The notes beneath the pieces were generated by a model. It saw only the letters and a program-made list of their open reading frames with translations. It made no database searches and was not told the DNA's origin. DNA of 38,939 nucleotides from a virus, in IMG/VR virus record IMGVR_UViG_3300017963_000146, positions 1 to 38,939 of that record; one strand, 5' to 3'. Shown here piece by piece: positions 1 through 38,939 of the stretch. Both the position numbers and the translations under genes were made by a program. Position 1 is the stretch's first letter. Each line of letters opens with the position of its first letter.

Positions 1-123
1 CAGGATCATACGAGCGAATGTCGGCATCCGTAAACCCAGACGCAAAGTGATGACCAGCTCTTAATGCGTTGATGTCAAAGTCTGCTAGCTTCGTTCCTGG
101 AGCGCTGAACTTCCCAGAACCTC
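1..123. repeat. Terminal direct repeat, left copy (circular junction)
   Basis: Bases 1-123 are identical to 38817-38939. An exact repeat of this size at the two ends of an assembled sequence, with one continuous reading frame running through it, is what a circular assembly leaves. It indicates a 38,816-bp circular or circularly permuted genome. A true 123-bp terminal repeat on a linear virion DNA cannot be excluded from sequence alone. Confidence 0.95.
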
Positions 124-1081
124 CGCTACCACCACCGGACGTAAACCTGCCATCGCCAAACCCTCGTTGCTCAATGGCTCGTTGAATATCGCGAGACAAC
201 TCTTGAGAACCAAAAGCCTGCAACCCCCTCATTGGAATCTCAGCCATCTCAACACCTGACCTGCCAAGCTCCCTTGCCTGTATCAGTGTGTTAAGCCCGA
301 TATTCGGAGCAGACAAACCAGACATCAAATTGGCACCAGCCTGCTCTCTGCCTGTGAATAATAGCTGTCCAAACTGTAGTCTGGAGCCAACCCTTTGAGC
401 AATAGACCCGCTAGTTGTAGCAGCCGCACCGGCAAGGGCCCCCAACCTTGAAGCCTCAGCAGCACGTCCCTCCTTGGATACGTTGTATCTCATCTCTGTG
501 GCGCCCTGCTCAAACGCCTGCAAGGCCCTAATACCGGCTTCAGTATTCGAATAACCAGGGCCCAACTGCATTGCCAGCCGCTCCTCCAGCTGTGTCCTGC
601 CTTCCTCGATATTTCGCTCTACTGTTGGGTCTTTGTATTCTCTACCAGTCTCCCTAACTGTTTGAGCGATCTGCTCTCTGATGTCAGCCTCTACATCAAA
701 ACCAGCAGAAGCAAATGCAGCCAAGTCCTCCTTGACCCCGCTGATAACCTCTGGGATCTCATCGCCAAACATTAGGGCCAGCTCTTGCGTTTGCTGAGTC
801 AGCTGCCTCAGCTTGTCCTTGTCTGGGACAAGAGCGCTTGCAACATCAATCTGCAAGTCAGCTATACCTTCCAGCCTTCGAACAGCTTCCTGGTTTCTTG
901 TCCTCTCGATCTCAAAGTCAGCCAACTGCTGCTCTAATACCTCTACCTGCTCGGCCTCCATGTCAGGTGGCAACTCTATGGGCTTGCCGCCCCCTCCACC
1001 TGCTAAGGCCGCCGAAGCACCAGTCGCAGCCGCACTAGTTAACCCAGTGATTAGTGTTGCCTCTGGAAGTCCCAAACCCAT
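1..1081 (-). CDS. Probable internal virion (ejection) protein, 5' part; gene crosses the junction
   Basis: Read leftward from an ATG at 1081 (AGGAG six bases upstream), the frame stays open to base 1 and continues at 38816 to a stop at 38776, giving 373 aa. The N-terminus is small-residue and Gly/Ala rich, including a run of five glycines, and is followed by a long charged helical region that looks like coiled coil. No enzymatic motif is visible. It is the first of three consecutive genes (373, 368 and 1702 aa) after the tail genes. That position is where T7-like and P22-like podophages keep the proteins ejected into the host with the DNA. The role is inferred from position and composition only. 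Confidence 0.6.
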   Translation of the reverse strand, partial: MGLGLPEATLITGLTSAAATGASAALAGGGGGKPIELPPDMEAEQVEVLEQQLADFEIERTRNQEAVRRLEGIADLQIDVASALVPDKDKLRQLTQQTQELALMFGDEIPEVISGVKEDLAAFASAGFDVEADIREQIAQTVRETGREYKDPTVERNIEEGRTQLEERLAMQLGPGYSNTEAGIRALQAFEQGATEMRYNVSKEGRAAEASRLGALAGAAATTSGSIAQRVGSRLQFGQLLFTGREQAGANLMSGLSAPNIGLNTLIQARELGRSGVEMAEIPMRGLQAFGSQELSRDIQRAIEQRGFGDGRFTSGGGSGGSGKFSAPGTKLADFDINALRAGHHFASGFTDADIRSYDP

Positions 1082-1083
1082 TT

Positions 1084-1509
1084 TTAACTCCTGATTCTCT
1101 GAACCCTATAGTGCTTGCCTTGAGCAATTTTTGCCCTAAACCAGCGAAGCCCACGGTTAGCCGCCCAATTACGTGCAGCTTGTAACATTGTCTTAGTCAC
1201 CGAACTATTTCGATAACCCTTGTTGATCCAAAAATGATGGTCAGCCACAACCTTGATGTCCTTGTTGTAGTACGCTGGCACCTCCATTAGGGCCAAACAT
1301 CCGACAAGCGAACCACCGTTTTCAGCAACCAATATCTCCATGCCATCAGTGTTAATCAAATGCGTTGCCTGTTCAGCAACAAACCTGGCATCATAACTGT
1401 CCGACCTTTCATCCATGGTCTCTTTAAAAAACTCGTGGCCCATAACCAAGAGCTCCTTGATGTCCTCCATGGATGCTTTGCGGACCTTTATGCCAGCGAT
1501 CTTTTTCAT
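1084..1509 (-). CDS. GNAT-family N-acetyltransferase
   Basis: The 141-aa protein starts KKIAGIKVRKASMEDI and has the usual GNAT order. There is an N-terminal strand and helix, then the strand MEILVAENGGSLVGCLALM around residues 57-75. The RNSSVTKTMLQAARNWA helix, where acetyl-CoA would bind, is near residues 99-115. The family transfers an acetyl group from acetyl-CoA to an amine; the substrate here is unknown. Its start overlaps the stop of the fiber gene (ATGA), so the two are translationally coupled and it is late expressed. Lone GNAT genes are common in the structural modules of podophages, and virion or host protein modification is a possible role. The C-terminus is slightly short for the family. 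Confidence 0.75.
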   Translation of the reverse strand: MKKIAGIKVRKASMEDIKELLVMGHEFFKETMDERSDSYDARFVAEQATHLINTDGMEILVAENGGSLVGCLALMEVPAYYNKDIKVVADHHFWINKGYRNSSVTKTMLQAARNWAANRGLRWFRAKIAQGKHYRVQRIRS

Positions 1510-3587
1510 AGCTTCTTTGAGTTAACGTCTATGCGAATACCCTGGCAAGTCTCAACAATGCTAGATGTACTAGACGCCTCAGATGCAAGATAAGGACTTA
1601 CCTTGTAAAGACCGGCGGGTCTTGCGATTAACCGCCTAGCCACAGCCATCATAATAACAGCAGCGCCGGAATTGCCAGTTATGCTGGTTAAATTACCAGA
1701 ATGGCCACCATCGCTGTAACTCTGTCCACTCACATCATCATCAATGCTGAGCGTTAAGTAGGTCTGTTTGGCCGACGTATCATTCAAAACAGCAACATTA
1801 TACTCAACCACGATCTCTGAAGCTCCGTCACTCGCAATGTACCAAGCGTTCTCCGTGCATACTCCAAACGTAGCTGTTGACACCGATACTGGATAATTCT
1901 CGTCCCTATTCCTCATGGTTAACATCGGCACTGTCGGCCCGTAAAACACATCCGAGATGAACACGTCACTAACTTTAGAGTTTTGCAACCTTGCAAGACT
2001 ATTCGCGCTCAATATGTTTGAAATAATCCCAATAGAATCCAGATTACCTTGAGATCCAGCAGCTAGAGGCGCAGACGCCGAGGCATCAGACCATTTGAAA
2101 AATTCCCAGCTACTAACACCACCAGTGCTTGATACGTCATTGTCACCAAACTCAATGTAATCGCTATTTGCCGCTCCACTAAGATCGTTTGTCCCTGACA
2201 ACACCCTAACACCGTCCACATAAAGAACCCAATCAAGGTCTGAACCGTTGGCGTCGGTTGTCAGCCGATAAACATGCCAATCGCTCCCATTAAGAAACAC
2301 CTCCGCATTAAATTCTGACGTTGCCGATGTAGCATGACCGTAATAAACACACACCCTGTCCAAATGGTGGGCAATCACCATTTCACGGTCAAACGTATTA
2401 TCACGAACTCTGACATAAGAGTTCCAAGACCTCTCTTGATTTTTGGGAGCGGTTGTCTTGATTTTCCACTCAAACGTCATGGGACTGCTCAAATCAAAAT
2501 CATGTGGAGTTATATGGTAATATGCCGTGTCAGCCGCCGCCGATGAACTGTCAATAGTCAACACACCACCAGAGATAGTCGCGTATGTCCCCTCTGCAAG
2601 CGTGCCTCCGTAAGTCCAGTTATTGGATGCCTCAGCACTTGGCTTTACACTCATTGCACTAAAATGGTCCCACTCGGGATCATTGCGCTTGGCCCCAAAG
2701 AACCAGACACCACCCTTGCCGTATCCAATGTCAATATTGTCCCCAGTAACGGGGGTACCCTCAGTAGACCCATCGTAGTCAAGGTCCATTAGGTCTGTGC
2801 TAGCACCGCCCTCATCATTGAATCGCCATTGTGCTGCAACATGATGGTATGCGTTAAGAGCCCTAGAACTAGACCCTGCAACAGTGGTAGTGTTTTTGGT
2901 AGTCTCGGTAGCGGCAGTCTGCTCGGTTGCCTTCCATGTAAGATACCCTGAAGCATCCAGATAAAGCTCCAACCCAAGTAATGGGTTGTATGCAACATAG
3001 TCTCCAGCTGCTAGGTTCTTGAACCAAGCAGAGACAGTGCCTTTAACCGGGTTGCCATGCCATCCAGGGAAAGCCAACACATTGCCAGCCCCAAGAATAT
3101 ACGAGTAGGTCCCGAACTTCACATTGGCCGCAGTCGAGTCGAAGTCTGCTGCCGCAACGTCTGCCGAACTCCAGCTTAGCGCGTTGATAATCGCACCTTG
3201 GTTGATTATCTTACCAAGCACGTCCGTTGTAGACGAGGCCCCCCCATACTTCCCCTCGAACTCCAGACCTACGTGCAACCCCAAGTTCGGCTGCGACAGA
3301 ATGGTCAAGTCCGTAGGAGCGTTCTCATAATGGTAAGTGGTTCCCTTAATCTCAGCTAACTCGTACCTATACCGCTCTAACTCTCCAGCTAGAGACGTAG
3401 GTAAACTGACCGACTCCGAGGGATAAGGATCTGTTTGAGTTTGGTACTGCGTTGCATTGGCCGCATAGTCGTCCATCATAGTCGGGACAAAGTTTGTCCT
3501 AACATTCTCGAACTCAGCGTTAAGGTCAGGCGCAGTAAGGACCTCTCCTGAATCCCAAACCTTTGCTCTTGCGTATAGGCCGCCCAT
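1506..3587 (-). CDS. Tail fiber / appendage protein with lectin-like domains
   Basis: The 693-aa protein is Ser/Thr/Gly/Asp rich. Residues 1-90 form a probable virion-attachment part starting MGGLYARAKVWDSGEVL. Two regions follow that resemble concanavalin A-like (LamG-type) sandwiches. One is at about 150-300, with phrases such as GTVSAWFKNL and YHHVAAQWRFNDEG. The other is at about 320-500, with FEWKIKTTAPK and DWVLYVDGVRVLSG. Such domains bind sugars on the host surface. The start is a TAATG overlap with the preceding gene. It sits between the nozzle-like gene and the ejection proteins, which fits a receptor-binding appendage. No lyase or hydrolase active site is recognisable. Confidence 0.7.
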   Translation of the reverse strand: MGGLYARAKVWDSGEVLTAPDLNAEFENVRTNFVPTMMDDYAANATQYQTQTDPYPSESVSLPTSLAGELERYRYELAEIKGTTYHYENAPTDLTILSQPNLGLHVGLEFEGKYGGASSTTDVLGKIINQGAIINALSWSSADVAAADFDSTAANVKFGTYSYILGAGNVLAFPGWHGNPVKGTVSAWFKNLAAGDYVAYNPLLGLELYLDASGYLTWKATEQTAATETTKNTTTVAGSSSRALNAYHHVAAQWRFNDEGGASTDLMDLDYDGSTEGTPVTGDNIDIGYGKGGVWFFGAKRNDPEWDHFSAMSVKPSAEASNNWTYGGTLAEGTYATISGGVLTIDSSSAAADTAYYHITPHDFDLSSPMTFEWKIKTTAPKNQERSWNSYVRVRDNTFDREMVIAHHLDRVCVYYGHATSATSEFNAEVFLNGSDWHVYRLTTDANGSDLDWVLYVDGVRVLSGTNDLSGAANSDYIEFGDNDVSSTGGVSSWEFFKWSDASASAPLAAGSQGNLDSIGIISNILSANSLARLQNSKVSDVFISDVFYGPTVPMLTMRNRDENYPVSVSTATFGVCTENAWYIASDGASEIVVEYNVAVLNDTSAKQTYLTLSIDDDVSGQSYSDGGHSGNLTSITGNSGAAVIMMAVARRLIARPAGLYKVSPYLASEASSTSSIVETCQGIRIDVNSKKL

Positions 3588-4024
3588 TACTTTTTAACCC
3601 CCAGATATTCTTTAATTTGGTATCCAAACTGATCTACAAGACGGATCTTGCTTGCACCGGAAAGCATCATCTCGTTTAAATGACAGGCAAAAAGATACTC
3701 ACCATCCTCTAGGGTGACCTTCTTGGCGCAGTCAGCACAAACAGGGGGCTCATAAAAAGCCCCGTCATCCATCCGAAACTGTACTTGCCTGTAGTTCCCA
3801 AACATCCTGAAGGCCATCGGGATAACGCGCATTTTCTCGCTACCTTCTTTTTCTACACGCCCAGTATCAATGGGCATCATCCCAGCAATGGGCGTCCCGC
3901 ACATTCTACAGCGTATCTCCTCAACCTCACGCCTGCGGGTCCTGCTAACGTACTGCTTCTGAAACTTCTTTGGGACCTTGCTAAGACGGTCCTCGATTAA
4001 TTTTCTAATCTCCACGTCTGCCAT
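3587..4024 (-). CDS. Hypothetical protein with two CxxC pairs
   Basis: The 145-aa product starts at the ATG at 4024 (MADVEIRKLIED), inside the last 20 bases of the upstream gene. A longer upstream start has no better ribosome site. CRMCG near residue 41 and CADC near residue 100 could together bind one zinc ion. The rest is charged and probably globular. It lies between the nozzle-like and fiber genes, so it may be a minor virion or assembly protein. I do not recognise the family. Confidence 0.6.
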   Translation of the reverse strand: MADVEIRKLIEDRLSKVPKKFQKQYVSRTRRREVEEIRCRMCGTPIAGMMPIDTGRVEKEGSEKMRVIPMAFRMFGNYRQVQFRMDDGAFYEPPVCADCAKKVTLEDGEYLFACHLNEMMLSGASKIRLVDQFGYQIKEYLGVKK

Positions 4025-5588
4025 AATCAGCCACCCTAAAATAGGCCACGATTTCCGCAAATTTAAAGTCTTGGTTCAAACCAGAGTTGTAGACATTAAA
4101 AGAAAAGCGTTGGCCCTTTGACGCTGCCTTTTTTCTTATGCTTACAACACCGGCACCATCCAACCTATCCGTCCCTAACGTAAACGAGTCTAACGCTGCA
4201 CCAGCACTACCCATATTGAACTGAATGGTTTGAGAGTATTCACCATCCACATAGACCTCCATCGTTGCATCGTAGTTGCCTGCTGGCTCTGCAACTATCT
4301 CCAGGAAGTCCAAAATTTTATCACGATGGCTCAGCTGTGGGTCAGCAAACCCAAAGTCGGTATAAGGTGTCTGAAACCTTCCAGTGTATGGAGTGGTGCC
4401 ATCTACATTCCTACTGTCTTTTTCAGTCTCTCGTATGAACCCAGCAGAGTCACCCAGCAAGGGAAAACGGGCATTGCTTGTAGGGTCCTCATAAATCCAA
4501 ATACTCTCGCACTCATCTTTAGTCGTAACGAATGGCTTGGGGTTGCCCATGTCGCTTACATCAATCTTCAATATGGTGTCATTGGATGTGCCCGCAGCCG
4601 AGGTAAAACCAACCCATACCTGTTTGCGGTCATCGAAATAGACTACGTGCGCCCTGTGAAGATCGCCAATGGTAGCGTCATCTCTAAATACACTCTCTAT
4701 GTTTAGAATAGAGGTAAGGTCGGACGACTTGACATCACCAAAAGCCTCTACGCCCCTAAGAAAGTGAAGCCCGCCCTCGGGAGAAAGAAACACTGCCTCG
4801 TCCCTAGACGAGTCTAGTGCATTTGGCCCAGCGCTGCCAATACCACCAGTAACACGTTTAAGATACCAGTTAGCCGCCGTCGAGTCTGTATCATCTAGGT
4901 AATAAATACCACGTGGGTACTTGAACAAGTAGAGCCTGCCCCAAATACTCACCATATTAACCAGATAGTCGCCCTCTCCAGGAAAGACTGAAAACAGCTG
5001 TGAACCCGCTCCAGTAAAATCCTCATGGTTGGTGGTGGTGGAACCATACAAATAATGACCAGCTATCGCCCAATTACGAAGCCTATGAATGGCCATTTTC
5101 CTCGGTTGGTGGTAACTAGCCCAGTCCGTTGACGGAGTGTTAATGTTGCCCGTTGTAGCACCGTCAGCAGACAAGACTTGAACAACGTCTGTACCGTTAC
5201 AAAAGAACAGCTTCTTGTCATTGCCTGCTACCTCCGCCCCTCCCTCTGAAATAACCGTGTCCTTGTCAGCTGTCAGGCCACTCTTTAGGGTAGTACCCCA
5301 CGCAAAGGTCCCATCATCCTTGAATAACTTACCATCGGCAGTGGCAATGATCCCTCGCTTGGTACCCACCGTGGGGTAATAGTCCCTACCTGCGATAATG
5401 GCTGGGGTGCCGGTAACGGCCGTGCTGTTTTGCTTTGTGCTTCCGAAATCCTTGGCCAGCTGTTTATTCAAAATAACTACGTTTTCAGCCTCAATTAGCT
5501 TCCTGTAGTCCACAGCAGTCTTGTTCTCAGACTTATCAAGACCCCCTAAACCCAGTGGTATCCTAACTGTATACCCAACATAGCTCAT
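4005..5588 (-). CDS. Tail nozzle / tubular protein B-like (beta-rich)
   Basis: The 527-aa protein is rich in beta-strand phrases with repeating aromatic-glycine turns, such as GRLYLFKYPRGIYYLDDTD, EAVFLSPEGGLHFLRG and KQVWVGFTS. This suggests a beta-propeller. Podophage nozzle proteins (T7 gp12 and the P22 gp10 group) have this architecture and sit directly after the adaptor gene, as here. Its ATG overlaps the adaptor stop (ATGA). The N-terminal phrase RIPLGLGGLDKSENKT, which names residues set by the start of the protein, is common in phage stabilisation proteins. The assignment is by architecture and order, not by a catalytic motif. Confidence 0.6.
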   Translation of the reverse strand: MSYVGYTVRIPLGLGGLDKSENKTAVDYRKLIEAENVVILNKQLAKDFGSTKQNSTAVTGTPAIIAGRDYYPTVGTKRGIIATADGKLFKDDGTFAWGTTLKSGLTADKDTVISEGGAEVAGNDKKLFFCNGTDVVQVLSADGATTGNINTPSTDWASYHQPRKMAIHRLRNWAIAGHYLYGSTTTNHEDFTGAGSQLFSVFPGEGDYLVNMVSIWGRLYLFKYPRGIYYLDDTDSTAANWYLKRVTGGIGSAGPNALDSSRDEAVFLSPEGGLHFLRGVEAFGDVKSSDLTSILNIESVFRDDATIGDLHRAHVVYFDDRKQVWVGFTSAAGTSNDTILKIDVSDMGNPKPFVTTKDECESIWIYEDPTSNARFPLLGDSAGFIRETEKDSRNVDGTTPYTGRFQTPYTDFGFADPQLSHRDKILDFLEIVAEPAGNYDATMEVYVDGEYSQTIQFNMGSAGAALDSFTLGTDRLDGAGVVSIRKKAASKGQRFSFNVYNSGLNQDFKFAEIVAYFRVADYGRRGD

Positions 5589-6565
5589 GAATACGGTTCG
5601 TCCTTGTCGATTAACTCTCTGTAGTACCTAGTTGGGTATTGCTCCCACCTAGGAACCAACTGGCCGAACTTTGCGTTAGTGTCACTTAATAACTTTTTGT
5701 CATCCTGCACCATGGCCTGGAAGCCAGTCTGTGAAATGACAAACATCCTCTCAGCTCTAGAATCGCTGCGGTCATTCATCAACAGCGCAGCTGTGAAATC
5801 GGACATGACATACCTAAACCGCCTAGGCACCTTTGGCGTATGGCCAGTCTCTAGGTCTGTTGGAATAACAATGTAAGGGTATTCAACCCTCAGATTGTCC
5901 TCATCCATGTACTTGTTGAACTGGACATAAATGTTGCCGTCATCTTCATTCACAACTCTGAACTTTGTAGGCACCCCTGCATTGATCCTAGACAAGGGCC
6001 AATCTTCATCAAACCGGTTATAGTCCACCTGGTCTATCTGGTACCGGCTATGGTCGGTGCCCAATGTCATGATTCTCATCGGGGTAATTAGCCGCAGGAT
6101 GTCATTGGACCCAATTTCATAAATAACTTTGACCAGCTTGTATGAAGCAGCTGCCGCAGTGTATCCAGTAAACGCCGCGTCTAGCGTAGCTGAATCACTG
6201 CCTCCAGAGTGTGAGTTTATATAAAAAACATCATCCTCATCATCCAAGATCAGGTGCCACCCAGTACGGCTGCTTGTTATTGACGCAGAGAATGTAATGG
6301 CATTGGAGCCGTTGGTTACAGATACAGTGCCGGTGTCATACTTAGGTTCCAGGACCAATGAAGCTGGTGGATATTTCATTGCCCAAGCAAAGTTGACGTG
6401 TGCCTTTGGATCCAACGGCCCCTTGCCATTACACAAATCTAGGTGAACTCTGTTCACATACTCAAGGCCTTGAGCGTAATACTCGTTACTTGTATCGGAA
6501 GGATCAGCGCCAGCCTTAAATAGCGCGTCCTCCAAAATATCAAGGGTTGTCGTAAGATTCGCCAT
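5585..6565 (-). CDS. Head-to-tail adaptor / tail tubular protein A-like
   Basis: The 326-aa protein begins MANLTTTLDILEDALFKAGA, the helical opening typical of podophage adaptor or gatekeeper proteins. A beta insertion at about residues 75-145 has Ser/Thr/Gly repeats. The C-terminal half is helical with conserved-looking RRFRYVMSDFTAALLM and YPTRYYRELI. Such proteins form the ring under the portal and receive the nozzle, whose gene follows directly (4-bp overlap). The ATG has a GGTGGAACG ribosome site and lies within the end of Rz1. This is a family-level call. Confidence 0.6.
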   Translation of the reverse strand: MANLTTTLDILEDALFKAGADPSDTSNEYYAQGLEYVNRVHLDLCNGKGPLDPKAHVNFAWAMKYPPASLVLEPKYDTGTVSVTNGSNAITFSASITSSRTGWHLILDDEDDVFYINSHSGGSDSATLDAAFTGYTAAAASYKLVKVIYEIGSNDILRLITPMRIMTLGTDHSRYQIDQVDYNRFDEDWPLSRINAGVPTKFRVVNEDDGNIYVQFNKYMDEDNLRVEYPYIVIPTDLETGHTPKVPRRFRYVMSDFTAALLMNDRSDSRAERMFVISQTGFQAMVQDDKKLLSDTNAKFGQLVPRWEQYPTRYYRELIDKDEPYS

Positions 6566-6833
6566 CGTTCCACCCCGGACAAGCCATGCACTCCTCCATG
6601 TAACGATCCAGCTGGATCTGAAAGAGCTTGTATTGTATCAACCCAGCGCACATCATAGGTGCCCCATCAACAAACTTACTTTCAAATACTTGGTCCAAAG
6701 TCTTAATCTGCCCCGGAGGGTCCACTATCACCGGAGTCACTGTCTTTGGGCACCCTACTAGAAACATCATCCAGAAGAGCGCGAAGGCGACTTGCTTCCC
6801 TCTGCCAAGCACGTATTTTCCTTTTGAGCGCAA
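6540..6833 (-). CDS. Rz1: Rz1-like outer-membrane spanin lipoprotein
   Basis: The 97-aa product has a positively charged start, a hydrophobic stretch and a lipobox ending FLVGC at residues 24-28. A Pro-rich run follows (PKTVTPVIVDPPG), which is diagnostic of Rz1 o-spanins. The gene starts inside the Rz reading frame in another frame and runs past its end, the classic overlapping spanin layout. The mature lipoprotein would sit in the outer membrane and join Rz to fuse the membranes at lysis. At 97 aa it is longer than lambda Rz1; the extra C-terminus has several Cys and aromatic residues. The 3' end overlaps the adaptor gene by 26 bp. Confidence 0.85.
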   Translation of the reverse strand: MRSKGKYVLGRGKQVAFALFWMMFLVGCPKTVTPVIVDPPGQIKTLDQVFESKFVDGAPMMCAGLIQYKLFQIQLDRYMEECMACPGWNDGESYDNP

Positions 6834-6993
6834 TACGCTCGTCCTTCCTAAACTTCCGCTCCAACCCGAGGGCAGTGACGGCCTCTAACAAATCTTTTTG
6901 ATTGAGACTCGCTCTCTTTTGGGCACGAAGAAGAGCAAATGTCACCGCCCCCGAGTAGAGCGTTAAAGCGATTATCGTTACCGCCCAAATCAT
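6703..6993 (-). CDS. Rz: Rz-like inner-membrane spanin
   Basis: The 96-aa product has one N-terminal membrane helix (MIWAVTIIALTLYSGAVTFALL). A long charged amphipathic helix follows at residues 25-75, rich in Arg, Lys, Glu and Leu and predicted to be coiled coil. The tail is hydrophilic. This is the i-spanin plan: anchored in the inner membrane, spanning the periplasm and pairing with Rz1. The Rz1 gene begins within it in a different frame. The start at 6993 has a weak ribosome site and lies just after the 59-aa membrane protein gene, so coupling is likely. Confidence 0.85.
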   Translation of the reverse strand: MIWAVTIIALTLYSGAVTFALLRAQKRASLNQKDLLEAVTALGLERKFRKDERIALKRKIRAWQREASRLRALLDDVSSRVPKDSDSGDSGPSGAD

Positions 6994-7003
6994 CCATCAG
7001 GTT

Positions 7004-7183
7004 CTATGCGCCGAGTTTATCCCTGATGCCGAAGAGGGAGAAACCGGCAACGATAACCGCGATAGCAGTGGTTGGGTCCATCGCCACCGACGACTCTGGC
7101 GCAACAAAATGGAGCACCAACCCAATTAAGCCGGATGCCATTGTTAGAATGGCTCCGAGTTTACCTTTCCATCCAGTACCCAT
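7004..7183 (-). CDS. Small membrane protein, holin candidate
   Basis: The 59-aa frame starts MGTGWKGKLGAILTMASG with an excellent ribosome site (AAGGAGGTAAATA before ATG). It has two hydrophobic stretches, about residues 11-29 and 38-53, separated by a short polar loop with Pro, Glu and Asp. Size, topology and place in a lysis cassette beside Rz/Rz1 suit a class II-type holin. The coiled-coil membrane protein at 8138-8500 is the other holin candidate, so one of the two may be an antiholin or accessory. There is no homology-level recognition. Confidence 0.65.
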   Translation of the reverse strand: MGTGWKGKLGAILTMASGLIGLVLHFVAPESSVAMDPTTAIAVIVAGFSLFGIRDKLGA

Positions 7184-7197
7184 TATTTACCTCCTTG

Positions 7198-7701
7198 CTA
7201 AACACCTGTCTTGCCAGGCAACGTCATGCCAGCAGCAGGGCTACTCTCTGGGAAGTCCAGAGGAGTGTGCGCCGCGATGTAGGTATTCAGAAACGCCTCC
7301 AACTTTGAAATGATCGACCTAAGACGCATCTCATCAAACTGGTTAAGTCTTGCTGGCATCCTTGAGGACTGCGAGTTAATGAGCTCACAGCGAGCCACAG
7401 AGATGATACGGCAAATGTCATTAACCATCTCAGATTCGCTGTCGATCATTTCTGGCTCATTGTCGAGGTTGTACTCACGTGGGTGCGACTCGGGCAGGTC
7501 CAAGTGGGGCTGATTTTGCACCCAATCAATGTAACCACTCCAAGCACTCAAATAGGTAGCCAACCTTGTCTGGTCGAACTGGTTGAACTCACTTGTTGAG
7601 CTGGACACGCAGCGCTGCAACTCCAGCGTAAAGCGGTCCATCCGCGGGACAATGCCCGCAACGTCGTGGTTGTAGGTAATTTTTGTTTCTTTGCCAGGCA
7701 T
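7198..7701 (-). CDS. Hypothetical protein in the lysis cassette
   Basis: The 167-aa acidic, helical protein has an internal repeat. SEFNQFDQTRLATYLSAWSGYI with PHLDLPESHPREYN near residues 37-78 resembles ARLNQFDEMRLRSIISKLEAFL with TPLDFPESSPAAG near residues 116-156. This suggests a duplicated helical unit of about 80 residues. The ATG at 7701 follows GGAGTAACGT. It lies between the M15 peptidase and the holin candidate, with no signal peptide or membrane segment. The function is unknown; a lysis regulator or a virion protein are both possible. Confidence 0.65.
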   Translation of the reverse strand: MPGKETKITYNHDVAGIVPRMDRFTLELQRCVSSSTSEFNQFDQTRLATYLSAWSGYIDWVQNQPHLDLPESHPREYNLDNEPEMIDSESEMVNDICRIISVARCELINSQSSRMPARLNQFDEMRLRSIISKLEAFLNTYIAAHTPLDFPESSPAAGMTLPGKTGV

Positions 7702-7704
7702 ACG

Positions 7705-8136
7705 TTACTCCTTATTGATTAGATGGTCTGCCTTTACCCCGAACTCGGGGAGCCCAATATGCACAAACTGGCTACGTGGATAGAGAATAACCTCCCCTGG
7801 CCACTGCCGGCTATGCGCCAACCAATGGTACACGCTAGTCATGTCGCGCACCTTTGAACAAGTTACATCCACAGCCTTACCTCTTAAATGCTGAGATGTT
7901 TTAGAACCACCAACCAACTGATTAAGTTGCACCCCTCGAAACCCACTCAATACAACCACTGGACCATACTCTTTACGCAATGGCTCCAAAATCAACTGAC
8001 AAAGCGCGTAAAGATCATCCAAAACATGCTCGGTAGGAATAAGAAGAGCAGCTTCTCTTGGGTAAGATTTAGAATAAAAAAACTCGCCCAGCTCAAAATG
8101 ATCCGACAGCTTTACGGTTCTCCAGTTTGTTGGCAT
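7705..8136 (-). CDS. M15-family peptidase (probable endolysin)
   Basis: The 143-aa protein has the M15 (VanY/M15A) signature. LSGFRGVQLNQLVGGSKTSQ precedes H83, then RGKAVDV with D90, E115 and FVHIGL with H126. H83, D90 and H126 are the expected zinc ligands, with E115 a possible catalytic or nearby acid. These enzymes cut peptide crosslinks in peptidoglycan. There is no signal sequence, so export would need a holin, as for a canonical endolysin. I start at the ATG at 8136, directly after the upstream stop and with AGGT in front; a GTG 12 bases upstream is possible. Neighbours are holin and spanin candidates. Confidence 0.85.
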   Translation of the reverse strand: MPTNWRTVKLSDHFELGEFFYSKSYPREAALLIPTEHVLDDLYALCQLILEPLRKEYGPVVVLSGFRGVQLNQLVGGSKTSQHLRGKAVDVTCSKVRDMTSVYHWLAHSRQWPGEVILYPRSQFVHIGLPEFGVKADHLINKE

Positions 8137-8137
8137 G

Positions 8138-8500
8138 TTACCTACCACCGAAAAACATCCTTATAGCCTCAATTATCGCTGGAGAGTTGGCAGCTGCTCC
8201 ACCCCCCAAAAGCACAGCCGCCGCCACAACATATAAAATCCGCCTGTCTTTAGAGACTTGCTGTTTGAGCTCACTGTGCTTTTCACTACAATCTAACTTC
8301 CTAACCATCGAGGAGTTCAGCTCTGATAAATGGGAGTTAATCGAGCTAAACTGCCCCCTAAACTCCTCAAATGTCTCCCGACCACGACCCAGCTTCTCGT
8401 TGATGTTACCTATCTGAACAGACTGAACCTCGGTGTCTTTACGAACTTCCCCCAGCCGATCAACAATAATGTCCAATCGGTCCCTCAGTTCCTTGTCCAT
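8138..8500 (-). CDS. Coiled-coil membrane protein, XhlA/holin-like
   Basis: The 120-aa protein has a long N-terminal helical region with heptad-like Leu/Ile spacing (residues 1-80). One hydrophobic helix (ILYVVAAAVLLGGGAAA, about 88-104) and a short positive tail follow. This N-in coiled coil with one C-terminal membrane segment is the plan of XhlA-type and related phage holin-associated proteins. It is directly upstream of the M15 endolysin (one base between its stop and the next ATG), so it probably helps release or control the enzyme. Confidence 0.65.
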   Translation of the reverse strand: MDKELRDRLDIIVDRLGEVRKDTEVQSVQIGNINEKLGRGRETFEEFRGQFSSINSHLSELNSSMVRKLDCSEKHSELKQQVSKDRRILYVVAAAVLLGGGAAANSPAIIEAIRMFFGGR

Positions 8501-8505
8501 GCAGC

Positions 8506-8664
8506 CTACCGCCTTTTCTTTTTCTTTCGCTGAGGCAGACTTTTGGGAGACTGACCTTGGATAAACTCCTTGGCCATCTTTTTGGTAATACCATTCTTTG
8601 GCGATATGCTGCCTTCCGCAATCCCCTTCATAAGGCGAAACTGCGCTTTTGATTTGGCAGGCAT
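8506..8664 (-). CDS. Small basic protein, DUF3008-like
   Basis: The 52-aa frame begins MPAKSKAQFRLMKGIAEG and ends in a run of Lys and Arg. The MPAKSKAQ-R-M opening is typical of a small basic protein found in many phages and bacteria (DUF3008-like); its function is not known to me. The ATG has a strong AGGAGG site 11 bases upstream, which lies within the preceding 23-aa frame. The high positive charge suggests binding to DNA or RNA, or a role in the head. Confidence 0.6.
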   Translation of the reverse strand: MPAKSKAQFRLMKGIAEGSISPKNGITKKMAKEFIQGQSPKSLPQRKKKKRR

Positions 8665-8668
8665 TACC

Positions 8669-8740
8669 CTAATCCTCCTGAGTCGTACCCTTGTCCTCTG
8701 GCTTCCCTATGGTTTCATCATCTGGAAGATGCGTTCCCAT
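8669..8740 (-). CDS. Possible 23-aa peptide
   Basis: A short acidic frame (MGTHLPDDETIGKPEDKGTT and three more residues) begins with a TAATG overlap at the stop of the gene before it. Its last codons carry the ribosome site of the next gene. Tight coupling on both sides makes translation plausible, but the peptide has no recognisable feature and could be a spacer. Confidence 0.35.
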   Translation of the reverse strand: MGTHLPDDETIGKPEDKGTTQED

Positions 8741-9513
8741 TACCCAATCTCCCGGTAACGAACCGAAAACGAGTTCGTGGCAGCCGCCGTCCCAAAATAA
8801 GGAATGATCGACTCCCCCGCTTGCAAAGCCACGCCAATCGAGTCCTCTACATTGAAGTTGAGCACAGCGTTATCAGCCACAGCCTCTTTATAGTCATATA
8901 GCTTGGCTACCCACAGAGTCTTTGCTAGAGGCGCCGTCGTCGGAGCCGCTGAAGCATCAACCTTAATAGCGTAATAACCAGCCGTTAGACCATCTGTGTC
9001 AACCGGGGTATCCCCAGCAGCCAAGGCGGTCCAATCAATGGGCGGCGAAAACACGATTGCGTGCTCTGCAATATCGTAATCAGTGGGCTCTTCAATGGTC
9101 CCCAAGTCAGTCCAGGCTGTCCCGTTCCAATACTCAACCACATAGGTAGGTGACCCAACCTCGGCTGTAGTAACGTCGATACCAATTATCCCGAACTTAT
9201 CGAGAGATTGAACGACAAACCCATCATCGTTTGTGGTTGTGAAAAGAGCGAAGTCGTTAGTTCCAGAATCTTGAGCGTCGGTCGTGTCATCCGTGTAGGA
9301 CGCTGTTTCAGAGTCATCCCATTGCCCGGCTTTCCACCGGTCATTGTGGAGCTTAAAACCTACTCCTACTATAGCCGCACCGCCAGAGCGGTTATTGACT
9401 GTCGCCCCCAGAAAGACCAGATTCTTCCCCGAGGCTGGGCTCACGAACGATGTCTTGGTTTTCTCCGTGTACTTCCCCTGTTTGTGCTGAACCGGCCTTT
9501 CGAAATGAGTCAT
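8740..9513 (-). CDS. Virion surface/structural protein, beta-rich
   Basis: The 257-aa protein is Thr/Ala/Asp rich with beta-type phrases (NLVFLGATVNNRSGG, YVVEYWNGTAWTDLG). The EYWNGTAWTDL type of phrase is common in phage surface and carbohydrate-binding modules. The start has a near-perfect AAGGAGGGAGAGG site, so it is probably translated at a high rate. It follows the capsid and decoration genes and likely decorates the head or forms a head fiber. Its first 122 bases overlap the 3' end of the upstream gene in another frame. Confidence 0.6.
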   Translation of the reverse strand: MTHFERPVQHKQGKYTEKTKTSFVSPASGKNLVFLGATVNNRSGGAAIVGVGFKLHNDRWKAGQWDDSETASYTDDTTDAQDSGTNDFALFTTTNDDGFVVQSLDKFGIIGIDVTTAEVGSPTYVVEYWNGTAWTDLGTIEEPTDYDIAEHAIVFSPPIDWTALAAGDTPVDTDGLTAGYYAIKVDASAAPTTAPLAKTLWVAKLYDYKEAVADNAVLNFNVEDSIGVALQAGESIIPYFGTAAATNSFSVRYREIG

Positions 9514-9808
9514 CCTCTCCCTCCTTGGCCTTTATTTGAGGTGCAGTACGCTTACCGTAGGCCTTTCGAGGACCCCTTTTGCCGATCTTTTTTGTGATAG
9601 TCTCTGGCGGCATGAGCCTAAACTGCTTCCGAATATCTTCAGGAATAGTGTCAAACACATACTCAGAGCCATCCTCATAGTACGCTTTGTTGATTTTCCC
9701 AGGACGAACAAAAAGATCAGGGCGTCCATGAATCTGGACCAACGTGTACGGCGTCACCTTAACCACTTGTCCTTTTTGGTCGTAATGATGCACCTTCTTA
9801 TCAAACAT
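9392..9808 (-). CDS. Hypothetical protein in the head gene cluster
   Basis: The 138-aa protein starts at the ATG at 9808 (MFDKKVHHYDQKGQ) with AGGAGG in front. Residues 1-85 look folded (YTLVQIHGRPDLFVRPGKIN, YVFDTIPEDIRKQF). Residues 86-138 are basic then acidic and disordered-looking, and this tail is coded by the 122 bases that also encode the start of the next protein. It lies between two decoration-type genes. The function is unknown; a small head-completion or decoration role is possible. Confidence 0.6.
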   Translation of the reverse strand: MFDKKVHHYDQKGQVVKVTPYTLVQIHGRPDLFVRPGKINKAYYEDGSEYVFDTIPEDIRKQFRLMPPETITKKIGKRGPRKAYGKRTAPQIKAKEGEDDSFRKAGSAQTGEVHGENQDIVREPSLGEESGLSGGDSQ

Positions 9809-9816
9809 GAAACCTC

Positions 9817-10164
9817 CTAATAACCTTCGGCCCAACAGTCATAGGTAGCTGAAGCTGGGGCAGTCGTGCCGGCACTAATCAAAACATTGTCTGTAGCCGA
9901 ACTATAGTCGCCATACATCAACATCAAAGTGCTTGCACTCTTGTCATACTCCAGAACATACCCAGTAGCCGTTGACTCATTCATACCAAAACGAACGAGA
10001 CTCCTTGCAAAGCCAAACTTACCAATAGCGCACGGTACGCCAGTAGCAGGGACGGTCTTTGCACCATCACCGAAAGCAATGGTACCCTGCCACAGTTTCA
10101 TCCCATTGCGGTCCTCCCGCCGTTGGGTAGTAACAGTGACATCACTAGCAGCCAAATCTGCCAT
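9817..10164 (-). CDS. Probable head decoration protein
   Basis: The 115-aa protein is a compact beta-type sequence (DVTVTTQRREDRNGMKLWQG, TGYVLEYDKSASTLMLMYGD). It has AGGAGG upstream of its ATG and lies just after the terminator that follows the head genes. Size, composition and place close to the capsid gene suggest a small capsid surface protein. There is no specific family signature. Confidence 0.55.
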   Translation of the reverse strand: MADLAASDVTVTTQRREDRNGMKLWQGTIAFGDGAKTVPATGVPCAIGKFGFARSLVRFGMNESTATGYVLEYDKSASTLMLMYGDYSSATDNVLISAGTTAPASATYDCWAEGY

Positions 10165-10177
10165 GTTCTGTGCCTCC

Positions 10178-10207
10178 TAAAAACTTGGGGGGCCCGAAGG
10201 CCCCCCC
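10178..10207 (-). terminator. Rho-independent terminator after capsid/decoration genes
   Basis: On the minus strand GGGGGGCC-TTCG-GGCCCCCC forms an eight-pair, all-GC stem closed by a UUCG tetraloop (10187-10206). AAG and a run of five T follow. It lies between the 136-aa decoration gene and the next gene, so it should attenuate leftward transcription after the capsid genes and leave more message for them. Confidence 0.9.
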
Positions 10208-10214
10208 GTTTGTG

Positions 10215-10625
10215 TTACGCAGACTCAGTTACGTCATCATCATTCGCGATTGTCTCTTGAATGAGCTCATACGTGACTGAATAAACACAGCCTCCAGACG
10301 TAGCTGCGCTGGTTACCTGAAAATAAATGTGGTCACCAGCCTCTACAGTCAGAGGGAAAATAGTTGAAGTTGTGTCAACGAGCTTTTTGCCTACTGCTGT
10401 AGTAGTGGGAATCGTTATCGACCCACCATTAGCGTCGCCACGGGTCCCTTCATCCACCAAGTCTGCGGCGATAGTAGCCGCCCCGTCCATAACGGTTGTA
10501 ACAACCGCACCAACAGAGTGTACAATCACCTTCTCGCCTGGAGCGAAGATGTCCGCGTGGGTACCAGTGGCCGAAAGGTCGTCGGCTGTCTGTCCGTTCC
10601 AAACATGCTTATCATGGTAAGCCAT
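10215..10625 (-). CDS. Probable capsid decoration/stabilising protein
   Basis: The 136-aa protein is rich in Thr, Ala, Val and Asp. A beta pattern includes EKVIVHSVGAVVTTVMDG and GDHIYFQVTSAATSGGCVYS. It directly follows the capsid gene and ends before a strong terminator, so it is made on the same abundant message. That placement and the beta-rich fold fit a decoration protein or trimer cap, though the family is not recognised. Confidence 0.6.
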   Translation of the reverse strand: MAYHDKHVWNGQTADDLSATGTHADIFAPGEKVIVHSVGAVVTTVMDGAATIAADLVDEGTRGDANGGSITIPTTTAVGKKLVDTTSTIFPLTVEAGDHIYFQVTSAATSGGCVYSVTYELIQETIANDDDVTESA

Positions 10626-10636
10626 TATCCACCCCC

Positions 10637-11584
10637 TTATGAGCTTGTCACGTGGACAACGCGGGACTCACCCTGGTTAGCTGTAGGGAACACCTCACCA
10701 AATTGGAACACACCATACCACCCAGCCGCGTGCGAGCGACCAAGGTCAGCAGGTTGCTCACGCCTAATCTCAGGTGTAACAACGCTCGCCATGCGAACGG
10801 CGTCTTTACCAAAGACCACTGCCTCACCAAGAACACTGCCAGTGCCCTTAGATCCGCTTAGCGTGTTGGTATTCCCGACCTCGACGAATCGGATGCCTTC
10901 GATCTTCCCGACCTCGCCAGTCGCCTTAGCATCCATGTTGGTATAGCGGTTCCAGACCTCAAATTTGGGGTCCTGCTTGATACCACGCAGAGCCTTAGTC
11001 GATGCAAGACAGAAATACTCGTCGCCTTCAAAAGGCGGCACCCACAGAGTCGAGTACATATAGTCTCGAATCTGCTCAAGATGATAATAGTTAAGGTTCA
11101 CGGTTGCGGCAGTTGAAGCAGTACCATCAGTATCCCACGTCAAAGCCGACTCACCTGTTGGGATTGCCTTAACCTTACACCCTGTAAACGCGGTGATTCC
11201 CACCGTATCCATAACCAGAGTCATCTGATCGCGCAGCTTATCAACGATAGCCTGCGGCAAATCAAAATGAGAGAGGTCTGAGGACAATGAAGTCCAGGCC
11301 ACTTTACGACCAAACTCAGCCACAGTGATTTTCGTGGTCGAGATTGAGAAAGTGTCCTCTGGAATCTTCACGTTTTCAACTAGCTGTGCGCTAGTAGGGT
11401 GAGTAAGATTGGCAACCCGCGTCATTGTAACGGATTCGCCCACACCTTTACCCATGCCACCCTCGACATCCGGGGTAAACTGCAAGACCTTCGAGTCTGT
11501 GACGGCAGCAGCAAACACCCGCGCCGAGAGCTTGTTGTCTTTATAGGTTCCAGTGGGAGCGTCGAATGTCCAAGTCTGAGACAT
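10637..11584 (-). CDS. Major capsid protein, N4-gp56-like
   Basis: The 315-aa protein opens MSQTWTFDAPTGTYKDNKLS. It continues with the phrases typical of this HK97-fold capsid group: GVGESVTMTRVANLT, KIPEDTFSISTTKITVAEFG, and a helix with SLSSDLSHFDLPQAIVDKLR. Its length is near the family norm. It forms the icosahedral shell. The order scaffold, capsid, decoration, terminator is canonical for a head operon, and a promoter-like element sits upstream of the scaffold gene. No inserted domain or cleavage peptide is obvious. Confidence 0.85.
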   Translation of the reverse strand: MSQTWTFDAPTGTYKDNKLSARVFAAAVTDSKVLQFTPDVEGGMGKGVGESVTMTRVANLTHPTSAQLVENVKIPEDTFSISTTKITVAEFGRKVAWTSLSSDLSHFDLPQAIVDKLRDQMTLVMDTVGITAFTGCKVKAIPTGESALTWDTDGTASTAATVNLNYYHLEQIRDYMYSTLWVPPFEGDEYFCLASTKALRGIKQDPKFEVWNRYTNMDAKATGEVGKIEGIRFVEVGNTNTLSGSKGTGSVLGEAVVFGKDAVRMASVVTPEIRREQPADLGRSHAAGWYGVFQFGEVFPTANQGESRVVHVTSS

Positions 11585-11609
11585 ATCGCTCTCCTATGAA
11601 AATTAAAGA

Positions 11610-12434
11610 CTAGCTCAATTTCACAGAGTGACTTCTTTTGATCTTATTGCGTGCTTTGTCTAGGGCTTCCTTGTGAGCTTTCCTCATGTCCATGGCTGTC
11701 ATGGTAGCAGCGCCTCTTGACGCAGACTCCCCAACACCACGCTCCACATGAGGAGGGCTGGATGGTTGCCCATTCCCGAGATACTTTCGCTTTTGTTCAA
11801 TTACATATTTGCGGCTTTCCTCCGCAAGCCTCTGAAGCGAATAGTCTATGTCCCAACCCTCTCTCTCAGCTATCGGAACAAGGCGGGTCTTAACCAACGC
11901 CACCTCGTCTTTGAAGTCATCTAAGTCTGGATAATCATGGAAGAATTTGTCTACTAACGCGTTATTTTGGGCCTGCATTTCCGCCACCTTGGCTTTCTGT
12001 GCCTCAGTTTGCTTTGCTTCGCCCCGAACCTCTTCCAACACCGAATCCCTGATTTTGTCGCCATACTGCTTCAGGAACTCATTTGGGTTGTCGAAAAGAC
12101 GCGATGCGTAGTCCTCGTCCTCTTCTCCAGACCCGGCCTGCGTGGTTAGCACGCTGACCTGGCCCTTTAATTCAGACAGTTCATCCCGGAGCCGAGTGAT
12201 CTCCTGGTCCTTTTGACCAAGTTGATAACCTTGCTTGCCCCGCAGTTTATCCAGTTCCTCTAGCTGCTTTAGCCTAGATTGGACATCCTCGGGCGACAGC
12301 ACGCTACCCTTGTATTCGAACGCGGGTTCCGTTGGCTTGTCCGGCTCTTGGTCGGTGGGGGCTGGACTTTCCTCTTGAAGCGGATGACCCTCTAGGCTTT
12401 CCACTTCTTGAGGAGTTTCACCTGCCTTGTCCAT
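11610..12434 (-). CDS. Scaffolding protein
   Basis: The 274-aa protein is highly charged and nearly all helical. It has an acidic Pro/Glu-rich N-terminus (residues 1-40), a coiled-coil core (45-100), an acidic region, and a basic C-terminus (KARNKIKRSHSVKLS) that would contact the capsid. This composition, and placement immediately before the capsid gene, are typical of phage scaffolds. The ATG has GAGGAGG in front. No protease motif is seen. Confidence 0.75.
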   Translation of the reverse strand: MDKAGETPQEVESLEGHPLQEESPAPTDQEPDKPTEPAFEYKGSVLSPEDVQSRLKQLEELDKLRGKQGYQLGQKDQEITRLRDELSELKGQVSVLTTQAGSGEEDEDYASRLFDNPNEFLKQYGDKIRDSVLEEVRGEAKQTEAQKAKVAEMQAQNNALVDKFFHDYPDLDDFKDEVALVKTRLVPIAEREGWDIDYSLQRLAEESRKYVIEQKRKYLGNGQPSSPPHVERGVGESASRGAATMTAMDMRKAHKEALDKARNKIKRSHSVKLS

Positions 12435-12448
12435 TGGACCTCCTCAAG

Positions 12449-12479
12449 GTGACGATTTTTGTCACTCCCTATGGTAGGG
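12449..12479 (-). promoter_or_regulatory. Two short hairpins in the scaffold-capsid leader
   Basis: Between the promoter-like element and the scaffold ribosome site, two inverted repeats occur: CCCTA/TAGGG (12467-12479, three-base loop) and GTGAC/GTCAC (12449-12465, seven-base loop). They would form small hairpins at the 5' end of the head message. They could stabilise the message or tune translation. Confidence 0.4.
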
Positions 12480-12499
12480 GACGTTACCATACATTATAT
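12480..12499 (-). promoter_or_regulatory. Conserved promoter-like element upstream of the head operon
   Basis: The plus-strand sequence gacgttaccatacattatat matches 17484-17503 at 19 of 20 bases, and part of it recurs at 23236-23260. Read leftward it gives TATAATGTATGGTA, a perfect -10 hexamer followed by a conserved initial region. No -35 match is seen at normal spacing. It lies just ahead of the scaffold and capsid genes, where a strong late promoter is expected. A phage-encoded activator could replace the -35 contact. Confidence 0.55.
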
Positions 12500-12715
12500 C
12501 TGTGGTGGAAGTGTTTTCTGACCAACGGGCACATTTTTCGCTCTCCGTATCTCTTCTCCCACCCGTCTTTGTTGTTCACGCTCTATTTCCTCTACTTCGG
12601 CCAATCTACCCACTAGGGCATTGGCCCGGTCTGAAGAGAGCTTCCCCTCATTAAGCAAGGCAATCAGCTGTCGGACTATTACCTTACGGCGCTTATCCAC
12701 AAACTCCCTATCCAT
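12494..12715 (-). CDS. Small helical protein
   Basis: The 73-aa protein is highly charged and helical (MDREFVDKRRKVIVRQLIAL) with a possible coiled coil through residues 20-60. Its stop lies within the promoter-like element. Its start meets the stop of the preceding small gene. Unknown function; possibly a head-assembly accessory because it precedes the scaffold gene. Confidence 0.55.
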   Translation of the reverse strand: MDREFVDKRRKVIVRQLIALLNEGKLSSDRANALVGRLAEVEEIEREQQRRVGEEIRRAKNVPVGQKTLPPQI

Positions 12716-12915
12716 TACACATCCTGCTTGAGCTTTCTAATAACGATATAGGTCGAGTCCTCCGGGTCCTGGGCAAAGAACCACTGTGGGTCCATGTTGG
12801 TATCATAATCCCAGTCATCCAAGATCCCACCAGGGACGTTGTTCTTGACCCAATTAAAAAAGTCCTTTTTGCCCATGCGAAGCTCGTCAATACGCTTTTG
12901 TTCAAAGGCTGCCAT
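12715..12915 (-). CDS. Small protein, tandem paralog copy 2
   Basis: The 66-aa protein starts MAAFEQKRIDELRMGKKDFF and shares NVPGGILD-WDY, WFF, a Pro-x-DS step and an I/VVRK ending with the gene next to it at 12934-13131. The two are a tandem duplication that has diverged strongly between the shared points. It is acidic and aromatic rich. The function is unknown; placement between tail-type structural genes and the scaffold suggests a virion component made in two forms. Confidence 0.65.
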   Translation of the reverse strand: MAAFEQKRIDELRMGKKDFFNWVKNNVPGGILDDWDYDTNMDPQWFFAQDPEDSTYIVIRKLKQDV

Positions 12916-12933
12916 GCTTTTTGTCTCCCTGCG

Positions 12934-13131
12934 TTAAGCCGGCTCTGCTTTTTTCCTAACAACTAGCTTGCTTGAATCATTAGGGTGCGGAACAAAAAAC
13001 CACGACAGATCAAGATCAACATAATCCCAACCATCTAAAATACCCCCAGGAACATTGGCCTGCAACCAAGCCCACATTTGCTCACTGTTGACAATAAGCT
13101 GGTTAATGTTCTCTTTTTCGAAAGCTGCCAT
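12934..13131 (-). CDS. Small protein, tandem paralog copy 1
   Basis: The 65-aa protein starts MAAFEKENINQLIVNSEQMW and is a paralog of the gene at 12715-12915. Both carry NVPGGILD-WDY near residues 28-38 and end with a Val-Arg-Lys motif. A GGAGGAAGAG ribosome site precedes it. Keeping both copies side by side hints at related but distinct roles. No known domain. Confidence 0.65.
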   Translation of the reverse strand: MAAFEKENINQLIVNSEQMWAWLQANVPGGILDGWDYVDLDLSWFFVPHPNDSSKLVVRKKAEPA

Positions 13132-13140
13132 CTCTTCCTC

Positions 13141-13905
13141 CTAGTTATAAACAGTTACTATGTACTTCCCATTGAGACTGCCAAGAGGACCCATCCTCCT
13201 GTTGTTCTCAAACTGTCCAAAGTCTAAACCCGTTACAGTCTTAAAGTTTAAGTTACCACCAGATTTCAAAAAGTTTCCATCACGATCCATAAGATCAAAC
13301 ACATCCGCCAACAATCCACCACTACGCTCACGCACAACAAAATGATGCTTCCCGTTCCAGGCAATAGCGCGCAACTCTTGAGACATTGTTGTCGGCCTAA
13401 GAGATGACGCACCGCCTTCGGGGTGATAGTCATAGGTGTATTGGGTGCCAGCGGCATTTGGGTCTCGCATTGTTGTAAGCTGCCTACCGTCAAACGTGAT
13501 ATCCTGATAGTTCTCCTCTGCGTTCCCAAGAGTCCCCTTGCCAGTGCCATTAATTTGTCTGAGCCTTTTTGCGTTGCGACTAATTTTATATATACCTGTC
13601 CCGTATGTGTGTGGCCCAGGAGGAGTCCCATTCCTGACGGCTACGGCTATATAGAGGGCATCGCCATCCGCGCAAATCCCGTTCACGGTTTGTATGTTGT
13701 TTGCGACGATCCTAGATGAAACAAAATATGCGTTCTTCAGTGCTCCAGAATCATCCACCTTGTACGCCGATATGTAAAACGACGAACCAACCCAAAATAG
13801 CTCACCATCCCAACAAACAGCGTTACAATTCCAAGGACTACCTATCGCCGCACTCCAGACCTGTTGGTATGACCCTGGGCTATATACTGCCAAGAACCCA
13901 GCCAT
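13141..13905 (-). CDS. Beta-propeller-like structural protein
   Basis: The 254-aa protein has repeated strand-turn units with the shape of propeller blades (NAVCWDGELFWVGSSFYISA, NGICADGDALYIAVAV, AIAWNGKHHFVVRERSGG). About five or six blades would fit. Its ATG overlaps the stop of the upstream repeat protein (TAATG). It lies in the tail or fiber-like stretch between portal and scaffold. Likely virion surface or fiber component; sugar binding is possible but not shown. Confidence 0.55.
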   Translation of the reverse strand: MAGFLAVYSPGSYQQVWSAAIGSPWNCNAVCWDGELFWVGSSFYISAYKVDDSGALKNAYFVSSRIVANNIQTVNGICADGDALYIAVAVRNGTPPGPHTYGTGIYKISRNAKRLRQINGTGKGTLGNAEENYQDITFDGRQLTTMRDPNAAGTQYTYDYHPEGGASSLRPTTMSQELRAIAWNGKHHFVVRERSGGLLADVFDLMDRDGNFLKSGGNLNFKTVTGLDFGQFENNRRMGPLGSLNGKYIVTVYN

Positions 13906-15212
13906 TACACTGCCGAAATTTGCTTAATCCTGAAGGCATCAATCGTGAATGTTGCAGACGCCGAAAGGCCAGTTCCGACAACATAAATATCAAAATTGTC
14001 GGCCGGGATACGAACTCTAAGATTCTCATGGAACCCGCTGCCGATAATCGTATCGTCATAAATCCAAAGAGATTGCCACCCATCACGGACTGGGGCGCTG
14101 CCAGCTCCAGCACCAACCTCTCGGATATAAATGCGCAAATCTGTCGGTGAATTAGCCTTGCTTAGCTCAATAGACACGTCAGCATAAAAACAACCTGCTA
14201 TTCTAGTAATAGCAGCTGATGTTTGCGACGTAGCATAGCTTGTTCCGTCATCATAGGTGGTTACAATGTTTGTTGGTGTTGTCCATGATGACTCGGCTAT
14301 ATGCCCAATAAAAACTGGGTTGGTCTCGCTGTTGTCAGCGTCGCCAACCTGGACATTGGCATTGCAGTTGAGATTGTCATGCGTGCCCTGATCTACAGTA
14401 AGACTACCTGCACCATCATCCACTGAGATAACATTGCCGCCGTCTTGGATGTTTACAGCAGACGCACCAACGGCATTATCTACAGTTACATTGTGACCAT
14501 CTGGAAGCTGATTAGCAGCAGTTGCCGCTCCAGTTGGGAGACTAATGGTGCCAGATATGTCGTTAATATTCCACGTTCCACTTTGACTAGCAGGGACTGC
14601 GCTTTGATCTGATGCCAACACAACAGGGATGGAGTTAGCCATGGTGGCTTGGCCATCCTTTGGTAGGGTCAATACATCGACATCTCCGATATTGTTAGTG
14701 CCAGCTGGGATAGAGGTCTGTAGAGTAGTCTTTAAATTCTTGCTTGCGTCAAGTTGTAAAACTTCCAGGGTGTCGGCTGGCGCCTCACCAAGCATGGCCG
14801 TTCCAGTTATAGACGCATCAGTATCACCCTCTGTGTATTGTGTTCCACCACCAAAGGTATCGACAAAGTTCCCGGCTGAGTCCAAGATTTGAGAGAAAGC
14901 GGCACCATAATTTGTGCCTCGCCTAGCAACATTGTCGCCATCTGTGCTAACCAGACCTGCCGGCGTATCTTGTCTTACAAGGACTTGAACCCCACCTACA
15001 GGATCCGCAGCGGCGGCCTCGTCCTCTGTGTACTCTGTACCTCCGCTACCACCTGATAGGACATCTACTTGAAGATGCCCATCATCATCGGTAGCTACTG
15101 GCTTAGCTGTGCCGTCCCCAGTGCTTTTGCCATGGATTAATACGCCACCAGTCTCATCAGTAAGCGCATCGTCCTTATCGACTTCTGTATGCCCCGATTC
15201 GTAACTGGCCAT
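13905..15212 (-). CDS. Repeat-rich virion structural protein (head fiber/tail-type)
   Basis: The 435-aa protein is Asp/Thr/Gly/Ala rich with degenerate repeats common in phage structural proteins. TEYTEDEAAAADPVGG near residue 60 and TQYTEGDTDASITGTA near 126 are variants of one unit. IPVVLASDQSAVPASQSGTW near 194 is a phrase often seen in such proteins. The C-terminal 130 residues form a separate beta domain (DLRIYIREVGAGAGS, RIPADNFDIYVVGTG), probably a receptor-binding or capping head. It is coupled to the propeller-like gene downstream. Probably a fiber or head appendage. Confidence 0.6.
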   Translation of the reverse strand: MASYESGHTEVDKDDALTDETGGVLIHGKSTGDGTAKPVATDDDGHLQVDVLSGGSGGTEYTEDEAAAADPVGGVQVLVRQDTPAGLVSTDGDNVARRGTNYGAAFSQILDSAGNFVDTFGGGTQYTEGDTDASITGTAMLGEAPADTLEVLQLDASKNLKTTLQTSIPAGTNNIGDVDVLTLPKDGQATMANSIPVVLASDQSAVPASQSGTWNINDISGTISLPTGAATAANQLPDGHNVTVDNAVGASAVNIQDGGNVISVDDGAGSLTVDQGTHDNLNCNANVQVGDADNSETNPVFIGHIAESSWTTPTNIVTTYDDGTSYATSQTSAAITRIAGCFYADVSIELSKANSPTDLRIYIREVGAGAGSAPVRDGWQSLWIYDDTIIGSGFHENLRVRIPADNFDIYVVGTGLSASATFTIDAFRIKQISAV

Positions 15213-15425
15213 CTACCCCTCGAAAGTCCCGCCAAACGGCAGCGAGGACAAAGACTGAAACTGTGCTGTGTTATCAGCCCGACGGCCAAAATGCCCCATA
15301 GGTGCTTGTGGAAACATTTGTTCTCTTTCATCCTGGAGCTTGGTTAAAAGCATCATGATCTCCAGAAAGTTTCGAAAATCAAAGTTCAACATCATGGGTG
15401 TCAAATCTATTTCCCTAAGTATCAT
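15213..15425 (-). CDS. Small hypothetical protein
   Basis: The 70-aa product starts MILREIDLTPMMLNFDFRNF. It has an N-terminal hydrophobic helix followed by a Gly/Phe-rich tail. Its ATG lies directly at the portal stop, with GAGGAG provided by the end of the portal gene. It fits a small portal-associated or assembly protein; no family is recognised. Confidence 0.55.
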   Translation of the reverse strand: MILREIDLTPMMLNFDFRNFLEIMMLLTKLQDEREQMFPQAPMGHFGRRADNTAQFQSLSSLPFGGTFEG

Positions 15426-17315
15426 TTACTCCTCCTCGGCAAACGGGCCAGTAGACTCTACTTGAGCCTCTGCCTCCGGGTTTCTCCTTGGCCCTGGGCG
15501 CTCTCCTCCATTACCACCCTCCATGGCTCCCATAGCTTTTTGGATTAGGTTTTGGACCTGTCCTTCGCGCCTACGTTGTTGTCTCTCCTCATCAGTCATA
15601 ATAATGGCCTCTTCCCGGATGCCGGAGTTTTTCACGATCTCTCCTAGTAGCTTAGTCATCGAGTATTCGCGCTGAAACTCAGACATTAGCTGTGGTGAGT
15701 CACCGATAATGCCGAGCAGCTGGACCAACTTTTGGAACTCTCTGAGCCTTGCGATAAAGCTGGACAGGCCTCTTACACGCACCTTGCCTGCAAACGCGCC
15801 TCTAGCAAACCTTTCCTCTGGGGACATCTGAGAAAGAACGTTTGCTGCTTCCTCACCAATTAGGGCTACTACTTCCCTGTTAAGAAAGTACTCTGATCGG
15901 ACATTTTGAAGGATCTCTAGCCAGCACTTTTCGAGTAGGGGGACAATCGCCTTGTCCTCTAAAATTCGCAACAACCCACCGAAGATGCCGGCTAGAGCAC
16001 CCTCCGCACGGTTGATGGAGGTAGCTTTCACGCCTGGGGCAGGAAGTTGTCCTAAACGCAATTCATTGCTGAAGGCTGCCTCATCACCATGGTTTCGTAT
16101 AACCTCTAGCATTGCCATAGAGTCTCTTGGAACGCGTCCTGTTGAGACCGTATTAAGCACAGGAACCCCTGCTGGTAGCGACGAATTGGTGAGCAGAGTG
16201 GTACCAGGTGGGATACGATCAGACACTTGCGAACGATCCTCAAGGCCATCCACGTTGAGTTGGGTAATATTGTTGGCCTCGTTCATTGCCCCATCCTCAA
16301 GCAGGGACATTAGCTCGTTATAGGTCTTGTTCATCTGTGCTGGTGCGTCCATGATTGCCTTGCCATGAACGCTCTTAGGTATGTCAATCAAGGCCGCTCG
16401 CACAAATGGTGACTCGCCATCCCATCTTGGGTTTTTCTCGGGTGGCCTAATTAGGTACTTATCGTTGGCTATAGCGCAAACCACGTTTTTCTCTTTGGCG
16501 CGTCCAGTACCCATGTCCAGCATGGTCCCCCAGAACTCCCTGACTGTTACGGGCTTCCTGTACTTTAAACGCCCAACCTCTGGCTCGTTCTTGTGTTGCT
16601 CTTTAGCCCTCTCCTCTTCCTCTCGGACAAACTCATCTTGGATGGACTCTATGACCTTCATGTCATAGACGCCCTCATCTTCAGCTGTCTCAATAAGGTC
16701 ATGGAGGTCACGTGTAACGCTATGGATCTCGAATAGTGGTCTGCCGCCAGGGTTTGGCGTTGGGTCAGTATCGAAGTCCTCAAATGGAATAACGTCGACA
16801 AACAGCTTCCACATTTTGAAGTGGTCTTTTTTGACCTTAACTTTAGGCTGAACAACGCCCTGAACCTCGACCACAGGGTTGCCACGTTCGGCCTTAAATC
16901 TAGGTACCCCATGAATCAGTGAGCCAACCTTGAGTGTCCCACAGCTCTCAAGCCCCATATATTTAGACATCTCGGCTATGACAGAGATGATGTCGGCGTT
17001 AAAGAGCTCATACCCCAAGAGGATTTTAATCATATGTCGATTAAACAGGGGGTCAGGCTCACGGCCGTCATCAACGGTAAAAAAGTCATCATTGCCGGCA
17101 GTAAGTCCGGAGGCGATGGTAGTGACCAGCTGCTCCAGTTGCAGGGCCATACGTGGTATGAACTCGCGAGACTGACCTGGCTGTTTGTGCTCGTAATTCT
17201 GGAGGTGTTGATACATCCGCCAGTTGAAGTCATTCTTTTGGCGGCGCCTCTCTTTTTTCTCTTTGGAGTGCTCTATGTAAGAGAGGATTATGTTAACGTA
17301 TTCTTGGTCGGTCAT
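15426..17315 (-). CDS. Portal protein
   Basis: The protein is 629 aa from the ATG at 17315 (MTDQEYVNIILSYIE), chosen because GGAGG lies nine bases upstream. It has the features of podophage head-tail connectors. These are a helical N-terminus, a stem and wing region, AQMNKTYNELMSLLEDGAMNE, and the PAPGVKATSINRAEGALAGI segment of the crown/stem transition. A charged Glu/Arg-rich C-terminus follows. Length is close to other podophage portals. It forms the dodecameric DNA channel and docks the terminase, encoded about 200 bp upstream. Confidence 0.85.
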   Translation of the reverse strand: MTDQEYVNIILSYIEHSKEKKERRRQKNDFNWRMYQHLQNYEHKQPGQSREFIPRMALQLEQLVTTIASGLTAGNDDFFTVDDGREPDPLFNRHMIKILLGYELFNADIISVIAEMSKYMGLESCGTLKVGSLIHGVPRFKAERGNPVVEVQGVVQPKVKVKKDHFKMWKLFVDVIPFEDFDTDPTPNPGGRPLFEIHSVTRDLHDLIETAEDEGVYDMKVIESIQDEFVREEEERAKEQHKNEPEVGRLKYRKPVTVREFWGTMLDMGTGRAKEKNVVCAIANDKYLIRPPEKNPRWDGESPFVRAALIDIPKSVHGKAIMDAPAQMNKTYNELMSLLEDGAMNEANNITQLNVDGLEDRSQVSDRIPPGTTLLTNSSLPAGVPVLNTVSTGRVPRDSMAMLEVIRNHGDEAAFSNELRLGQLPAPGVKATSINRAEGALAGIFGGLLRILEDKAIVPLLEKCWLEILQNVRSEYFLNREVVALIGEEAANVLSQMSPEERFARGAFAGKVRVRGLSSFIARLREFQKLVQLLGIIGDSPQLMSEFQREYSMTKLLGEIVKNSGIREEAIIMTDEERQQRRREGQVQNLIQKAMGAMEGGNGGERPGPRRNPEAEAQVESTGPFAEEE

Positions 17316-17478
17316 CGCGTTCCTCCGGGGGCGGCCCAAACTCATACCGTGGCCCCTTCATAGAAGAACGCTCTTCTTCGTGCCCATATTGAGCGAGGCA
17401 CCAAACACAAACGCCGATTGTCCTGGTAAGATCCAGGAACCGGCCGCAGAACTTACAGGTCGGGTACTCTGGCCTCAC
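17293..17478 (-). CDS. Small zinc-ribbon protein
   Basis: The 61-aa protein starts with GTG and has CKFC near residue 8 and CVWC near 23, a small four-cysteine zinc ribbon, then a charged Pro-rich tail. The 3' end overlaps the portal start by 23 bp. It sits between terminase and portal genes just after a promoter-like element. No classical ribosome site is visible; a seven-codon upstream frame (MYGSVSP) ends in a GTGA overlap with it, which may allow coupled translation. Function unknown. Confidence 0.5.
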   Translation of the reverse strand: MRPEYPTCKFCGRFLDLTRTIGVCVWCLAQYGHEEERSSMKGPRYEFGPPPEERDDRPRIR

Positions 17479-17483
17479 GGAGA

Positions 17484-17503
17484 GACGCTACCATACATTA
17501 TAT
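17484..17503 (-). promoter_or_regulatory. Conserved promoter-like element upstream of the portal
   Basis: gacgctaccatacattatat matches the element at 12480-12499 with one difference. Leftward it reads TATAATGTATGGTAGCG. It lies in the 32-bp gap between terminase and the zinc-ribbon/portal genes. The shared bases extend past the -10 hexamer into the first transcribed bases, which implies a constraint beyond ordinary sigma70 recognition. Confidence 0.55.
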
Positions 17504-17510
17504 ATATGGG

Positions 17511-18842
17511 TCAATCGTGGCTAAATTCGTAGCGTGGTGCTTTAAGTTTCATTGGCCCTTGTCTCATTTGGCTTATTTTGCCTAATGCGAAGCAGGCCCC
17601 GAACTGAACTGTGTCGGCAAGGTGTGTATACTCGTTATCCTCTACATCAACGCCGCGTCGCTCTGTAGCTGATGCTTCGAACCGATAGCCTCCTTTGAAT
17701 CCAGAGCATATCATTTTGCACCTTTTATCCACAATTAGGGCTGGCTCCCCCTGTATGTTGCGGGAGAGAAAGTATTCTACTGCGGAGATCCGCTCTGCAA
17801 AGGAGTGTCGGCCTATCTTCAGGGTTATCCCGTGGCGCCGGTAGACGGACGCACACGTTAAGGACGCATCAGCTGTGGACCTTGTGGTGGCATATGGTTC
17901 GGACACGTCAATGATGTGTGGTACTCCAAAGTGGTCCAGGCTCTTTTGAAGGACAATAGGCGCAAATTGCTCTGCCCCTTTGCCAAACTCCATTATCTCG
18001 GGGGCAAGGATCCTTAGTTGTCCATTGACAATCTGCATAAACGAGCAGGCTGCATACATTCCGAAGTCATGACACCGTATCAGTGGAGCTCCTGCGGTAA
18101 ACTCGATGGGCTCCTGTGATATATGAAATTCTGGTGCGAATGATGGGTAGACGGCCCTATCTGATGACACAGAGCCCCATTCCCCATATAGGTATCGTTT
18201 CAGCTCCTCTGGGTTCTTGTAGGTGTCTTTGAGCTCGTCAATGTATCCATTGGGCAGGTTTTCGGCATTTTCAAAGGTATTATTGGAGAACAGCTCTCTG
18301 TCCTCGCGGTCTTTCTCTATGGGGTCCTCTACAAAAAACCTATAGAGCCAGTGTACGTCATCGGTGGGGTTAAATGCCATGAGTCCATATAGGGCAATCC
18401 CTTTACGGCGAAGGCGTGTTCGCAGGACTTTAAAGGTCTCCTCTGGAATCTCGTCAGCCTCGTCAAATGCGAAGTACCCGATCTCCCCAGACTCAAAGCT
18501 CTTGGGGTCCTTACAGTGGGAGAACTTGATACGCGATGGGTTGCTAGGGTCTTTGGAGCGTACTAGCCAAAAGAAGTGTCCCTCGTTCCTGTCTAGGATC
18601 AGCTCTTTTGGGTAATACTCCTCAAAGAATTGATAGGTGGTCTCCTTTAGGTCTCGGAAGTCTTTACGAGCTACGATGCCTCGGTTACCTGGGAACTCCC
18701 AGTTAAGGGCCATGACCTCCTCTACCAAGGCCCTTGTTTTCCCGCTTCCTTTAGATCCTTTGAAGCCTTTATATTTTCGGTTGCTTGAGTGGAATTTTAT
18801 TTGTGTTGGGTTCGGTTTGTAGTCGTGTTGAATTACAGTCAC
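17511..18842 (-). CDS. terL: Terminase large subunit (packaging ATPase and nuclease)
   Basis: The 443-aa protein has Walker A GSKGSGKT (residues 29-36), Walker B with YFAFDEADE (123-131) and the coupling motif MAFNPT (155-160). The nuclease half carries D259 in RCHDFG, D312 in HIIDVSE and D410 in HLADTVQ, the expected metal-binding acids. It packages DNA into the prohead and cuts it. It starts with GTG at 18842, within the end of a small zinc-ribbon gene. Length is typical. The small subunit candidate is 5 kb upstream rather than adjacent. Confidence 0.92.
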   Translation of the reverse strand: MTVIQHDYKPNPTQIKFHSSNRKYKGFKGSKGSGKTRALVEEVMALNWEFPGNRGIVARKDFRDLKETTYQFFEEYYPKELILDRNEGHFFWLVRSKDPSNPSRIKFSHCKDPKSFESGEIGYFAFDEADEIPEETFKVLRTRLRRKGIALYGLMAFNPTDDVHWLYRFFVEDPIEKDREDRELFSNNTFENAENLPNGYIDELKDTYKNPEELKRYLYGEWGSVSSDRAVYPSFAPEFHISQEPIEFTAGAPLIRCHDFGMYAACSFMQIVNGQLRILAPEIMEFGKGAEQFAPIVLQKSLDHFGVPHIIDVSEPYATTRSTADASLTCASVYRRHGITLKIGRHSFAERISAVEYFLSRNIQGEPALIVDKRCKMICSGFKGGYRFEASATERRGVDVEDNEYTHLADTVQFGACFALGKISQMRQGPMKLKAPRYEFSHD

Positions 18843-18963
18843 GCTTTAGCTCCTCACCGCACACTGGACAGCGTTGCATACTATCATAAACGCCCCGCGT
18901 CACCCCAAATGCAGTCATACAGCTATTGCATTGGAATTTGATGCGCTCATTAGGGTTGGCCAT
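18769..18963 (-). CDS. Small zinc-ribbon protein overlapping terL
   Basis: The 64-aa protein starts at the ATG at 18963 (MANPNERIKFQCNSCMTAFG), with AGGAGGTGCTGG upstream. It has CNSC near residue 12 and CPVC near 30, a four-cysteine zinc ribbon, then a polar tail. The last 74 bases overlap the terL start in another frame, and its first bases overlap the glycosyltransferase end. It is clearly translated as part of a packed operon. Its role is unknown; nucleic-acid binding in packaging is possible. Confidence 0.6.
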   Translation of the reverse strand: MANPNERIKFQCNSCMTAFGVTRGVYDSMQRCPVCGEELKRDCNSTRLQTEPNTNKIPLKQPKI

Positions 18964-20014
18964 CCAGCACCTCCTTATAGAAGTCTCTGATCTTATCATG
19001 CTGGGAGTCCATGGTGAAAAGGTGTCTAACCTCTCGCACATTGCGGCGCAGGTCATCTTTTTGGATTTTTTCAACGGCCATTGGCAGCTCGTTTAGGAAG
19101 TCGACACAGACTCCTGTATTGTGCTCATCAATGGTTTCTCTGAGTCTATGGTGGCGCCCAAGACATACAACTGGGATGCCTGCGGCATAATACTCATAGA
19201 GCTTGTTGGGATCAGCGAGGGACATATAGGGGCTAAACACTAGGCCTCCACACAGCCCCATTTTGGCCTCTGAAAACCGTTTAATCAGACTAATAGCGTC
19301 TGTTGGCGGGACGATATTGGCTTTACAGCTAGCATATGGCTCTGGGAGCGTTGTATAGCCAGAGAAGCAGGTAAGAGAGTAGCCCATGTTAACAATGGTC
19401 TCAAAGGTCTCATAGAAGTAGCGGTAGTGTCCTGGCTCTGGTCTTAGGGCTGTGGCCATGATGAAGTCTGGTCCTGTGGGCTCTTCCACTGGCTCTGGAA
19501 ACCAGTCGAGTGGAGCCCATGTCCTATACCAGGTTGTTGGAATGTCCCTACTGAGTTTGAGCTTAGCAAGGTCGAGGAGAAAGGGGTTAACACCGATTAT
19601 GGCATCGGCTAGTTCAAACGCCCTAGCCTCATCCTTTTTTTGGACCCCTTCCCGCAAAGAGTTTAGGTCATGGAGGTCCCATATTACTGGCTTTTTTGTC
19701 CTCTCCTTTAGCCTCTCGACTATCCAGTCGGGTTCGTTATGGGCTTGGTAAAGGTCTACTATGGAGTCCATCTCCTTTACGGCCTCATCGAGCTTGAGTA
19801 TTTTGGCTTCTATGCGTGGTTGGCCTGGCTCGGTTTTAATTGGGAGTGTTGAAGGCTCTATGATCTTCTCGAAGGGAGCAACGGTTTGTGATGCCCCTTG
19901 TTGGAAGCCTATCCTATAGGGGATGATCTCACCTCGCTTTTGCTGGACGTGGGCCAGCTTTAGGGTTCGTGGGCAGCGGTGAGCTCCTACATGGCAGACT
20001 CTAATTGGTTTCAT
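18950..20014 (-). CDS. GT4-like glycosyltransferase
   Basis: The 354-aa protein is near the usual length of a GT-B glycosyltransferase. The clearest signature is the C-terminal DPNKLYEYYAAGIPVV near residues 275-290, the E-x7-E-like nucleotide-sugar motif of GT4 enzymes. Before it come a Rossmann-type half and a hinge (ALRPEPGHYRYFYETFETI). The N-terminal MKPIRVCHVGAHRCPRTLKL replaces the usual glycine-rich loop. It would move a sugar to an unknown acceptor such as a host glycan, a virion protein or DNA. The gene is unusual between early accessory genes and the terminase and may be a transferred cargo gene. Confidence 0.75.
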   Translation of the reverse strand: MKPIRVCHVGAHRCPRTLKLAHVQQKRGEIIPYRIGFQQGASQTVAPFEKIIEPSTLPIKTEPGQPRIEAKILKLDEAVKEMDSIVDLYQAHNEPDWIVERLKERTKKPVIWDLHDLNSLREGVQKKDEARAFELADAIIGVNPFLLDLAKLKLSRDIPTTWYRTWAPLDWFPEPVEEPTGPDFIMATALRPEPGHYRYFYETFETIVNMGYSLTCFSGYTTLPEPYASCKANIVPPTDAISLIKRFSEAKMGLCGGLVFSPYMSLADPNKLYEYYAAGIPVVCLGRHHRLRETIDEHNTGVCVDFLNELPMAVEKIQKDDLRRNVREVRHLFTMDSQHDKIRDFYKEVLDGQP

Positions 20015-20067
20015 TGTGTTCCTTTATCCCCCACACGGACGACCACTTCCCTAGTCATCATCCCCAT
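20011..20067 (-). CDS. Possible 18-aa coupling peptide
   Basis: A tiny frame (MGMMTREVVVRVGDKGTQ) has GAGG seven bases before its ATG and an ATGA overlap with the glycosyltransferase start. It may serve to couple translation through the upstream inverted repeat. No function can be read from the peptide. Confidence 0.35.
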   Translation of the reverse strand: MGMMTREVVVRVGDKGTQ

Positions 20068-20095
20068 GAATTAACCTCGCGGCCGTCCATGTGGG
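20030..20095. repeat. Inverted repeat upstream of the glycosyltransferase gene
   Basis: CCCACACGGACG (20030-20041) and CGTCCATGTGGG (20084-20095) are complementary at 11 of 12 positions. In a leftward message they would form a stem with a 42-base loop just before the glycosyltransferase start. There is no T run after it, so control of translation is more likely than termination. Confidence 0.5.
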
Positions 20096-20100
20096 TTTGA

Positions 20101-20184
20101 TTACCATGACCCCGACCACGCCCCAGACGCCGACCGCGACCACGACCTCGACCCCGAAGTGTAATATCCAGGCAACCTAATCAT
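20101..20184 (-). CDS. Possible 27-aa Ser/Arg/Trp-rich peptide
   Basis: MIRLPGYYTS leads into an alternating Gly-Ser-Arg-Ser-Trp repeat of about 17 residues and a stop. AAAGAG lies about five bases before the ATG. The DNA is a degenerate 6-bp repeat (GGTCGC/GGTCGT type). The peptide resembles the neighbouring 29-aa frame (20207-20296), which has the same alternating Ser pattern. Either a real pair of tiny proteins or a low-complexity tract that happens to be open. Confidence 0.35.
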   Translation of the reverse strand: MIRLPGYYTSGSRSWSRSASGAWSGSW

Positions 20185-20206
20185 TTTTGCTCTTTTCGTT
20201 GTAGGT

Positions 20207-20296
20207 TCAATGGCTCCAGATCTCGCCCCAGATCCAGCTCCTGCTCCAGCTCCCGCTCCTGCTCCTGCTCCCGATTTCTAACATCGCAATTTTCAT
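20207..20296 (-). CDS. Possible 29-aa Ser/Arg/Trp-rich peptide
   Basis: The frame starts at an ATGA overlap with the stop of the 113-aa gene upstream. It reads MKIAMLEIG followed by alternating Ser with Arg, Gly or Trp (SRSRSGSWSRSW), then WGEIWSH. The overlap supports translation. Its DNA is a run of imperfect GGAGCA hexamers. The shared alternating-Ser composition with the next frame is notable. Confidence 0.4.
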   Translation of the reverse strand: MKIAMLEIGSRSRSGSWSRSWIWGEIWSH

Positions 20297-20634
20297 TTCT
20301 GTTTTATGGGTAGTGGATGAACCCACGGGAACGCATCGGTAACGGAGTCGAGATTAATCAGCGCCCTGCCTACTGGCTCAACTTCATTTAGCTCACCATC
20401 CTTGATGGCGTTCATAAATCTGCCAGAGTCGGCAACCCAAGACGCGTCCTCCAGTTCGTAAAAGTTGCCAATGCGTTTTTTGACTCTACCAACCAAGTGG
20501 TATGTCACGGTACGGAAAAACCACTTTTCTCCAACGAGGTCATCGAGGCTTGTTAGGTCTTTCATGCACTCCTCACCTAGTTGGTCTTTGATGTTCTCGT
20601 AAGTCTCTTCACTAATCTCTATTGTCCTTTTCAT
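20293..20634 (-). CDS. Hypothetical early protein
   Basis: The 113-aa product starts at the ATG at 20634 (MKRTIEISEETYENIKDQLG). AAGGAG lies upstream; a longer start 129 bases earlier would overlap another gene without a ribosome site. The opening resembles a ribbon-helix type strand (TIEISEETYENI), often seen in small phage proteins with a DNA-binding or structural start. The remainder is mixed alpha/beta (GEKWFFRTVTYHLVGRVKKR). Unknown function; it follows an Ea22-like gene in the accessory cluster. Confidence 0.6.
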   Translation of the reverse strand: MKRTIEISEETYENIKDQLGEECMKDLTSLDDLVGEKWFFRTVTYHLVGRVKKRIGNFYELEDASWVADSGRFMNAIKDGELNEVEPVGRALINLDSVTDAFPWVHPLPIKQK

Positions 20635-20668
20635 CGACTTTCTCCTTTTCGTGAACTTTTGGAGTTTG

Positions 20669-20935
20669 TCAGTCATCCATGCCCCCACTACAATATATGC
20701 AAGGTGCTTTCCGTGTCTCCTCAACAAGCCTTTCGAGCTTTTCAATATACTCAATGAGTTCAAGTATCGTTTCAGGACTTACTTTGGCGATATAATGCTG
20801 GTCTACCATGTCTCCTATCTTATCGGGGAAACTTCCTGGCTTATACCAATCTTCCCAACTAGCGTTGACCTGTTTACCAAGAGAAATTGCGTCTGTTGCC
20901 AACCTCTTCAGCTCTTCAATCTGTGGGAGTTTCAT
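20669..20935 (-). CDS. Ea22-like small phage protein
   Basis: The 88-aa helical protein has the features of the Ea22/Ead-like small early proteins of lambdoid phages. These include repeated helix phrases, VSPETILELIEYIEKLERLV (residues 52-71), and a CIYC tail near 79-82. The family function is unknown; it is often variable early cargo. It overlaps the 3' end of the Ala-Tyr repeat gene by 20 bp. The assignment rests on the SPETIL-L-E-I-L-L pattern. Confidence 0.55.
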   Translation of the reverse strand: MKLPQIEELKRLATDAISLGKQVNASWEDWYKPGSFPDKIGDMVDQHYIAKVSPETILELIEYIEKLERLVEETRKAPCIYCSGGMDD

Positions 20936-21491
20936 CGCTTTCCTCCGGCGGTTCTGGGTAAAACTCTCTGACTATATCTGCACACTGTTTCAAAACTTCT
21001 TTCTTTGCGGCGGCGTAGGAGGAGGCGGCGTAGGAGGAGGCGGCGGCGTAGTAGGCGGCGCAGGAGGAGGCGGCGTAGGAGGCGTAGTAGGCGGCGTAGG
21101 AGGCGTAGGCGGAGGCGTAGGCGGCGTAGGAGGCGTAGGCGTTGTAGGAGGCGGCGTAGGTGTTGTAGGCGGCTGAGACGCATTTTTTAACATCCTTAAG
21201 CGTCACAGACTCATCCCCAAGAGCCCACTGCTCTGCTATGACTATAGCCTGTTCTGCTCTATCATCGTCTGTATATGGCAGAGCCAGCCTGGCACATTGA
21301 CAAGCAGCTAGAGTTAATTTCTTGCGGCTATCACTACCTGGTTTACCTGCCATCTTCCCGGCGTACCAGAGTAACCAGTCTCCTCTGTCACAGACGTTCC
21401 ATGCTTCCTCTATCGTTTTATAGTTGGCTGCCCACTTGATCGCCTCTTGACATACTCCGATGCATTTTAAGTCATCTATAAAGCTGCTCAT
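20916..21491 (-). CDS. Imm5-like putative immunity-type protein with Ala/Tyr/Ser repeat
   Basis: The 191-aa protein has a folded N-terminal part (residues 1-105). It contains KTIEEAWNVCDRGDWLLWYAG and KKLTLAACQCARLALPYTDDD, phrases I associate with the Imm5-like putative immunity family found in bacteria and phages. A roughly 58-residue run of Ala, Tyr and Ser follows (near 106-165), then an acidic tail. Such Ala-rich helices occur at this position in the family. The start ATG overlaps the preceding membrane peptide (ATGA). It may protect against a toxin or act in phage-phage exclusion; this is inference from the family name only. Confidence 0.6.
   Translation of the reverse strand: MSSFIDDLKCIGVCQEAIKWAANYKTIEEAWNVCDRGDWLLWYAGKMAGKPGSDSRKKLTLAACQCARLALPYTDDDRAEQAIVIAEQWALGDESVTLKDVKKCVSAAYNTYAASYNAYASYAAYASAYASYAAYYASYAASSCAAYYAAASSYAASSYAAAKKEVLKQCADIVREFYPEPPEESDETPTD
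21002..21176. repeat. GCC/TCC/TAC-codon low-complexity tract
   Basis: The DNA is made almost only of the triplets ggc, gga and gta (plus strand), encoding Ala, Ser and Tyr on the minus strand. The units are irregular, with no fixed period beyond three. It is coding and in frame; the spurious open frames in it read as poly-Arg, poly-Pro or poly-Gly. Confidence 0.85.
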
Positions 21492-21625
21492 CTCTTCATC
21501 CTATCAATGCAAAAGATCACGATCCCGACAGCCAGCGCGGCGCCGTAAAGGACCAGCAAAACCTTAGCCTCTACGACAATCGAAAGTACAAGTAGCGTCA
21601 CCGCAGTTACAATTACCCAAGTCAT
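21488..21625 (-). CDS. Small membrane peptide
   Basis: The 45-aa frame, from ATG at 21625, is almost entirely hydrophobic (MTWVIVTAVTLLVLSIVVEA then a second span to LAVGIVIFCI) with a DRMKR tail. ATGA overlaps join it to both neighbours, which strongly supports translation. Two membrane passes are likely. No known function; small membrane peptides in such early clusters sometimes act in exclusion or host takeover. Confidence 0.6.
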   Translation of the reverse strand: MTWVIVTAVTLLVLSIVVEAKVLLVLYGAALAVGIVIFCIDRMKR

Positions 21626-22020
21626 GCTATCCTCTGCTTCTTTCTAAACGGCCTGTTCTCGGAGTGCATCAGCGCTTCAACCCAGGGGATCTCGTGCTTG
21701 CTACAGGTGTTAAGCGCGGTGGTTAACGGGTATGTTACTTGGTCTGCCAGTTTCTCTCCGGTAGCTACAGCTAGAGATCCTATGCAGGCTCCCAGGTAGT
21801 AGATAGCTGGTAGTGCAGCTATGAGAGCCATTTTCTCTGCGGCGATACCTGCCCCGAATACCTCAGCTACAGTAGCTCCTTTGCCCAGTTTCCCTATAAG
21901 GGAGACAGCCATCTTGAGTGTGGCCAGTGTGGCTGCGAGCGTGGCGAACAGTTCCTTTGGTGCCGGTAGACCAAGGGCTTGCATGTTAGCTCTGAACTTA
22001 TCGTGGAATGTTTTGTTCAC
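21622..22020 (-). CDS. Membrane protein of unknown function
   Basis: The 132-aa product starts with GTG at 22020, overlapping the upstream stop (GTGA). Hydrophobic stretches lie at about residues 24-45, 55-72 and 73-90 (ALPAIYYLGACIGSLAVATG). The ends are polar and basic. There are Ala/Gly-rich helix phrases but no enzyme motif. It could be an integral membrane protein of host interaction or exclusion. Family not recognised. Confidence 0.6.
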   Translation of the reverse strand: MNKTFHDKFRANMQALGLPAPKELFATLAATLATLKMAVSLIGKLGKGATVAEVFGAGIAAEKMALIAALPAIYYLGACIGSLAVATGEKLADQVTYPLTTALNTCSKHEIPWVEALMHSENRPFRKKQRIA

Positions 22021-22145
22021 AAATTACTTTCCTCTCTATTTGGGTATTCCTTCGTATCTTCAGGACACCACGACCAAGCTTCATGGTCTGCCATCTCCCC
22101 ACGCGCCTTTTTCAACTTCCTTACCATGCTCATGATTGATGCCAT
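22017..22145 (-). CDS. Small protein of the accessory cluster
   Basis: The 42-aa frame MASIMSMVRKLKKARGEMAD and onward has a basic helix, then a Trp-rich segment (HEAWSWCPED) and an acidic end. It is linked upstream by TGATG and downstream by GTGA overlaps, so it belongs to a chain of coupled small genes. Function unknown. Confidence 0.5.
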   Translation of the reverse strand: MASIMSMVRKLKKARGEMADHEAWSWCPEDTKEYPNREESNL

Positions 22146-22318
22146 CACTTCTCTCCGCTGAGTATCTTACGGACATCCTCTATGGCCATCTGTGCTGGCT
22201 CTGGTCCGTTCTCGTGGTCGTAGGTTTCGTCTGCATAATATTCCAGTGTTTTCACAAGGACCATGACTGCTTTCCTGTATCTCGCTACTCGTTCTTGGAT
22301 TGCTTCTAGCTCAGTCAT
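22145..22318 (-). CDS. Small helical protein, first gene of the coupled accessory chain
   Basis: The 57-aa frame starts MTELEAIQERVARYRKAVMV after a strong GGAGGCAAT ribosome site. It is helical and acidic (LEYYADETYDHENGPEPA, MAIEDVRKILSGEK). It resembles small helix-rich proteins seen in many phage early regions. Downstream are five genes joined by 4-5-bp or longer overlaps. Unknown function. Confidence 0.6.
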   Translation of the reverse strand: MTELEAIQERVARYRKAVMVLVKTLEYYADETYDHENGPEPAQMAIEDVRKILSGEK

Positions 22319-22535
22319 ATTGCCTCCATTTAATGCAGTGGGCGGCGGTTGTTCCCTTTGGTTATCCTTTTCCGGCCATCATTCAGGGCGAGCTATTTCC
22401 CCTTTTCGCCTGCTAAGGACCGCCCACCAATAATTGCCTCCATTATTAAAGCGTTCGCCGTTTTCCTTTAGTAGTGCAGATCGTTATTAAAGCTTTTTGT
22501 TGTCTCCAAGGGGGCAGTTTCCAAGGTGTTAGGGT
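22319..22535 (-). other. Gene-free leader with repeats
   Basis: No convincing gene is present. ATTGCCTCCATT occurs twice, at 22319-22330 (the ribosome site of the next gene) and at 22433-22444. Between them GTGGGCGG (22338-22345) and CCGCCCAC (22420-22427) form an eight-base perfect inverted repeat. TTATTAAAGC occurs twice, at 22443-22452 and 22484-22493. The second ribosome-site copy is followed only by very short frames, so this could be a remnant gene, a leader or part of an origin. Confidence 0.5.
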
Positions 22536-22554
22536 TTTCATTTCTTAAATGAAA
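22536..22554. promoter_or_regulatory. Palindromic operator candidate
   Basis: TTTCATTT-CTT-AAATGAAA is a perfect eight-base inverted repeat with a three-base centre. It is AT rich and lies in a gene-free leader 258 bp downstream of an HTH gene, the form expected of a dimeric repressor site. Confidence 0.5.
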
Positions 22555-22593
22555 GTTAAACTCAGTCACCGCCCCCAAGGACTTAGTGTTGTA

Positions 22594-22736
22594 GGCGCAA
22601 GGGCGACCGAAACGCCGATCAGCCGCCCCACGCCAAAAGGTCTGCGACTTAGCAACCGGTTCACGCAGACCCGGCCCACACAGCCACCGTGACTGAGCAG
22701 ACCTTCCCGCGTGAAAAATGGAGTCAAACACGCGGG
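22594..22736 (-). ncRNA. Chain of three adjoining stem-loops, candidate structured RNA
   Basis: Read leftward, CCCGCGTG/CACGCGGG (22706-22736, 15-base loop) is immediately followed by AAGGTCTGC/GCAGACCTT (22637-22705). A GGCG/CGCC-closed hairpin with inner GGGCG/CGCCC (22594-22634) comes next. A second GGTCTGC copy (22665-22671) can compete for the same GCAGACC arm. The second stem ends with four T. Tiny frames of 19 and 11 codons precede it. No protein frame here has a ribosome site. The direction is assumed from the upstream HTH gene. Confidence 0.5.
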
Positions 22737-22811
22737 TTCATCTCCACCAGTCCTCTCATAGGGTTTGTTCCATCTGCGACGCATCAGTACACGTGAAACT
22801 AGATGCCACAG

Positions 22812-23012
22812 TCATACACCCTCACGTACCCAATGCTCCACATCACTCAAACGAAACATGTTCCGATTACCAACCTTCACCGGCTTCACACGACCTCGCC
22901 ATACCCACGTCCTAACCGTGGCAGGCTTCACCCCTAAACGCCTAGCAGCCTCCCTTAAACTCAAAAGCATATCACCACTGTCTATTACCTTACTGTCTGT
23001 ATCTCTTTTCAT
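22812..23012 (-). CDS. HTH DNA-binding protein (excisionase/MerR-like fold)
   Basis: The 66-aa protein has a single helix-turn-helix unit at residues 15-66: MLLSLREAARRLGVKPATVR, then TWVWRGRVKPVKVGNRNMFR and an SDVEHWVREGV end. This is the HTH_17 (excisionase-type) pattern. Such proteins bind DNA as regulators or architectural factors. It stands alone, flanked by two gene-free regions rich in repeats, palindromes and the parS-like site, which are its obvious candidate targets. There is no integrase, so an excisionase role is unlikely. Confidence 0.8.
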   Translation of the reverse strand: MKRDTDSKVIDSGDMLLSLREAARRLGVKPATVRTWVWRGRVKPVKVGNRNMFRLSDVEHWVREGV

Positions 23013-23100
23013 AGATAACCCCAGTATTCCACAGGGTGAGTATTGATGACAAGAAAAAACACCTTCCCACAGTATTCTGAAAAGAAAATAACTCCACAGA

Positions 23101-23116
23101 TGGGACCCATTATATA
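23101..23116 (-). promoter_or_regulatory. Promoter-like repeat, copy A
   Basis: The plus-strand sequence tgggacccattatata reads leftward as a TATAAT hexamer followed by GGGTCCCA. It shares TGGGACC and TTATAT with copy B 61 bp away. No -35 match is seen at normal spacing. Confidence 0.4.
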
Positions 23117-23161
23117 AAGATTATGACGCGGTGCGGAACGAAAGAGACGAGTTTGACGGGG

Positions 23162-23176
23162 TGGGACCTCTTATAT
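23162..23176 (-). promoter_or_regulatory. Promoter-like repeat, copy B
   Basis: The plus-strand sequence tgggacctcttatat reads leftward as TATAAG followed by AGGTCCCA. It is the second copy of the element at 23101-23116, in the same orientation. Confidence 0.35.
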
Positions 23177-23235
23177 GCGCGGGCGAGGTTAAATGCCGAT
23201 AGTTATTTGCTCCTAATAAAATCAGCTATTTAGGG

Positions 23236-23260
23236 TGCCATACATTACGCTACCATACGT
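23236..23260 (-). promoter_or_regulatory. Partial copy of the conserved TACCATACATTA element
   Basis: GCCATACATTA (23237-23247) is followed by ACGCTACCATAC (23247-23258). Both match parts of the elements at 12480-12499 and 17484-17503, so two overlapping versions lie side by side. The second directly abuts the parS-like palindrome. Confidence 0.45.
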
Positions 23261-23273
23261 TTCACGTGAAACA
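23258..23273. promoter_or_regulatory. parS-like centromere site
   Basis: CGTTTCACGTGAAACA matches the broadly conserved bacterial chromosomal parS sequence TGTTTCACGTGAAACA at 15 of 16 positions and holds the complete 14-bp palindrome GTTTCACGTGAAAC. ParB-family CTPases load at such sites. No ParA or ParB gene is visible in this genome, so a host ParB would be the ligand. The site is intergenic. A weaker half-site, CACGTGAAAC, lies at 22790-22799. Confidence 0.7.
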
Positions 23274-23353
23274 ATTATAGCCCCCCGCCAGCCAACGTCG
23301 CATAATAGGCATTATGTAAACTTTGGCCTTAACCGCCCGAAACTATTAAGGGA

Positions 23354-23614
23354 TTACTCGTAAGTACCAGTGACGTGGACTAATAGGCCGTCCGAATCCT
23401 TAGCAATATCAACGTGTAAGGTGTAAAACATTGATAACACTTCCTCGTTATCACATTCAACCAAAGCACCGGCAAGCCAGTCTCTAAAGTTCTCCAGTAA
23501 ATCCAAACGCTTAGACTCTTTGTGGTCCTCCAGACTGACCACCCGGTCGGGTCCATGTTCGGTGCTATGGCCCGTCCCCTCCATTTTTTTCGTATTTTGT
23601 TTTTTTTGTTTCAC
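23354..23614 (-). CDS. Small hypothetical protein
   Basis: The protein is up to 86 aa. The GTG at 23614 gives a Lys/Gln/Asn-rich start; an ATG at 23584 (MEGTGHSTEH) would give 76 aa. Neither has a clear ribosome site. The folded part (HKESKRLDLLENFRDWLAGA, EVLSMFYTLHVDIAKDSDGL) looks like one helix pair and a strand. It follows the small terminase-like gene. Unknown function. Confidence 0.55.
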   Translation of the reverse strand: MKQKKQNTKKMEGTGHSTEHGPDRVVSLEDHKESKRLDLLENFRDWLAGALVECDNEEVLSMFYTLHVDIAKDSDGLLVHVTGTYE

Positions 23615-23621
23615 TTGTTAT

Positions 23622-24104
23622 TTATTTTTTGGAGGTATTGTTTGTTTGGTTGTTGGTTTGGTTAGTTGTGTTTTGTGGTAGGTGTTTAGCTGTGGAGTCT
23701 ACGGTCAGGACGTGAGCGGGGCGGGGCAGGTTGAAGTTGATTGTAATGGGTTGAGTGGGTGGTAGTTTTTCGCTGGATGGTGCCCAATGTTTGCGGAAAC
23801 GTCGTTGCATGAGTTCTAGTGCGGCTCGCCAGTTTTTATCTTTAGTCGCTGCTTCCCATGGTACATTGAGCAGTTCCATTTCTGCGGCTGCTTCAGCGAG
23901 CTCTATGGCGTCGTTAAATTCTGGGTACTTCTTTTTCCATTCATAGAGTGTGGCTTTGTTGATGCCTGCGGCCGCTGCGGCTGTCTGAATAAGGTTGCCC
24001 TTAGCGATTGCGTTACAGATCAACGCAACGCGCGTTTGGTTGTACATTCCCTTCCGCCCGCGCTTTTTCAGTGGGCGGGAGAGTGATCTCTTTGCCTTTG
24101 GCAC
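23622..24104 (-). CDS. Small terminase-like HTH protein
   Basis: The 160-aa product starts with GTG at 24104. After a basic lead, residues 25-60 form a homeodomain-type HTH (RVALICNAIAKGNLIQTAAA, AAGINKATLYEWKKKYPEF). An acidic helix (FNDAIELAEAAAEMELLNV) and an LELMQRRFRKHWAP helix follow. This is the layout of phBC6A51-type small terminases, which recognise the packaging site. The Asn/Thr-rich tail (TTNQTNNQTNNTSKK) is low complexity. It opens the leftward unit, 5 kb before terL. A transcription factor with the same fold is the alternative. Confidence 0.65.
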   Translation of the reverse strand: MPKAKRSLSRPLKKRGRKGMYNQTRVALICNAIAKGNLIQTAAAAAGINKATLYEWKKKYPEFNDAIELAEAAAEMELLNVPWEAATKDKNWRAALELMQRRFRKHWAPSSEKLPPTQPITINFNLPRPAHVLTVDSTAKHLPQNTTNQTNNQTNNTSKK

Positions 24105-24247
24105 GAACCAACCTTACCACAATTATCACCAACAACACTATAAGATATACTTTGTTCTCTTTGTGTTCATTATTCTCTTGACTCTCTTTGTGAGAACTGG
24201 TAATTTAAAGATGGATGGAAAGGAAACCAAAAGAAACGGAGGCAACA
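24105..24247. promoter_or_regulatory. Divergent early control region
   Basis: Rightward, TTGACT (24178-24183) and TAATTT (24201-24206) are separated by 17 bp and precede the first plus-strand gene. Leftward, TATAGT (24142-24137) is a fair -10 box with no good -35. TCTCTTTGTG is repeated at 24156-24165 and 24183-24192; the second copy overlaps the rightward promoter and is a likely operator pair. GTTCTC (24154-24159) and GAGAAC (24192-24197) form an inverted repeat around it. Confidence 0.6.
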
Positions 24248-24334
24248 ATGAGACACACCGAGACCTACTGCTACGTTTGCGCTGATAAACCCACTGAACC
24301 GGCTACGGATAAGATGGAACGCGAATTTTACTAA
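24248..24334 (+). CDS. Tiny CxxC protein, first rightward gene
   Basis: The 28-aa frame MRHTETYCYVCADKPTEPAT and onward has GGAGG five bases before its ATG. CYVC suggests half of a zinc knuckle. It lies directly after the rightward promoter and before the 84-aa gene, which has its own AAGGAGG site. Its position makes expression likely. Confidence 0.5.
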   Translation: MRHTETYCYVCADKPTEPATDKMEREFY

Positions 24335-24348
24335 AAAGGAGGCATGAA

Positions 24349-24603
24349 ATGGCGAAACTGTCAGCAAATGGCAACGAAATCGCTCGGTTAACCCGGATCA
24401 AGGCCAATGGTACCGTTGATTACATCTCTATTCGGGACAACGGACGCGCCCTTATCAACATGAAATACACCGATGGCGGAAAAACCGGCTGGAAACACTG
24501 GTTCAAAAACCTTACCGGCAAGACTAACCATGACTGGGCTCTTGAGCTAAGTGGTTGGCTCAAAGCCTGCAATGGTTACTTCGAGACGAAAGGAGGCAAA
24601 TGA
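24349..24603 (+). CDS. Hypothetical early protein
   Basis: The 84-aa product starts MAKLSANGNEIARLTRIKAN after AAGGAGG. It has an N-terminal beta hairpin pattern (IARLTRIKANGTVDYISIRD) and a C-terminal helix (NHDWALELSGWLKACNGYF). It is basic. Small proteins of this form recur in phage early operons with other polyvalent-type genes; the role is unknown. Its stop overlaps the start of the next gene. Confidence 0.65.
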   Translation: MAKLSANGNEIARLTRIKANGTVDYISIRDNGRALINMKYTDGGKTGWKHWFKNLTGKTNHDWALELSGWLKACNGYFETKGGK

Positions 24604-25034
24604 TGCCATACATATACACCGAAGAGGTCCGGGCAATCCGCAAGGCCCTCAAAGACAAACTCCCAGACTGGAAATTGTCCGTCTCGAAAAGCAGCAACCA
24701 CTCAAGCGTAACAGTGGCCATCATGGCCGGACCAATAGACTTCACTGACTACATGCTGTTCCCACCAAAATACGGACACTGGCCAACCGACCAAGAGGTC
24801 GAGGACCAAAAAGCAACCCTCAGACTCAAACCATACCTCCAAATCAACCACTACTACCTAGACACTAACTGGGAAGGGGAGGCCCTGGAGCTCCTGAATA
24901 CCATCAAGGCAACCATCCTTGAGACCAAACCAGTCCGAACCATCGTTGAAGATGCCGACTATGGCTCAATTCCCAATTATTACTACCATATACATCTAGG
25001 GAAATGGAATAAACCCTATAAAAGGAGGCCGTAA
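24603..25034 (+). CDS. LPD29-like early protein
   Basis: The 143-aa product starts at the second of two adjacent ATGs because AGGAGG then lies six bases away. The N-terminal EVRAIRKALKDKLPDWKLSV and SSNHSSVTVAIMAGP are characteristic of the LPD29 module. That module occurs in large polyvalent proteins of phages and conjugative elements and as stand-alone small genes. The domain function is not known; a role in early establishment in the host has been proposed for the group. Its stop and the next ATG overlap (TAATG). Confidence 0.65.
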   Translation: MPYIYTEEVRAIRKALKDKLPDWKLSVSKSSNHSSVTVAIMAGPIDFTDYMLFPPKYGHWPTDQEVEDQKATLRLKPYLQINHYYLDTNWEGEALELLNTIKATILETKPVRTIVEDADYGSIPNYYYHIHLGKWNKPYKRRP

Positions 25035-25303
25035 TGACCATTAAAGAGTTCGCCAAACTAGTCGAGGAACACCAAATCGCAAGACTCCACAAAATGGACC
25101 TAGCCTGCGACGCAAACATCGCCAACGCACGGACCCGCATTGTCCCTGGCAGGAAATACACCAAAGTCGATGTAGGCACCTCGGGTAAATACATGATCGA
25201 CAAAGACGGCAATATCTTTGGAATCAAAGCCTATGGAGTTATCCACAGGGGCCACTACTGCGGCACGCTCGAAACAGCTCACGAGCGAGACTGGGGATGG
25301 TAA
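25034..25303 (+). CDS. Hypothetical early protein (YG-rich end)
   Basis: The 89-aa product has AAAGGAGG upstream. The N-terminal helix (MTIKEFAKLVEEHQIARLHK) is followed by a beta region ending GNIFGIKAYGVIHRGHYCGT and LETAHERDWGW. This C-terminal phrase occurs in small proteins of plasmids and phages that accompany LPD-type genes, but no function is known to me. Confidence 0.65.
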   Translation: MTIKEFAKLVEEHQIARLHKMDLACDANIANARTRIVPGRKYTKVDVGTSGKYMIDKDGNIFGIKAYGVIHRGHYCGTLETAHERDWGW

Positions 25304-25337
25304 TAAAAACGCGTGCTTCGAAGGACAGGAGGACTTT

Positions 25338-25544
25338 ATGACCAACAAGATCCAAAAAGTTATCAATATCATTAACAACAAACAATACGCCAAAATAGAT
25401 GGCGTGATGATCGACCTCTTCACAGCCAACGCCATCAAAGCAGTCTGGGAAAATATCAGCGAAAACAGCAAAGCAAAATACGCCAGACTGCCCATCCAAA
25501 TGATGGCCGGACTCGCATACGAGGTTATGGGGAGAACAAAATGA
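25338..25544 (+). CDS. Small helical early protein
   Basis: The 68-aa product starts at the ATG at 25338, which has AGGAGG seven bases upstream (an earlier in-frame start does not). It reads MTNKIQKVINIINNKQYAKI with a C-terminal helix and a conserved-looking NISENSKAKYARLPIQMMAG. It is followed by an ATGA overlap. Unknown function. Confidence 0.6.
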   Translation: MTNKIQKVINIINNKQYAKIDGVMIDLFTANAIKAVWENISENSKAKYARLPIQMMAGLAYEVMGRTK

Positions 25545-25744
25545 CCATTACCGCCGAAGGACTAAGACAATTACTCAGAGAACAAGATGATTACATCAAC
25601 GACCTGGCAACCAAAGCACTGGAAGCCATCAAAAAAGGAGGACCACACACAACCAAAGCCAAAGAACTTCTAAGACAAATCCAATTCACAACAAACCCAA
25701 ACCCACCAATGACCAACCGACCAGCATACAGAAAGGAGGACTAA
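25541..25744 (+). CDS. Small early protein
   Basis: The 67-aa helical protein starts MTITAEGLRQLLREQDDYIN and overlaps the previous gene by four bases. Its C-terminal third is Pro/Asn/Thr rich. The final codons hold the AAAGGAGG ribosome site of the lipoprotein gene. Unknown function. Confidence 0.55.
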   Translation: MTITAEGLRQLLREQDDYINDLATKALEAIKKGGPHTTKAKELLRQIQFTTNPNPPMTNRPAYRKED

Positions 25745-25745
25745 C

Positions 25746-26027
25746 ATGCGCTACCTCTGCATTATCCTTGCACTTTTAACCCTAGCTGGCTGCGCTAAAC
25801 CTGTGCTCCGAGCATGGGAAGGCGAAATGTTCACACTGTGCTGCGAAAATTGCCGCACTGAAAGGTTCTGGACTGAAGCAGCAGACAATATATGCCCTGA
25901 CGGCTACGAGCTCATAGGAGAACACGACCAGGCTATGGGCGGAGTCATCGCCCCATATACAACCGTCCTCGTCCCATCCATTGAAAAATGCAGGAAATAC
26001 GTCTGCAAAGGCATTATCCACCGATAA
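25746..26027 (+). CDS. Small lipoprotein with Cys-rich mature part
   Basis: The 93-aa product has a clear lipoprotein signal: MRYLCIILALLTLAGC, with lipobox LAGC at residues 13-16. The mature part has six more Cys (CCENC, CPDGYE, CRKYVC), suggesting disulfide bonding in the periplasm. AAAGGAGG precedes the ATG. An early phage lipoprotein with no lysis context suggests superinfection exclusion or host-envelope modification, by analogy with known exclusion lipoproteins; this is inference. Confidence 0.75.
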   Translation: MRYLCIILALLTLAGCAKPVLRAWEGEMFTLCCENCRTERFWTEAADNICPDGYELIGEHDQAMGGVIAPYTTVLVPSIEKCRKYVCKGIIHR

Positions 26028-26054
26028 CAACACACCAACCGAAAGGAGGCATCC

Positions 26055-26321
26055 ATGAAACGCTATGAGGTCATATACAACGACCCAACAATCCCAGGAG
26101 CCGACTTCGTCATGGTCGGACTCAATGACTGCGAACTATCCATGTATAGAGTGTTCAAAGCCAACGGATATAAAGTCAAAAGAATCAAGGAATTACCACG
26201 CTTTTCATGGGAGGATACAACCAATGAAAACCCGCTATCAACTGATCGAGCTGGACGACCACCGACTGGGACTGAGACTAAAAGGACACCTCGACATGAT
26301 GGTTTTCTCCCCACTCGATGA
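26055..26321 (+). CDS. Small early protein overlapping the next gene
   Basis: The product is up to 88 aa, with GAAAGGAGG upstream of the ATG. Residues 1-57 (MKRYEVIYNDPTIPGADFVM and onward, ending in KELPRFSWEDTT) look like a folded alpha/beta unit. The last 31 residues are Pro/Thr/Arg rich and coincide with the start of the next gene in another frame. The overlap is 98 bp. The real fold is probably the first two thirds. Confidence 0.55.
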   Translation: MKRYEVIYNDPTIPGADFVMVGLNDCELSMYRVFKANGYKVKRIKELPRFSWEDTTNENPLSTDRAGRPPTGTETKRTPRHDGFLPTR

Positions 26322-26418
26322 ACACGATATGAAAATCGTTGCCACAATGTTTAAGTTTCTTTGTGACGCTAGAGAGAAACTTGACAAATTGTTCAAAACT
26401 AGTAAAAGGAGTCCTTAA
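26224..26418 (+). CDS. Small early protein
   Basis: The 64-aa product from the ATG at 26224 has GGGAGG ahead of it. It begins MKTRYQLIELDDHRLGLRLK, a beta opening, and ends in a basic helix (FKFLCDAREKLDKLFKTSKR). Its stop overlaps the following HTH gene (TAATG). Unknown function. Confidence 0.55.
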   Translation: MKTRYQLIELDDHRLGLRLKGHLDMMVFSPLDEHDMKIVATMFKFLCDAREKLDKLFKTSKRSP

Positions 26419-26645
26419 TGGAGTTCATTAGTACCACTGAGGCCGCTGAGATCCTTGGGATAAGCAGGAACTTACTTATCCATTACCTGAAAAAAGACCT
26501 TGGAGGCATCCGACAATGCGCCGTGCGGTTCGTCCCGCGCGGAAGGTATCGAATCCGAAAGGAGGCACTTCTTGACTGGAAAAAAAGACAAAATAATCTT
26601 GGACTTCGAGATTTCGCTGGCAAAGACGACGCTGGAGAACCTTAG
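26418..26645 (+). CDS. HTH DNA-binding protein (excisionase-like)
   Basis: The 75-aa protein has a helix-turn-helix at residues 5-60. TTEAAEILGISRNLLIHYLK is the recognition unit, and the wing is RFVPRGRYRIRKEALLDWKK. It is of the same type as the HTH protein at 22812-23012. No integrase or attachment site accompanies it, so transcriptional control of the early operon is likely. The next gene begins within its 3' end. Confidence 0.75.
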   Translation: MEFISTTEAAEILGISRNLLIHYLKKDLGGIRQCAVRFVPRGRYRIRKEALLDWKKRQNNLGLRDFAGKDDAGEP

Positions 26646-26856
26646 AGGAACATGCGACGATATTGTCAAATCCACCACTGCCAACGCTGACGACTTCACA
26701 CAACACGGCCAATACGGCAAGGGCTTCCTCGATGGAGCCAATACAGCGCTGAAGTCTCTAAGAGACCACCTCGATAGTATAGAGCGCATCCTGCAAACCA
26801 CATACAACTCAGTCTTTGGAGATCAGGATGAAGATAAATCTCCCAGCAAACACTGA
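26572..26856 (+). CDS. Small helical protein, TTG start
   Basis: The protein is 94 aa if started at the TTG at 26572, six bases after GGAGG. An in-frame ATG at 26500 would overlap the HTH gene further and lacks such a site. The protein is helical (LAKTTLENLRGTCDDIVKST, FLDGANTALKSLRDHLDSIE) and ends acidic. The first 74 bases overlap the HTH gene in another frame. Possibly a small early coiled-coil protein; function unknown. Confidence 0.55.
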   Translation: MTGKKDKIILDFEISLAKTTLENLRGTCDDIVKSTTANADDFTQHGQYGKGFLDGANTALKSLRDHLDSIERILQTTYNSVFGDQDEDKSPSKH

Positions 26857-27055
26857 GATTGACCTCGACCGCATGGTCACTACAGCCTTCAGAGATGGGC
26901 TGTGCGTAGCTATGTTTGACGCACCAGTCACCATAACATGGGCTGGAGCCTGCAAAAAAGCGTTCGACCAAGGCAAGGAAACAGGAGCCAAAATCAAAAC
27001 CATCCTAAAAGGAGATACCCATGACCGCCGTACCAGAGATCGGAGAAACACGTGA
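26828..27055 (+). CDS. Small early protein
   Basis: The 75-aa product starts MKINLPANTEIDLDRMVTTA after GGAGATCAGG. It has a helical centre with AGACKKAFDQGKETGAKIKT. The last 11 codons (HDRRTRDRRNT end) overlap the nuclease start. Unknown function. Confidence 0.5.
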   Translation: MKINLPANTEIDLDRMVTTAFRDGLCVAMFDAPVTITWAGACKKAFDQGKETGAKIKTILKGDTHDRRTRDRRNT

Positions 27056-27800
27056 ACAAGCCGGACTCAGATGGTACTGGCTCGGCAAACATTGGGTACC
27101 CTCAGTAACAACCATCCTAAAACTAGGATTCCCAACAAGCTACGGCCTAACCAAATGGCTCAAAAACCAACCAGACGCCGAAACAGCTGACCGAATAAGA
27201 GATGAAGCAGCAGAACGGGGAACTAAAGTTCACGCTGCTTGCGAAGTCTTGATGAAAGAAAGTGTCTGGTACCCGGAACCTAGATTACATGGCAAAGATG
27301 AAATCAAAATGGTGGAAGGGTTCGTCGGCTGGTATCGAGAGACCAAGCCAAAAATCATAGCCGTAGAGCAGTTTGTTTCAGCCCAATACGCCGCCGGAAG
27401 GGCAGACATAATCTGCGAAATAGACGGCAAGGTCTATGTAGTAGACATTAAAACCTCTTCAGGGATTTACCCATCACATAAGGCACAAGTCGCTGCCTAT
27501 ACGAAATTCTTTTGGGATGCCAAGGAGGAGATAGACCTCGTCCATGGGGGCATCCTGCACCTAAAATCAACAACGAAAAAGGGGTACCAGTGGATCCCAT
27601 TTTCGATTGAACAGACTATGGAAGGCATTGCCGCCTTTAAGTCCGCAATGGAGCTGTACCAATTCGTGGGTGGCAAGCCAGAGCCCCCCATGCAGGAAGA
27701 GCTCCCAACTAAACTAACCCTTGAAGAGGAGACCGACAATGAACCTAAACCATCACGAGGCAAGCGAAGTCAAAGTGTTCCGTTGGAACTGGAGAGCTAA
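27021..27800 (+). CDS. RecB/Cas4-like PD-(D/E)XK exonuclease
   Basis: The 259-aa protein has the RecB-nuclease motif set. These are H71 in RGTKVHAACE, E116 near AVEQF, D129 in GRAD, D142-I-K144 in VVDIKTS, and Q156 in KAQVAAYTKFF. This fits a 5' to 3' or two-way dsDNA exonuclease that makes single strands for annealing. It is followed two genes later by an ERF annealase, so the two probably form the phage recombination pair. Residues 220-259 are a basic, disordered tail. The ATG has AAAAGGAG upstream. Confidence 0.85.
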   Translation: MTAVPEIGETREQAGLRWYWLGKHWVPSVTTILKLGFPTSYGLTKWLKNQPDAETADRIRDEAAERGTKVHAACEVLMKESVWYPEPRLHGKDEIKMVEGFVGWYRETKPKIIAVEQFVSAQYAAGRADIICEIDGKVYVVDIKTSSGIYPSHKAQVAAYTKFFWDAKEEIDLVHGGILHLKSTTKKGYQWIPFSIEQTMEGIAAFKSAMELYQFVGGKPEPPMQEELPTKLTLEEETDNEPKPSRGKRSQSVPLELES

Positions 27801-28107
27801 CGACGCCATCAGATACTTGCGGTGCTCTTACAACCAACTAACGCGATGGAGGCGGAATAGCGGCCTCCCATGCAAGCGCCTTAACAACCGGTTTCTATTC
27901 AACAGAGAACTGCTAAAAGACTGGGCAACAAAAAACTCCCACCTGCTTTTGCCAGGGAGAAAAAAGAAAACCAACTCTCCTAAGAAAACATCAAAACCAA
28001 AAAGCGATGAACTACGCCTAAAGACAATCCAAGTGGATGCTCAAAACCTTATCGGCATTGACCAAGGAGGCAACGTATGGAAGCTGAAACGACTCAACGC
28101 AGTGTGA
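27739..28107 (+). CDS. HTH-type DNA-binding protein between nuclease and annealase
   Basis: The 122-aa product from the ATG at 27739 has AGAGGAG upstream. Residues 15-62 form an HTH pattern (AIRYLRCSYNQLTRWRRNSG, then NNRFLFNRELLKDWATK). A Lys/Ser/Pro-rich linker and a C-terminal strand unit (LKTIQVDAQNLIGIDQGGNV) follow. It overlaps both neighbours in other frames. A recombination accessory or a regulator of the operon is possible. Confidence 0.65.
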   Translation: MNLNHHEASEVKVFRWNWRANDAIRYLRCSYNQLTRWRRNSGLPCKRLNNRFLFNRELLKDWATKNSHLLLPGRKKKTNSPKKTSKPKSDELRLKTIQVDAQNLIGIDQGGNVWKLKRLNAV

Positions 28108-28895
28108 AGCTCACGTCCCTTGCTGCTAAACTATTGGCCATAGCAGGAGACCTCCATCGCCTACCCAAAAACGGCTTCAACTCGTTTCACAACTACAACT
28201 ACGTGCTTGAGTCAGACGCCATGGAGGCGTTCTCCAAACTATGCGTCAAACACAAGATCATGGTCATACCTAGCGCTGAAATCGTGGGCAAAGAAGGGGA
28301 CCTAACAGAAACAAAAACAACCTACACCATGTTGGACCTCGACTCTGGAGAACTCGTCCAAACTAACATGCCAGGACAAGGCTACGATAAAGGCGGGGAC
28401 AAGGGGGTGTACAAATCGCTCAGCGGATCATACAAGTACTTCATACTAAAGACTTTTATGGTTCCTAGCGGAGATGACCCTGAAAGAGACGAGGTATCAA
28501 GTGGCCCGAGACCCCAGCAAGCCAAAGAAAATCGCTCTCAGGGCAATCTGAGAACTCCTAGGGGCAAATCTGAAGGCGTCCTAGACGTTCACCGAACCGC
28601 GAAAGAGAAAGAGTCCACACAGTCGGACATCATTGACCGGCTGATGGACCTCGCAGGTGGAGACGGGCAAAAGATTGGCGACCTGCTAGAGGCGAGCTCA
28701 GAGTGGAGAGACGACAACGGAAAGCTCCGCGTCAAAGGTGTCCGTGACCCAGCAGGCTTGAAATACGAGCCTTCGTTAAGCAAAGACGGAACTCCGAAAA
28801 AGTTCAGCCAAGCAGAAATCGTGCTGCGGAAGCTAAACGACCTCAAGCCGGACAGCATAGACGCAGAGCTGGAGGCGTGGCAACAGCTACGCTAA
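28077..28895 (+). CDS. ERF-family single-strand annealing protein
   Basis: The 272-aa protein carries the ERF core near residues 12-140. It includes LAAKLLAIAGDLHRLPKNGF, NSFHNYNYVLESDAMEAF and the TKTTYTMLDLDSGEL strand. A GGDKGVYKSLSGSYKYFILK motif corresponds to the conserved G-x-YA-x-KY-like end of the domain. The C-terminal 120 residues are charged and likely bind a partner. ERF proteins anneal single strands to circularise or recombine genomes. It begins after an AAGGAGG site and ends before a strong terminator. The RecB-like nuclease upstream is its likely partner. Confidence 0.85.
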   Translation: MEAETTQRSVKLTSLAAKLLAIAGDLHRLPKNGFNSFHNYNYVLESDAMEAFSKLCVKHKIMVIPSAEIVGKEGDLTETKTTYTMLDLDSGELVQTNMPGQGYDKGGDKGVYKSLSGSYKYFILKTFMVPSGDDPERDEVSSGPRPQQAKENRSQGNLRTPRGKSEGVLDVHRTAKEKESTQSDIIDRLMDLAGGDGQKIGDLLEASSEWRDDNGKLRVKGVRDPAGLKYEPSLSKDGTPKKFSQAEIVLRKLNDLKPDSIDAELEAWQQLR

Positions 28896-28900
28896 CCAGA

Positions 28901-28946
28901 GGGTGGGGGAGTTTGGATGCCTCCTTTCGCCCCCACCCATTTTTTT
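28901..28946 (+). terminator. Rho-independent terminator after the ERF gene
   Basis: GGGTGGGGG (28901-28909) pairs perfectly with CCCCCACCC (28931-28939) across a 21-base loop, followed by A and at least six T. It closes the rightward early operon six bases after the ERF stop and separates it from the replication genes. Confidence 0.9.
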
Positions 28947-28950
28947 CTTG

Positions 28951-29088
28951 TCAACGGCGGCGTTGAGGCTAAACTTTCTTGCATGGTGTACCCAACAATT
29001 CCCGTAAGAAGTTTTTAAGTTCGGCTAGCAACCCTATGGGTACACCAGCTTGTCGGACATGGGGGGCGGCATGTTCGTAGTCGCCCCT
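28951..29088 (+). promoter_or_regulatory. Structured gene-free leader before the replication genes
   Basis: TCAACG-GCGG-CGTTGA (28951-28966) is a small palindrome. TGGTGTACCCA (28984-28994) and TGGGTACACCA (29037-29047) are an 11-base perfect inverted repeat. CGGACATG/CATGTTCG (29054-29077) forms a hairpin with a G-rich loop, and GGGGCG of that loop (29063-29068) can instead pair with CGCCCC (29082-29087). No clear sigma70 promoter is seen. Control of replication gene expression, or an origin, is possible. Confidence 0.5.
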
Positions 29089-29108
29089 CAGATATTTGGA
29101 GTGGGCAA

Positions 29109-29333
29109 ATGTCATTCTGTGTTGCCGACGAACTCAACGACAAATACGGGTATCACAACGAGCACATCGTTATGGTGTGCGACAAATGCAAAGACATCAT
29201 CGCCATTTATTCCGAAGAGATACACTCCGCTCACTTTGGGTATCCAAGGTCAGAGCGGTATCACCTGTGCAAGACCTGCTCGGATAAACTCGAAAAAGAA
29301 AATGACCGACGCCGGAAGCTACAGGAAGAATGA
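29109..29333 (+). CDS. Zinc-ribbon protein
   Basis: The 74-aa product has CDKC at residues 24-27 and CKTC at 54-57 separated by a strand region, a typical four-cysteine ribbon, and a charged C-terminal helix (KLEKENDRRRKLQEE). GGAG lies before the ATG. It overlaps the replication initiator start by four bases (ATGA). It probably binds nucleic acid or a replication protein. Confidence 0.65.
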   Translation: MSFCVADELNDKYGYHNEHIVMVCDKCKDIIAIYSEEIHSAHFGYPRSERYHLCKTCSDKLEKENDRRRKLQEE

Positions 29334-30100
29334 TTTGGTTTAAGCACATGACTAATATGCGCCACGACCCAAAAGTTCAAAACTTGGTGAAGTGGTTTGG
29401 GCTTGAAGGCTATGCACGATGGTTGCTTATTCTTGAAATCATAGCCTCCGAAATGGACCAAACAGACAAGTGCTCAGTGACCCTGGATGAGACAATTTGG
29501 CGCAATGAGTTAAAGATTTATAGGTCCACATCACTCAGACATTACCTCGAATCTTGCCGCAATCTAGGCCTAATCTCCTTCCAATCTAGCCCCAATCTAC
29601 ACGGAATCTCCGGCGAATCTATCACCATTGTTTGCCCTAAGTTGCTGGAAATACGCGCACGCAAACAGCCTATCGGAAGCAAAACACGTCATACAGATAT
29701 AGAAGTAGAAGTAGAGAAAGATAACACTACGTGTTCCTCACGGAATAGTAGAGGGTCTCCTAAAGGAAAAAAGCCCAGTAAGAAAAAAGGAGAGTTAAGC
29801 AAAAAATATTACCCATCCTTCATGAAATTCTGGGAACTCTACCCAAGACAGCTAGACCATAGAATCGCATACACCTACTGGCTAAAGCTCAAACCAGACT
29901 CCACCCTAATTGAGAAAATCATGAGCGGCCTCAAAACACACATCGACACTGTATGGGTAGACAAAAAACTAGAGCACATCCCATCGCCAGTTAAATGGCT
30001 CAATGGACGGCGGTGGGAGGACGTACAAACCATCGCCAAACCCAAGCCAACAAAATACCGCAACCCCAAAGCCAACAAGGAGACTGAAGAGCCATGGTAA
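29330..30100 (+). CDS. Phage replication initiator / helicase loader-like protein
   Basis: The 256-aa protein has the N-terminal winged-helix type domain of phage replisome proteins (MIWFKHMTNMRHDPKVQNLV, GLEGYARWLLILEIIASEM; residues 1-110) and a charged linker. A C-terminal helical module follows (FWELYPRQLDHRIAYTYWLK, IPSPVKWLNGRRWEDV; about 165-235). That C-terminal motif is widespread in phage replication proteins and is thought to contact the helicase. The DnaB-like ATPase gene follows with a 7-bp overlap. It would open the origin and recruit helicase. Confidence 0.75.
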   Translation: MIWFKHMTNMRHDPKVQNLVKWFGLEGYARWLLILEIIASEMDQTDKCSVTLDETIWRNELKIYRSTSLRHYLESCRNLGLISFQSSPNLHGISGESITIVCPKLLEIRARKQPIGSKTRHTDIEVEVEKDNTTCSSRNSRGSPKGKKPSKKKGELSKKYYPSFMKFWELYPRQLDHRIAYTYWLKLKPDSTLIEKIMSGLKTHIDTVWVDKKLEHIPSPVKWLNGRRWEDVQTIAKPKPTKYRNPKANKETEEPW

Positions 30101-30963
30101 CGCTGGACCAAGCCATGCAGGAAATAGACCCTAAATGGGAAGCCAAGTTCCGCAAAGACTCCATCTCAACAGGGCTTACGATATTCAACCGACTAGTCAA
30201 CCGGCTACACTCGGAGAACAAACTAGAGCTCAGGATTAACTGGCCCAAGTTTAGCACCAAGTTCGGAGGCTTTCGTGGCCAAGAACTCACGACCCTAACG
30301 GGTGACACGGGCATGGGTAAGACTACTTGGGCCACCAATATCGCCTACATGATGTCTGAGATCGGAGCGAGGCCGCTTATCTTCAGCCTAGAGATGGGGC
30401 CAGAGTCAGTGCAAAAAAAGTTTTTCCGTATGCACTGCGGTATGCGCCCATCCAAGGAGAACGTGGTAGAGCACCACGAAAAGTTCACCACGTGGCTAAT
30501 AGACAACAAAGCCCTGTTCTATGACGGCCAAGACTACCTACCGTTCCACCACTTCAAACTCGTAACCGCATGGGGAGCACTCAAACAACAGTCCAAGTTC
30601 ATACTGCTAGACCACCTGGAGATGGTATTAAAGCCAGGCATGGACGCAGACGGTATCAGCAGGACAGTAGCCTCAATAAGGGCCTTAGCCTACAAGCTCA
30701 ACATCCACATCCTCGTTGTGGTTCAGCCAGCAAAACTCAAGGGAGACAGCAAGGAGCGCATGGTTGAGATGGACGACATGAAGGGGAGCTCAGGTATTAA
30801 GCAATTCAGCGACAATGTTTTCTCTATTTATTTCGATAAGAAAGAAAAAACCACGACAATGAAATTGCACAAAATGCGAGAGGACGACTACGGTAAATAC
30901 CAAGGCGACACGATAGGGTACAAACTGGGCGACATGAGCTTAACTTATTGGGAGGAGGAGTGA
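30094..30963 (+). CDS. DnaB-type RecA-fold helicase ATPase
   Basis: The 289-aa protein has Walker A GDTGMGKT (residues 70-77), the FSLEMG motif (97-102) with the catalytic Glu of DnaB-type helicases, and Walker B FILLDHLE (169-176). The ILVVVQPAKL segment corresponds to the Gln sensor motif, and there is a basic HKMRED end. Only the C-terminal ATPase domain of DnaB is present; the primase-binding N-domain is missing. The first 60 residues may link subunits. It is the replicative helicase or a loader-dependent substitute. Confidence 0.85.
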   Translation: MVTLDQAMQEIDPKWEAKFRKDSISTGLTIFNRLVNRLHSENKLELRINWPKFSTKFGGFRGQELTTLTGDTGMGKTTWATNIAYMMSEIGARPLIFSLEMGPESVQKKFFRMHCGMRPSKENVVEHHEKFTTWLIDNKALFYDGQDYLPFHHFKLVTAWGALKQQSKFILLDHLEMVLKPGMDADGISRTVASIRALAYKLNIHILVVVQPAKLKGDSKERMVEMDDMKGSSGIKQFSDNVFSIYFDKKEKTTTMKLHKMREDDYGKYQGDTIGYKLGDMSLTYWEEE

Positions 30964-31211
30964 TGGAGAAACTTGTAGAACAACTAGCAGAGATGGACAA
31001 AGAACAAAGGGACGAGATCACGATTGACCGAAAAGACTTGCTGGATGGCATAACCATGTTGCTCTCCCAGTACAAATTGCTTTTCAAGTTGCATGGTGAT
31101 ACAAATTCCATTCAGGCAATCTCTGATCTTCAGGCCCACGTTACCCAGTGGGGCACGGACTTCGTCAAAGACCATGTGGAGCATAACCCAAAACACGATA
31201 ACCTCTCGTAA
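30963..31211 (+). CDS. Small helical protein
   Basis: The 82-aa product starts at the ATG at 30963, overlapping the helicase stop, with GGAGGAGG upstream. It is acidic and helical (MEKLVEQLAEMDKEQRDEIT, LLDGITMLLSQYKLLFKLHG). It could be a small replication accessory. Unknown. Confidence 0.6.
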   Translation: MEKLVEQLAEMDKEQRDEITIDRKDLLDGITMLLSQYKLLFKLHGDTNSIQAISDLQAHVTQWGTDFVKDHVEHNPKHDNLS

Positions 31212-31368
31212 TGTCAAGGGGAGAGCGTTTTGTCGCAACTGCCACAAACGCTTTGTAGTTACAGTTACGCCCAGAGGAAAAGTCGCACATCGCACTGTTT
31301 ATTGTGCGCATTGTGGGACGGAATATCAACGCAAAGACGTGCAACTAGTTAAGGAGCTACCCAAGTGA
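31174..31368 (+). CDS. Zinc-ribbon protein
   Basis: The product is about 64 aa from the ATG at 31174; this start is uncertain and overlaps the previous gene by 38 bases. CRNC near residue 24 and CAHC near 47 make a four-cysteine ribbon with the strand RFVVTVTPRGKVAHRTVY between them, a nucleic-acid-binding type of fold. The stop overlaps the next gene (GTGA). Confidence 0.6.
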   Translation: MWSITQNTITSRNVKGRAFCRNCHKRFVVTVTPRGKVAHRTVYCAHCGTEYQRKDVQLVKELPK

Positions 31369-31988
31369 AAATGTTCCTTGGCTTCCTGGACATCACCCAT
31401 GCTACTGGGAAAGTCCCCTTTGGGTGGACTCTTATATCCAAATGGCAAAACTCTCCCATTGTCCACGTGTTCGTCGTATTCCAGCTAGGCGAGGAGCACA
31501 CCGTCTATGAAACCTCCGAGACAGTTTACTTAAAGAGACCGCTTAGAGAGCGAATGGCGGGGTGCAAAGCCCACTTTTTCGAAGTCTTTGGAGACACGGA
31601 AGCAGCACATGATTACTGCGAAGGATTAGTAAGCTCGGCTGTACCCTACGACTACCCATCCTACATTGGGTTCTCGATATTGCTTGGCGCAGAGTGGCTT
31701 ATCAACAAGCTAATCATCACCCCTGTTAACTGGTGTTACTCCAAACTCGCAAAAATTATGTGCTGGGCCAACAACAAACCGTATCCAAAGTTACGCCTTA
31801 TGTTTGTTGCCAATCCGTTCCATTCACAAAAGGCTTTGTTTTGCTCGGAGGCTGCGATCAATGCGGTGAACAAGGCTAACACAACTTTGCCGTCGTGGTG
31901 GCAGTCGGCTGCCGTGCTACCTCGGCAATTTTATTGGTTTGTGCTAGAACGAGACAAAGAGTTCCCACTAACGGAGTTACCAGTCTAA
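31365..31988 (+). CDS. Permuted papain-fold (NlpC/P60 YiiX-like) enzyme
   Basis: The 207-aa product starts with GTG at 31365 (AAGGAG upstream). H34 in SPIVHVFVVF comes first and C160 in ALFCSEAAINAV comes late, the His-before-Cys order of permuted NlpC/P60 enzymes (YiiX/LRAT group). A central hydrophobic helix (YIGFSILLGAEWLINKLII) may be a membrane or substrate lid. Such enzymes cleave amide bonds or transfer acyl groups on lipids and peptides. It lies in the replication operon, not the lysis cassette, so a host-directed role is likely. Confidence 0.65.
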   Translation: MKMFLGFLDITHATGKVPFGWTLISKWQNSPIVHVFVVFQLGEEHTVYETSETVYLKRPLRERMAGCKAHFFEVFGDTEAAHDYCEGLVSSAVPYDYPSYIGFSILLGAEWLINKLIITPVNWCYSKLAKIMCWANNKPYPKLRLMFVANPFHSQKALFCSEAAINAVNKANTTLPSWWQSAAVLPRQFYWFVLERDKEFPLTELPV

Positions 31989-31991
31989 CCA

Positions 31992-32345
31992 ATGGCAAGA
32001 CAAGAGAATGAAATCCTTAACGCAATCATGGACTACTTAAAGATTGTCCTTGAGCGCCGACATCCTTGTTACTTTTACCGCACCAACAATGTGCCAGCAG
32101 TAGAACGCACAAGAGATGGCATCATCAGGTTTAGGAAACGGCCCAAGCACTGTCCCAAGGGTATCCCTGACATTCACGGGGTGTGGTATGGAAAGTACGT
32201 CGGAATTGAAGTCAAGCATCGTAAAGGAAAGCAAAACAAGGATCAAAAGGCTTTCCAAAAGCGCGTTGAAGAGGGCCAAGGCATTTACTTCGTGGCTAGG
32301 TCGATTGAGGATGTCCAAACAGGCCTCTTCCCCAATGACTCCTAA
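31992..32345 (+). CDS. VRR-NUC domain nuclease
   Basis: The 117-aa protein is a single VRR-NUC domain. GIPDI carries D60, GIEVKHRKGKQNKDQKAF carries E73-V-K75, and RVEEGQGIYFVARSIEDV ends the fold. All expected PD-(D/E)XK metal and catalytic residues are present. Stand-alone phage VRR-NUC proteins are thought to cut branched or flap DNA, for example Holliday junctions. It ends in TAAATG with the HNH gene. Confidence 0.85.
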   Translation: MARQENEILNAIMDYLKIVLERRHPCYFYRTNNVPAVERTRDGIIRFRKRPKHCPKGIPDIHGVWYGKYVGIEVKHRKGKQNKDQKAFQKRVEEGQGIYFVARSIEDVQTGLFPNDS

Positions 32346-32744
32346 ATGGCAAAAACTGGCCGAGGGACTAGGGATAGAGATTTACAGCTGCTCGACAGAG
32401 TTAGACGCTCTCCGTGTCTTGTATGCAGAGCTTGCCCAAGTGAGCCACACCATCTTAGAACTAGAGGCGCAGGCGGAGGTGATACGGAGGACAATCTTGT
32501 CCCTCTCTGCCGGGTCCACCATAGGGAGCTCCATGACACAGGACGGTGGACGTTCGCTGCCAAGTATTCACTGACTAAGGAATTTGGGGAACGCCTCCAA
32601 AGAGTTCGCGAAGCCTCTGGCCAGGCCCAGGCATCTGCTCCTCAACCTGCTCAGTCGGACCATGGATTCGTTCACGCAGAATGTCCTTTTTCTGAAGGCG
32701 AATCTCAGCACCCTTGCGCGAAAGGTCGCGACGAAGAGACCTAA
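32346..32744 (+). CDS. HNH-type endonuclease-like protein, last rightward gene
   Basis: The 132-aa protein has an HNH finger: C24-x2-C27, H35/H36 in EPHHLRTRG, NLVPLC with N50 and C55, and H58, H59 and H63 in HHRELH. The pattern resembles DUF968/NinB-region nucleases of lambdoid phages. The core ends near residue 95; residues 95-132 are polar and disordered and are coded by the region that is antisense to the end of the 1702-aa ejection protein gene. No ribosome site is near; coupled to VRR-NUC. Confidence 0.75.
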   Translation: MAKTGRGTRDRDLQLLDRVRRSPCLVCRACPSEPHHLRTRGAGGGDTEDNLVPLCRVHHRELHDTGRWTFAAKYSLTKEFGERLQRVREASGQAQASAPQPAQSDHGFVHAECPFSEGESQHPCAKGRDEET

Positions 32745-35700
32745 ACATCTCTTTGGCAACATTGATCTTGCGAATCCTCACACCGCTCAACATGCTGGCA
32801 ACGTATAGTTTGTCCTCGGTACTCCACTTGTCCACCTTTTGGAGAAACGACAAGAACCGAGAAGCTGGTAAGCTCCGCAGAATCTCAACTATCTCAGGGT
32901 TGGCCGTATAGAATACCCCGTTACCCTCACGGTTAATGTGGGGCTGGAGATCAATGGACTCTTGTATTGACTTCGGTAGGTATTTAAACGCTGTTGGAAC
33001 CCTCGACATCCTTCCAACTGGCGCCTGGGTGAACGGGTCAACCCCAGTAGCCAGCTTGGCAAACATGGTACCAGGCAAGGACTGGAGCATGATCTGCCTG
33101 GCTACGCCCTTGGATCCAGGAACAATGCCTTTGCGAAACTCAGAGGTGAATTGAACCATGGTTTCTTGTGGTATGCCGAAACCTGATACAGCCGTAACCT
33201 CCTCACCCTTTCGGCCTACTGGGATTACAAACCCTATCTTGGCAATTTCACCTAAAACAGCGTCCTCTTCCTTCTCAGTAAGGTTGGCCCTGTTTTTCAT
33301 CCTGTTGGCTATGCGGTAAATGGACGAGTAAGCACCTGGGTAACGGGCAAACAGCTCAGCTTGGAGCTCGATATTCTTTCTTGTCCACGTGTAAAATGGA
33401 AAGATCCTTCTAAATACAGACCGCTCTATTGGGGAGAGGTTGCCATAGTCAAACAGAGTCTTTTTCACCATGGCTGCCGCTTCTTGGAAACTACGACCCT
33501 GCCTTACATGACTGACAAAATTCGTCAGTCTGGCTTGATTCTCAATACCAGACCCAAACTTACGTCCGTACTTTAGAAGCAGACTCTCATTGGAAAACAC
33601 GTTGACAGCACGTGCCCCCTTGCCGATCAGACCTCGCTGAATAGCATTAGCCAGTGAGGTCTCTAGTTCTTGGGCAGCGGTCTTTGTGAAGTCAGCTTTC
33701 AGCAAGTCCCCAGTAATAACGTCCATGCCCTTGGCGATCTGTGCCAGCTCCTCGTAAGTGTAAACCTGGCCTGTGCGTGTCTTGAGCGCTCCAGCAGAGG
33801 CATCCTTGAGCCGCTTCCCCATTGCCGCCCATCTCCCACCACGCTCCGCCAGCTCATCGGCTATGAAGTGGGAAAGAACCATGTTGGCTTGCAAGTTCCT
33901 TTTTGGATTGATCGCGTCCAGACCTATGTTCATGGAGTTCTGGACCACGTTTGAGATGAAGTTACGAGCATGGAACGCAGGGAACGGCGAGGTAAGGTAC
34001 CCCTTGTATAGGTTCAGAACCTTGTCGTAAGTCTTGCCTAGCTTCTTGAAGTGAGGGTCTGAGACAAAAGCAGTCTGGATCCGGTCAAGGTCCTTTTGGA
34101 TCTCAACCATGCTTACCCTGTGCTTCAGGTCCTTGATAACCTCAGACTTGATCTCATTGGCAGGCTTCCTGGCAACATTCTCAGGCAGCTCTCTAAATGG
34201 CATGATCCTTTTACGACCGCTCTTAGTCTGGACCTCAATCATCTCAAGACCAGCTACCTTGGGAAGCCCTGTCTTTACGTCATACTCAGGCACTATCCGG
34301 TCAATGGTAATAATGTCGTCAGCCTGTTTAACCGCTGGGGTTTGGCTACCCTCGATCATCAACTGCCTGCCGATATCATCGGCCGCCTTTTCAGGGATGA
34401 TGTATCCCTCTTTTTCAAAGACGTTCTTAACTGACTTAACGAACTGCCTACTACGACGAGCATTGGAGTGGGCCATGCCACGGATCATCATGAGTTCTGC
34501 GATGTCATCCACCGGGGTTAGACCTAATTGGTAAGCCTCGGCCAGTGTAGGAATAACACGCTGCTTGGCAAAACCAGGCGTGAACCCCTGCTGCCTGTAA
34601 GTAATCAGCTTCTCAATTACCTTGTCCGGCAAGTCCTTGTAAGCATGGTGAGCATAATTCTCTATGATCTCTTTTAAAATACCCTCACCCTGCTCAACAG
34701 CGCCCCAATAGCGGCTTATGTCATCCGCAGCATTGATGGCTTGTTGCATATGGGTTGGTAGGGCTTCAAATTTAAGAACGTCACCATCTGTTACCACCTT
34801 CTTGGCCACTGCTCTCAAGTCCCTGGGAAGCTCAGCAATAGGAGTCTCCTCAAGAGCCCATGTAACAAGGCGCCTTTCCGATGGTTTCAAGGATGAAAAC
34901 TTTTGGGTGAGATACCTAAGAAGGTCTTTTTTGTCGGAACTTACTTGGTCATAAAGGATGCCCTGCTTCAAGGGCGCATAACTCGGGTGACTAGACAGGT
35001 CTCGTTTGAAGATGCCCCTCATGGTGGCGCCTATCTCATTAAGGCGCTCTCCAACCATGCCGGGTTCTGCTTGGTCTAGGGCTCTGGCAAGTCCTGAAGC
35101 TCGGGCAGACGCCTTCCTGCTTCCATCAACCCTTCCAGCCATTCTGCGGAGTCCGGCCAATAGGTCTGCTTCTTGCTCGACGGCTCGGACTTTGTGGCCC
35201 TTACGCCATCCTTTACCAAGGAGCCTTTCGATGTCTTTTTCTTTGCCTTTGACATACCTGATCTCCCTATTTAATTTTAACAGTAGTGCTCTTTGGTGTA
35301 AAGTGTCATCTTTGGAAAAAAGAGCAAACTCATCAGGAGACCTCCAAACGTCCTTGATTGCTTCTAAGCCTTTAATTCTTTTATCCTTCGAAATATCAAG
35401 CGGAGGTAGCCGATCACCGTTGGCCTTGCGTCTCCTCCAGATAGTCTCTAGCTGTGCCTCAGATTGGTCCATATAGCTCAAACGGGTCTTAGAACCTTTC
35501 TGTTTGGCCTTAGACAGCACTTCGTTCATTTTTGGGGCACTATGGCCAGTAGACTCAAAAACAGTCGCTACGCCATCATCTAGGCCTTTCCCCAGCTGGG
35601 CCGTACTCAGTAAGGAGCTCTCGTCATGAACATACTGTGGGAGATTGGGGTCGTATTCAGAGATGTAGGACTTGTAAGCATCCGGGTTTGCTTCGAAATA

Positions 35701-37683
35701 TTTCCCCTTGGCATCCCCAGGAATCAATATCTGTTGGGCCTCAGACTTCCCTGCCCCAGCAGACCCCATATAAACATCAAGAACTGGCTCCTTGATAGGG
35801 TCCTTTGGGGTAGTCCTCTCCAAGATTTTCCTGTGTAGGGGTGCCCTGTCAGAGAACTGGCCAAGAGCCTCACCGCTTAACTCCTGATCCAAGGTGAACT
35901 TCCTAGAACCATCAGGGTTGACGGCCTCTACTGTCTTGGTCCTTGGCCCCTTCTTGCTGAACCCCTCTAGGGCCGCTTCACCCTCTATGGCTGTCCTGGC
36001 CTCGACTTGTTCAGCCATCTTGCGAGCCCTAAGAGCTTCCTTGGTTTCACCAGGCAACCTGCCAGCGATCTCGTCTATGGCCTTTGGGAATGGTTTACCA
36101 ACCACACCCCTAGTGGCCTTGTTGACTGCCGAATCAATACCCCTATCAATCCTCTTAACGGCACGCCGAATCTGGTCCCCAGTTAACACCTGGCTCTGCT
36201 TACCAAGACCAAACCAATTAAACTTTATTCCACCCAAGTCTCTAAGGGCTGGGTTCTGCTTGGCCATCGCCTCTATAAGACGGTCAGCCTCCTCGATGCC
36301 TTTCTTCCCTATTAAGTCAATATAGATAGGCTCTCCCTGCTTGCTCAAGGTAAACTGATTAACCTTAATGGGGATGTCCACAGTCTCTTGTAACTGTTGA
36401 GAGAGGATGTCGTGCTCTCTAAGAACATCATCAGTGGCTTTGTTTTTCTTAATTTGTTTCTGGATCTCGCGAAGCCGCTTTTCCTTCTTGACCAAACTGG
36501 CAATCTTTTTCTCTGTCCTCAATACCTCAGTAAGGTCACCTGTCTTTTTGGCGATTTGCTTCTCTAGTTGAAGTTGCCCCTTTAGCATCCCGCGAGCTTC
36601 AGCCTTGATAACTCGCTTCGCTGCTACCTGTCCTCCAGCCTTTAGACCTCGGCCAATGCCAAAAGAAACCCATGTGGATGGAGAAGTAAGGATTTCGGCT
36701 ACATCACCGCTCAAACCCAAAAACGCAGCCAAAATAGAGTTAAGTGGAGCCTCCGGCAGCTTCTTGTCCGTAAACGGGATCTTTTGACCGCCTATATCTG
36801 GGCCGCTTGCCATCCAGTCAGGGTTGTCCCGTTTCAACTTGTCAAGAACCAAGTCACCAAACCACTTGTCTCCAAACTTGTATTCCTCAGACGCATCAAT
36901 AAGAAACTGTGCAGCATAAGGATGGGTATGCGGTGTCCTGGTAGGATGGGCACCCTTTTGAAACTGTGCCTCTAAGTCCAAGATGTCAGCCTTCTCAAGT
37001 CCCAACAGCATGGCAAACAGCTTGCGCCTCTGAGGACCAAGATCAATCGTGTCCAAACCCTTGGCCAGCTTCATTAGCCCCTTGAGACCACCTTTCCACA
37101 CAGGATCAAAAATGCTCTTAGCACCACCCAGCAATTTGTTGGCCAACGAGTCTATGTCAGCATCCCGACCAACGCGATTGGCCTTCATCTCCTCAAACCG
37201 CGCCAACTGAATCTTGCTTTTAGCCTGCGACTCAATTCTGTTCAGCGTGTCTTGAGCTTGCTTGATGCCCTCAATGTCCTGCTCCTGTTTTGCAACCTCC
37301 AGCGAACGCCGAACAACGTCAGTTTGACCCAACATCTCATTTCGCACGCCTTCAACATATTGAATGTAAGCCTCATTCTCCCATGGTTTCTCTGGCTTTT
37401 TCTCCACGAGCTTCCAAGGAGCTTTCAAAACATTCTCTGCCACGTCGGAAAGAGGGTCGGGAATGTCGGTAGGCACCTCGGGGATCTTAGTTTGTGGAAC
37501 TCGACCCCTTACTTTGGCAATATTCTCCAGTGCTTGCTTGCCCGCAAGATCGTCAAACTCACCCTCTACAGTAGGAGGGTCAATCTTTTTGCCGGTGCGA
37601 AGCTCTCCTATTTTTTTAAGAGCCGTTGTCGCAGAGGCATCAAAGATATTCTGAAGGATTAACTTGTCACTCAGTCCCGCCAC
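32575..37683 (-). CDS. Giant ejection/polyvalent protein with zeta-toxin-like kinase domain
   Basis: The 1702-aa product (GTG start) is the largest protein. It is helical and lysine rich at 100-240 and 350-440. Residues 632-770 look like a zeta/PezT kinase. They carry Walker A GSAGAGKS (640-647), ANPDAYK with possible base D668, HDESS with E688, FESTGHS with T712, and R750-R752 and R758 in WRRRKANGDRLPP. Residues 1225-1460 (SPFPAFHARNFISNVVQNSM, FPFYTWTRKNIELQAELFAR) resemble the C-terminal modules of phage polyvalent proteins. It is last in the ejection gene trio and probably enters the host with DNA, like T7 gp16. I see no clear peptidoglycan hydrolase motif. Confidence 0.75.
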   Translation of the reverse strand: MAGLSDKLILQNIFDASATTALKKIGELRTGKKIDPPTVEGEFDDLAGKQALENIAKVRGRVPQTKIPEVPTDIPDPLSDVAENVLKAPWKLVEKKPEKPWENEAYIQYVEGVRNEMLGQTDVVRRSLEVAKQEQDIEGIKQAQDTLNRIESQAKSKIQLARFEEMKANRVGRDADIDSLANKLLGGAKSIFDPVWKGGLKGLMKLAKGLDTIDLGPQRRKLFAMLLGLEKADILDLEAQFQKGAHPTRTPHTHPYAAQFLIDASEEYKFGDKWFGDLVLDKLKRDNPDWMASGPDIGGQKIPFTDKKLPEAPLNSILAAFLGLSGDVAEILTSPSTWVSFGIGRGLKAGGQVAAKRVIKAEARGMLKGQLQLEKQIAKKTGDLTEVLRTEKKIASLVKKEKRLREIQKQIKKNKATDDVLREHDILSQQLQETVDIPIKVNQFTLSKQGEPIYIDLIGKKGIEEADRLIEAMAKQNPALRDLGGIKFNWFGLGKQSQVLTGDQIRRAVKRIDRGIDSAVNKATRGVVGKPFPKAIDEIAGRLPGETKEALRARKMAEQVEARTAIEGEAALEGFSKKGPRTKTVEAVNPDGSRKFTLDQELSGEALGQFSDRAPLHRKILERTTPKDPIKEPVLDVYMGSAGAGKSEAQQILIPGDAKGKYFEANPDAYKSYISEYDPNLPQYVHDESSLLSTAQLGKGLDDGVATVFESTGHSAPKMNEVLSKAKQKGSKTRLSYMDQSEAQLETIWRRRKANGDRLPPLDISKDKRIKGLEAIKDVWRSPDEFALFSKDDTLHQRALLLKLNREIRYVKGKEKDIERLLGKGWRKGHKVRAVEQEADLLAGLRRMAGRVDGSRKASARASGLARALDQAEPGMVGERLNEIGATMRGIFKRDLSSHPSYAPLKQGILYDQVSSDKKDLLRYLTQKFSSLKPSERRLVTWALEETPIAELPRDLRAVAKKVVTDGDVLKFEALPTHMQQAINAADDISRYWGAVEQGEGILKEIIENYAHHAYKDLPDKVIEKLITYRQQGFTPGFAKQRVIPTLAEAYQLGLTPVDDIAELMMIRGMAHSNARRSRQFVKSVKNVFEKEGYIIPEKAADDIGRQLMIEGSQTPAVKQADDIITIDRIVPEYDVKTGLPKVAGLEMIEVQTKSGRKRIMPFRELPENVARKPANEIKSEVIKDLKHRVSMVEIQKDLDRIQTAFVSDPHFKKLGKTYDKVLNLYKGYLTSPFPAFHARNFISNVVQNSMNIGLDAINPKRNLQANMVLSHFIADELAERGGRWAAMGKRLKDASAGALKTRTGQVYTYEELAQIAKGMDVITGDLLKADFTKTAAQELETSLANAIQRGLIGKGARAVNVFSNESLLLKYGRKFGSGIENQARLTNFVSHVRQGRSFQEAAAMVKKTLFDYGNLSPIERSVFRRIFPFYTWTRKNIELQAELFARYPGAYSSIYRIANRMKNRANLTEKEEDAVLGEIAKIGFVIPVGRKGEEVTAVSGFGIPQETMVQFTSEFRKGIVPGSKGVARQIMLQSLPGTMFAKLATGVDPFTQAPVGRMSRVPTAFKYLPKSIQESIDLQPHINREGNGVFYTANPEIVEILRSLPASRFLSFLQKVDKWSTEDKLYVASMLSGVRIRKINVAKEMFRSLRRDLSRKGAEIRLQKKDILRERIHGPTEQVEEQMPGPGQRLRELFGGVPQIP

Positions 37684-38773
37684 TTGTTGCCCCAGAGCGT
37701 TGGATCAATACCCTCAAGTTTTGCATCAACTCAGGGTTGTCCATAGCCTCTCTTTCAAGTTGCTCTTTTGTCCCGAATTGATCCAGCAAGGCCTTTTGAT
37801 ACTCTGGCCTCAAACGATCAAACGAAAAACCAGTTGGCTCCTGAAGGGGCCTATCACCAGAGATTACTCCAGCAGCCTGCTCTTCAGAGAAAGTTACAGG
37901 CTGTTCATCTCCTTTAACAAACTTGCCCTTTTCCCCAGCTTCAAACTGCTGCCTACTAATATTAGTAAAAGCCTCGACAATCTCTGGGTCGTCTGTAGTG
38001 ATCGGCTTAAACCCCTCCGCCTTCAACATCGTATTCGCTTTACTTATAATCTGGTCAAGTCTCTGTCCCTTCACAACCTGCCCAGTAAACGGGTCAACTT
38101 TGATTTCACCGCTTTTAAGGCCAGCTGCAAACACCTTACTGATAAGAGCCCTTCTCTGTGTGGCCTTTGGCCCCTTCTCTCCAACAGTGGCAGCCTCAGC
38201 CAAAGCCTTCTTGGTTTGAGCCCGTCTAAGACCTGTTGTGGCGCGTGTCTCCTTGACCTGTGCCGACTTTAGATCAAAGTCGTTAAGTTGGGTAATAAGA
38301 CCAAAGACCTTTTCCATGTCACCCTGTCTTAAATCCTCCATTTGCTGCATCATTCCAACGGGCAACTTCGATGGGTCGTACTCTCCCTTTCTTAGACCAT
38401 CAGCCAACTGCATCAGCTTGGTCATAGACTGCCGGCCATACGATGTCTCCATGGTTGTAATCAGGGTGTTGTAACCCTCGTCTGTCATGGGCTCAGCTAC
38501 ATCCGGCCTAAACATCCCGTTAAGGCGTTTTTTAACAAATGGTATCTTCGCATAAGCCTTGCCCAGCTTCTTGTCATTGCCCATCAAGGTGGACAGCTGG
38601 TTAAACGTTTGCATCCCAGAGTTAAACTTTGAGGCCTCCAGCTTTGTCTGCATAACCTCCCTCTGAAGATCCAAAGTCTTTTGCCGTTCTTGCAATGCAC
38701 CGTAATTGGCCAGGGTGTTCGAGACACCCGTTAAACCAGTTCCAATGCCTGCCAATATTTCAGAAGCACCCAT
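37667..38773 (-). CDS. Probable internal virion (ejection) protein
   Basis: The 368-aa product starts MGASEILAGIGTGLTGVSNT, a Gly/Ala-rich helix similar in kind to the neighbour's start, followed by coiled-coil-like charged helices (residues 25-200). The C-terminal part is acidic and contains PTGFSFDRLRPEYQKALLDQ. It has no enzyme motif. Its stop overlaps the giant gene start by 17 bp, and its own ATG follows the 373-aa gene stop by two bases. Ejection-complex component by position. Confidence 0.6.
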   Translation of the reverse strand: MGASEILAGIGTGLTGVSNTLANYGALQERQKTLDLQREVMQTKLEASKFNSGMQTFNQLSTLMGNDKKLGKAYAKIPFVKKRLNGMFRPDVAEPMTDEGYNTLITTMETSYGRQSMTKLMQLADGLRKGEYDPSKLPVGMMQQMEDLRQGDMEKVFGLITQLNDFDLKSAQVKETRATTGLRRAQTKKALAEAATVGEKGPKATQRRALISKVFAAGLKSGEIKVDPFTGQVVKGQRLDQIISKANTMLKAEGFKPITTDDPEIVEAFTNISRQQFEAGEKGKFVKGDEQPVTFSEEQAAGVISGDRPLQEPTGFSFDRLRPEYQKALLDQFGTKEQLEREAMDNPELMQNLRVLIQRSGATSGGTE

Positions 38774-38775
38774 CT

Positions 38776-38939
38776 TTACCCCCTAGCCCTACGATCCATT
38801 ACCTGTTGCCACAAATCAGGATCATACGAGCGAATGTCGGCATCCGTAAACCCAGACGCAAAGTGATGACCAGCTCTTAATGCGTTGATGTCAAAGTCTG
38901 CTAGCTTCGTTCCTGGAGCGCTGAACTTCCCAGAACCTC
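38776..38939 (-). CDS. 3' end of the junction-crossing ejection protein gene
   Basis: This is the downstream part of the 373-aa gene that begins at 1081. Bases 38817-38939 duplicate 1-123, and the unique end codes DPDLWQQVMDRRARG then a stop at 38776-38778, two bases before the next ATG. Confidence 0.85.
   Translation of the reverse strand, partial: GSGKFSAPGTKLADFDINALRAGHHFASGFTDADIRSYDPDLWQQVMDRRARG
38817..38939. repeat. Terminal direct repeat, right copy
   Basis: This is the exact second copy of bases 1-123. It lies wholly inside the reading frame of the 373-aa gene that crosses the junction, so that gene appears in two pieces in this window. Confidence 0.95.

What the first reader, a model, noticed from the sequence alone, without database searches (positions are those of the whole stretch)
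35350..35790. Zeta-toxin-like kinase domain inside the giant ejection protein
Residues 632-770 of the 1702-aa protein show Walker A, an NPD-x-YK base candidate, HDESS, STGH and a WRRR-x-NGDRLPP arginine set, the order seen in zeta/PezT kinases. If this protein is injected with the DNA, the phage would deliver a kinase that may attack UDP-GlcNAc or another host target at the moment of entry. Zeta domains are known in polyvalent proteins, but an intact one in a virion ejection protein is worth testing.
Basis: partly seen in the sequence, partly recalled or inferred. Interest (0 to 1): 0.75.

Follow-up and report, generated by a model that had tools for sequence, protein, structure and literature searches.

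The report
Zeta-type kinase in phage ejection protein
A short-tailed phage carries, inside the giant protein it probably squirts into the cell together with its DNA, what looks like an intact kinase of the zeta-toxin family; such kinases were already known on other phage head proteins, but not, as far as I could find, on a protein of this ejection-machine family.

Summary
Residues 612-797 (window 35293-35850, -) of the 1702-aa protein form a zeta-superfamily P-loop kinase. Pfam Zeta_toxin matches at 36.3 bits, E 5e-9. An AlphaFold2 model matches zeta and PezT best over the whole domain, Z 17. All five residues essential in zeta have counterparts: K646, D668, E710, R750, R758. The domain belongs to a phage subfamily with a VH[DE]ES motif, seen here on MuF head proteins and in halovirus head modules. 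The carrier is a podovirus giant protein, last in the virion operon. Its C-terminal half is related to cyanophage A4 pre-ejectosome protein ORF26L, to API480 gp16, found by mass spectrometry in an unpurified phage preparation, and to predicted large polyvalent proteins. None of 80 related carriers has a zeta domain. Injection and kinase activity remain inferred. The substrate is undecided: UDP-GlcNAc is not shown, and the structural relative AvrRxo1 phosphorylates NAD. Zeta kinases fused to phage MuF proteins, with proposed injection, were published in 2017. This is a new variant of a known kind.

The parts
32575..37683 (-). 1702-aa giant late protein that carries the kinase domain; last gene of the virion operon
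   Evidence: ORF; operon overlaps; relatives
35293..35850 (-). zeta-superfamily P-loop kinase domain, residues 612-797
   Evidence: Pfam PF06414; AF2 model pLDDT 81.4, pTM 0.78; Foldseek and VIA best matches PezT and zeta
35743..35766 (-). Walker A GSAGAGKS, residues 640-647 (K646 = zeta K46)
   Evidence: K invariant in 41/41 phage relatives
35671..35688 (-). NPDAYK, residues 666-671, catalytic-base candidate D668 (= zeta D67)
   Evidence: D and K invariant in 41/41; aligned with zeta
35614..35631 (-). VHDESS, residues 685-690, signature of the phage zeta subfamily
35539..35556 (-). ESTGHS, residues 710-715; E710 = zeta E116, T712 = zeta T118
35401..35442 (-). IWRRRKANGDRLPP, residues 748-761; R750 and R758 = zeta R158 and R171 candidates
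   Evidence: both invariant in 41/41
36637..36720 (-). N-terminal motif LGLSGDVAEILTSPSTWVSFGIGRGLKA (residues 322-349) like one in some other carriers
   Evidence: pattern found in 11 of 62 giants scanned, the window's own included
32719..35112 (-). conserved carrier core, residues about 858-1655, with PFPAFHARN (1233-1241) and FPFYTWTRKN (1428-1437)
   Evidence: hhalign to cyanophage A4 ORF26L and API480 gp16; Foldseek to large polyvalent proteins
37667..38773 (-). 368-aa ORF directly upstream, overlaps the giant by 17 nt; candidate second internal virion protein
   Evidence: position only; no family hit
1..1081 (-). start of a 373-aa gene that runs across the contig ends to about 38776; candidate third internal virion protein
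1084..1509 (-). GNAT-type acetyltransferase ORF, at the position of the P22 gp14 / T7 internal-virion-protein-A-like gene annotated in phiGT1
10637..11584 (-). major capsid protein
   Evidence: phrog_1357; matches API480 major capsid protein
15426..17345 (-). portal protein, SU10 type
   Evidence: PF23899
17511..18842 (-). terminase large subunit
   Evidence: PF04466

Best explanation
The 1702-aa protein is a podoviral ejection (pre-ejectosome) protein of the large polyvalent kind, with an intact zeta-superfamily kinase domain upstream of its conserved core. Shown here: the zeta fold (predicted model), the complete set of catalytic residues, membership of a phage zeta subfamily, and homology of the carrier core to a solved pre-ejectosome protein. 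Inferred: the protein is packaged and leaves the capsid with the DNA, the kinase part reaches the cytoplasm, and there it transfers the ATP gamma-phosphate to a small nucleotide-type metabolite at the moment of entry, hampering the host while the phage takes over. UDP-GlcNAc (blocking wall synthesis) is the first candidate; NAD or another nucleotide is nearly as likely.
For: Pfam 36.3 bits, E 5e-9. AF2 model pLDDT 81. Foldseek top eight chains all PezT or zeta, E 2e-8 to 2.5e-7. VIA: zeta 1gvn Z 17.3 over 190 residues, PezT 17.1; of the listed matches only zeta, PezT and AvrRxo1 also cover the N-terminal helix. Catalytic set K646/D668/E710/R750/R758 kept. Same subfamily on a MuF head protein (L024) and in the head module of HVTV-1 and HCTV-5. 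Carrier core related to A4 ORF26L, hhalign 96.4%, E 1.4e-9, which is chain A of the A4 pre-ejectosome 9k3a; that chain also ranks first of 451 in VIA. Carrier homologue API480 gp16: hhalign 98.2%, 71 unique peptides and 61% coverage by mass spectrometry. Last gene of the late operon after GNAT, 373-aa and 368-aa ORFs.
Against: No proteomics for this phage, and the API480 sample was unpurified and also contained non-virion proteins. VIA Z to A4 is only 5.5, in the range where a common arrangement is possible. No detectable relation to T7 gp16. No UDP-GlcNAc-binding residues could be assigned beyond the shared catalytic ones. None of 80 related carriers has the domain, so the phage type does not need it.
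Confidence: 0.62

Rival explanations
1. The same delivered kinase phosphorylates NAD (or a related dinucleotide) at the ribose, like AvrRxo1, and so acts on host redox or NAD metabolism rather than on the cell wall.
For: Profile search of the PDB with the window domain plus two relatives hits zeta and AvrRxo1 almost equally (22.8 and 20.6 bits). Shared N-terminal R..LH helix, D-x-[YF]-K and VH.ESS features. VIA Z 14.7 over 189 residues, 20% identity against 15% for zeta. AvrRxo1 makes 3'-NADP and not phosphorylated UDP-GlcNAc.
Against: The fold score is lower than for zeta and PezT. Substrate cannot be read from fold.
Confidence: 0.22
2. The domain is a polynucleotide-kinase-like repair enzyme delivered at entry to heal DNA or RNA ends cut by host defences.
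For: Bacterial polynucleotide kinases score VIA Z 15.5 over the core; phage T4 uses such an enzyme against anticodon nucleases (own knowledge).
Against: Polynucleotide kinases align only from residue 22, without the N-terminal helix. The base motif is D-x-x-K as in zeta. The subfamily signature is that of the zeta-annotated phage proteins. No ligase or phosphatase partner noticed among the window ORFs scanned.
Confidence: 0.08
3. The domain is a leftover: it keeps the fold but serves only for binding or assembly inside the capsid, without enzymatic role.
For: Zeta is absent from 80 relatives. The window domain is divergent, at most 27% identical to any phage relative, on a long branch.
Against: All residues invariant in 41 relatives at the ATP and base positions are kept despite this divergence, which is expected only under selection for catalysis. 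Composition fits the rest of the gene.
Confidence: 0.1
4. The protein is not injected; it is made late in the infected cell and the kinase helps arrest or lyse that cell.
For: It lies in the late operon; zeta toxins interfere with wall synthesis and can lyse dividing cells (PMC5923241).
Against: The carrier core belongs to a pre-ejectosome-related family, and a homologue is among the best-covered proteins in a phage preparation.
Confidence: 0.12

Closest known systems
Phage MuF-zeta fusion proteins and zeta-carrying polyvalent proteins (Iyer et al. 2017, PMC5512222); locus L024 here
   Same: Same zeta subfamily with VH[DE]ESS (L024), fused to a protein of the virion module; injection proposed in that paper
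   Different: Carrier there is MuF (head) or a conjugative polyvalent protein; here it is a podoviral pre-ejectosome-type giant, with the domain inside the protein rather than at its C-terminus as in L024
HVTV-1 gp115 and HCTV-5 gp114 (zeta plus ART or ParB domains)
   Same: Zeta domain with the closest sequence match in the phage collection (27% identity, E 5e-5), large protein in the head module
   Different: Haloarchaeal tailed viruses, other partner domains, no carrier core
zeta toxin of pSM19035 and PezT
   Same: Fold (Z 17), catalytic residues
   Different: Free-standing toxins with an antitoxin; here a domain of a virion-type protein, no antitoxin gene recognised among the ORFs scanned
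AvrRxo1 kinase domain
   Same: Fold, N-terminal helix, D-x-[YF]-K and VH.ESS features
   Different: Delivered by type III secretion into plants; phosphorylates NAD
Cyanophage A4 pre-ejectosome protein ORF26L (PDB 9k3a chain A) and API480 gp16
   Same: Homologous carrier core
   Different: No zeta domain recognised

Membership tests
zeta-toxin kinase superfamily | zeta/PezT fold over the whole domain | tested here: met
   (Z 17.3, 190 residues, rmsd 2.8)
zeta-toxin kinase superfamily | Walker A lysine, catalytic Asp, Glu, two Arg (zeta K46, D67, E116, R158, R171) | tested here: met
   K646, D668, E710, R750, R758
zeta-toxin kinase superfamily | UDP-GlcNAc-binding residues such as E100 and T128 | tested here: inconclusive
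   No clear counterpart to E100 in the alignment; T118 counterpart is T712
zeta-toxin kinase superfamily | phosphorylation of UDP-GlcNAc | not testable with these tools
   needs an in vitro assay
epsilon/zeta toxin-antitoxin module | adjacent antitoxin gene | tested here: inconclusive
   No epsilon or PezA domain among the window ORFs scanned with Pfam; not exhaustive
phage polyvalent proteins | large multidomain protein encoded among virion genes, enzymatic domain plus carrier domain | tested here: met
   core model matches large polyvalent protein associated domain proteins
phage polyvalent proteins | curated LPD domain such as LPD38 by sequence profile | tested here: inconclusive
   No LPD hit in Pfam up to E 1; similarity only by predicted fold
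podoviral pre-ejectosome / ejection proteins | homology to a protein solved in a pre-ejectosome | tested here: met
   A4 ORF26L: hhalign 96.4%, E 1.4e-9, controls 1-4.5%; VIA Z 5.5, rank 1
podoviral pre-ejectosome / ejection proteins | presence in the virion and transfer into the cell | not testable with these tools
   only indirect: API480 gp16 peptides in an unpurified preparation
T7 gp16 family | sequence-profile relation to T7 gp16 | tested here: inconclusive
   hhalign probability 1%

The most novel reading that the evidence does not exclude
A podovirus ejectosome protein doubles as the carrier of an active small-molecule kinase toxin, so that the DNA-ejection machinery itself delivers an enzyme that blocks a host metabolite (UDP-GlcNAc or NAD) within the first moments of infection; the carrier family is a general platform on which phages swap effector cargo.
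Probability: 0.4. Interest if true: 0.7.

Novelty: new variant of a known kind. Interest (0 to 1): 0.5.

Why it matters
Polyvalent proteins were proposed from sequence to be injected effectors, mostly without structural context. Here the carrier part is tied by homology to a protein seen in a solved pre-ejectosome, which makes the injection hypothesis directly testable for a kinase with a defined fold and active site. If the kinase acts on UDP-GlcNAc or NAD at entry, phages would have a way to hit cell-wall or redox metabolism before any phage gene is transcribed.

Tried and rejected
Close relatives of the whole protein or of the kinase domain alone in phages, viral contigs or plasmids: none or very weak. 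Relatives by the terminase in viral contigs: none. Single-sequence PDB search: only a chance hit to a designed protein. NCBIfam and PADLOC: no family. Zeta domain in other carriers: none in 80 carriers, none over the cut-off in 14 whole records (one sub-threshold hit at G007:26081-26431, outside the giant). Carrier core in other phage zeta proteins: none convincing (best E 2.4e-3 in a tiny set). Pfam scan of 26 long carriers found no recognisable cargo. Foldseek of the core against PDB: nothing significant; T7 core proteins appear in VIA only at Z about 3 over 71 residues, and a T7 gp16 profile match is absent. Recent-import test by composition and codon usage: the domain looks like the rest of the gene. 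The paper on the A4 pre-ejectosome is not held; only its PDB entries were used. AvrRxo1 was named and not fetched.

Full report
What the window is. The contig is a tailed-phage genome of 38939 bases with an exact 123-bp repeat at both ends, so it is probably a complete unit of 38816 bp. The minus strand carries the virion genes: terminase large subunit (PF04466) 17511-18842, portal of the SU10 type (PF23899) 15426-17345, major capsid protein 10637-11584 (also matching the API480 capsid protein), and so on to a GNAT-type ORF 1084-1509. Across the contig ends follow a 373-aa gene, a 368-aa gene and the 1702-aa gene, overlapping by a few bases each. In phiGT1 a GNAT-like protein is annotated as the P22 gp14 / T7 internal virion protein A homologue shortly before the putative injection proteins. 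The giant gene as last of the virion module recurs in MW202795, API480 and Cellulosimicrobium phage DS1.

The observation. The motifs are present at the stated residues. Pfam Zeta_toxin matches residues 621-765 with 36.3 bits, E 5.1e-9, well above the generic AAA_33 model. The Pfam model alone is not specific, since it passes its cut-off in 13 of 14 control genomes, so I looked for independent support. The nearest phage relatives are zeta-annotated proteins of the haloviruses HVTV-1 and HCTV-5 (27% identity, E 5e-5 and 9e-5), encoded in the head module upstream of the major capsid gene. Pattern scans built from the shared EYD...VHDES signature found further phage zeta proteins, among them L024, where one ORF holds Phage_Mu_F and Zeta_toxin. 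In 41 non-redundant relatives, positions not fixed by the search pattern are conserved and kept in the window: R613 (37/41), H617 (38), K646 (41), D668 (41), K671 (41), T712 (36), R750 (41), R758 (41). E710 is aspartate in all 41 but glutamate in classical zeta, as here. The columns of the EY...VH[DE]E.S motif are invariant by selection and are no evidence.

Structure. A model of residues 610-800 from a 7-sequence alignment has mean pLDDT 81.4 and pTM 0.78. Foldseek against the PDB ranks PezT and zeta first (E 2e-8), then AvrRxo1 (1e-6) and polynucleotide kinases. VIA-align gives zeta 1gvn Z 17.3 (190 residues, rmsd 2.8), PezT 17.1, bacterial polynucleotide kinase 15.5 (158 residues), AvrRxo1 14.7 (189 residues); of the listed matches only zeta, PezT and AvrRxo1 also cover the N-terminal helix. 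Published mutagenesis of zeta finds K46, D67, E116, R158 and R171 essential and E100 and T128 partly dispensable (PMC6356619); counterparts of the five essential residues are present.

The carrier. A search with the FPFYTW region of the core returned 80 viral-contig loci. Their giant ORFs share residues about 850-1655 of the window protein, are otherwise very variable in length, and none has a zeta domain. A pattern for an N-terminal motif present at window residues 322-349 is found in 11 of 62 giants, the window's own included. So the kinase sits between carrier elements, in a variable region. A profile of 50 core sequences matches API480 gp16 (hhalign 98.2%, E 4e-14) and Anabaena cyanophage A-4L ORF26L (96.4%, E 1.4e-9); controls gave 4.5%, 1.0% and 1.0% (L005 giant, A-4L ORF27L, T7 gp16). 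ORF26L and ORF27L match chains A and B of PDB 9k3a, the cyanophage A4 pre-ejectosome, over their whole length, and ORF28L matches chains of 9k2v, where it is called internal protein. A model of the core (pLDDT 71) has 9k3a_A as the best of 451 PDB chains re-aligned (Z 5.5, 154 residues) and T7 core proteins next (Z about 3). Z 5.5 alone would be weak, but it overlaps the region of the profile match. In the viral library the core matches many proteins named large polyvalent protein associated domain-containing, plus single ones named for zeta toxin, ART-PolyVal or LT_GEWL domains. API480 gp16 was identified with 71 unique peptides and 60.75% coverage; the sample was unpurified phage and also held replication proteins, and the listed mass of 128 kDa does not fit the deposited 1631-aa gene (PMC6937236).

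How it most likely works. Shown: fold (predicted), catalytic residues, subfamily, carrier homology. Inferred: packaging, ejection with the DNA, arrival of the kinase in the cytoplasm, activity. The substrate is open. Zeta and PezT phosphorylate UDP-GlcNAc; AvrRxo1, which shares the N-terminal helix and the D-x-[YF]-K and VH.ESS features with the window domain, does not use UDP-GlcNAc to a significant extent and makes 3'-NADP (PMC5087710, PMC5491322). I put UDP-GlcNAc or a similar sugar nucleotide slightly ahead of NAD because zeta and PezT are the closest folds.

Known or new. Iyer et al. [quoted passage not shown] The new part is the carrier: a podoviral pre-ejectosome-type giant. One database protein, A0A6J5NQE1, named for a zeta domain, has a part with the same core fold, so the combination may not be unique. 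I could not fetch it.

Noticed in passing
window 1-123 and 38817-38939: Exact 123-bp direct repeat at the contig ends; a 373-aa gene reads across the join.
   Followed up: yes
window 32346-32744 (+) against 32575-37683 (-): An HNH-type ORF overlaps the 3' end of the giant gene antisense by 170 bases; the same arrangement is annotated in MW202795 (L002 13796-14374 against 10593-13913).
   Followed up: no
L142 (IMGVR_UViG_3300035698_018518), zeta ORF on the - strand: An intein-like insert (CLSADHEH...ITGN) of roughly 300 residues splits the Walker A loop of a phage zeta kinase.
   Followed up: partly
L055 4338-10835: A 2166-aa carrier relative has, after the core, a HEISH zincin-like motif and stretches matching phrog_30118 and phrog_9880, as expected of polyvalent proteins.
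   Followed up: partly
L021 3-2525 and L006 11632-15573: Halovirus zeta proteins also carry an ADP-ribosyltransferase domain (PF03496), so two effector-type domains share one head-module protein.
   Followed up: no
window 24001-32000: AT skew turns strongly positive where the plus-strand genes lie and is mostly negative in the minus-strand virion genes.
   Followed up: no
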